DNA of 64,000 nucleotides from positions 20,947,925 through 21,011,924 of the forward strand of contig NC_092087.1 in NCBI RefSeq assembly GCF_045679555.1, written 5' to 3'. The position numbers and the translations under genes are program-made. This DNA is from Salvelinus alpinus (taxonomy: Eukaryota; Chordata; Actinopteri; Salmoniformes; Salmonidae). Position 1 is the first letter of the stretch; every line of letters starts with the position of its first letter. This document shows positions 1-64,000 of the stretch, one piece after another. The notes under the pieces are model-generated. The model was not told the DNA's origin and ran no database searches. It saw nothing but the letters and a program-made list of their open reading frames with translations.

Positions 1-308
1 AGCACGCACCTCGAGACGAGTATGGAGAGCTGACTCAGGTGACATTAACCTGAGGACACGCTCCGTAGGGCGAATGTCGTGCCTCATGCACCAACACAGC
101 ACCTCTCTCCTAACTCTCTCCTCCAATCTCCCCATCAACTCCTTAACTGTCTCTGCTTCACTCCCCTCCAAGTTCACCTTCTTCTCCCCGACTGGCTCTG
201 GTTCCAACCTCGGCTCTGCCGACCGTCCCGTGTGCCCCCCCCCAACAAATGTTTTCTGTGGCTGCCTCTCCTGGCCACGCTGCTTGGTCCTTTGGTGGTG
301 GGTAGTTC
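1..308 (-). other. Probable internal leader/gag remnant of an LTR element
   Basis: C-rich sequence directly abutting the LTR-like block at 309-625. Read on the minus strand it would follow the 5' LTR, the position of a leader and gag region. I see no intact gag motif, and the open frames here are short and compositionally biased. The assignment rests only on adjacency and orientation. Confidence 0.3.
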
Positions 309-625
309 TGTCACGGCCATCGTCGGAAGGAGACTAAGGTGCAGCGTGTTGAGTGTACATTTTCTTTTATTATTGTAAATGTCGCCAACAAAACAAGAAC
401 GAAGAAACATAGTGCCACTAACAAAGATAACTACCCACAAACACCAAAGGAAAAAAGGCTACCTAAGTATGATTCCCAATCAGAGACAACGATAGACAGC
501 TGTCCCTGATTGAGAACCATACCCGGCCAAAACATAGAAATAAAGAAACTAGAATGCCCACCCTAGTCACACCCTGGCCTAACCAAAATAGAGAATAAAA
601 GCCTCTCTATGGCCAGGGCGTGACA
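309..625 (-). mobile_element. LTR-like block of a Ty3/Gypsy-type retrotransposon
   Basis: A 317-bp block begins TGTCACGG and ends GCGTGACA, so both ends carry the inverted TG...CA termini usual for LTRs (TGTCACG/CGTGACA). On the minus strand it contains an AATAAA-like run near its end, as a polyadenylating LTR would. No flanking target duplication is visible (AGTTC against CACTG). It is therefore either a rearranged copy or still attached to internal sequence on its left. Confidence 0.55.
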
Positions 626-631
626 CACTGT

Positions 632-890
632 GAGGTACAGCTACCGGCTACCTCTTATTGCCACTGCGATTGAGTCAATGCACGGGGCGCGCTTCTTCAC
701 CAAACTAGATCTCAGGAGCGCTTAAAACCTGGTGCGTATCCGGGCGAGAGACGAGTGGAAGACGGCGTTCAGTACGACCTCAGGGCATTATGAGTACCTC
801 GTCATGCCGTACGGGTTGATGAATGCTCCATCAGTCTTCCAAGCCTTTGTAGACGAGATTTTCAGGGACCTGCATGGGCAGGGTGTAGGG
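632..890 (+). pseudogene. Ty3/Gypsy reverse transcriptase fragment (broken)
   Basis: Translation in one frame gives a recognisable stretch of gypsy-type reverse transcriptase, including [15 protein letters not shown] and [10 protein letters not shown]. These are the conserved early palm motifs that precede the catalytic YxDD motif. An in-frame TAA falls where the family has tyrosine, just after LDLRSA, and homology stops near 890, before the catalytic motif. No partner gag, protease or integrase is visible. It lies on the opposite strand to the neighbouring LTR-like block, so the two are probably remnants of different insertions or of an inverted copy. Not functional. Confidence 0.8.
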
Positions 891-990
891 AGTAAATACA
901 GTTCAAATCCCACTCCTTTTGTGATTATTATCATTATCATCATCACCATCCCTCCCCCTCCTCCTAACAATACTGTCATTTCCTTAGACT

Positions 991-3054
991 AGAACTCATA
1001 CAGACACACTTTAGTTTTGTCAACTTTGAGACCATCTTTTTGCATTTCTGCATGTGTCCAATACCTTCTTTTTCACTACACGTTCTTAAGTGCAGTTTCC
1101 CCTGTGCATCTGTGCATCCCCTAAACACAACCCAGGAACAGAGCATGGAACGGCATGCGCCATGTTTGGGTAAACTGCGTAACAAATTGGAGGGAAAGGC
1201 TACATCTGGAGACACATAGTAAACCCCCTCCTGGACAATACCATGTTTTATTATTAATAAAACAGCATAGGTCCTGGCGGTGTAACCTGCTAAAATGGGG
1301 AGCGTGCTCATCGATGATATCAAGGTGACTGAACACACACTGAGCGCTGGGTCGGGCGTCAGGAGTCTGCCCTAGCTGCATGGGGCTGGGCTCATGCTGT
1401 GGACTAGGTGCCTGGCTGCATAATTGGGAATTATTAAACATGGCTCTAGCAGGGAGGTGATCATGAAATTGTATTTTCAGTCTTGAGGGATGAAAGAATG
1501 AATTAAAATGTTCCCTTTTGTGGGAGAAAAAACCTGGCAAATGAAGAGTTGTCTTAAACCTCACATGATTACTTTTCTTTTTAAGTAACAAAGGAAATGC
1601 ATTTGGAAGGGCAGAAAGATGGATAACACATAGTTCCAGTTGTAAATTGTAAATTGTAGATTGTTGTAGATAGTAATCTGGTTAAATATTTCAATAGCAG
1701 CTGACCAACAGGGCTAAATTAAGGTTGTCCACTTTCCTAAAAGTGACAGATATTGAATCCCAAAAACTGCTCACATCAGACTGAAACAAGAGAATGGAAT
1801 TAAGAGATATGGAGAGAGATGATCTTGTTCTTAACCTTTCTGTGCTAATAAAATAATAGGAAAGTATGAAATGAAGAATACAGACCTATTATTTGTAAAT
1901 GTTTGCATGTTCTTGAATGCATCTGGACTAAGAAAGGATAAAGGCAGCTTGTGCTCCAAGACCATATGACGAGATGGGTTGTGAGTAAACACACTGACCA
2001 CAACGTCGTGCGGCAATAAAAAAGAAGGAATTAAAAGCAAATTTAATCAAATCTGAGATGCCAACTTTATAAAGACAACTTTAGAATGAACAAAATGACA
2101 ATAGTGTGGCAGGCAGCATGCGTTCCTTTTTAAATGAGCCCTTCTAAATGGAATCATTAGTTTGGAGCTTGAAGCAGAGCTTTGTTCCTCAGTAGCAGCG
2201 ATTCCAAATCACGATGGAATAATATTAACAACATAATCTAAAATGATGCTCATGAAAAAAGCAGAGTGGCTTGAGGTGGCAAAAGGAGTACTAGATATTA
2301 GTGATTGTCCAATATTGCTTATGCTCTCATGGATTACTTATCAGTCCATGCCTACGCTCTGTTTCGTTAACGGTAGGCAATGCGGCGTTTACCTCTCTTA
2401 AGGAACAAAATGTATTACTCCATCTCTCTCCATCTCGTGACGAACACACCCACACATAAACAACCCTTCCCTAGTTTTATCACTGCCTCATATAGATAAT
2501 TTCATCTGGAATGGGATGACTACTGGGAGAAAGCTCAATGAGACAGTCTCTCACAATAACAATTTCTTTAATTGTGTATTTCGGCCTTATTTCTGAAGAT
2601 CAGAACAGGTATCAGAGTCAGGAGAGAGTCAGTGGGGTAGGAATCAGGTCAACAGTGTGTAGTATCTGCAGCAGTGCTGGTCTGGGGACAGGCTTAATAA
2701 GGCCGATTGGGTAGAGAAGCAGTCAGAGTACCAAGATGGACTGGGCTAGACTAGAGGGTATCTGGTCGCTAATATGGCATCTAGTAACAAGGCAAGCATC
2801 AAGATCTTTTTCAAGAAGGCATAAGACTCCATTAAACCACTGTTATGCACCAAACCCATGTAATCATTTATTTAACCTGGGAAGGTGTATAGGAATGAAC
2901 CATGAAGTGTACGTCCTGCAACCTGCAGCTCACACCCCAGTAGGCTGTGAATATAGAACAGCACTATAGTACAGGTAGGGGGGCAGACACAGACAGCCTG
3001 GCAGTGTGACACTGAGAGCAGCCTGGGAGGCAGGAACCACATCACACAGGAGCA
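991..3054. other. Intergenic, nothing recognised
   Basis: AT-rich single-copy-looking sequence. Open frames are short and lack splice-flanked coding structure or known motifs. No transposon termini or tandem repeats were seen. Confidence 0.5.
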
Positions 3055-3132
3055 TCACACAGTACCAGTGACCTCATCAGTCTTCTTCTCCAAAGAGATA
3101 TCAACCACTGTCCTCCGCTGCCACATATAGAC
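3055..3132 (-). CDS. Possible terminal coding exon of an unknown gene
   Basis: On the minus strand an acceptor ending TCCTGACAG is followed by 25 sense codons and a TGA stop. The peptide reads VYMWQRRTVVDIS, then LEKKTDEVTGTV. It is hydrophilic and unlike the low-complexity frames around it, and its composition looks coding. I could not find upstream exons to its right, and I do not recognise the family. It could equally be chance. The call depends on the acceptor and peptide composition alone. Confidence 0.22.
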   Translation of the reverse strand, partial: VYMWQRRTVVDISLEKKTDEVTGTV

Positions 3133-3631
3133 CTGTCAGGATAGAAGAAATCACTCTGCTCTCACAAACAGTACAGTATTGGGTTATCAAACCATGTGTA
3201 AACAGTAGATGGACTTTCCTTGATCTATAGGTTTAGGGGGAAATATCTTGTATTAATACCCACCCACATATCTTTGGCCAGTGGATTATTGTCCATTAAT
3301 CACATTAGCATTTTCGCTCTGACAACAAGGTGAGTTCTTATCCCTGATCTTCAAACTGTGACTGGGGACTATTGATCTGGAGCATGTTGTCATTCAAATG
3401 ATAATTAGGAGAGGGTGAGAGGTCGGCCTCCAATCCTTTTAAACATCTAGATGAGAGTTCCTCAAGGACAATGGAAGCGGCAGGATGCATGCACTGTGTT
3501 GAGCCCTTCACGCACATCTTTATGTGCCCAAGTCCAATATACAAATTATGTAATTAATTCCAACACTCCAGTAGCTCAGTCCAACAATCAATGTAGACAA
3601 AACACTGGGAACGGAGCCCAATGCTACAGTA

Positions 3632-5473
<1,842 letters not shown>

Positions 5474-5533
<60 letters not shown>
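5474..5533. repeat. (CT)n microsatellite, 30 units
   Basis: Uninterrupted CT run of about 60 bp. It produces spurious SLSLSL and RERERE frames. Confidence 0.98.
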
Positions 5534-5537
<4 letters not shown>

Positions 5538-6549
5538 GAGTAGAGTAAATCTCAATGTCACTTAAAGTCACTTCTATAATTTATTGGCTCCTTAATACTG
5601 ATGGACAAAGGTCGTCAGCAACGCTGTGAGGTGTTCTATCAGGATTATCTGTGCGGGTCATTAACCTTGACCTGGTGTAAATGCAGCTTCCCATTGCACA
5701 CAGGTTTTATGCCCCCAAGATGTTCTCCCTGCGACAGCCACTCCACTGCCCCATCGCTCAATGCTTTAAACTTGCCTTAATTGTCATATGGCAGCCAACG
5801 CAGGTTTCCTAATTGATCTGACCTTTCATGGAGCTTTCTAGTTTTCGATCCCGCTTTCATTGTTCCATCTGGCACTTTAAAACGACATCTGGTTAACTGT
5901 ACTTTACCCGATGATCTCTGAACAGTTATTTTTTAACTGAATGTATGCTTCAACAGATGTTAGTTTTATAGATGATGGACTAAACTGCACTCCGATACAG
6001 TCCGTGTCTACAGTACTTCCCTCAGCAATTCAAATATTGACACCAGGAGTTACAAGCCTGGTCGCCAGCAAACCCTAATATTATGTTGGCTTCTTCTTTG
6101 CAGCCTATTAGGTAAACATCATTTCAGCTCTGTTTTCTCTCATCATTGCACATAAATAAAACATCAGCCTTTAGTTTATAAAGTGATAAACATTTTTTGC
6201 TGTGCAGTGTTCGGTTTTACAAATATGACTGTTGTCAGCAAGAAGACAGGCAAATTAGTTGAATAAATAATAAGAGGGCAGACGCAGGGAGAAGATGAGT
6301 ATGTGTTCAGTGGGATGTCAGTCAACAGGTTACTACAGACAGCACAGGGAGACACTCTATCCCTCTAGTCTAAATGATTATCTCTACAGGTGACACACCA
6401 GCATTTTTGCATTTATTCTGAAAAATCCAAAGATTAAATTATTCTACATCAAATGTCTACTAAAGAATACATGGCTACATATCCAGGGGCCACAATTGGG
6501 GTCCCCAATGGTTTTGTTATAATGTTTGAGCATAATAACACAGAATTAG

Positions 6550-6674
6550 CCATGGCAAAATGTGTAGCAATGCAGGAAATTAGCTTTCACATTGCAAAAT
6601 GTTCTCTTAGCTCCATGGAAGAATGTATAGAATTGCCGGAAATAAGCTGAAAAATAGCACATTTTTCTTTCTAC
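6550..6674 (+). repeat. Degenerate tandem of a dispersed ~62-bp unit
   Basis: Two imperfect copies, each starting CCATGG(C/A)A(A/G)AATGT and containing a TAG(A/C)A(A/T)TGC(A/C)GGAAAT core. The same unit occurs at 24083-24163 and 27796-27870, so it is an interspersed repeat and not local sequence. Confidence 0.7.
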
Positions 6675-7378
6675 CACCAATTCCGGAACGATTTAAGCTG
6701 CTTTCTGTGTGCTCCATCTCACATTATCTGTGGATGTTTTGTTGATTTTTACATCCCCACATAAAAACAAAATGTTCTGATCTGACGTTTTCCAATAGAT
6801 ACATTTCCTATGGCCTGGTATTTTGATGGAGAAGTGCTTGGAGATGGGTCTACCTGCAGGGTGTTACATTAATGGCATATCATTGACTGATTAAACACTT
6901 ATTGATCGCTGAGATCCGGATGATGGAGACACAGGATATTGATACTCTTACCCATGCAATTTATTCTGTCTGCTCTGTTCCATGAGGCATCAGAATACAC
7001 TAAGAACATGGGGAAATTATTTTATAGCAGAACATCTCTTAAAACACCCTTCAATTATGATAAATTGTACTTAATTCTTGGGCAGTTGCCTGATTTTACT
7101 GAGAATGAATCACATTTCTACTGTAAATTTCATCAAGCACATCCAAACTAAGATTCTTAGCTAAACAGCTATGTATGTAGAATTTAGAAAAACATAACAG
7201 AATCTGGCCTCTATTTGAAATACAATTAGATAAGTGTTTCAAACTCTCCAAGGGAATTATGTATTTCGCTAGGAGACAGGCATTGACATGCTCCAGCCTC
7301 AAGGTCAAAGTATTTTGCTCCCCTGGAACTCTCCAGCCACTGATAGGCATGTCGTCCCTCCAGAGCCCATTGAGAGTG

Positions 7379-7409
7379 AGCCTCAGCCTCAGCCTCAGCC
7401 TCAGCCCAC
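7379..7409 (+). repeat. (AGCCTC)n hexanucleotide repeat
   Basis: About five copies of AGCCTC in tandem. Confidence 0.9.
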
Positions 7410-9181
7410 CACAGAACATCTGTTCACAAACAGTCCTGATGGAGCCGTCCTGAGACCAGGCTGCCTGCCGCCCACACCACCCTATTCCCTAGCCAGGGAC
7501 AGATGGCGGCCCGTCCCCGTGGCCAAGCTGCAGTTACCTACAGTATGCTTCGTCCTCGTTCTGAGCAAATCAAGAAGCAAAGTAGCCTGCAGGTACCGCC
7601 CCAGGCAGGCCTGGGCCACTCACCGCTGACCACCCTCTGGTGGTTTCTAATGTTCCCTTCTGTCAAAAGACAAATTGTCCAACAGCCTGCTCTTTTATGA
7701 ATTCACCCCGCGGTCCATTTCTCAAAAGAGGTTAAGTAAAATCCTTGGCCTGAGCGCTCAACTTTGAGACAGAACTCTGCTCTCTGAAAAGTTGAGAGTC
7801 CAAAAGACAAAGCCAAAGGAGAAATCCACGAGGACAAAAAACAGCAATCTATTTTCATTTCCTCCACAATGACTGGTTGTCAATCACATGGCTTCAACTG
7901 GCAGACATACCTGCAGCAGTCTTGTATAAATAACTTGAAGCGTTTCTGGATTTGCAAGAGGTTGTCATCACTGGGAGAAGGTGTTAGAGTGAGTGCAGTG
8001 AGATATAAATACTGCACATCAGATCATTTTTTTCACAAATTACCAAACTATTTACAGCGGTAGTCCTAACTGCTGGATTATCAAATACAGACTATTTCCA
8101 TCTCCTGAAAAATATTTATTTTGTGTCGGTTTGAGTAAGTTGAACCTAGAATTTGAAGAGAATAAATACAGATGATGAGGTTTAACCTCTGACACTCGTC
8201 CCTTCCATCTACTGTGTAACAGTACACAACACATACTGTACACACATGCTCTGTAGCTACAATCAACCAACCTTGCAACTGCAGGTTGGACAAGGACGGG
8301 CATGCAATGTGATAGGCATTAACAGCGTAATGACATGCTATTGATTCTGTACAAAAACAAACTACTACCACAACGTTACTGGCATAGTTCTCTGAGATAA
8401 GTCTTAACACTTTTCAAACATATCAGAAACACATTGTGGATCTGCTTGGAGGTACAGTGCATTCAGAAAGTATTCAGACCCGTTGACTTATTCCACATTT
8501 TGTTACGTTACAGCCTTATTCTAAAATGTATAAAAAAAATGTTTTTACTAATCAGTACAATACCCCATAATGACAAAGCGACAAAACGACAAAGCGACAA
8601 AAAGCGACAAAACATGTTTTTAGAATTTTTTGCAAATGGATTAAAAATAAAAAACATAAATACCTTATTTACATAAGTATTCAGACCCTTTGATATGAGA
8701 CTCGAAATTGAGCTCAGGTGCATCCTGTTTCCATTGATCATTCTTGAGATGTTTATACTTCATTGGAGTCCACCTGTATTAAATTCAATTGATTGGACAT
8801 GATTTGGAAAGGCACACACCTGTCTATATAAGGTCCCACAGTTGACAGCGTCAGAGCAAAAATCAAGCCATCAGTAGGTGGCTTCCACCCGGTTGCGTAA
8901 CCCTGCACCTTAGAGGCTTCTGCCCCATATACAGTGCCAGTCAAAAGTTTGGACACACCTACTCATTCAATAGTTACTATCTTCTACATTGTAGAGTATT
9001 AGTGAATACATCAAAACTATGAAATAACACATATGTAATCATCGTAACCCCCCAAAAATTAAACAAATCAAAATATATTTTAGATTTTAGATTTTTCAAA
9101 GTAGCCACCCTTTGCCTTGATGACATCTTTGCACACTCTTGCCATCCTGTCAACCAGCTTCACCTGGAATACCTGGAGTTC

Positions 9182-9763
9182 CTACATATGCTGAGCACTT
9201 TTTGGCTTCTTTTCCTTCGATCTGTGGTCCAACTCATCCCAAACCATCTCAATTGGGTTGAGGTCGGGTGATTGCCGAGGGCAGGTCATCTGATCAGTCC
9301 CCTTCTTGGTCAAATAGCCCTTACACAGCTTGGAGGTGTGTTGGGTCATTGTCCTGTTGAAAACCAAAATGATAGTCCCACTAAACGCAAACCATATGGG
9401 ATGGCGTATAGCTGCAGAATGCTGTGGTAGCCATGCTGGTTAAGTGTGCCTTGAATTCTAAATAAATCACAGACAGTGTAACCAGCAAAGCACCCCCACA
9501 TCTCCTGCTCCATGCTTCACGGTAGGAACCACACATGCGGAGATCATCCGTTCACCTACTCTGCGCCTCACAAAGACATGGCGGTTTGAACCAAAAATCT
9601 CAAATTTGGACTCATCAGACCAAAGGACAGATTTCCACCATGCTAATGTCAATTGCTCGTGTTTCTTGGCCCAAGCAAGCCTCTTCTTATTATTGGTGTC
9701 CTTTAGTAGTGGTTTCTCTGCACTAATTCGACCATGATGCACTGTCAGAACTAGAAGCCACAA
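9182..9763 (-). pseudogene. Tc1 transposase remnant (inner element)
   Basis: Two minus-strand frames carry DDE-superfamily motifs. The upstream frame (9467-9763) has WSDESKFEIFG, which contains the second-acidic-residue region of Tc1 catalysis, and VPTVKHG. The downstream frame (9182-9367) has [15 protein letters not shown], containing the C-terminal acidic residue. Frameshifts and a LINE-tail insertion separate the pieces, and the N-terminal DNA-binding domain is not open. It cannot encode a working transposase. Confidence 0.85.
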
Positions 9764-9833
9764 TCATTTTGCTACACTCGCATTAACATCTGCTAACCAT
9801 GTGTATGTGACCAATACAATTTGATTTGATTTG
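9739..9833 (+). mobile_element. Second LINE-tail insertion, inside the inner Tc1
   Basis: About 95 bp resembling the end of the RSg-1-like tail (CTAGAAGCCACAATCATTTT then TTTGATTTGATTTGA) interrupts the transposase reading region. TGA lies on both sides, consistent with a very short target duplication. Confidence 0.65.
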
Positions 9834-10879
9834 ATGAAGGCCTGATTCACGCAGTCTCCTCTGAACAGTTGATGTTGAGATGTGGCTGTTACTTGAACTC
9901 TGTGAAGCATTTATTTGGGCTTCAATTCCTGAGGCTGGTAACTCCAGTGAACTTATCCTCTGCAGTAGAGGTAACTATGGGTCTTCCTTTCCTGTGGTGC
10001 TCATGAGAGCCAGTTTCATCATAGTGCTTGATGGTTTTTGCGACTGCACTTGAAGAAACTTTCAAAGTTCTTGAAATTTTCCGGATTGACTTGACTTTCA
10101 TGTCTTAAAGTAATGATGGACTGTCATTTCTCTTTGCTTATTTGAGCTGTTCTTGTCACAATATGGACTTGGTCTTTTACCAAATTATCTTCTGTATACC
10201 ACCCCTACCTTCTCATAACACAACTGTTTGGATCCAATGCATTAAAAAGGAAAGAAATTTCACAAATTAACTTTTAAGTAGGCACACCTGTTAATTGAAA
10301 TGCATTCCAGCTGACTACCTCATGAAGCTGGTTAAGAGAATGCCAGGCAAAGGGTGTCTACTTTGAATAATCTAAAAAATAAATACATATTTTGATTTGT
10401 TAAACACTTTTTTGGCTACTACATTATTCCGTATGTGTTATTTCATAGTTTTGATGTCTTCACTGCTATTCTACAATGTAGAAAATAGTAAAAATAAAGA
10501 ATGAGTAGGTGTGTCCAAACTTTTGACTGGTACTGTACATAGACTTGAAATCCCTGGCCACTTTAATAATGGAACATTAGTCACTTTAAAAATGTTTACA
10601 TATTTTTGCTTTACTCATCTGAAATGTATATACTGTATTCTATTCTACTGTATTTTAGTCTATGCCACTCCGACATTGCTCATCCTGACATTTATATATA
10701 CCTTAATTCCATTATTTGACTTTTAGGTTGTGTGTATTGTTGTACATTTTTAGATATCACTGTACTGTTGGAGTTAGAAACACAAGCATTTTGCTACACC
10801 CACAATAACATCTGCTAAACATGTATGTGACAAATAACATTAGATTTGATTTGATGAGGTCGAAGTAACCACCAAGACT

Positions 10880-11720
10880 CTTCCTAGAACTGTCCGCCTG
10901 GCCAAACTGAGCAATCAGGGAAGAAAGACCATGGTCAGGGAGGTGACCAATAACCCGATGGTCACTCTGATAGAGCTCCAGAGTTCCTCTGTGGAGATGG
11001 GAGAACCTTCCAGAAGGACAACCCTCTCTGCAGCACTCCACCAATCAGGCCTTTATGGTAGAGTGGCCAGACGAAAGCCACTCCTCAGTAAAAGGCACAT
11101 GACAGCCCGCTTGGAGTTTGCCGAAAGGCACTTAATGACTCTCAGACCATGAAAAACAAGATTCTCTCATCTGATGAAACCAAGATTCAACTCTTTGGCC
11201 TGAATGCCAAGCGTCATGTCTGGAGGAAACCTGGTACCATCCCTATGGTGAAGCATGGTGGTGGCAGCATCATGCTGTGGGGATGTTTTTCAACGTCAGG
11301 GACTGGGAGACTAGTCACGATTGAGGGAAAGATGAACGGAGCAAAGTACAGAGAGATCCTTGATGAAAACCTGCTCCAGAGTGCTCAAGACCTCAGACTG
11401 GGGCGAAGGTTCACCTTCCAACAGAACAACGACCCTAAGCACACAGCCAAGACAATGGATGAGTGGCTTTGGGGCAAGTCTCTGAATGTCCTTGAGTGGC
11501 GCAGCTAGAGCCCGGACTTGAACCCGATCGAATATCTGTGGAGAGACCTGAAAATAGCTGTGCAGTGACACTCCCCATCCAACCTGACAGAGCTTGAAAG
11601 GATCTGCAGAGAAGAATGGGAGAAACTCCCCAAATACAGGTGTGCCAAGCTTGTAGCGTCATACCCAAGAAGACTCGTGACTGTGATCACTGCCAAAGGT
11701 GCTTCAACAAAGTACTAACA
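10880..11720 (+). pseudogene. Tc1 transposase remnant (outer element)
   Basis: Frames at 10931-11152 and 11149-11508, and the continuation to about 11720, together give most of a Tc1 transposase: a helix-turn-helix end ([10 protein letters not shown]), the catalytic-core motif [31 protein letters not shown] and [12 protein letters not shown] frameshift at about 11150, an in-frame stop at 11506-11508 just before SPDLNPIE, and another stop further on inactivate it. The first third of the gene is absent beside the nested insertion. Confidence 0.9.
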
Positions 11721-11959
11721 AAGTACTGAGTAAAGAGTCTGAATACTTAAATGTGAATACGTAAATGTGATATTTCTGTTTTTCATTTTTAATACATTTC
11801 TAAACATTTCTAAACACCTGTTTTTGCTTTGTCATTATGGGGCATTGTGTGTAGATTGATGAGGGAGAAAAAGCTATTTAATCAATTTTAGAATAAAGCT
11901 ATAACGTAACAAAATGTGGAAAAAGTCAAGGGGTCTGAATAGTTTCTGAATGCACTGTA

Positions 11960-13577
11960 TATGCCAGGGTGTGGGTCTACTGAAGCTCAACTAGTGTCAC
12001 TGAGGTTCAGTGTGCCCGCCCCGTTGGTGCTCTGTCTCTGTTTGTTCTGCTGGTGCCCACTCAGGCCGGGCCATGGCTCAGGCACTGACCGGGCCGCCTC
12101 ACAACGGCTCATGATCAAACACCGCTCCCCACCCTTCCCCTCGCAAACCAGAGCTGTCTCTGGGGCCTCGCCAGCCGGCTGGAAACATTTGAACTAACAT
12201 TTACACCAATTATGGAGTTTTATAAACAGCAAAAATCAAGTCCAGCAGTACTTAACAGCACTATTAAAAAACTACACTGGAGCCATTAATGAGAGGATAG
12301 GCCCAAACTTGGTCAGCTGCTACATCACCAAGACAACGACTCACTGATTCTTGGACAGCGTCCAATAAATATGAAAGCATCCTGGTCTTCACACTCTTAG
12401 AAAAAAAGGTGATATCAAGAACCTAAAAGGGTTATTCGGCTGTCCCCACGTGAGAACCCTTTGAATAACCCTTTTTGGTTCCCGGTAGAACCCTTTTGGT
12501 TTCCATGACGAACCCTTTCCACAGAGTGTTCTACATGGAACCAATAAGGGTTCTGCCTGGAACTAAAAAGGGTTCTACATGGAACTAAAAAGGTTTCTCC
12601 TATTGGGACAGCCAAATAACCCTTTTGGAACCCTTTCTTCTAAGAGTTCAGTTTTCTGAGCAACACTTCAGTCTGTTTACAGTTAAACTCTGCTTTTCCA
12701 GACACACTGTGCAAGAATACACTTGACCGTGTGATGTGCTCCACTAGAGAGAGAGAAAACACCCATCTTAAAGCAGCAGGCCCCCCTCCACCAAATTGCA
12801 CTTGTGTTATTCATTCAGATTGCACTAATTAAAGCCCTACTTCACCATGAAGAGGAAGCTAGTGTTTCTTGGAGCACTCACATGCTTAATGGTGCAAAGA
12901 ATTTCTACCTGACTTGGGCATTTTCACCACAGGTATATGCCCTGACTAACAGTAGACTCTCAGTGTACTGTAAACCCTCTACTACACGACCCTGTGGTTG
13001 TAGCCATGGAAACAGCCCCATACAGGCCCAGCTGTGTACTGTAATGTGGCTTGGGTCCCAGTCAGTGAGTAGAGGGCTAGGTCTGGTGCTACAGGTCTGG
13101 GTGGGTTCCCAGACCAGTTCCCCTCCATTCCATCCAGTATGATGATCTCACTACTCCTGGAGAGTATATCAGGCAAAAGCAGCATGATCATTAAATGCTC
13201 ATGCCGGCGCCACATATCTTTTTAATTATACTCCTTCCTCTCTAGCCTTTTAATGAGAGGACTATCCACAGATAATGCGGGTAATTGGACAATGGACATC
13301 ACTCATTCAATTATTGACCAGTGAATCTGTTAAAGAATGTATGTGCAATTCTCATCTCTTTCTCAGGCTCAAGCTCTTGGGTTTAATCTACCTTAGGTAA
13401 AACATGAGACAGAGCCCTATGAAGGTGTCTATGTTGATTAACCTTGGTGTATATGTTAAGAACATCTTTACAAGCATTGAAAAGGTGGATTGATTGGATC
13501 ACCTTCCAATAGAATTTACCAAATAGTTACATTTCATCCATTAATTACATCCATTATATAGACTAGCCACTTCAACA
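11960..13577. other. Intergenic; holds one MITE
   Basis: Apart from the palindromic element at 12392-12647, no gene or repeat was recognised. Confidence 0.5.
12392..12647. mobile_element. Palindromic MITE
   Basis: About 256 bp bounded by inverted ends CTCTTAGAA and TTCTAAGAG. It is filled with alternating direct and inverted copies of GGGTTCT/AGAACCC and AACCCTTTT motifs, so either strand folds into a long hairpin. No coding capacity. The superfamily is not determined. Confidence 0.75.
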
Positions 13578-13821
13578 TACACTACATTACCAAAAGTATG
13601 TGGACACCTGCATGTTGAATATCTCATTCCAAAATCATGGGCATTAACATGGAGTTGGTCCACCCTTTGGTGCTAGACCAACCTCCACTCTTCTGGGAAG
13701 GCTTTCTACTAGATGTTGGAACATTGCTGCAGGGACTTGCTTCCAATCAGCCACAAGAGCCTTTGTGAGGACGGGCACTGATGTTGGGCAATTAGGCCTG
13801 GCTTGCAGGCCGCGTTCCAAT

Positions 13822-14533
13822 TCATCCCAAAGGTGTTAGATAGGTCTGCATGGACCTCACTTTGTGCACGGGGGCATTGTCATACTGAAACAGGAAAGCA
13901 TCTTCCCCAAACTGTTGCCACAAAGTTGGACGCACAGAATCGTCTAGAATGTAATTGTGTGCTGCAGCTTTAAAACAGCCCCAGACCATTATTCTTGCTC
14001 CACCAAACTTTACAGTTGGCACTATGTATTGGGGTAGGTTGCTTTCTCCTGGGATCCACAAAACACAGATTTGTCCATCAGACGGTGAAGCGTGATTCAT
14101 CACTCTAGAGAACGTGTTTCCACTGCTCCAGAGTCCAATGGCAGCAAGCTTAACACCACTCCAGCCGACGGTTGGCATTGCGCATGGTTTTCTTAGGCTT
14201 GTGTGCGGCTGATCGGCCATGGAAACCCATTTCATGAAGCTCCCGACGAACAGTTATTGTGCTAATGTTGCTTCCAGAGGCAGTTTGGAACTCGACAATG
14301 AGTGTTGCAACTGAGGACAGATGATTTTTACTCAGTACGCGCTTCAGCACTCGGTGGTCCCGTTCTGTGAGCTTGTGTGACCTACCACTTTGCGGGTGAG
14401 CCTTTGTTGCTCCTATACGTTTCCACTTCACAATAACAGCACTTACAGTTGACCAGGGCAGCTCTAGCAGGGCATAAATTTGACTAACTGACTTTTTGGA
14501 AAGGTGGCATCTTATGACGATGCCACGTTTCAC
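13822..14533 (-). pseudogene. Tc1 transposase remnant
   Basis: Two overlapping minus-strand frames. The N-terminal one (14150-14533) begins at MKRGIVIRCHLSKKS and keeps the bipartite paired-type DNA-binding domain plus [12 protein letters not shown]. The second (13822-14235) keeps [17 protein letters not shown] and the YDNAPVH catalytic region. A frameshift lies in the overlap and the C-terminal DE region is degraded. The gene is separated from its own 5' inverted repeat by the LINE insertion. Confidence 0.9.
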
Positions 14534-14536
14534 ATT

Positions 14537-15926
14537 TTTTTTAAAGAATTTATTTCCCCTTTATTTAATCAGGTAGGCCAGTTGAGAACAAGTTCTCATT
14601 TACAACTGCGACCTGGCCAAGATAAAGAAAAGCAGTGCGACAGAAACAACAACACATGGAATAAACAAGCATACAGTCAATAACACGATAGAAAAAAATT
14701 CTATAGATGACCTTTATTCTATAGATGACCTGGAGCCAGTGGGTCTGGCGGCGAATATGTAGCGAGGGCCAGCCGACTAGAGCATACAGGTCGCAGTGGT
14801 GGGTGGTATAAGGCAATTTGGTAACAAAACGGATGGCACTGTGATAGACTACATCCAATTTGCTGAGTAGAGTTTTGGAAGCTATTTTGTAGATGACATC
14901 GCCGAAGTTGAGGATCGGTAGGATAGTCAGTTTTACTAGGGTAAGTTTGGCGACGTGAGTGAAGGAGGCTTTGTTGCGAAATAGAAAGCCGATTCTAGAT
15001 TTGATTTTGGATTGGAGATGTTTGATATGAGTCTGGAAGGAGAGTTTACAGTCTAGCCAGACACCTAGGTATTTGTAGTTGTCCACATATTCTAGGTCAG
15101 AACCGTCCAGAGTAGTGATGCTAGTCGGGCGGGCGGTTGCAGGCTTGGTTTTACTAGCGTTTAAGAGCAGTTGGAGGCCACGGAAGGAGTGTTGTATGGC
15201 ATTGAAGCTCGTTTGGAGGTTAGTTAACACAGTGTCCAAAGAAGGGCAAGATGTATATAGAATGGTGTCGTCTGCATAGAGGTGAATCAGGGAATCACCC
15301 GCAGCAAGAGCGGCATCGTTGATATATACAGAGAAAAGAGTCGGCCCGAGAATTGAACCCTGTGGTACCCCCATAGAGACTGACAGAGGTCTGGGTCTGG
15401 ACAACAGGCCCTCCGATTTGACACACTGAACTCTGTCTGCAAAGTAGATGGTGAACCAAGCGAGGCAGTCATTTGAGAAACCAAGGCTATTGAGTCTGCC
15501 GATAAGAATACGGTGATTGACAGAGTTGAAAGCCTTGGCCAGGTCGATGAAGACGGCTGCACAGTACTGTCTTTTATCGATGGCGGTTATGATATTGTTT
15601 AGTACCTTGTGCGTGGCTGAGGTGCACCCATGACCAGCTCGGAAACCGGATTGCACAGCGGAGAAGGTACGGTGGGATTCGAAATGGTCAGTGATCTGTT
15701 TATTAACTTGGCTTTCAAAGACTTTAGAAAGGCAGGGCAGGATGGATATTGGTCTATAACAGTTTGGGTCTAGAGTGTCACACCCTTTCAAGAGGGGGAT
15801 GACCGCGGCAGCTTTCCAAACTTTAGGGATCTTGGACGATACGAAAGAGAGGTTGAACAGACTGGTAATAGGGGTTGCAACAATGGTGGCGGATAATTTT
15901 AGAAAGAGAGGGTCCAGATTGTCTAG
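14537..15926 (-). mobile_element. 5'-truncated non-LTR retrotransposon (LINE)
   Basis: Inserted in the Tc1 with CACATT on both sides (14531-14536 and 15927-15932), a clean target-site duplication. The 3' end, at the low-coordinate side, finishes in an A-rich tail (TTTTTTTT on plus). Just inside the tail is the sequence AGAACTTGTTCTCAACTGGC on the minus strand, resembling the 3' ends of the tRNA-derived SINEs in this window. 5' truncation is typical of target-primed reverse transcription. Confidence 0.9.
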
Positions 15927-15995
15927 CACATTGAAAGTCACTGAGCTCTTCGGTAAGGCCATTCTACTGCCAATGTTTGTCTTTGGAGATTGCAT
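14565..15995 (-). pseudogene. LINE reverse transcriptase, truncated, fused to Tc1 leader
   Basis: A single long frame of 476 codons. After about 22 residues contributed by the host Tc1, it reads as the palm and thumb of a non-LTR reverse transcriptase: YRPISILPCLSKVFE, SGFRAGHGC, VFIDLAKAFNSVNH, GVPQGSILGP and the catalytic YADDT. The endonuclease domain and the start of the reverse transcriptase are lost through 5' truncation. Near the C-terminus a short tandem duplication (two copies of TCTATAGATGACCT on plus) and an internal loss alter the end. The first methionine lies in Tc1 sequence, so it is not a native start. The frame is long because the insertion is young, not because it is functional. 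Confidence 0.9.
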
Positions 15996-16099
15996 GGCTG
16001 TGTGCCCGATTTTATAAACCTGTCAGCAACCGGTGTGGCTGAAGTAGCCAAATCCACTAATTTGAAGTGGTGTCCACATACTTTTGCATACATAGTGTA

Positions 16100-19000
16100 C
16101 TTCATAACAGTACTCTGACGAGGTTCCTCTTTATATGCACTTTAACCACATTTGTCATGTGCATTTAAAGGAAACACACCATTAGCATATCATTGGCTTA
16201 TTGCAATTGAGACGAGTCCCTGTTCATGAGGGGTTGTCGAAAGGTGTGGGCATGGTTAACCCTTATGGATGAAGGATTTTCGGAAACAGAATCAACATTA
16301 CGGGAGAATTGTTTTTGTTGGACTCCCACTTAATGTTCAATTGAAAAAGTCACTCCCTGGATGGAAGAGTTCTCCAATCTGAGTGAATTTCAAACCTAAA
16401 GGCAAAATCAGTGAAAGCCTCAGAGAGTGGTAGAACTCCCCCACTGATCATCCAATTTGGCTGATAGCAGTGTGTGAAACAAGCAGAGGGGGAGAATCTC
16501 ACAGGAATCCTCCATCACCAAACAGCTTCAGTTTCAAAACTACAGCCCTAGCTGCAGATGTAGTGCATTAATCATGAGCAGACAAACACCATGTTGTGTC
16601 TGTTGGTAATTGTGAATCTCAACCACACTTAGCCTATAGCTACTCGCAACACGAGCTGATAAATCACTCAATTACCAGTACACTATATGGGACGCATTAC
16701 TTACATTACACTCCAGCACGAGAGCAAACACGTTCATACGGCAGAATTACAAAAGGCTGTTTGTTTGGTGTCAGTAATGGAAGGACACAAATTGTATCTT
16801 GTTGTAATAGAAGTAAATATACATATGTTAGGTTGACATACACTATTATAGCTTTAATTGCTTTGTTGGTGAGGAAAGAGGAATACAAAGATGTCATCTA
16901 AACTCTGGTAAATAGCAGGGCAAAGAGAGGAAGGGTTATTTCAGCCATGTTTTGTAGTGAGGAGAGACATGCTTTAGAGAATAGATCAGATGAGAATCAT
17001 CCAAACAAGTGTGACACTGCTGCTGATACTGCTGAAATACACTGACGTTTTCCAATGGAAATGCTGTGCTGGTGTTAATAGCCATTCCCTGCAATATTCA
17101 CACCTCTAGCTACAATCATTATCATAATTTTGCCAAATACTGTACCCGACTTTTAATTGCCATACCATTAATTTCCAATTTGAATGAGTCTCTGGCAGAG
17201 ACGATTTCATTTTCAAATTGACATCCCAACTCAAATGATTTAATATAAACACACTGATAAAAAAATAATATCTCAAGGGGCATGGAAACATTTTACGTGG
17301 TAAGGAAGCAGGCGCAACAGTATGGAGATCCACTCATGACGTTTCTTCCTCTGTCTTTAATACAAATATGCCCTTCAACTTAAACGTTATCATGTTCTCA
17401 ACACTCCAAATAAACCCTGTCTTCTCTCACCCATTTTCAAGATAAAAGACCAGTCATTTAGACGTAATAGTCAGTGCCAAGAGGAAAAAATATTCAACCA
17501 TTCATTAAATCAGGATACATGCGATAACTTTCAAAATAAAGATTCTTAAAGTCAAATGAATTGCAGTCGTTAGTGCTCATTTAAAACGTATTGATTAAAA
17601 CACAACAATATGTTAAAAAAAATATCCTGCAACAGACATAATCTTCCCTCTCTTGAGCTTTCCTTACACCACACTGTAATCAACAGATTGTTAGACATAC
17701 ATTTTCTGGGCCCTTGACAAAGTCTGATATATGGGGTCGAAGAGAGCGTTCGTAATCCATCCATTGCTCCAATTTATTACCTTATTATAATTGTATACAC
17801 AAACATTGAGGTGATTTAGGTGACATAGTGGAAAGATGAAATCCGTTTATATTAAAAGGGTTGCTCACCCCTGGAACACATCCCCCGCAACACCTTTCAA
17901 TGACTGCTTTTAACAACATGGTTATTGTTTTATTGATCGGGGTTTTATTACAGATTTGACACCCATGTTATGTGTTAATCGAACTGCATATCATTTTTAG
18001 ACACATATTTTACGAGATTATGACTGCAATTAATTTAATAGCTATTATTTTTTTTGTGATTTCAGACTTAACGAGGTTTGTGGAATAGTGCTCCATTTGT
18101 CTTTGGCCCTGTGTTGTCACTCATGCACTCTCCTACATGCTGGCGCAGTGCTGTGACCTTAATGGACGCCACGGAAATGGCCAATTGAGCTAAGTCCGCA
18201 CTCCAGGCCCATTGCAGAGCCTCACTCTTTTGTTCAGAGAAGTGATATCACTATTAAGGAAGCCATTCATAGCCATATAATTCCTCCTTTCTACACTTAA
18301 ACGCTCCAGGTTTATGGGAAAATTATACAATTCAGCCTCTGCTCAAAAGTACTTTGTTCATGTATCATTTTTCAGGCATTGTACATTTTACCTACAAGGA
18401 AAAAAACATTTTCTATGAGGAAAAGAACGATGAATATTCTTTTTTTGCACACTCTTTAAGCAACATTGGCTTTACACACAGTAAATCATCAGCATACACC
18501 CAGACTCCATGTGATGCATTGGCAGTTAAGATAGGCTAGGAGACACGGGACCATTCTGGGTGTGGACCTGAAATTACACTCTATATGGAGAGAGAGTAAG
18601 AGGGGCCACTGTTGGTCAATACCCTGGATCTGTGTTTCCTTTCATTCCATCTCCAGAACTGCACATCTGCTGAACGTGGCACAATTTATCTATCACAATA
18701 ATTATTAATTAATTGTTCATCTCATCCTCTATAATTGAGGACAGATCTGGAACACCATTAGCTGTGATAATAAAGAGAGCGATATCTCCCGTCCACCTGA
18801 GCACACGGAAAAAGGCTTCCTGCTCTGGATCTTTGCGGCCTCGTCAGCAAATGTATTCTTTGCACTGAGCAGTAGTTAACAACTTATAGGTTTGTCAAAC
18901 CAATTGAATTTAAAAAAAATCTTCATAGCAATTATCTCTTTGCATAATCGGTTCCAGGACCTTGGGGGTCTACTGGGTCTTATAACGTCTTTAAAATCAT

Positions 19001-22000
19001 TGTTCAGTGAAGTCATTTGAAGTTTTGTGGAAATTGCTTAATAATCAGATCCCAAAGTCAATATTTGGCTGGAAAACTAACTTGTAGATGGGGAGAACTT
19101 CATGTTACTCAAATGAAAAAGGGAATGGCAAAAGAAAATGTGCCAATGCTGCACACACCTGTGCAGTGTATTGAGCTAAATACTGTAGCTGAGTGACTGT
19201 TTCTTTTGTTTGAAAAATAAAATAAGATGTCTGTGAGTATGTGTGAGTATGCCCATGTGTGCAAGTGTGGTTGTGTATGTGACTTTAAGTCATGGTGGCA
19301 GAGGGCAGCAGGTAGCCCAGCGGTTTAGAGCGTTAGCCCAGTAACGGCCCGAAAGTCATATGAAATCAAAAAGAACAAAACATTTAATAGTACTAAGGAA
19401 CTTTGGTGAATACTAAGTATTTTTTAAACCTCCTGCTTTGGGCTGGATGTGTCAATGTATAATTCATACATGCATAATCTATGAGCAGAATTACTGTCTT
19501 ACCTCAATTAGCCACAAAATCCCCTAGCAATTCGAGTTCAACAAATGAGCTTCAGACCCTCACCATATGAGTGACTGCTAGCAAGATTCACATGATGAGA
19601 GAGAGCAATGAGAGAGAGATCAATGACGTTGTGCACACATCGACACATACATGATGTAGTACGCAATATCCAGGGATCACTTTTGGCTTGTGAGAACTAC
19701 AGCCTAAAAAGTATACAAAAGTACAGGAGAATCCCTTTAACACAGTAGTGTGCAAACTACATTTGAGAGCTATCATACTTAAACAGAGGGGGATGGATTT
19801 TAGATGTCCGAATTAACCCCTTCACAATGAGATGTATCCGAGTCCATATAAATGGCGATAATGAGAGAGATAAAATGACAATGTGTAAAAACGGTGTTGG
19901 TGTATCAGTGAGACACTAGCATCAGAGCAGAGAACACACTCAGAGGTATGGTCTGACTAAAGAACCACAGGCAGGACCCAGAGAGGATCCCTTTAATAGC
20001 AAGGACAAATAAAATAAAATACAGGTCTCACCCACTGTTACCCTTGACTCTTAAAGTATATATGAATCACAACCCTTATTATGGCTTTGACACAGCCACC
20101 AGGGTTTCTTTATGAACACTACTTAGGAAGCATCTCATAATGTGCACCGGCTAAACCCAATCATAATATGTCTTGCGCAATAACAACAAGACAATACTTA
20201 TGTCATATCATCATTACGCTAATGGTAAAAGCCTCGGCTACTCTTAGCCACACACAATTAGTCATTTTAAACTGCTTATTGGTGAAAAAGCATCAAAGAT
20301 CAATTGAAACATTTAGCAGGTGGCTACTCTATGTCATTGCTAACATTGATTATCTATGTGACTCAAATTGGTCTCTAACAATAGCCATTTCACAGTCCAT
20401 CAGGGATTTTCAATTATCAAAATGTGACAACAGTACTAGGCAGGCTTGCTTAGTACAAAATTCACGAGTGTCTCAAATACAGTTCCCTTTGATTTGCATA
20501 TATGCAATGGGATAGGCCTACAGTAGGTTTTGTCACATTTTAAAGGTACCATTCCTACTCAGTTTTGTTATACGTTTCTTCTGAGGAATAAACTAAAAGA
20601 AGCCCATATCCATCATTAGTTTTAGATATAGTGATGACAAGACCTATTATTGGATGAATGAGAAACATTTTTAAAGCCATAAATACATTTTCAATAAGCC
20701 AGTGGTGAAAAATCATCAGACAGAACAAAGGAATTAGCCAAACTCTTTCATCTCCAAACCGATCACACTTTCATTTGAAGACCACCAAATAAATTATAAT
20801 GAATTAAATAAAGACTATTTGGTTGAGTACTGTACAGTGAAATAAACTTTAGGAAACCCACATATCCTCCCCCACTGAAAACAGAGACAATCCCCAGTTG
20901 GTTTGAGTCATATACTGTTATGAGTTTTCTCTACAGTGTGATTTGACTGTCATAGAGGTATTGCATGCAGGTGTCCTTAGACATGTTCAAGGTGTTGAAG
21001 TAAATTGAGACTTGTTCAATTAGAGAGAGATGGTATTATTGAGTACTTAATGAGTTGGGCTGGAATACTCCCTAAAGGTATCATAAGGTGATGTATGCCT
21101 TCAAGAAATTAGGACTACTGTAAGTGGACCAGTAAAGAAGGTAAGAAAAGATGCCCAGGGCACTGAAAGAGTACTATGGTAATCTCAGTGGTAATGTAAA
21201 ATCACCCTGTGCATAACTCCTACGAAAACTACACACTTAAATATACTTTCCCAATGCGACGTAACTAGATCATTCAAAGTCGGTCAGAAAAGGCTTCTTT
21301 GATTTCGTGCTTCATCCCCTCTCAAGCAAGGGCCAATTCTCCATGGTGATCCGTGAGGGATTAATACCTAATCCTGTATGGAAACACTTTAATGTTAGTA
21401 TTGGAGGCAGAATTCACTAGCCGCTTTTTGCACTAAGTAGCATTTCTACCTCTGTTAGTTTACTGGTTCATTGATGTCCATTAACAAATGTCAAGCCGGT
21501 GGCTTAAAATAAACTTCTTAGTCATTCTCTTGGTCATTTGGAATAATGCAAATCCCGTTGGCAGATTTATACAGCGTTAAGGCTCCATTTACAGTTCTGC
21601 AATTATTCAAACACAAACAAACTCTAACTATTGCTCCTCATGTTCATGAAATGTGTGGTTTACACCATTTATTTACCTGTGGACGATTAACATAGGCTAT
21701 AGAAGTGACAAAACAGGTGAAGGTATCCAGCCCAATGTAACTAATTTGAAATAAAAGACTGATTTAGGTTGAATATGACATCAGTTCTCCCTTTGTCTTT
21801 GTTTCAAGGTGACAGGGAGGCTGGTCTTTTCAACATATCTGTCTATGACATTTATCCTCCATAGACCTCATTGGACAAGATGCACCTCTGACCCTATGTT
21901 CTGTTAACTATGACATTGAGACTGCTGAACATTCCTACAACCCTGGCCATTCAACTGTTTCTATGAAACACCTGTCATCATGACCACATATAACCACTGG
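16100..22000. other. Intergenic, low repeat content
   Basis: No gene recognised. A SINE fragment at 19303-19358 is the only element I can name. The relative scarcity of transposons compared with the flanks would fit conserved regulatory DNA, but that cannot be judged without alignment. Confidence 0.45.
19303..19358 (+). repeat. Head fragment of a tRNA-derived SINE
   Basis: The stretch GGCAGCAGGTAGCCCAGCGG, continuing into a TTAGAGCGTT box A-like sequence, matches the head of a common salmonid SINE. It breaks off before box B. Confidence 0.65.
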
Positions 22001-22160
<160 letters not shown>

Positions 22161-23013
22161 CATGCTTACTGTTGTAAATAATGGAGCGCATTACAAGTGC
22201 TGTGAATCAGTAGGTAAACTCCCATTTAGATGTACTAAAATTTACCTGAACTTGATCTCAGACTCCAGGCCATCACACAATACATTACATTAAGGAAAGC
22301 TCTAATGGGTGCCATGTCAGCCACTGTGACTTTTCTATAGTCTCAGGTCCAAAACATTTCACATTAAGTAGCCTACACTTCAATGAAAGCTAAATTGTGC
22401 ATATTCACCTGCTTGATGTATGACTGACATAGATGTATGATATATGAAAACCAGCTTTCACAGTGATAACAAGCCAACTGATGGGGAAGATCACAATAAT
22501 TATGAATGACACATAATCATATAACTTGGTCTTAGTGAAATACTAATAGTTACAATCATGTTATACGTTAGTATACTTAAAGATAATTTAAATTACAAAT
22601 CTGTGTGTGTTTAAAACATGAGAAAAGTCATCCGTCTAAGTTCTCCTCAGGAGTCCTATTTAGGCCTACCATTTGAACAAGGCATTATGGGAACCATGTA
22701 GGCAAATACTCTTGCATCTTAATTTTTCCATTAGCATGCCTCTTGTGCTCTAAACCAATGCAAACACAGCAGGGCATAATTTTAAATGCAACTTTAATGG
22801 TGAGTCTAATTAGTGTAAATTAGTATGGCTTGTAAACTCTGAGAAATGTTAATGCAGCTCAATATCAATCTATCCTTGCATGGATGGTGTGTCAATACAC
22901 CCAGTCACCACAAAGATACAGCCGTCCTTCCTGACTCAGTTGCCAGAGAGAAAGGAAACCGCTCAGGAATTTCACCATGAGCCCAATGGTGACTTTAATA
23001 GTTTAAAAGTTTT
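22161..23013. other. Intergenic, nothing recognised
   Basis: AT-rich sequence without recognisable genes or repeat termini. Confidence 0.5.
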
Positions 23014-23258
23014 GGCTCCCGAGTTGCAGAGTGGTCTAAGGCACTGCATTTCAGTGCTAGAGGCATCACTACAGATCCTGGTTCGATTCCAGGCTGTATC
23101 ACAACCGTCCGTGATTGGGAGTCCCATGGGGCGGCATACAATTGGCCCAGTGTTGTCCGGGTTAGGGTTTGGCCAGGGTAGGCCGTAAATAAGAATTTGT
23201 TGTTAACTGACTTGCCTAGTTACATAAGGGTTAAATCATTTAAAAAAAATAATAATAA
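23014..23258 (+). mobile_element. tRNA-derived SINE
   Basis: The tRNA-like head has box A (TGGTCTAAGGC) and box B (GGTTCGATTCC at about 23080-23090), internal RNA polymerase III promoter elements. The body contains GGGGCGGCATACAATTGGCC, and the tail (TGACTTGCCTAGTTACATAA) ends in an A-rich run. The same family occurs inverted at 27410-27643 and 56207-56414. Confidence 0.9.
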
Positions 23259-23329
23259 TGGCTGTGATAGGAGAAAACTGAGGATGGATTAACAACATTG
23301 TAATTACTCTACGATACTAACCTAAATGA

Positions 23330-24060
23330 CAAAATAAAAAATATTCCAAAATGTGCGTCCTATTTGCAATAAGGCACTAAAGTAAAACTTCAAAAATTGT
23401 GGAAAAGAAATTAACTTATGTCCTGAATACAAAGTGTTACAATATGTTTGGGGCAAATCCAACACAACACATCAGTGAGTACCACTCTTCATATTTTCAA
23501 GAATGGTCGTGGCTGCATCATGTTATGGGTATGTTTGTCATCGGCAAGGACTAGTGAGTTTTTTTGGGGATAAAAATAAATGGAATAGAGCTAAGTATAG
23601 GAACAATCCTAGAGGAAAACCTGGTTCAGTCTTCTTTCCAACAGACACTGGGAAACAAATTCACCTTCAGCAGGACAATAACCTAAAACACAAGGCCAAA
23701 TATACACTAGAGTTGCTTACCAAGACATAACATATTCCTGAGTGGCCCAGTTACAGTTTTGACTTAAATCTACTTGAAAATGGCTGTCCAGCAATAACCA
23801 ACAACCAACTTGACAGAGCTTGAAGAATTTAAAAAAGAATAACGGGCAAATATTGCACAATCCAGGTGTGCAAAGCTCTTACAGACTTACCCAGAAAGAC
23901 TCACAGCTGTAATCGCTGCCAAAGGTGATTCTAACATGTATTGACTCAGGGGGTTGAATACAGGATAAAGCAAGTTAATGTTTTATTTTTCATTATTTGT
24001 ATTTTTTTATGGTTGAATTTTTCTTCCACTTTGACATTACAGAGTATCTTCTGTAGATCG
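23330..24060 (+). mobile_element. Old, 5'-truncated Tc1 copy
   Basis: Degenerate remains of the second half of a Tc1: a frame with GRGCIMLWV-like and QQDNNLKHKAKY residues, then a C-terminal part reading LTELEEF-like with many stops. It ends in sequence resembling a Tc1 terminal region (CCACTTTGACATTACAGAGT). No left terminus is visible. Its divergence is far greater than in other copies here, so it is an early insertion. Confidence 0.8.
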
Positions 24061-24082
24061 TTGACAAAAAATCCCACTTTGG

Positions 24083-24163
24083 AGGAAATTAGCTTTTAAA
24101 ACTGCAAAAAAATCTCTCCACCCCATGGCAAAATGGGTAGAATTGCAGAAAACTTGCTTTAAA
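24083..24163 (+). repeat. Dispersed ~62-bp unit, left of the MITE
   Basis: Same family as 6550-6674: GGAAATTAGCTTTTAAAACTG, then CCATGGCAAAATGGGTAGAA. The MITE begins at the TTTAAA that ends this block. Confidence 0.65.
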
Positions 24164-24779
24164 GGTCCAATGCAACCATTTTTATCAAATTCTCAAATAA
24201 TTTCTAGGTAACAATTAAGTACCTTACTATGATTGTTTTTATTTCGCTAGAACTGTCTGGGAGTGGCCTGAGTGGGAGGAAGAACATTGAAAATTAGCTG
24301 CTATTGGCAGAGAGGTCAAGAAAATCGCTCTCTTGTTGGTCTATTAACAAATTTAATGCAAGGTGACGTCACCATGGAAAGCCATGAGACTGAAAAATAG
24401 GCAGAAATTTCTGGCGAGCTTTTCCAACAGCTCTTACACTAAAAGGGCATTATCATCATGTTCACAATTTCACAGTAGTATTCCAACCTGAGAGTATGAA
24501 TATATATATACTGATCAAAAATATACCCGCAACATGTAAAGTGTTGGACCCATGTTTCATGAGCTGAAATAAAAGATCCCAGAAATGTTAAATACACACA
24601 AAAAGCTTATTTCTCTCAAATTTTAGGCACAAATTTGATTACATCCTTGTTAGCGAGCATTTCTCCTTTGCAAAGATAGTCCATCCACCTGACAAGTGTG
24701 ACATATCAAGAAGCTGATTAAAAAGCATGATCATTACACAGGTGCACCTTGTGCGGGGAGAATAAAAGGCCACAATAAA

Positions 24780-25391
24780 ATGTGCAGTTTTGTCACACAA
24801 CACAATGCCACAGATGTCTCATGTTTTGAGGCAGCTTGCAATTGGCATGATGACTGCAGGAAGGTCCACCAGAGCTGTTGCCAGAGAATTGAATGTTCAT
24901 TTCTCAACCAACGTCGTTTTAGAGAATTTGGCAGTACATCCCACAGGCATCACAACCACAGAACACGTTTAACCACGCCAGCCCAGGACCTCCACATCTG
25001 GCTTCTTAACCTGCGGGATCGTCTGAGACCAGCCACCCGGAGAGCTGATGAAACTGTGTGTTTGCACGACCAAAGAATGTCTGCACAGTCAGAAACCACC
25101 TCAGGGAAGCTCATCTGATTGTGTTCATCATCCTCACCAGGGTCTTGACCTGACTGTAGTTCGGTGTCGTAACCGACTTCAGTGGGAAAATGCTCACCTT
25201 CGATGGCCACTGGCAGGCTCGAGAAGTGTGCTCTTCACAGATGAATCCCAGTTTCAACTGTACCGGGCAGATGGCAGACGTGTTGGCAAGTCGTGTCGGC
25301 AAGTGGTTTCTGATGTCAACCTTGTGAACACAGTGCCCCATGGTGGCGGTGGGGTTATGGTATGGGCAGGCATAAGCTACAGACAAACATA

Positions 25392-25398
<7 letters not shown>
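24780..25398 (+). pseudogene. Tc1 transposase remnant, 5' half
   Basis: Frames here hold part of the DNA-binding domain ([25 protein letters not shown]) and, further on, the catalytic-core block LFTDESQFQLYRADGR with HGGGGVMVWAGISY. Several frameshifts separate them. The frame is then cut at 25390 by the nested Tc1, and degraded C-terminal sequence resumes after 26955. Inactive. Confidence 0.85.
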
Positions 25399-26954
<1,556 letters not shown>

Positions 26955-27409
26955 TAATTGCATTTTATCGAGGGAAATTTAAACACAGAGATACAGTGAT
27001 GAGATCCTGCCATTCATCCACCGCCATCACCTCATGATTCAGCATGATAATGCATGGCCCCATGTCACAAGGATCTGAACACAATTCCCGGAAGCTGAAA
27101 ATGTCCCACTTCTTCCATGGCATGCATACTCACTAGACATGTCACCAATTGAGCATGTTAGGGATGCTCTTTATCAACGTATACGACAGAGTTCCTGCCA
27201 ATATCCAGCAACTTTGCACCGCCATTGAAGAGGAGTGGGACAACATTCCACAGGCCACAATAAACAGCCTAATCAATTATATGTGAAGGAGATGTGTCAC
27301 GCTGCATGAGGCAAATAGTGGTCACACCAGATACTGACTGGTTTTCTTATCCACACCCCTAACTTTTTCTTAAGCATCTGTGACAAACAGTCATGTGAAA
27401 TCCATATTT

Positions 27410-27643
27410 TAATATTTCTTATTTAACCTTTTTTTAACTAGGCATGTCAGTGAAGAACAAATTCTTATTTACAATGACGGCCTACACCGGCCAAACCCAG
27501 ACGACGCTGGGCCAATTGTGTGTTGCCCTATGGGACTCCCCATCACATCCAGTTGTGATGCAGCCTGGATTCGAACCAGCGTGTCTGTAGTGACGCCTCT
27601 AGCACAGAGATGCAGTGCCTTAGACCGCTGCACCACTCAGGAG
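27410..27643 (-). mobile_element. tRNA-derived SINE, inverted
   Basis: The complement of box B (GGATTCGAACC) and of box A (CTTAGACCGCTGCACCACTC) lies at the right, and the LINE-like tail (TTAACCTTTTTTTAACTAGG on plus) at the left. It is inserted in the 3' part of the Tc1 at 24511-27750. The intact Tc1 sequence across the site can be seen at 53530-53560. Confidence 0.88.
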
Positions 27644-27795
27644 CTAAGGGCCTAATTTATTTATTTCAATTGACTAATTTCCTTATGTGAACTGTAACTC
27701 AGTAAAATCGTTGAAATTGTTACACGTTACGTTTATATTTTTGTTCAGTGTAGAAAACACAGGCAAATTATGTTTTGACTGCACTGGGCCTTTAA

Positions 27796-27870
27796 AATGG
27801 CCACATTGTCTCTATGCCCATGGTAAAATGTGTAGAATTGCAGGAAATTAACTTTAAAATACATTATTTT
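27796..27870 (+). repeat. Dispersed ~62-bp unit, right of the MITE
   Basis: CCATGGTAAAATGTGTAGAA and GCAGGAAATTAACTTTAAAA match the block at 24083-24163, so the MITE landed within a short array of this repeat. Confidence 0.6.
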
Positions 27871-28262
27871 CTCTCTATCATCAAGAGGACAAGAGGAGGA
27901 CCACAAACATATTTTGCGCAAGGTGGTTTTGGATCACCCCCAACCAAATCTCGCTAAGGGCCCTCAAAAGGCTAGAGCTGGTCCTAGAAGTAGAGGATGA
28001 AAAACAGAAGTGTTTTGGCCATTAAGGACCGGAAATTAACAGCCCTGCAGTAAATGAAACACCCGACTTCATCTGAAATAAGACTGTTGTCCATCTTGCC
28101 ATCTCCTGGAGCCGTGAGACACGTTACTTTCTCACACACTGGTAAGCTACTCACAGTCTGGTTTCAGAAAGTATTTGTTCAATTAGCTGTATACGCAGAG
28201 AGGTTGCTATAAGCCTTTTGCAAACGTCATCATAATGATAGGGTGGGTCTGGGTCATGCCAA

Positions 28263-31200
28263 ATGGAACTTGCGCGAGGGATTGCAGGAGTGCATGATGT
28301 GTGTATGATGATCCCGGAGAATTCGGTCCACAAGGAGCCTGACCATCCGCTGACAGTTTCCACAGGTACAGTACGCTGCATTTCTTTTCATTCACACAAC
28401 GAATTGGTTTGATGCAGAAAACTATTGATTGACATTTGATGCTTGCTTGCCTTCATATTCTACCTGTTATCTCGAGGATGAGCAGATGGTTTGTGATCCT
28501 AGAGACAGACAGTGCATTAACAGTTTCATTAACTAGTAGATATGTTTGCAATATGCCTTTGAACTCTTGACTGTTTCAATGCATGAATGTTTATCCAAAA
28601 CTGTAAATTGAAGTTTTTGACCGATGATCAATCAATTCTGTGTTATTAATACAGCCTATATTTGATTTATGCAGCAATGGATCTGATGGCAGACCAGAAA
28701 ACCAGAACAGAGGAAGAACGTGGAAAAGAAATGGAAAGGAAAGGTGGAAATAAATGCTCTTTGGTAAGAGATGGTAAGTTTTCTAAAAGGAATTAACTTT
28801 ACCTTACTGAAACAAATATCTAAAAGCAATGTTCTCAATGTCAAATATCTGACATTGTTTATTATTTACATATATAACTATTATGGTAGGCTTGATACAA
28901 TACAGCCAAGTGAACACACGACTCAACCTAGTCTCAGAGCATTTTGTATGATTCTGTATGTAAATCTGAAACACTCATTTAGCATGATATGTTACGTTTC
29001 ATATGGTATGTTTGAATTTGTGGATATCCATCACCCATTTCATACTATATGTTACAAATTTGCAAAACGTTCAATATGTTATGAATTTGTTAAACATACT
29101 ACAGTAAATGTTACGAATTTGCAAAATGTGTGATATGTTATGAATTCTAGCTAGGTGGCTAACATTAGCTAAGCTAGGGGTTAAGGTTAGCGTTAAGTTT
29201 AGGAGTTAGGTTAAAGGGTTAAGGTTAGGTTTAGTTGAAGGGTTAGCTAAAAGGGTTAAAGCTAGCTAACATGCTAAGTAAACTCAGCAAAAAAAGAAAC
29301 GTCCTCTCACTGTCACCTGTGTTATTTTCAGCAAACTTAACATGCGTGAATATTTGTATGAACATAACAAGATTCAACAACTGAGACATAAACTGAACAA
29401 GTTCCACAGACATGTGATTAACAGAAATGGAATAATGTGTCCCTGAACAAAGGGGGGGTCAAAATCAAAAGTAACAGTCAGTATCTGGTGTGGCCACCAG
29501 CTGCATTAAGTACTGCAGTGCATCTCCTCCTCGTGGACTGCACCAGATTTGCCAGTTCTTGCTGTGAGATATTCCCCCACTCTTCCACCAAGGCACCTGC
29601 AAGTTCCCGGACATTTCTGGGGGGAATGGCCCTAGCCCTCACCCTTCGATCCAACATGTCCCAGACGTGCTCAATGGGATTGAGATCTGGGCTCATTTCT
29701 CTGTCATTGCACTATGTTCAGCTGTGCGCCTGGTGATTGAACGGGCTACCAGGTGCAGATTTTTAAAATGTTTTTTAATGCCTTCAGGGGGATGCAATGA
29801 GTCCATTACCGGGTAGGGAGCACCCCCCCCCCCACCACCCAGGCCAAGTCAATAGGGGGCACCCCTGATCATTTTGGAAGGTTTTTAGAAAATGTCTTCC
29901 CTGTAATGCACAGTGTTGAGATTGCCTGCAATGAAAACAAGCTCAGTCCGATGATGCTGTGACACACCGCCCCAGACCATGACGGATCCTCCACCTCCAA
30001 ATCAATCCAGAGTACAGGCCTCGGTGTAACGCTCATTCCTTCGACAATAAACGTGAATCCGACCATCATCCCTGATGAGACAAAACCGTGACTCATCAGT
30101 GAAGAGCACTTTTTGCCAGTCCTGTCTGGTCCAGCGACGGTGGGTTTGTGCCCATGTTGCCGGTGATGTCTGGTGAGGACCTGCCTTACAACAGGTCTAC
30201 AAGCCCTTAGTCCAGCCTCTCTCAGCCTATTGCAGACAGTCTGAGCACTGATGGAAGGATTGTGCATTCCTGGTGTAACTCGGGCAGTTGTTGTTGCCAT
30301 CCTGTACCTGTCCCGCAGGTGTGATGTTTCGATGTACCAATCCTGTGCAGGTGTTGTTACACGTGGTCTGCCACTGCGAGGACGATCAGCTGTCTGTCCT
30401 GTCTCCCTTTAGCTCTGTCTTAGGCGTCTCACAGTATGGACATTGCAATTTATTGCCCTGGCCACATCTGCAGTCCTCATGCCTCCTTGCAGCATGCCCA
30501 AGGCACGTTCACACAGATGAGCAGGGACACTGGACATCTTTCTTTTGGTGTTTTCAGAGTCAGTAGAAAGGCCTCTTTAGTGTCCTAAGTTTTCATAACT
30601 GTGACCTTAATTGCCTACCGTCTGTAAGATGTTAGTGTCTTAACGACCATTCCACAGGTGCATGTTCATTAATTGTTTATGGTTCATTGAACAAGCATGG
30701 GAAACAGTGTTAAACCCTTTACAATGAAGATCTGTGACGTTATTTGGAATTTTACGAATTATCTTTGAAAGACAGGGTCCTGAAATAGTGACGTTTCTTT
30801 TTTTGCTGAGTTTAGTTGGAAAGTAGCTAAAAAGCAGTAAGTAGTTGAAGTTGCTAAAATGCTAAAGTTGTCCATGATGAGACTCAAACTCGCAACTTTG
30901 ATGAGACTCGAACAACCCACCCACCTCGACCCCCAAAAAATATAATAATTTAATGTTTGTCTTATGTAATCATCTGTCTTATCTAACCGAACCAAATGTA
31001 AGATATCATACTCATTAGAAATTCCCGGATTTACCTTTTTTATGTTCCGTCTAGTCTACGAGACCAGGCTGCACTACTACATACACTATATACACAAATT
31101 TATATGGACACCCCTTCAAATTAGTGGATTTGGCTATTTTAGCCAAACCTGTTGCTGACAGGTGTATACAATCGAGCACACAGTCATGCATCTCCATAGA

Positions 31201-34200
31201 CAAACATTGGCAGTTGAATGGCCTTACTGAAGAGCTCAGTGACTTTGAACGTGGCACCATCATAGGATGCCACCTTTCTAACAAGTCCGTTTGTAAAATT
31301 TCTGCCCTGCTAGAGCCGCGAAGTGGTAGGCCACACAAGTTCACAGAATGGGACCGCAGCATGTTGAAGCGCGTAGTGCGTGAAAATCATTTGTCCTCGG
31401 TTGCAACACTCACTACCGAGTTCCAAACTGCCTCTGGAAGCAGCGTCAATACAATATATGTTTGTCGGGAGCTTAATGAAATGGGTTTCCATGGCCGAGC
31501 AGTCTCAAACAAGCCTAAGATCACCATACGCAATGCCAAGCATCGGCTGGAGTGGTGTAAAGCTCGACGCCATTGGACTATGGAGCATGGAAATGAGTTC
31601 TCTGGAGTGATGAATCACACTTCACTATCTGGCAGTCCAAAGGACTAATCTGGGTTTGGCGGATGCCAGGAAAATGCTACCTGCCCCAATGCATAGTGCC
31701 AACTGTAAAGTTTGTTGGAGGAGGAACAATGGTCTGGGGCTGTTTTTCATGGTTCGGGCTAGGCCCCTTAGTTCCAGTGAAGGGAAATCTTAACACTCCA
31801 GCATACAATAACATTGTATATGGTTCTGTGCTTCCAACTTTGTGGCAACAGTTTGGGGAAGGCAGTGTCCTGTTTCAGCATGACAATGCCTACGAGCATA
31901 AAATGAGGTCCATAAAGAAATGGTTTGTCGAGATCGGTGTGGAAGAACTTGACTGACCTGCAAAGAGCCCTGACCTCAAACCTATCGAACATCTTTGGGA
32001 TGAATTGGAATGCTGACTGCGAGCCTAATAGCCCAACATCAGCAGCCGACCTCACTAATGCTCTTGTGGCTGAATGGAAGCAAATCTCCGCAGCAATGTT
32101 CCAACATCTAGTGGAAAGCCTTCCCAGAAGAGTGGAGGCTGTTAAGAGGTGTCCACATACTTTGGTCCTGTAGTGCAGCTAGTTACATCCCAACTTTTCA
32201 TGAAAAAAGCTTTGTGATTCTGAAAGAGGCATTGTAGAAAGTGTAGCATGGAGGCAACAGTTAAAAAATGTATCTCATGCCTGCAGGCCTTATTTCTCTA
32301 TTAGCTAATGGGCACAGACCAGCTGCAGTAGTTACCTCATTTATTAGCTTACCCAGGGGCATCTCAATGATTTTCAGCTCTGGTACGCGGCAGACTTCAT
32401 TGATTCTGTAACTCCATGCATATTTCTACTATATCTCCTTTTGACTATTTAGTATAGAAAAAATTATGTGTATTCCTGTTTGGAAAATGTGTCAAACATG
32501 TTAATAAATCATAGGACATTAAATGTTAAATAAAAGGGAGACAAAAGTTATGGTAAATAAGTAATTTAGAATAGGTGGTAGAAAAATAAACAGGGTAGAG
32601 CAGCCAAAGCAATAATTCATTAATAAGCATTGAAATCGGTCTGTGAAAAGCAGATTGATCAACTATTCTGTTCCCTGTAAAACTGGAGATACAACTGATG
32701 AGATCATCAGAATCAAAGTGAAATATACCAAAACTGGGATATACAGTACATCACTGCGGCTTAGCTTTCAGAATAAATAAGTTGTGCACATTGAACAAGT
32801 TACAAATACACACTTCCTACCACTTCTCAGTGATTAGCATTGCTGGAAAATATAGACATACAGCAACGTTCTAAGTAATGTTAGCACTAATAGTGTTCAA
32901 GGAGGTCATAGTTTGCACACTACAAGGTACAGAAATTATACTGAATTACCTAGACCACCACACATCTCTATCACAAGATAGAGTGGAACCAAACTGTAGA
33001 GTGGTACCTGCTAAAGCCCCTAACAGCTGGACGTGCATGTCTGGTTTCATCACTGTGTAGATTTATGCTGTGGAAACTATGCTGCAATAGAGGATAGTTT
33101 AAAACCAAGCCTAGATGTTATTCTGTGCTGGGGAATGGACAGTTGTCAAGTTCAAGGGAGGTTATTCAATCTAAACTCTTTATAAGAGTTTTCAATCAAT
33201 AATTTCCCCCACTGGATAGCTACATTGTTTTTCAGTGTATCCTGCTTCCCTGTTAAGTATTTTGTGAATGACAGTTTATTTTTATGGAAACGGACAGGGG
33301 CGCAACTTTCACTGGGGACGGGAGGGACATGTCCCCCCCACATTCTGAAATTGAAAAATAACAAATTATGTCCCCCCCACAGAGTTGTGTGTGTGCGTGC
33401 GTGTTGGTGGAATTAATACTCATTTGTGTGGATACCCAGAATATATTATTTCCTGTTTGATAGGGGAGGTTCTTAGCGAGGCCCCAGTCAGTGTCCGGAA
33501 GCTGAGCGTCATTCCAGAAAACGAGACAGATCCAGGGAAGTCTGACCCAGACCAGGCCTCCCATGATCCTCAGCGGCCCAGGGAAAAGGACAGCTCCACT
33601 TCTCTTTTCACTGTGAACAAGTACAGCAGGAAGTCCTCCTCATCAGACTCTCTCTCCACCTCCTCTCATCAGACTGACACAGGAGGTAAGTCACACAAGT
33701 TGCATTCACACCAGCCTCATGATTGAACAATTAAAATGTTATAATACACTCCACAGTCCAAGTGACAAAGACAAAGTTCCCCTAACACTGGTCTCTGTTT
33801 CATGGCAATTGTCTTCTAGAAACAGGTAGTCAGGACATTAGCAATAGGATATGCAGCAGCTCAAGACAAAGCTGTATACTCAATTCACATCCTGTATGGT
33901 CAAGCCACAGACTACTGGTTGATGTTTGTAACCCACTACTTAGTAAGAATTTAAAATGCGACCTATTACTAGCTTCATATTTTACTCTGCTGTAAGCATG
34001 TTTAAATGCATTTTTATTATACATTATTAAAATGTGTGAATAATTCAGATACAGAAACGACAGTAGAAGAAAATCCTATAATGTAAAAACTTGTCACTTA
34101 ATGAAGCAACACAATTGATTGCATATGTACTTGAATTATTTAAAACATAGATCAGGAAAATTGCGATGCACTGATTAGATACATATTTATTAAGCAATTG

Positions 34201-35370
34201 ATTCAAAATGATGTTTCAGTACATAGTTGTAGAGATGTTGGTGTATGGAATAGATTATGAAAGTTAGACTTTTTTTTAAATGTATTTGGACACTTATCCA
34301 AATAGCCTGGCATATGTTGCATATCTAGTTATACTGCACTTGTGTGTTGCAAAGCTGTTTATATTATAGCATTATCCCCTAATTCTAACTGATTAACAGT
34401 TATAAAGACCAACTCCCAATGCATTTCTCAGCAACAACCCACATTATTGCTGTCTCTTCATGGTCATCATTTTAGCCCAGTGACCTCATGTTAAATGGCA
34501 CCCAGGGGGTAGCAAGGGTGCTGGGAAGACCCACAGCACGTTGTTTCAGAGCAGCCACGGTGCAACTTTAGAATGTTCCTAGTGAAAGACCCATAGAGGC
34601 TGATGGTAATTGATTACGTCTCCAAACAGCTTCCTCAGTTGTCTCCCTGTAAGGGAGTGAGAGGTGATTTGCTAAATTATGCATGTGTAAAGGAAAGCCC
34701 AGGGAGAGCGTGGAAGCTTTTAAAATGTTCAAAACAATAAGTGAGGACTGACAGCATGCAGGTCTTTTAGGAGCACAGTCGATCTATGTCCTGAAGACAA
34801 ATCCCAAGGTATAGGGGCTGGCTGTTGGAAGCATTTATTACAGCACAGACTTTTAAATGGGTCACAGTTATGGATTGTCTAGGCTGCACATTTTTTTAGG
34901 AGATAGCATTTTCCTGTCACATTTTTGGGAATATAATGTCCTTAAATAGACATCTTAATACATTCATAGTATGTCCTAATTTCAGTTATTAATTCAATAA
35001 AAATGAACAACTTATAAAGTTAAAGGGTTCAGCATTATCTATGTATAGTTTAATGTTGTACTAGAATCTGATCGCTCTTAATGTTCTCCCATGTTTTCCC
35101 CTCTTCCTCTCAGCTGACTGTGCAGGGATTGTCCTGAGCTGCCTCTTCTGTAGGTTCTACGATCTGTTCCTCATGTTGCCAAACTCCTGTGAGGAAGCCA
35201 CCTATTGCTGCTGCCCTTCCTACAGACAGTACTCCTCCTCAGTGGAGGCCATACCTAGCAATGACTGCAACTGTAACTTTGACTTTGACTGTGGCCTGTT
35301 TGACACCTGTCAAGAGACAGGTGAGTTTCTGGAGCTGGCTATGGAGCTTTCTGAGATATGTTATCGCTAG
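28263..35370 (+). CDS. mdfic2: MyoD family inhibitor domain-containing protein 2 (mdfic2)
   Basis: Exons are 28263-28365 (candidate first coding exon), 28675-28773, 33464-33685 and 35114-35370. All junctions are GT-AG, all in phase 1. The model gives 226 residues from ATG 28263, 212 from ATG 28305, or 191 if translation starts at ATG 28677, so the start is unsettled. The last exon encodes the I-mfa domain: 12 cysteines in about 85 residues, with [13 protein letters not shown] and DCGLFDTC matching the MDFI/MDFIC pattern. It reads through a GTGAGT sequence at 35321 to a TAG, which the family alignment favours. The preceding exon ends in a Ser/Thr-rich stretch ([14 protein letters not shown]), as in relatives. 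Family members bind transcription factors and retain them in the cytoplasm, and MDFI/MDFIC also bind PIEZO channels; this paralogue's role is not established here. Two Tc1 copies lie in intron 2. Confidence 0.88.
29281..30812 (-). mobile_element. Tc1/mariner element in mdfic2 intron
   Basis: Ends AACTCAGCAAAAAAAGAAAC and GTTTCTTTTTTTGCTGAGTT are inverted repeats, with TA at 29279-29280 and 30813-30814. Length is 1532 bp. The stretch at 29720-29870, including a run of C, does not fit the transposase frame and looks like local replacement or insertion. Confidence 0.93.
29478..30570 (-). pseudogene. Tc1 transposase remnant
   Basis: Minus-strand pieces include the second DNA-binding block (29869-30300: [19 protein letters not shown], then [10 protein letters not shown]) and, separately, the C-terminal block [20 protein letters not shown] with [15 protein letters not shown] (29478-29696). 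Stops and frameshifts separate them, and the central catalytic segment is degraded. Confidence 0.88.
31084..32175 (+). mobile_element. Tc1/mariner element in mdfic2 intron
   Basis: Left end CACTATATACACAAATTTAT after TA (31082-31083). The right end TACTTTGGTCCTGTAGTG is followed by CA, a mutated TA. It belongs to the same family as the elements at 13580-16097 and 54505-55128. Confidence 0.9.
31124..31956 (+). pseudogene. Tc1 transposase remnant with internal deletion
   Basis: Frame 31124-31648 carries the N-terminal DNA-binding domain ([19 protein letters not shown]) and [12 protein letters not shown]. Frame 31663-31956 carries [17 protein letters not shown] and QHDNAYEHK. About 20 codons between the first and second helix-turn-helix are missing (SALLEP joins directly to RSGRPHK) compared with the copy at 14150-14533. 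Stops at about 31648 and 31956 end the frames; the C-terminal DE region follows out of frame. Confidence 0.9.
33292..33395. repeat. Short dispersed repeat beside an mdfic2 exon
   Basis: Contains ACTGGGGACGGGAGGGACAT and two TGTCCCCCCCA blocks, a pattern I recall as a common salmonid dispersed repeat. It ends about 70 bp before the 33464 acceptor. Confidence 0.5.
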
Positions 35371-35581
35371 CTATCCTTAACGTTATGGGCTGAAGAACAA
35401 GGAGGCTAAGCTAGGGCGAACCTGCAGTCATGGCACAGCATATGTTCAACAAATAGGCCTAAGAATATGTTGCTAACATGGGGACCTGGACTGATGTTAA
35501 ACTGGGAATTTACAAGGCTTTAACAGTCAGCCACACCTTGCAGTTAAGAGAGAATGGCTGCTCTTCATCATCTATGAACAA

Positions 35582-35587
35582 AATAAA
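35582..35587 (+). promoter_or_regulatory. Candidate poly(A) signal of mdfic2
   Basis: First AATAAA after the mdfic2 stop, 212 bp downstream. A second AATAAA at 37445-37450, followed by GT-rich sequence, is an alternative that would place the 69-bp minisatellite in the 3' UTR. Confidence 0.4.
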
Positions 35588-36201
35588 TAATCCTTTTCAT
35601 TATGGACTTGCAATCACTGAAGGATGGTAGAGGGGTCAAACCATGACTTTTAGATGGGTCAAACCATGACCTTAACTAGTTACCTTGTATCAGCACGACA
35701 TTGACCTAGCTTGCTGCATGTGTAGTATTGTATGTGTTAGCAAATCTAAGCCTATGTGCTGAGGTCCTAACTGCAGAGAACAGTGATGTACACAGTGGAC
35801 AATGCCTGCTCAGAGGGTTGTGGATTCCACCCCTGAAGTGTTGTATACCAACAGACACCTCAGCTTCTGCATGTCAGTTCCTTTTTCTTTTTTTCTGAAA
35901 TACCCAAAAATCTTAAAGCCTTTCTTGTTCACAGGTCTATTTCAATGTAGTGTCATTGTTACCACAGAAACAGTTAGAGATGGCATGTCTAGGACATGTC
36001 TAGGACACTCGTCCGTGTAGTTCCCATCGAACTCTGTTCGTGAAGATGGTCCTCTCAAGTGGCGGCTGACTGTTTGGATCACTTCAATCTGAAATGGGTC
36101 CTTGTCATATAATAGTACATGAACACTGGAGTATTGGTGGGTATGTCACTCTCTCTAGGTAAAGTACACAGCAAGAGCAGCATGAAGTAATGCATCATCT
36201 G

Positions 36202-36477
36202 TTTCTCTGGGAGGTCAAGCAGACAGGGCCCGTCTACTCTTCATCACCATGGACACCGAGGGTTATTATGTTTCTCTGGGAGGTCAGGCAGACAGGGCCC
36301 GTCTACTCTTCATCACCATGGACACCGAGGGTTATTATGTTTCTCTGGGAGGTCAGGCAGACAGGGCCCGTCTACTCTTCATCACCATGGACACCGAGGG
36401 TTATTATGTTTCTCTGGGAGGTCAGGCAGACAGGGCCCGTCTACTCTTCACCACCATGCACACCGAGGGTTATTATG
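36202..36477 (+). repeat. 69-bp minisatellite, 4 copies
   Basis: The unit begins TTTCTCTGGGAGGTCAGGCA and recurs exactly every 69 bp (36202, 36271, 36340, 36409), nearly identical each time. Because 69 is a multiple of three, two forward frames stay open (36190-36579 and 36249-36587). I do not take these as genes. Confidence 0.97.
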
Positions 36478-37582
36478 TTTCTCTACTCGCTAAACATTTA
36501 TTTTCTGTTATCAGATGTGAGGACCAACAGTGTAATCCTGCTGTACAAACAAGAAGAAAGTCACAGCCCAGTTGTCTGAGACACTGAGCTCATGTAATGC
36601 TGTTGTATTGTTTGCTGAGAGTTACAAAGTTATACTGGTTTATATGAAAATGCATATGGAGAGTATTTGTGAAAAAACACGAAAGCTTTTGATTGTGAAC
36701 GTTAGGCTAAACTATTGTATGAAAACTGGATCTTGACGTTTTAAGAGGACTTAACCACAGTATGCTAAAATTAAATTGGTGACACTCCTGCCTAGACCGC
36801 AGTAGAGTAGAACAAATAGTAACACTGTATGCAGACACCTAATGACCATGTTTAGTAAGCATTTTGTGCAGAATGAGAACGCTGCTTGTGACCAATTTGC
36901 TTATTAACTGCAGCGGCACAATTACAAAGCTGACTACTCCAGCTAATACTGCACCATAAAATCTATTGAAGGTCCTTTGTGGGTTTTTAAAACATAAAGT
37001 GTGTCTGCATAAACAGATGCTTGGCTTAAACTGAAAACATCTGCCCGTCTTAAACTCGCTGGAACTCTTTCAAATTACCTGATAGCTTGGGGAGCAGCAT
37101 GGGTTTTAGGATCTCTAATGCATTTTAATCACATCCAAATGGCCTGTCCTTTAGAGCCCCGGTTCACAGGATGTCCCAGCTAGATGTCCCAGCTCAGTCC
37201 AGGAGGAGAGGAGGAGGTCAAGTGGCTGTCATTGCTTTGTACTGTACCACATGCATGCGGTTAAATGGCTGCTCACAGAATAGTGTTGACCTTATCTTGC
37301 ACGTCTCACCACTGTTCACAGCTGAACTCAAAACACGTGTGCAAAGAGTCTAATCTTTTAACATCGGCTTTGTTCTTGTGGTTGTATAATGATGTGCTGG
37401 GATAATTCTCCATTATTGTGTTTAGTGATGCTAGACTTGCATTAAATAAAGTTTATCTTATTATCTGCTGTGTTAGCTGGCATGTTGACATGCATCTCTG
37501 CTCTCTAATCGGATGTGAGTTTTTCTTTGGAGTTTGAGGCCCCAATCGCTTTATTATTGTGATGCAGGCTCTTCCTCCACAG

Positions 37583-40500
37583 CCCTAATACAACCTCCCC
37601 TCAGACCCTCTCACACAGGCCTAATACAACCTCCCCTCAGACCATCTCACACAGCCCTAATACAACCTCCCCTCAGACACTCTGACACAGCCCTAATACA
37701 ACCTACTCTGAGACCCTCTCACACAGCCCTAATACAACCTCCCCTCAGACACTCTGACACAGCCCTAATACAACCTACTCTGAGACCCTCTGACACAGCC
37801 CTAATAAACCTACACTTAGACCCTCTCACACAGCTCTAATACAACCTACTCTGAGACCCTCTCACACAGCCCTAATACAACCTCCCCTCAGACCCTCTCA
37901 CACAGCCCTAATACAACCTCCCCTCAGACACTCTGACACAGCCCTAATACAACCTACTCTGAGACCCTCTCACACAGCCCTAATACAACCTCCCCTCAGA
38001 CCATCTCACACAGCCCTAATACAACCTACTCTTAGACCCTCTCACACAGCCCTAATACAACCTACTCTTAGACCCTCTCACATAGCCATAATACAACCTC
38101 CCCTCAGACCCTCTCACACAGCCCTAATACAACCTCCCCTCAGACACTCTCACACAGCCCTAATACATCCTCCCCTCAGACCCTCTCACACAGCCCTAAT
38201 ACAACCTATTCTGAGACCCTCTCACACAACCCTAATACAACCTCCCCTCAGACCCTCTCACACATCCCTAATACAACCTCCCCTCAGACACTCTCACACA
38301 GCCCTAATACAACCTCCACTCAGACCCTCTCACACAGCACTAATACAACCTCCCCTCAGACCCTCTCACACAGCCCTAATACAACCTCCCCTCAGACACT
38401 CTCACACAGCCCTAATACAATCTCCCCACAAACCCTCTCACACAGCCCTAATACAACCTCCCCTCAGACACTCTCACACAGCCCTAATACAACCTCCCCT
38501 CAGACCCTCTCACACAGCCCTAATACAACCTCCCCTCAGACCCTCTCACACAGCCCTAATACAACCTTCCATCAGACCCTCTCACACAGCCCTAATACAA
38601 CCTCCCCTCAGACCCTCTCACACAGCCCTACTACAATCTCCCCTCAGACACTCTCACACAGCCCTAATACAACCTCCCCTCAGACACTCTCACACAGCCC
38701 TAATACAACCTCCCCTCAGACCCTCTCACACAGCCCTAATACAACCTCCCATCGGACCCTCTCACACAGCCCTAATACAACCTCCCCTCAGACCCTCTCA
38801 CACAGCCCTAATACAACCTCCCCTCAGACCCTCTCACACAGCCCTAATACAACCTCCCCTCAGACACTCTCACACAGCCCTAATACAATCTCCCCTCAGA
38901 CCCTCTCACACAGCCCTAATACAACCTCCCCTCAGACACTCTCACACAGCCCTAATACATCCTCCCCTCAGACCCTCTCACACAGCCCTAATACAACCTC
39001 CCCTCAGACACTCTCACACAGCCCTAATACAACCTCCCCTCAGACCCTCTCACACAGCCCTAATACAACCTCCCCTCAGACCCTCTCACACAGCCCTAAT
39101 ACAACCTCCCCTCAGACCCTCTCACACAGCCCTAATACAACCTCCCATCGGACCCTCTCACACAGCCCTAATACAACCTCCCCTCAGACCCTCTCACACA
39201 GCCCTAATACAACCTCCCCTCAGACCCTCTCACACAGCCCTAATACAACCTCCCCTCAGACACTCTCACACAGCCCTAATACAATCTCCCCTCAGACCCT
39301 CTCACACAGCCCTAATACAACCTCCCCTCAGACACTCTCACACAGCCCTAATACATCCTCCCCTCAGACCCTCTCACACAGCCCTAATACAACCTCCCCT
39401 CAGACACTCTCACACAGCCCTAATACAACCTCCCCTCAGACCCTCTCACACAGACCTAATACAACCTCCCCTCAGACCCTCTCACACAGCCCTAATACAA
39501 CCTCCCCTCAGACACTCTCACACAGCCCTAATACAATCTCCCCTCAGACCCTCTCACACAGCCCTAATACAACCTCCCCTCAGACACTCTCACACAGCCC
39601 TAATACATCCTCCCCTCAGACCCTCTCACACAGCCCTAATACAACCTCCCCTCAGACACTCTCACACAGCCCTAATACAACCTCCCCTCAGACCCTCTCA
39701 CACAGCCCTAATACAACCTCCCCTCAGACCCTCTCACACAGCCCTAATACAACCTCCCCTCAGACCCTCTCACACAGCCCTAATACAACCTCTCCTCAGA
39801 CCCTCTCACACAGCCCTAATACAACCTATTCTGAGACCCACTCACACAGCCCTAATACAACCTCCCCTCAGACACTCTCACACAGCCCTAATACAACCTC
39901 CCCTCAGACACTCTGACACAGCCCTAATACAACCTCCCCTCAGACACTCTGACACAGCCCTAATACAACCTCCCCTCAGACACTCTGACACAGCCCTAAT
40001 ACAACCTCCCCTCAGACACTCTCACACAGCCCTAATACATCCTCCCCTCAGACCCTCTCACACAGCCCTAATACAACCTCCCCTCAGACCATCTCACACA
40101 GCCCTAATAAACCTACACTTAGACCCTCTCACACAGCTCTAATACAACCTACTCTGAGACCCTCTCACACAGCCCTAATACAACCTCCCCTCAGACCCTC
40201 TCACACAGCCCTAATACAACCTCCCCTCAGACACTCTGACACAGCCCTAATACAACCTACTCTGAGACCCTCTCACACAGCCCTAATACAACCTCCCCTC
40301 AGACCATCTCACACAGCCCTAATACAACCTACTCTTAGACCCTCTCACACAGCCCTAATACAACCTACTCTTAGACCCTCTCACATAGCCATAATACAAC
40401 CTCCCCTCAGACCCTCTCACACAGCCCTAATACAACCTCCCCTCAGACACTCTCACACAGCCCTAATACATCCTCCCCTCAGACCCTCTCACACAGCCCT

Positions 40501-42018
40501 AATACAACCTATTCTGAGACCCTCTCACACAACCCTAATACAACCTCCCCTCAGACCCTCTCACACAGCCCTAATACAACCTCCCCTCAGACACTCTCAC
40601 ACAGCCCTAATACAACCTCCACTCAGACCCTCTCACACAGCACTAATACAACCTCCCCTCAGACCCTCTCACACAGCCCTAATACAACCTCCCCTCAGAC
40701 ACTCTCACACAGCCCTAATACAATCTCCCCACAAACCCTCTCACACAGCCCTAATACAACCTCCCCTCAGACACTCTCACACAGCCCTAATACAACCTCC
40801 CCTCAGACCCTCTCACACAGCCCTAATACAACCTCCCCTCAGACCCTCTCACACAGCCCTAATACAACCTTCCATCAGACCCTCTCACACAGCCCTAATA
40901 CAACCTCCCCTCAGACCCTCTCACACAGCCCTACTACAATCTCCCCTCAGACACTCTCACAGCCCTAATACAACCTCCCCTCAGACACTCTCACACAGCC
41001 CTAATACAACCTCCCCTCAGACCCTCTCACACAGCCCTAATACAACCTCCCATCGGACCCTCTCACACAGCCCTAATACAACCTCCCCTCAGACCCTCTC
41101 ACACAGCCCTAATACAACCTCCCCTCAGACCCTCTCACACAGCCCTAATACAACCTCCCCTCAGACACTCTCACACAGCCCTAATACAATCTCCCCTCAG
41201 ACCTTCTCACACAGCCCTAATACAACCTCCCCTCAGACACTCTCACACAGCCCTAATACATCCTCCCCTCAGACCCTCTCACACAGCCCTAATACAACCT
41301 CCCCTCAGACACTCTCACACAGCCCTAATACAACCTCCCCTCAGACCCTCTCACACAGCCCTAATACAACCTCCCCTCAGACCCTCTCACACAGCCCTAA
41401 TACAACCTCCCCTCAGACCCTCTCACACAGCCCTAATACAACCTCTCCTCAGACCCTCTCACACAGCCCTAATACAACCTATTCTGAGACCCACTCACAC
41501 AGCCCTAATACAACCTCCCCTCAGACACTCTCACACAGCCCTAATACAACCTCCCCTCAGACACTCTGACACAGCCCTAATACAACCTCCCCTCAGACAC
41601 TCTGACACAGCCCTAATACAACCTCCCCTCAGACACTCTGACACAGCCCTAATACAACCTCCCCTCAGACACTCTCACACAGCCCTAATACATCCTCCCC
41701 TCAGACCCTCTCACACAGCCCTAATACAACCTCCCCTCAGACACTCTCACACAGCCCTAATACAACCTCCCCTCAGACCCTCTCACACAGCCCTAATACA
41801 ACCTCCCCTCAGACCCTCTCACACAGCCCTAATACAACCTCCCCTCAGACCCTCTCACACAGCCCTAATACAACCTCTCCTCAGACCCTCTCACACAGCC
41901 CTAATACAACCTATTCTGAGACCCACTCACACAGCCCTAATACAACCTCCCCTCAGACACTCTCACACAGCCCTAATACAACCTCCCCTCAGACACTCTG
42001 ACACAGCCCTAATGCAAC
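37583..42018 (+). repeat. 36-bp minisatellite array, about 123 copies, 4.4 kb
   Basis: The unit is CCCTAATACAACCTCCCCTC followed by AGACCCTCTCACACAG. Variants such as CTACTCTGAGA, ACTCTGACAC and ATCGGACC mark individual units. The array has higher-order structure: a 2303-bp offset relates marks at 37801/40104, 38081/40384, 38421/40724 and 38631/40934, falling to 2301 bp after a 2-bp deletion. An 11-unit period (396 bp) and a 12-unit period (432 bp) are also seen. Early units in one frame translate as 12-residue repeats (LIQPPLRPSHTA) until a 1-bp loss breaks the frame. Confidence 0.98.
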
Positions 42019-44194
42019 TCAGAGTGGCCTCCTGAGGAACAGCAACATTAAATATTAACATAATGTGTTTAGTCGTTTTTTAAATTCAAACTGCGGGTTT
42101 GTCAGCATCTTGTGTACTCTTTCTCAAGATTCAGTCCGTGTGGAGATGTGTTCCCTGGAGATGTGTTCCTTTCAAAGGCTTTATGTAGCACTGTGCCGTT
42201 GGAATAATTTAGGTATGTTTTTCTTATGTTCTTTCTGTGTTAATATTGACAACATTTTCACTGTGATTTTTAAAAACAAATGGAGCATTATACGTGAATT
42301 TAGGTATTGCTTACTGTACCTTGAAGTGCAAAATGTATCCGTCGGAGAAGTGAAGTTTGGGTGTGTTAGGTGGGTATACGTCATTGCTGACACAAATGTT
42401 GATGCATGTGTTTCTCATAAGGCCCTGTATTTCCTCTGTCAAAATCTTTCCTTTTTATCTCAAATTACACCCATATTGAAGAATGCACAATCCTTATTTT
42501 CGATAACTGCTGTGCTTCAGAGAAAAGTAATTGTAGATGATTACAGGAACATGTAAAAACATTTTGTGGATTGTACTTTTGCTATTGTCTCAGTTTAGTT
42601 TACATGTCTGATTTCACTATTACTCCTTTAAATGAACTTGACCTTACTCTTTGAGGAATGGCATGTGTGTGCTATGTGCATCCTACCCAATTAGGCCAGA
42701 GGCTCTGGAGCAGTAGAAACTAACACTCCCACAGCATCCTCCAGGAATTGAGCCTGACACTACTGCCTCTCTTGAATCTATATTTGGGCCATGTGTGTGG
42801 ATGTGTGTCACTCAAGAGCACAGGCCCAATCTACAGTAGAGAAAGTAGAGTGAGCTCTGGGCCTGTGGGCTGCGTGTGCCAAGGCACAAAAGGAGCTCCC
42901 TCCCAGCAGGCACAGCCGTACCAACCAGGCCCTGGGCAGACATTTATGATACCTTTCAATCAGCAGCTGATTCCCATCTGAAATGACAGGTGATTTGACT
43001 CAGCCTCCAATTAATGGCCTCATTTTAACAATTAAGAGCAGGAGGAGGAAGGGAAAAGCTCATGTACTGACTACTGAATGAAGGCTGGAGGCGTAGTGAT
43101 GATCGCCTGATAGTAGAAGAACACTGCTATCTCATCATCATCACAGTCCCCCTCACCGAACGTAACTGATGCCCATGGTATCTTCCCAGGTTGGGGGGCC
43201 CTCACACTCCACCAGGTGTTGTCCCATACTGTAGGTGGGGCCCAGACCTCTGTAAGGGGTGGGTAAAGGAAATGGAGGAGGGGTAGGGAGGGAAGTTGAG
43301 TTTAGTTTAGGGTGTGGGGTCGGCAAACATGGCAGGGGATGATGGACGACATCAAACTCGCAGTGGCCCCCATCCCCTCCCCTCCTGTCCTCACAGCGTA
43401 GAGGAAATTAAAGAGCTGTGTAGCAGAAGAAGGAGGGGGAGGAGGGGGTGATTTAGAGTGTGGCGCAGGGGGATGGGGACCTGGCGCATTGGAGTTAATT
43501 ACTGAATAATGAGGAACAATTTATTGTGTTCTTGTTAGAGACATCAAAACGCTGGATGCTGCCTACAGAAAAAGCGCATGCCTCTCTCTTTATACGTCCC
43601 ACTAAATGCAGTATTTAACTTGGAGTCATTAAAGAGGCACTGCCTTGCCTCGTTCCAGTCAGCAGTGGAGAGCAGCTTCCCAGGGCTTATGAAGGAACAG
43701 CTAACACTGTCCTAACGCCAGGTACCTCCTAAGTGCCTGTCCTCTGGAGAATGTATTCAAAGAAATAATGAGAATTGCATTAGCTGCAGATCGATCTCTC
43801 CCGTATCTTTCAGGCTTCTGCTGATGAGCATGGCATAACTACTCCTATTCACCTTTCAACCCCTGCAAATCTACAGAGGCCTACTGTAAAAGGGCTTGTC
43901 ATTCCCCTCAGGGAATGCGCTTGTTGTCATGTTCATGACTGTTACGGAATCCAGATGCCTTTGGTTTTAAGTTGAAATGTCATGGAGCAGTTTTAGACAT
44001 ACTGTCATCCAGTTCGGAAAGAAAAAATATATCATAAAAAACATTTGAGAATAGCTGCTACTGTACATTGAAATCACGTCTTCCACCATATCTTGAGTAC
44101 AGTATATCATACTCATTTCAAGACAAGCTAGCTGTTAAATGGTTGTCCAATTTTCACAGAGCATAATGCATGCACCTTTATGATGTATTCTATA
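42019..44194. other. Intergenic, no gene recognised
   Basis: Includes a 163-codon open frame at 42065-42556, without family motifs and with AT-rich, non-coding-like composition. G/A-rich stretches at 43260-43460. Nothing else recognised. Confidence 0.5.
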
Positions 44195-44330
44195 GAGCAG
44201 TGGTTCCTAACTCCGGTCCTCCAGTACCCCCAACAGTACACATTTTGGTTGAAGCCCCAGACAAACACACCTCATTAAACTTGTCAAGGGGTTGATGATT
44301 AGTTGACAAGTAGAATCAGCTGTGCTTGTC
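44195..44330. repeat. Dispersed repeat fragment
   Basis: The stretch CAGTGGTTCCTAACTCCGGT, followed by CAGTACCCCCAAC and TTGATGATTAGTTGACAAG, matches a repeat common in teleosts. The matching right end is not visible. Confidence 0.55.
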
Positions 44331-44525
44331 CGTGGTGTCAGATTTGGTGTCAGATGTGGTGTGTGAGGCAGACACACTCTTTGATGTGTTAAATATGAGA
44401 TCTGACCACAGAACAAAGCAGCTGTCAGACACAGACTGTTGTCAGAGGCAATCCACGCCAATTATTATTGAGTATCTGTCATGCATGATTCAGAGGCTCC
44501 AAAGATACTGAGGAATGCCTAAGGC

Positions 44526-44733
44526 AGGATTTCCCAAACTCGGTCCTAGAACCCCGCCCCCCCCCCCCCCACGGCACACGTTTTGGTTTTTGCCCTAGCA
44601 CTCAACAGTTGATTCAAATAATCAAAGCTTGATGATGAGTTGAGTATTTGAATCAGATGTGTAGAACTAGGGCAAAAAACTAAATGTGCACCCAGGGGTG
44701 GCCCCGGGACCGAGTTTGGGAAACCCTGGTCTA
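44526..44733. mobile_element. Palindromic MITE
   Basis: Inverted ends GGATTTCCCAAACTCGGTCC and GGACCGAGTTTGGGAAACCC enclose about 170 bp with internal inverted motifs (TTTTTGCCCTAG and CTAGGGCAAAAA) and a C run near 44558-44570. Structure resembles hAT-type MITEs. Confidence 0.8.
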
Positions 44734-47531
<2,798 letters not shown>

Positions 47532-47881
47532 GCAGGTGAGCTGATGCAACTCTCACCATCAGAGAAAACACAACTGTGGTGGTATAATGAAAATGAAATG
47601 TACTTGAAGGAGCTTTAAAAAATGAATTAAACAGTCTTGACGGCCATTTCCATCCCCTGGGCTTGTGCAACTAGGTTGTATCAATAATTGCTCATTTAAA
47701 CATGCATATAATTAAAACCACTATTATTCCCAAGTTTGAATCAAGGTCCCTAAAATGTCAAGCAGTCTGCCGTTTGGAAAGGTTACTTGGCGTCTGTGTG
47801 TCTTTCCCTACATGTGTTGCCATTGTTTTCTCTTACTGGCGTGGGGTTGATCAACTTTGAAGGACAGTGGTTAACTCATGT

Positions 47882-48240
47882 TAAAGGCCCAGTGCAGTTA
47901 AAAACACCATTTTCTGGTGTTTTATATTTCCACACTATGAGGTTGGAATAATACTGTAAAATTGTGAAAATGATGGTTATGCTGTTTTAGTGTAAAAGCT
48001 GTTTGAAAAGACCGCCTGAAAGGTCAAGTTGTTTTGCAGGAAGTGAATAGGCCAATAACAAAGAGAGTTTCAAACCTCTCTGCCAATAACAGCTAGTTTT
48101 TAGGTTAGATATCCCTCTCATTAGGTTCCTCCAATAAGGCTCCCAGACAGTCCTAAATTCTTGCTAGAGAAATTGCTTTCTGCCAAGACACTTTGTTTCC
48201 AATAAAAATGGTCAAAAATAAACAATCACAGTAATTGGAC
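47882..48240. mobile_element. MITE, same family as 24160-27795
   Basis: Begins TTAAAGGCCCAGTGCAGTTA and ends CACAGTAATTGGACCTTTTA. Inside are the family's TGTGAAAATGATGGTTATGC and CTCTCTGCCAATAACAGCTA stretches. Uninterrupted here, so it gives the element's length of about 360 bp. Confidence 0.75.
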
Positions 48241-51004
48241 CTTTTACCTACTACAGTTCTGACACTGTTGGCAAAATTGACAGAGGCTTTTATTGTGTCA
48301 ATTGTCTTTCAACACTATCAAGGTACTTGGTCCCCCATTTTCTACTCACTACCCTTCCTAATTTTGATAAACGTATGGTATGACCACAATAAGGATGATT
48401 GAGGTGATTTAACTGTATTTACATCAGTGAAATGAAGCATTTATTGACCTGTTGAAAGTTAAATGATTTTAAATAATAGATTTTGTCCACACTTCATTGA
48501 CACAATAGGTCCTGTAGACCTACTGTTGTAAGAGCCTTAGCTCCATTTATAAAGGCTATACATTTCATTTTCAAATATCTCACTCACTAGACTAGGGCTG
48601 AAGCATGATAAAATACATCAATAAAAGGGTATTGATGTTGTCAAATGTTAATATGCCATCTATAAACCCTGACGTACTCTCTCACCCAGATACAGGCTGT
48701 GCTCCGCTCTGTGTTGTCTCCTCCTGTTGTCGCATCGACCCAGGGCTACTCACAATTTGCTTCTGCTGTAAAATGTTGCATTCCAGGACAAACATGGACA
48801 TTAATCAAAGTTGATTTGAAGTGCGAGGGCACAAGTGCTTTTGTGCTGAAGAACTCTTTAGCACAACACCGGCATGTTCGCGGGCCCCGCTCCTGAGCGT
48901 AATTGCAGCACAAGGAGGTCATAAATAATGTATTCAAGATCACTTACACCTCATGAAGCAAGCCATAGGTTTGGAGAGATCACATTTTCAGCTCAAAATA
49001 CTAGATTTGGCTCTTGTGGTTGCGCTTTCCAGGGAAAACAAGATCTTCAAAAAGGGCTTTGAAACCGTTTAGAGCAATACAAAACATAATAACATCAAAA
49101 CAGTTTAGACTGAATTATGAAGTGAATAAACTCCTGACTAAAGTGAGGTGTTGTAGGCAGCAGTACAGAGGATGGAGTTTAACATGTTGCTGTGGATGCT
49201 ACAATAGTTATGCCTTAAAAACTATAGGCTACACTTTAATGAATTGACAAAATGATACACCTACTGTATGTATGACCCCAGTCGACCTGCGTTTAGGTAC
49301 AACTAATGGAAAAACACAATAGAAGTTGTTACCTGACATGTAAATGTTTGTCTTTAGTTAAGATTAAGAGAGTAGATTACAATCAGAACAGTTATTACAA
49401 TTCCCAACATAAACTGTGTAGATACCTGCATAACAATTACTGTGAACCTTGACAATTACTCACCTCTTGGCAAGCAGTAGCAACAGATTAATTAATTAAT
49501 TAAAATGTCATTACATTTTTCATACATTGGAAATGTAACTATTTCAGTTTCATTTTAATTGAAAGTACTGTACATTGCGCTTGTTCAACATTTCAACACA
49601 GATTCATTCCCATGTCGAGCTGTTTGCACACTAGAATTGCAGATGTCTTTTCAATCCTAATTTCCTCACATAAACATATAGCAGACCCTTTGTTATTACC
49701 CTCGGATAATGGCAAATAATGTTCTTGATAACCCCACATTCAAACAGTGATTATCCTGTATACTGAAAGGTGGAGAACAGCAAATATCTGTAGCTCCCCA
49801 TCTCTAGACTGCCCCCTTGTGGCCATCTGACGAAATGCCTAACTAATATTCTACCCTCGTTATATTAAGATGTTTATTAGGTCATTCTGGATACATTTTT
49901 ACATTCACTGCTTACAGAAATCAAATTTCTGATATTGTCGTGTGAGGAAGTTGTGTCTATCTACCATGCAGGTTTGGTTTGTCTTCTACATTAAATCCAA
50001 CTGAAATGCAGAGCTCGTCAGATCTTTCCATATCTAAACGGGATCCTCTCACTCACTAGCCCCGTTAATAAGGGACCCCATTATGTAAATCTGAGTATGA
50101 CCAATAATAGTGAGAAGTTGCTCACACAAACAAGCACTGTCTCATTGCATGGATGGTGCTAATTGGACACTCCTTTGGTATAATTGCAGTGACTAAGGCC
50201 GTGCCCTCAGCTAACCTCTCCTTTAAGCATTGTTTTGCAGCACATAAACAGTACAGGGAGCAATTAAGATGTGGATTGTAAGCACCACTTGGGGGACCAA
50301 TCAGCAAAACCATGAGAGAAGAGCTGAAGGAGGGGGGTACGCTAGGGTACCCGGAGAAACACAACCATCCCAGGACTGTCAAACAGGGAGGTATTACACA
50401 TTTATATGCATAGAATGTCTAGTTAGCTTTGAAACCATATTTATGTGTTCAGTATGTAGTCCCCATAAGGAAAGGATTAGTTACAATATTAAGTTTGATA
50501 GTGTTTATTTTAGAAAGAGACTGTATTTCGTACAGTTGTCATACACATCTCAGCACTTTCTACTATGCCCAACCCATCTTTTGCAATCTAATATCCAGTA
50601 CGTACTGCACTTGCACAGTAGAAAGCAGCATGCATTCAGTGTATTAAAATCTTGAACTATGAACCCGTTTCAAGTACTTTTCACTTATGAAACAAATACC
50701 TCTGATGGGGCCAATGGTGTCAAAACCTGTTTATAAGATTCACTCACAGATTCCAGCGTGAAAAATGTTCCTTTATAAAAACACAGATGTCCAAAGGATT
50801 TGCAACAAAGTGTGCATTTCTGTCAAGAAAATTAACAGGGATATAAAAGCACAATTGTGTCGAAATAAATGTCCCTTTTATGTGAAGACTACTGTATGAA
50901 ACTGTAAAATAATCTCCAATCTGACATAATGGTAAACCAGGGAGGTAATCACTGATCTAATCTTTATGTTATCCTATTCTCCCTGTGGAGATCAGTCACA
51001 GTGG
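48241..51004. other. Intergenic, nothing recognised
   Basis: Only short frames without motifs. No repeat termini identified. Confidence 0.5.
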
Positions 51005-51175
51005 TTGCCACAGGAGGCTGATGAGGGGAGGACGGCTCATAATAATGGCTGGCATGGAGAGTGGAAATCAAACACATGGAAGCCAAGTGTTCCATATCAT
51101 TCCATTCCAGCCCTTACTATGAGTCCGTCTCTCTAATTAATGTGCCACCAGCCACCTGCGGTGGGTGTCTATTCC
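51005..51175. mobile_element. Palindromic MITE at the MT-Ox 3' end
   Basis: The left half (GCCACAGGAGGCTGATGAGG) and right half (CCACCAGCCACCTGCGG) are imperfect inverted ends, with an inner AACACATGGAAGCCAAGTGT palindrome. It is a decayed member of a very common salmonid MITE. It starts 45 bp downstream of the MT-Ox stop, so the 3' UTR probably runs into it. Confidence 0.65.
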
Positions 51176-51219
51176 CAAGAGTGAACCAAGAGTGGGAAAA
51201 ATTAAGCTTCTCCCTCTCT

Positions 51220-54200
51220 CTACCACAGACTTTGCCCACCCTCTATGACTAAGTTATGCCCTGTCATGTAGTCGGAGGCGTCAGATGCCAAGTAGACCAC
51301 TGCAGCTTGCAGGTCTGTCACTAGAGCCAGTCGTCCAGCAGGGATATCTGACAGCCAGCGCTTCACCAGGGGCCTCAAACTCTCCGAGTGGATGAGAGGG
51401 GTGTCAACAATCCCCCTGAAAAGAAAAAGTGAGACAGAGATGGAGGGAAAGAGAATTCAGAGACATCAGACTTCAAAGCCAGGAGTGACAGCAGTGTGGC
51501 GTTTCAGAGCCACCACTTGGGTAACCAAAATAAAATAATAAATAAACCCAATTACCCTTCAGAAAAAGGGTACATCTCTGATGATATTTACAGTGGGACG
51601 CGTGGTGTTAAATGACTGGCACGTCGCAGGAAGCGCCACCGGGTACGACAGGACCCTAGGTGTAATTTGCCTTCAGGAGCCTGTACATTATCACTTTCTC
51701 TGTCTCCCTGATTCCTGCCTGATATGTGCTTTAGCTGGTTTGATTCTCAGGCATAGTGCTTGAGTGGCATTTAAAGGAAACAGGTGTGTTGGTACTGTAG
51801 TGATTTCCTCATCTGATTTCCTCCTCTGAGACTTAGGTACTTTCATGTTTAGACAATGCTTGTGTCAGCATTAATCTATCATGACCAATGATTTTCTCTC
51901 CACCTATTGAAATATATAATTTGGATAAATGTGTCAACACAGCTGTGTCTAATGTGAGACGACTTCAGGCTTTTCACACAATCATTATGAAAGTAACTAA
52001 AAGCTTCACGGTCGACTCTCATCTTTAGCCCGTACCCAACATGTTAGGCATACAGTATTCCTGGCTGTGCCTTGATACAAATTCCAACATTTGGATAGAT
52101 TAGCGGCTCCAAGAAGCATGTGACACCTTGGTTAACATATTCCACCTCAATTATATTTCTCTTCAGCGCCCTGTTATCTGGAACCTTTCCTGGCAATCAG
52201 AGGTGCTGTTTTCCCTCAGCCAATTTTCTAGATAATGCAGCTTATCACCGGTGCGGCTAAAGTTGCCAATGAAATCAGGCTGCAGTCAACCTCGCACTCG
52301 CTAATTGTGTCCCTTTTTTATGCATATTTACTGACTGTCACTTCTAAGAAATCAGCGCCCCATTGAGACAGCCAGTTAGAAGGGGGAAAGAATTGCTTCT
52401 TTGCAAATTAAAATTAGCAAACAAGCTGCCGATAAATAAAGCAGAGTGGGCGCTTTGTTCTGGGTGTGGTGACGGGCCCCGCATGCCGAGCCACCGGACA
52501 GATTTGCTGGGGCTAAGGGATGCTCGACTTAACACACAAATACACAGCGCAGCGAAGAGTGTTCCTCTGTTCTCTTCTTCCCGCCACAGCTTCACAGACA
52601 ACTAGATACAAACAATGTGCTATTGTTGTGGAGACACTTGGAGTGAGGATGCTCATTTGATTCCCTAATTGAATATAACAATTAGAGCAAGTGTTTGGTT
52701 CATTCCTCCCTAAAGACACCATCTAATTAAGGCTGAGCACATTGTTTGAGGGCTTAAATGGGTGCCTCATTCTCAAATTGAACTTTTACAATGGAGGAAA
52801 AAACTCAATCGCTTCTCATCATTACTGTTCTTGGCAGCTCAACAAATAGCAATACATACTGAACAAAAGTGTAAAGTTTCATGTTTCATGAGGTGAAATA
52901 AAAGATCCCAGAAATGTTCCATATGCACAGAAAGCTTTTCTCTTTTGGTCACAAAATTGTTAACATCCCTATTAGTGAGCATTTCTTCTTTGCCAAAATA
53001 ATCCATCCACCTGACAGGTGTGGCATATCAAGAAGCTGATTAAACAGCATGATCATTACACAGGTGCACCTGGTGTTGGGGACAAAAGGCCACTCTAAAA
53101 TGTGCAGTTTGGTCACACAACACAATGCCACAGATATATCATGTTTTGAGGGAGTGTGCAATTGGCATGCTGACTGCAGGAATGTCCACCAGAGATGTTG
53201 CTAGAAAATTGAATGTTCATTTATCTACCATATGCTGCCTCCAACGTCGTTTTAGAGAATTTGGCAGTACGTCCAACCGGCTTCAGAACCGCAGACCATG
53301 TGTAACCACGCCAGCCCAGGACCTCCACAACCGGCTTCTTCACCTGTCTGAGACCAGCCACCTCGACAGCTGATGAAACTGAGGAGTATTTCTGTCTGTA
53401 ATAAAGCCCTTTTGTAGGGAAAAACTCATTCTGATTGGCTGGGCCTGGCTCCCCAGTGGGTGGGCCTTGCTCCCATGTGGGTGGGCCTATGCCTGCCAAG
53501 GCTCACCCATGTTTGCACCCCTGTCCAGTCATGTGAAATCCAGAGATTAGGGCCTAATTTATTTATTTAAATTGACTGATTTCCTTATATGAACTGTAAC
53601 TCAGTAAAATGGTTTAAATTGTTGAATGTTGCATTTATATTTTTGTTCAGAATAGATGGGCTTGAAGTCCATGGACATTTTGTATGTGTACATTCTTAAA
53701 TCAAAGTTAGGATTGAAATTTTAAAAAGTATTTGTGATGTGTGAACTGTTGTGGCATGGTGATACAGATAAGATCTGACATTGACACTATAGGCCTATTC
53801 TGAAGCCAGGCCATTTAATAAAACGAACATTTGGGACACAAACTTACGGTGAGATGCAGTTAACTCGGACCCCTCTGTCGATCCACTCTGTGCCAAGTGT
53901 CTGTGTCAGTTTGACCACTCCTGCCTTTGAGGTGTTGTAGGCAAGCTGCTTCTGTGGATGGGGCACTGCAGAGGGGACAAATCAAGTCAAGTAGTATTGG
54001 TCCAACTACACCTGCATAGGTTTTTGTATTTAAAAAAAAAATCTGTATTGTTGTCGATCACTTGCTTTAAACTAAACTTGAACTAATTAAAACACATACT
54101 TCAGAGAGTTTTTATACATCTGGACTTATTCCACATTTCATTGTGTTACAGGCTGAATAAAAAATGTATTAAATACATTTTTGCAAATGCTGTTTTTGCA

Positions 54201-57200
54201 AATGACCCTCACTCATCGACACACAATGCACCATAATGAAAAAGTAAAAACATGTTTTTAGAAATGTTAGCAAATGTTAGCAAATTTATTGAAAATTAAA
54301 TACAAAAATATCTAATTTACATAAGTATTCACAGCCTTTTGCTATGACACACCACATTTTGCTCAGGTGCATCCAATTTCCTTTGATCATCTTCGAGATG
54401 TCACAACAACTTGATTGGAGTCCACCTGTGGCCAATTCAATTGTTTGGACATGATTTAGAAAGGAACACACCTGTCTATATAAGGTCCCACAGTTGGCAG
54501 TGTACACTATATATATACAAAAGTATGTGACAATCCCTTCAAATGAGTGGATTCGGCTATTTCAGCCACACCCATTGCTGACAGGTGTATAAAATCAAGC
54601 ACACAGCCATGCAATCTCCATAGACAAACATTGGTAGTAGATAAGCCTTACTGAAGAGCTCAATGACTTTCAACGTGGCACCGTCATAGGATGCCACCTT
54701 TCCAACAAGTCAGTTCGTTAAATTTCTTCCTTGCTAGAGCTGCCCTGGCTGGTCAACTGTAAGTGCTGTTTTTGCAAAGTGTAAACGTCTAGGAGCAACA
54801 ATAGCTCAGCTGTGAAGTGGTAGGCCATACAAGCTCAAGGAACGGGACTGCAGAGTCCTTAAGCGCGTAAAAATTGTCTCACTACCAAGCTCCAAACTGC
54901 CCCTGGAAGCAACATCAGCACCAGAACTGTTCGTCGGGAGCTTCATGAAATGGGTTTCCATGGCCGAGCAGCCGCACACAAGCCTAAGATCACCATGCGC
55001 AATGCCAAGCGTCGGCTGGAGTGGTGTAAAGCTCGCCACCATTGGACTCTGGAGCAGTGGAAACGCATTCTCAGGAGTGATTAATCACGCTTCACCATCT
55101 AGCAGTCCGACGGACAAATCTGTGTCAGAGCAGAAACTATACCATGAATTGTGTTGAGGCATATATCTGGGGAAGGGTATAAAACAAATACTAGTGTTGA
55201 AAGTTTCCTAAAGCACAGTGGTCTCCATCATTGGGAAATTAAAAAAATATGGAACTACGCAGACTCTGCCTAGAGCTGGCCGTCCAATCAAACTGAGCAA
55301 CTGGGCAAGAAGGAACTTGGGAGGTGATCAAGAACCCAATGACCACTCTGACAGAACTACAGAGTTCGTTGGCTGAGATGGGAGAGCCTGTCAGAAGGAC
55401 AACAGTCTCTAAAGCACTTCACCAATCAGGGCTTTATGGGAGAAAGGCCAGACAGAAGCTACTCCTGAAAAAAATATACGACAGCCGCGCCTGGAGTTTG
55501 CAAAAATGCACGTGAAAGACAGAGCACAAGGCAAAAGATTCTGTGGCCTGATGAGACAAAAATGTAACTCTTTGGCCTGAATTCAAAGCACTGGAGAAAA
55601 CCAGGCACAACAGACAATTCCTTGATTAGAAGCTGCTTCAGAGTGAAACGACTTTAGACTAGGGAGAAGATTTACGTTCCAACAGGACAATGACCCCAAG
55701 CATACAGCTAAAGCAACGCTGGAATGGCTTCAGAACAAGAAAGTGAAAGTTCTTGAACGGCCCAGCCAAAGCCCAGACTTGAATCCTAAGACTTGAAGAT
55801 TGCTGTTCACCGCCTCTCCCCATCTAACTTAACAGAGCTTGAGAAAATCTGCAAGAAAGAACGGGAGAAAATCCCCAAATCCAGTTTATACAGACATACC
55901 CGAGACTACACGAAGTGTAATCACCATCAAAGTTGCTTCAACAAAGTATTGACTCAGGGGTGTGAATAATTATGTAAATGTTTTCATTTTCAATTAAATT
56001 TGCTAACATTTCTAAAAACATGTTTTCACTTTGTCATTATAGGTTATTGTGTGTAGATGGGTGGGGGAAAAATCAATTTCATCCATTTTGAATTCAGGCT
56101 GTAACACAACAAAATGTGGAATAACCATATAAACTGCACTCAATGTCCAAAAGACAAACCGTACCGCTCTAATAACCATGAAACACACACTACAATGTAG
56201 ACTTTTTACCTTTATTTAACTAGGCAAGTCAGTTAAGAACAAATTCTTATTTACAATGACGGCCTACTCCGGACGACGCTGGGCCAATTGTGCACCGCCC
56301 TATGGAACTACCAATCACGTCCGGATGTGATACAGCCTGGATACGAACCAGAGACTGTAGTGACGCCTCTTGCACTAAGATGCAGTACCTTAGACCGCTG
56401 CGCCACTCGAGTACCCCTGCATATTATTCATTCTATCCATTTCAATCATAACTCAGCACCCTGGTTTCTACTGCATGCTACATGAAAACACCTCCATTAG
56501 GTACTTGGGACCCCGTGGATAAAGCCATGTCAAAATAATTGCTTGTAATGTCCAGTTACGCACCATCTTCAGCAACAAACCATTTGTTTGCCTTGACCAT
56601 CACAGATGCTGCACACTGCATGGGATGCTTGGACAGTGGCTAATTTCCCTCTGGTTGATTAATTATCACAGGGAAGCCTCCAAGTTACATACAACTTTAG
56701 TAGTTAACCTCGTCGCCCCTTGATCTCACTGCCAAATTGCTTCGGTCGGAACAGAGATGATAAATATGACACAGCTGCAGAGAGGCAGGGGCTGGTCCTG
56801 GGGAGACAGAGTGGATAGGAGATTCACGGTCCCTCGTTTGTTTAGAAAGGAATAGAGCTGATGTGAGGAGAGAAGAGGATGGAGGATGCTTCCATGATGG
56901 AGTGAGGAGGCGGTGCAGGCCCTTGGGTAGGACCCCAGCCTTGGAGGAGAGGAGGAGCACGTGAGGAGGAGCAAAGCCCAGGGCTTACACCCAGACTGAA
57001 GGTGAAAGCCGATTTATCAGGACAGGAAACACAGCTAAAAAAGCCTAACAGTGCTAATCCTCACTGAAGACCTGATGATACAGCTCCAAAATACCGTTCA
57101 AAACAGGCCTTCATCCTTCAAATAAACCTGCATTGATGTTTTCCGTCTTTAAGAGCAGTAATCCTTAGAGGGAGAAAGAGAGCACTGTCTAAAACCCTCT

Positions 57201-60200
57201 TTAACATCCCCCCTGCTACTTATTGCCCATTCTAAGTGGGGGGAAACGAGCCCTTTTCATCACAGGCCTACACATACTCAAGTCCTCAGGACAGATAGGA
57301 AGTAAAGATGGTACACAGGCTGAATGAGCGTGCCGCTGACATGATTCTCTCTATCCTCCTTAGTCAGGTCAAATACTTTACATCTACTCTCCAATACAGC
57401 CAAACAGCATGGGAACTATATATATATATTAGTTTGTCAAAAATGCTCTTCCTTTGTGTGGCCTACTATCATTCTCTTCAAATGTACAGGGGAGGGGAAA
57501 AACACATTTTATTCAGCAGATGGTCAAAAAGCTGTCATTGTCCAATTAAAATACACATTCACGGCTGCTTTTTGGTACCCTACTTGGCTAAAACAGGTCC
57601 CCTCTGATTATTCATTATGACAATACTATAACAGATGTCCAGACCAATAAAGTAAATTCCTGCAGGACTGTGCGTAACGTGAGTAATTGATCACTTTTTT
57701 TTGCCATCCTCTATTTACCAGCATGGCCCTGTTTTACAGATTGCCCCTGCAGTTGGGACTCAGGCCCATATGTCACAGCAGTTTATTGGCGATGACTATA
57801 CTGCTGATGAAGTGTTACTGTTTCTCTGGAGGAACGTGTAGGAGGATTTACACTGGGCTGGGAATAACTCCCATTTCACAAGGCACTTAGTAAAATGTAA
57901 AAGCATCTGCTGCTTAAACACAGCCCTTTACAGAGGCAGGCAGGGTTGTTGCACAGGAAGCCTTTTACATGTTGGACCTCAGGTTTCCTTACTAACACAT
58001 CCTCCCTAGAGCTCAGGAGATGGATGTTTATTATGATGCAAAACTGCCTTGATGAGCAGCAATCACAACTAACTGTGTTTGCAGCGGGAGAATAATGTGG
58101 GTGGATAAATCACTATAGCATTGTCCTGAATAAACAGTTATATGGTGAAGATTAGCAGTATTAGCAATTATACAAAAAAATAAAAAATAGATTGCATTTG
58201 TGAAATGGGTCACCAAGTTTCCTCCTCTGTCACTTTAAGTTCACTAAAGTACACTGAAATGGCAAGACTGTAGAATACCAAGCCCATTGAAGTCGTTTCG
58301 CAACGTTACAGAAAGAAACCGTATACAATTATGTTCTGGTGCACAAAATCAGTATTGAGTATTACATTACTGTACTTCTCAGTGTACTATAGGAGACATA
58401 TCAATGCAGCAACAAAGCTCAGGTCATTATTCTTCATTGACTCACCATACATGGAGATGAAAGGAAGACATTCTCCCTCTAAAATGTTGATCAAATCTAA
58501 AGGGAACATACAGGATAGATAGAATATTCACTAACCTATTAGACTGGCCATGGACGCTGTGTTAATAATCTTCCCATATCCTTGCTTCAGCATCACACGA
58601 CCTGCAGCCTGAGGCAAGAATTCAGGGAGAATGGACACATATTAGAAACATTCATCACACTTTTAGTATTGACACCCTATGTGTACACTTTTCATTATTA
58701 TTAATACTTACTCAAAGACCCTACTCAAACTCTCATATATTCCATGTGTAATTTACACGTCAAACATTCCCCCCCAAAACAGTTAGACGTGTAAACTCAA
58801 ATGCAAACAACTGTACATGTTTCCCATTTTCCAGACAGACTTATGCCACTGGTATGACCCTCTGAGTAATGAAATAGATCACACAGGTCTACAGTAGCAT
58901 ACTAGCCCAGGCTGCCAAAAGTGGGCTCTAGATCTGCACTATCGTCTTGGATTGATATGCCCAACCGTTAATACACTTGTGTCTCCCGTGGACCGGCTTG
59001 TACATAAAGCATCCTGCAGTCAGGCTGCAAAGGCATCATTTTCCTCTTTAACTAGCTTGAATGGCGGGCAGTTGGGGGAAAAAAAGGGAAAAATATGTGT
59101 ACCGTCTTAATAAAACATTTTCCAACCCCATTTCGCACCGCATTCAGCCGGTCCACTGGGGACACAAGTGTATTACCAGCTGGGCACATCAATCCTAGAC
59201 GATAGTGCAGATCAGGCGTCCCCTATAAGTGGCCTCGGCTTACAACAGAATACAGTAGAGGAATCACACACCTGACAACACATGAAGGTCCCCCTCAAGT
59301 TGACATCAAAGGTTTGGTCCCACTCTTCCAGACTGGTGTCCTCACTGGCTGAGTTCATGTTGATCCCTGCGTTGTTGCATGCTATTTGGATCGCTCCCCA
59401 TTTGGACACAATGCTGTCAATCATCCTCTCAACATCTAACGATTTGCTGATGTCAGCAGTAATCGCAATGCAATTTATCCCTGGATTAAAAAGTAGTGGC
59501 TGTTTAAAATGCAATAATAGGCAAGTTCGAAATTACTGATATTATTACTATTTTGTGTCTTCATATGCAAAATATGGTGCCATGTGGTGCAGATTAAAGT
59601 TTTGTCTGAAAATATAATATAATCAGATTACAATATACAACAGGGATAATGAACTAGATTCAGCCGCAGGACGATGGTTTCTTGAGCGGAAGGTCAGGGG
59701 GCCGGAACATAATTACAAATCATTTGTAGACTACAAAGTGACCGCAAGAAGCCAAAACAGATATAATATTTCACTAAAACAATCATTCAAACCTGGCTTA
59801 CATTTGCATACAATCACATACAATGAGTATACAAAACATTAACAACACCTGCTCTTTCCATGATAGACTGACCAGGTGAAAGCTATGATCCCTTATTGAT
59901 GTCACGTGTTAAATCCACTTCAATCAGTGTAGAGGAGGGAATGGAGACAGGTTAAAGAAGTTTTTTTAAACCTTGCTACAATTGAGAAATGGACCATATG
60001 CGTGTGCCATTCAGAGGGTGAATGGGAAAGACAAAGATTTAAGTGCCTTTGAATGGGGTATGGTAGTAGGTGCCAGGCACACCGGTTTTGTTGAGGACTG
60101 CAACGCTGCTGGGTTTCAGCCAACTTGACACAACTGGAGTCAAAATGGGTCAGCATTCCTGTGGAACGCTTTCGACACCTTGTAGAGTCCATGCCCTGAC

Positions 60201-63200
60201 GAATTGAGGCTGTTCTGAGGGCAAAAGGGAGGGGTGCAAACTCAATATTAGGAAGGTGTTCATAATGTTTTGTACACTCAGTGTAGTGTATATCTCTCTA
60301 TTATGAGTGGGGGTATTTTTACATCATGTCCAACAATAATAAAATAAAACAATTCAAATCTTGGGCCGCTAATAGGGGAACAATGATGTACAGTATTTCC
60401 TTGACGTTTCCCTGACAGTAGAGCACCATCTGCTGGTAATACATGGAAGGTTAATATGAAAATCCAACATTGTGACAATCATAGTTGTGTGCGCTAATGC
60501 CAAAGCCTTACCTTTCAATGTGAGCTCCTCTGCCACGCCCTCAGCCTTCCCTTGGTCCAGGTCTACCACAGCCACTTTGGCCCCAGCCTCTCCTAGGGCA
60601 TGTGCGAACGCCCTGCCTATACCCTGGCCTGCCCCCGTCACATAGGCCACCCTGCCGTCCAGACGCATCCGGTCCAGGATCGACCTCCCGTTCAAACCCC
60701 GGAATACCTCATCGTCTGTTACCTTGCTCTGAGACAAGTCAAACACAAGTGAGTTATAAGTGAGAAGGGAAAAGTCTGTATGAGCTTTTAAGTACTGTAT
60801 AGTCACCATTTGACTCATGGTAGTAACTACAGCTGTCAATGACAACAATGATAGTAATTTTCTTTTCCTTTTAGCACTGGCACTAAGTGTGGTTCTGACT
60901 GAGGATGCGTCGTATGTTACCTGTGTGCCTGCACATGCTGTTGCCATGGGTACTCTGCGGATGATACTGATGCCATCTCTGAGGGGGACAATGACCTTAA
61001 AAAAAGAAAAACCTTCTTTACTAACACAGGAGTAAACACCCAGCAATAATTAGACAGATTACAAGCCATGTCTCTCCACTGACCTGCTCCACACGAAGAT
61101 CACTCTTCACAAACTGGTTAAAATCTCGAAGCGCCAGCCCGTTTACATCAGCGGTGTCCTTTAGGTAAACCTTAGCCTTGAACAGAGAGTTATCCACACA
61201 TATCACACCACTCAGCCGTAGGAGGTTGTGGTCCAGGATGAACTTGTAGTAGTTGATGTAGTTGTTCTTGTCTGCGTCGATAAAGACCATGTCAAACTGC
61301 TCGCCTGCTGTAGCCAGTTCCTTTAAAAGAGACAATATTATCAGAGAGCTGGACCATTCACTGTCAATGAGCTAGATACACTGATACAGTGTCTAGCCTT
61401 TTACTCAGGTGTAATGGTTGATATATATATATATATATATATAATTGGCTATTTATTGTACTCATATTTATTACACTTACAAATAGGTGTGTTACTTTAA
61501 GTGATTTGGTTTGCATTGTATATGCATGTAACTATATAATGTGGTTATTAAGCAAGTAGACTAACATGTGTAATCACTGCAGGCTAAACTTAATCAATGT
61601 AGTTACACAACATGTAGTTAGTCACCTTCAAGCTATCCATGGCAGAACCAATCTTCACTGTTATCTTCTTGCCATGTGGAGACCTGTCAAATATGGGCTT
61701 AGCAAATTCTTTAAGATATTGCTCAATCTCACAGGCAACCAGTGAACCATCCTCGGGCAGTCCTTCAGCCATTGAGAGAGCACCATACCCTGTGAACATG
61801 CCTATCTCTAGGATCCTCTTGGCTTTACTCATGTGAACCAGCATTTTCAGAGTCTGGCCTGCCAATGAAACATCAAGACAAATATTTAGCACACTTAAAT
61901 ATGTATCTCAAACCAAGCATCCACACAACTGTACCCAATAGAGATGTCTCACCTTCCACATGCCCAGTGATGCACTCTTTTGGAAGCCGAAACTGAGTCT
62001 TGCCCTCCTCGAATACTTTATCCCAGTTGTGCTCCATCGTTTTCCTACACATCCGTATGGGATTAAGTAAGAATGTGCATGAGAAACCATCCATGTGAAC
62101 TGTGTCTGTGGGACGGACAAGAGAATTACTCACTGATACAGCTCAGCGAGAGGTGCACTTTCCTGGCTGCTCATTTTCTCCAGGTAGCCATCTAGACCAC
62201 ACGCTATGTCCAGGGCCTTCTGTAGGTTGACCCTCAGTTCCTCTGGAATGTTGGCATTGCTATCTGCTATCTCCTTGGCTTTGTTTAAGAAATCCACCAT
62301 GAATTCCATCGGGGTGTCAGAGACTGCAGAGAACACAAGACCAAAACTGTACACAAGCCTATACAGTATAGAACTAATGAGTACAGTAGGCTATTATACT
62401 AATGAACAATTTGAGACAGAAGGGGGGTAAAAAAAAAGGTGATACAGAGAAGGAGTGACGTTATAATAATATGGAATTCCAATGGTGTAAAGTACTTAAG
62501 TAAAAATACATTAAAGTACTGCTTAAGTCATTTTGGGGGGGGAATCTGTACTTTAATATTTATATTTCACAACTTTTACTCCATTACATTCATAAGAAAA
62601 TTATGTACTTTTTACTGCATACATTTTCCCTGACACCCAAAAGTACTTGTTACATATGGAATGTTACATATGATACGCACTTATCAAGAGAACATCCCTG
62701 GTCCTCCCTACTGCCTCTGATCTGGCAGACTCACTAAACACAAATGTTTTGTCTGTAAATTATGTTGGAGTGTTGGGAGCGTGCCCATGGCTATCCGTGA
62801 ATAAAAAATAATTTTGTGCCGTCTGGTTTGCTTCATATATAGAATGTAAAAGTATTTATACTTTTACTTTTAATACTTAAGAATATTTTAGCAATTACAT
62901 TTACTTTTGATACTTAAGTATATTTAATCGGAGTAAACTGCTTGTATAGATGTCAACCCCAATACATGTTAATGCCATCGTCACCACTCAACTGCAATAC
63001 AGTTCAAAACTAGACTACCACCACGGATTTCTGTATGCTAGCGATACTACAAACGGGAGTTAGGAAACTAGCATTAGCAGTCACTTATTCTAAACCTGAA
63101 AAGGAACCAATTCTAAATGTTATGTAGCGAAAACAACCAAATATATTCAAATCGGACGTTAGTAACTACATTGTGGGCATGTTACAATACATCAATCTTG

Positions 63201-63562
63201 ACGGATTTGACGAATATCTACTTTGTTAGATCAGATTTGTTAAATGTGCGCCAATCCGGCGTCCTAGTCCCCCACGGCTGCGTTCCATGCATTGACCTCT
63301 TAACCGCATCTAACTAGTCCTATGTGTAGGTTATTTAATTTAATTACAATTAATATAAATGTAATGTTTAGTTTTATAATGCAAAAATAGTGGATTATTA
63401 TGAATATACTATTTAAGTGTCCTATCATCTTTCCAGTTGATGTTTCCCCGCGACATTCTCCTGCATTCTACAACTAACTAGCCCAACCATTCATTCTTTC
63501 GAGCTTCTGCAATCATAGCTAGTTCTGTGAGAAAGACCCGACATACCTTTGGCAGCCTGCAT
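51220..63562 (-). CDS. MT-Ox: O-methyltransferase/oxidoreductase fusion (gadusol synthesis)
   Basis: Eleven exons, read on the minus strand: 63547-63562, 62134-62323, 61953-62044, 61626-61858, 61084-61320, 60921-60995, 60512-60728, 59272-59480, 58536-58608, 53848-53965, 51220-51415. All introns are GT-AG, all phases agree, and 1656 nt encode 551 residues plus TAG. The start ATG has A at -3. Residues 1-256 form a class I O-methyltransferase (SAM motif EIGMFTGYG 117-125; DADK 192-195 and DN 220-221 at the metal-site positions of caffeoyl-CoA-type enzymes). Residues 282-551 form an SDR domain (TGAGQGIG 312-319, Asp337 favouring NAD, NNAG 389-392, Ser442, Tyr457, Lys461). Known fish MT-Ox turns EEVS-made 2-epi-5-epi-valiolone into gadusol with SAM and NAD+. 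No inactivating change seen. mdfic2 lies nearby, as expected for this locus. Confidence 0.93.
52859..53652 (+). mobile_element. Internally deleted Tc1 in MT-Ox intron 10
   Basis: Starts CTGAACAAAAGTGTAAAGTT after TA and ends ATTTATATTTTTGTTCAGA. Same family as 24511-27750 but only about 790 bp. It keeps both ends and the N-terminal DNA-binding frame (53125-53373: [17 protein letters not shown]); the catalytic core is deleted around 53370-53510. Orientation is opposite to the host gene. Confidence 0.9.
54505..55128 (+). mobile_element. Right-truncated nested Tc1 fragment
   Basis: Begins CACTATATATATACAAAAGT after TA, the left terminus of the 13580-16097 and 31084-32175 family. It carries the N-terminal transposase region (54945-55157: [17 protein letters not shown] is the shadow frame; the true frame reads [13 protein letters not shown]). 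It stops after GACAAATCTGTG, where outer-element sequence (TCAGAGCAGAAACTATACC) resumes. The right terminus is missing. Confidence 0.82.
55250..55975 (+). pseudogene. Tc1 transposase remnant (intron 9)
   Basis: The frame at 55324-55515 has [19 protein letters not shown] and [13 protein letters not shown] from the second DNA-binding subdomain. Later sequence has [18 protein letters not shown] and SQSPDLNP in shifting frames. Multiple stops and a deletion around 55600 make it inactive. Confidence 0.85.
56207..56414 (-). mobile_element. tRNA-derived SINE, inverted, in MT-Ox intron 9
   Basis: The plus strand reads tail first (TTTACCTTTATTTAACTAGG) and head last (CCTTAGACCGCTGCGCCACT), with the box B complement GGATACGAACC carrying one change. 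Same family as 23014-23258. Transcription orientation is the same as MT-Ox. Confidence 0.88.
59823..60284. mobile_element. Non-autonomous transposon in MT-Ox intron 7
   Basis: Ends TATACAAAACATTAACAACA and AATGTTTTGTACACTCAGTG are inverted. The body includes TTTCCATGATAGACTGACCA and TGACACAACTGGAGTCAAAA, with no open transposase. A common fish repeat pattern of about 460 bp. Confidence 0.7.
61413..61442. repeat. (TA)n microsatellite in MT-Ox intron 4
   Basis: Short TA run of about 30 bp. Confidence 0.9.
62480..62945. mobile_element. Non-autonomous repeat in MT-Ox intron 1
   Basis: Left edge AAAGTACTTAAGTAAAAATA and right edge TTTTGATACTTAAGTATATT are inverted. The body (TGACACCCAAAAGTACTTGT, TATCAAGAGAACATCCCTGG) fits a repeat family common in salmonids. 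Non-coding. Confidence 0.7.
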
Positions 63563-63649
63563 GGTGAATTTCCACGGCGTTCGTAATACAAAATACACAA
63601 CAAGTTGTCAAATCACAAAGGGCGACTGGCAAAGCAGCTGTCTGTCTAT

Positions 63650-63657
63650 CTATATAG
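63650..63657 (-). promoter_or_regulatory. TATA-like box of MT-Ox
   Basis: CTATATAG lies 88 bp upstream of the MT-Ox ATG on the minus strand. That would put transcription start near 63620-63628 and leave a 5' UTR of about 60 nt. Position and sequence are suggestive only. Confidence 0.45.
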
Positions 63658-63751
63658 CTTAAACCCGTTTCAGTTGTGTAAATGTATCTTTATTGATGGC
63701 TTACGAAACTCCCCAAAATAAACTCCTAGTTTTCCACACAGTAGGTCCGCC

Positions 63752-63757
63752 CACGTG
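63752..63757. promoter_or_regulatory. CACGTG E-box upstream of MT-Ox
   Basis: A perfect palindromic CACGTG in the context CCCACGTGTCC, 190 bp upstream of the ATG. Such sites bind MITF/TFE, USF, MYC/MAX and CLOCK:BMAL1. A second, weaker E-box CAGCTG lies at 63635-63640. Confidence 0.45.
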
Positions 63758-64000
63758 TCCGTTGACCTGTAAGATCTGTCTATCGATGTCAAACTTTTTT
63801 TGTAAACCTTTCGCGACAAATTGTTTCCATCATGTTTACACTTTTGTCATGAGGTGCTGAAGAGTTCAAATGAGCCATGTAAAATGTGAAATCATTCAAA
63901 TGATATAATAAAATAGAATGGATTCTTAGCTCAATACAAAAAGACATGAACAATCACCTTACTTCAAGAATGTGCATATTTCCCATTACTCTACAAAAAA
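63758..64000. other. Sequence upstream of MT-Ox, no gene seen
   Basis: AT-rich, with no recognisable exon. In fish this side of MT-Ox would be the place to look for EEVS, which is not in the window. Confidence 0.4.

Follow-up and report, generated by a model that had tools for sequence, protein, structure and literature searches.

Does the stretch of Salvelinus alpinus DNA analysed here (the window, 64,000 nucleotides, C2:20947925-21011924 in a 2.37-Gb assembly of 928 contigs) carry a usable gene for MT-Ox, and does the genome also keep the gene that would feed it? Gadusol is a UV-absorbing antioxidant, and a sequence-only reading of the window had proposed that an intact MT-Ox keeps at least the second step of its synthesis functional. 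We rebuilt the gene and compared it with the rest of the assembly. Very probably it is orthologous to the MT-Ox of zebrafish (zgc:113054), a fused enzyme making gadusol with its neighbour EEVS, and it is the sole intact copy found. We assign this identity because of the fused O-methyltransferase and SDR architecture and because of synteny with EEVS, MDFIC, FOXP1-type and MITF-type genes.

Results

An uninterrupted 11-exon gene on the minus strand

A script rebuilt MT-Ox from the raw window sequence as 11 minus-strand exons. The frame opens with the start codon at 63562-63560 and closes with a stop codon whose last base is 51220; the predicted coding length is 1656 nt, made up of 551 codons and TAG, and is free of internal stops. 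All 10 introns are GT-AG, and the running phases are 1,2,1,0,0,0,1,0,1,2. The exon count, phases and open length given by the sequence-only reading were thus all reproduced.

63547..63562, minus strand, exon 1: 16 nt with the start codon; donor gtatgt
62134..62323, minus strand, exon 2: from the script rebuild and the genome search with the protein
61953..62044, minus strand, exon 3: from the script rebuild and the genome search with the protein
61626..61858, minus strand, exon 4: SAM-binding motif E-x-G-x-x-x-G
61084..61320, minus strand, exon 5: methyltransferase motifs D-A-D-K and V-D-N
60921..60995, minus strand, exon 6: end of the methyltransferase domain and linker; the PF01596 match stops at residue 271
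60512..60728, minus strand, exon 7: start of the SDR domain, T-G-A-G-Q-G-I-G
59272..59480, minus strand, exon 8: N-N-A-G motif
58536..58608, minus strand, exon 9: T-A-S-M stretch
53848..53965, minus strand, exon 10: active-site motif Y-N-T-S-K
51220..51415, minus strand, exon 11: from the script rebuild; carries the stop codon TAG

The joined chain gave strong Pfam E-values and all 11 exons can be aligned to a second locus in the genome; therefore, the predicted exon structure is more than a chance frame.

A methyltransferase and an SDR fused in one chain

A Pfam scan of the joined chain placed Methyltransf_3 (PF01596) at residues 92-271 (E 1.2e-51) and adh_short_C2 (PF13561) at residues 313-548 (E 7e-60), both nearly full length against their models, and four more families with the same folds matched as well. 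A single chain thus joins an N-terminal SAM O-methyltransferase to a C-terminal SDR, which is the architecture of vertebrate MT-Ox. Motif searches and PDB alignments found the cofactor and catalytic motifs intact in both halves: E117-x-G-x-x-x-G, D192-A-D-K and V-D-N at 219 in the methyltransferase, and T312-G-x-x-x-G-x-G, N-A-G at 390 and Y457-x-x-x-K461 in the SDR. Alignment to 3awd and 3gdf places the catalytic serine in the T-A-S-M stretch of exon 9. An aspartate following the SDR glycine motif goes with a preference for NAD over NADP, and the one in V-V-D-L-D suggests that the SDR half is NAD- rather than NADP-dependent. The proposed complete set of methyltransferase and NAD-type SDR active-site motifs in one chain was accordingly found for both halves, the NAD preference being read from this aspartate.

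In the PDB, the whole chain matched SDRs (best 60 of 705, led by the putative polyol dehydrogenase 3awd at 7.7e-51), and the methyltransferase half matched bacterial and plant O-methyltransferases (best 3r3h, 2.5e-33; best 60 of 163). None of the 25 NCBIfam matches listed, of 224, reached its cut-off. Such matches to separate enzymes, together with stand-alone bacterial SDRs (18 loci: L053-L069, L073) that are 58-68% identical to residues 296-551, could point to a chance or artificial join of separate O-methyltransferase and SDR genes. However, separate matches are expected here, MT-Ox being absent among the PDB matches listed for the whole chain and for the methyltransferase half, and the halves are collinear with compatible phases on C2, keep the same order on C12, and adjoin EEVS as in published vertebrate loci. 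We give a join of this kind next to no credence and retain the fused enzyme.

A complete EEVS next to MT-Ox in a published teleost gene order

DHQ_synthase (PF01761) matched at four places in the whole-genome search, on C2 (3.9 kb beyond the window end), C12, C17 and C28, with zero matches within the window. On C2 we modelled a complete EEVS of five exons and 463 residues on the plus strand (C2:21013340-21017424). It adjoins MT-Ox just past the window end, and the two genes diverge, their start codons being separated by 1853 bases; the matching places on C12 are 1306 bases apart. A location of EEVS inside the window was considered and rejected: the gene lies past 64000, and all six frames of 42020-51220 are without a DHQ_synthase match in Pfam, the sole matches there being Zip and Mucin, both below their cut-offs. 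Between 1 and 42020, stop-to-stop frames of at least 70 codons were read by eye and a few were scanned with Pfam.

The best PDB match of the C2 EEVS is ValA (4p53, 1.2e-96), followed by 5tpr (1.1e-62), which is labelled 3-dehydroquinate synthase in the PDB and which we take to be DDGS; the others are at 2.9e-35 or weaker. By this comparison, the C2 EEVS resembles the EEVS ValA more than it does either DDGS or DHQ synthase.

35114..35370, plus strand: MDFIC-type last exon, a syntenic neighbour (PF15316, E 6.7e-17)
63563..64000, unstranded: the part of the 1853-bp MT-Ox/EEVS intergenic region inside the window; EEVS itself lies outside

DUF3371, presumably the C-terminal part of the MITF/TFE family, matches at C2:21021853, C12:13880633, C17:22532095 and C28:24019223, among 11 matches genome-wide. 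FOXP-CC, with 16 matches in the genome, is found at C2:20874427 and 20879692, C12:13726078 and 13731628, C17:22563095 and 22563422, and C28:23989943. Of eight MDFI matches in the genome, one is at C2:20983040 and another at C17:22555186; the clusters on C12 and C28 have none. The order on C2 is FOXP1-type, MDFIC, MT-Ox, EEVS and MITF-type, where the names MITF and FOXP1 rest on position, the Pfam models covering wider families. From FOXP1 to MITF, this is the teleost order foxp1b-mdfic2-mt-ox-eevs-a-mitfa-frmd4Ba given in the available text of Xu et al. 2021 (PMC8294118), and the available part of Osborn et al. 2015 (PMC4426668) gives a MITF, MDFIC and FOXP1 neighbourhood for fish.

A decayed MT-Ox duplicate and probable constraint on the window copy

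All 11 MT-Ox exons are alignable on C12, where AT replaces the donor GT of exon 1, a single nucleotide is inserted in exon 2, exon 3 has lost 16 bases and gained 8 (a split that depends on the alignment), and 8 nt are missing from exon 5. In exon 8, one inserted and one deleted base compensate each other; they give rise to the apparent stop at residue 368 in the alignment, which was not counted as a lesion. In its present state, the C12 sequence cannot encode the enzyme. A search of the genome with the MT-Ox protein returned 52 matches up to E 10. Those below 1e-5 all fall on the MT-Ox loci of C2 and C12; outside these loci, the top match reaches E 5e-5 at 36% identity, and identities are at most 57%, over short stretches. 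Because the matches below 1e-5 are confined to these two loci and the C12 copy is broken, the window gene is the only intact copy found in the assembly, by a search that scores best candidates only, so that another might have escaped it or might sit in sequence outside the assembly.

Between the C2 and C12 copies of MT-Ox, dN is 0.045 and dS 0.153 over 539 gap-free codons, minus the one with the apparent stop, giving a ratio of 0.29, which is pairwise and includes the period when the C12 copy was still constrained. The synonymous excess has a Fisher p of 3.5e-9 (rounded counts). By simple arithmetic, assigning all replacements to the window copy and splitting the synonymous changes evenly still leaves a ratio of about 0.58. 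Polarisation covered the SDR half, in which 13 replacements lie from residue 300 on, or 12 once residue 368 with its apparent stop is dropped. At these 12, the commoner residue among the 18 bacterial relatives is that of C2 in nine, that of C12 in one and neither in two; for N394 and G547 the C2 residue occurs in 18 of 18. The corresponding EEVS pair on C2 and C12 has a dN/dS of 0.23 over 459 codons and a dS of 0.185. Identity between C2 and C12 is 93.1% at MT-Ox exon sites (1632), 88.4% in introns (5298) and 88.8% in the intergenic stretch 42020-51000 (7432), values that ignore gaps and come from pieces unfiltered for collinearity, so that the non-coding ones can include repeat copies.

Both the 0.29 ratio and the uneven distribution of the changes speak for constraint on the window MT-Ox. 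They bear on the alternative that this orthologue was recently inactivated, through its expression or through a substitution that motifs do not show, and that no gadusol comes from it. Loss of one copy was evidently tolerated on C12, and the available text of PMC6173838 reports that two catfishes have lost both genes; yet the splice sites, frame and motifs of the window gene are all intact and its changes look constrained. We consider recent inactivation very unlikely and prefer a gene still under constraint.

Transposon fragments in the introns

The transposon load of the introns, which the sequence-only reading called heavy, is real: transposase fragments lie in introns 9 and 10, in stretches that are both missing at the matching place on C12.

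53975..56123, unstranded: intron 9 stretch with two Tc1/Tc3-type transposase fragments (PF01498), missing at the matching C12 place
52822..53669, unstranded: intron 10 stretch with a helix-turn-helix fragment (PF13384), missing at the matching C12 place, where its flanks are 55 bp apart

PF01498 is the Tc3-type transposase helix-turn-helix, and the intron 10 fragment is probably Tc1-like. On C12, the counterparts of positions 53974 and 56124 are separated by 70 bp; some of the intervening C2 sequence matches elsewhere in the C12 region.

Four EEVS clusters and the intergenic region

Clusters of the a-type, with MT-Ox, lie on C2 and C12, and clusters of the b-type, which hold EEVS with no MT-Ox match in the genome search, lie on C17 and C28. 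Among 12 teleosts, the available text of PMC8294118 describes one a-type and one b-type cluster, the exceptions being zebrafish without a b-type cluster and climbing perch with two mt-ox in its a-type cluster. Because teleosts are reported with one cluster of each type, four clusters would suit one more round of genome duplication, such as salmonids have had. The genome size and the dS values of 0.153 (MT-Ox) and 0.185 (EEVS) between C2 and C12 likewise agree with a salmonid host. The C12 EEVS is complete but for its last residues, which are altered by a 1-nt insertion near the end. In the C17 EEVS, the parts of exons 2-5 that were matched are free of stops, and exon 1 was not found there by eye. 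The C28 EEVS is broken by an in-frame TAG and indels.

With four EEVS loci against one intact MT-Ox, a broad SDR family, and 15 of 18 bacterial SDR loci lacking an EEVS relative within the examined flanks, one could suppose that the enzyme has shifted to another substrate. Against this, the window MT-Ox adjoins an intact EEVS in the published synteny, and such a shift strikes us as scarcely plausible; gadusol synthesis remains the preferred role. A separate thought concerns the EEVS paralogues themselves. Since one MT-Ox was lost following genome duplication and three of the four EEVS loci (C2, C12 and C17) have kept their frames, two of those three without an intact adjoining MT-Ox, these paralogues might feed 2-epi-5-epi-valiolone (EEV) into a product other than gadusol, or act in tissues that lack MT-Ox. 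We regard such a second vertebrate fate of EEV as a rather unlikely proposal.

Between the divergent genes, the sequence CACGTG, a bHLH site, is kept at 63752 in the C2 and C12 copies within a block of 185 identical columns out of 266. The C2 intergenic region has a second at 65215, and the C12 region has three in all. That these sites have some role is our guess.

Bacterial and viral relatives

A scan of bacterial genomes, which detects close relatives only, yielded 21 loci, of which 18 match only the SDR half and three only the methyltransferase half, the latter at 33-37% identity. A fused MT-Ox of bacteria was therefore rejected among them: none of the 21 is fused or has both halves within the examined flanks. 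An EEVS-like gene stands beside the SDR, convergently, at three of the 18 loci (L058, L061 and L062, from Lentzea and Amycolatopsis); that of L058 has ValA as its closest PDB match (2.9e-121). A relative of M24 peptidase occurs at 13 of the 18, including the three EEVS-linked ones; L060, a further locus, has a match of 40 residues at its edge. The SDR tree lends no support to a special sister relationship between the EEVS-linked SDRs and the SDR half of MT-Ox: the EEVS-linked SDRs form their own clade inside a bacterial group of eight and the MT-Ox half branches at an unresolved fork. A viral carrier was rejected as well, with none of five pattern-matching stretches in viral contigs encoding a relative. 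ValA, which recurs in these comparisons, is the EEVS of validamycin synthesis.

Discussion

The fused two-domain chain, the adjoining EEVS and the published set of fish neighbours support the identification as MT-Ox that the sequence-only reading had offered. Its phrase "at least the second step" was cautious wording, as the gene predicted for the first step stands complete beyond the window end, at a distance of 1.85 kb. In the route we propose, EEVS, the divergent neighbour 1.85 kb upstream, would supply EEV; the NAD-type SDR half would oxidise a hydroxyl of EEV; and the methyltransferase half would methylate the enol so formed, with SAM as the donor, yielding gadusol. We infer here that the predicted protein is made in the host and catalyses the same reaction as the zebrafish enzyme. 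That reaction is as reported in the available part of Osborn et al. 2015 (PMC4426668), where oxidation before methylation is the authors' proposal.

Taken together, the two-gene gadusol pathway looks complete in this fish, as indicated by sequence. MT-Ox is an already known gene, in a group already recorded as carrying it: Oncorhynchus mykiss and Salmo salar stand in Table 1 of PMC4426668 without the minus signs that mark absence, in a text version where presence marks are invisible. Our additions to the known picture are a complete EEVS as immediate neighbour, the divergent orientation of the pair and an MT-Ox duplicate that has decayed. Among the titles listed in searches of one open-access library, none was on salmonid MT-Ox duplicates, which does not prove that none exists. 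A single intact MT-Ox makes a clean knockout target, as removing one locus should end gadusol synthesis; the first step, by contrast, has several EEVS copies. Moreover, the live and dead MT-Ox copies offer a within-genome control for which residues matter.

Comparison with known systems

In contrast to the fused MT-Ox, none of the 18 bacterial stand-alone SDRs is accompanied in the examined flanks by a relative of the methyltransferase half. The green algae K. nitens, C. zofingiensis and C. subellipsoidea, in the available text of PMC7826186, share with this fish the clustering of EEVS with a two-domain MT-Ox, and their clusters also contain an ATP-grasp protein and another O-methyltransferase; next to the fish genes, the scanned frames (for L005, those of the plus strand) had no ATP-grasp match.

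The closest likeness is to vertebrate MT-Ox (zebrafish zgc:113054), for which the available part of PMC4426668 describes the same methyltransferase and NAD-type oxidoreductase halves, the adjoining EEVS, and MITF, MDFIC and FOXP1; the likeness is known from this architecture and these neighbours. Two differences stand beside it. The start codons are head-to-head here, whereas the available text of PMC6173838 calls the zebrafish MT-Ox/EEVS pair tail-to-tail, so that either the lineages differ or that description is not generally valid. Finally, this genome, in contrast to the zebrafish system, carries a second, broken MT-Ox copy on another contig.

Features around MT-Ox and at duplicate loci

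The window also contains the following features:

33463-33686 and 35114-35370, plus strand: MDFIC-type gene, two exons
14568-16022, minus strand: frame open over 485 codons, encoding a reverse transcriptase domain
37578-42018: minisatellite, 36-bp unit, about 123 copies
36200-36484: tandem repeat, 69-bp unit, about 4 near-identical copies

The Pfam scan identified the last exon of the MDFIC-type gene by a match to PF15316, and comparison of C2, the contig of the window, with C12, which carries the duplicate a-type cluster, revealed no counterpart of this exon in the C12 region. The first exon matched nothing in Pfam; it was assigned to the gene by place, since C12 has a stretch of 75% identity in the equivalent position.

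The 485-codon frame is a retroelement fragment. The two strands of the minisatellite differ strongly in composition (GC skew about -0.78). On C12, the sequences that flank it on either side overlap by roughly one 36-bp unit. Counting from the MT-Ox start codon, a CACGTG site lies about 190 bp upstream, at 63752; both duplicate copies have kept it, within a block that is 70% identical.

The b-type EEVS copies differ in integrity:

L011 (G000 C28:24001012-24004788): b-type EEVS copy, broken by an in-frame TAG and indels

Exons 2-5 of the C17 copy, by contrast, are still open.

Comparison with bacterial loci

Three Pseudonocardiaceae loci (Lentzea and Amycolatopsis) each contain an SDR, an EEVS-like and an M24 peptidase gene:

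L058, 3703-7124
L061, 3699-7067
L062, 3699-6824

The EEVS-like protein of L058 has a PDB match. At all three loci the EEVS-like gene is convergent with the SDR gene, which the M24 peptidase gene adjoins, and the SDR half of MT-Ox shares 64-66% identity with these SDRs.
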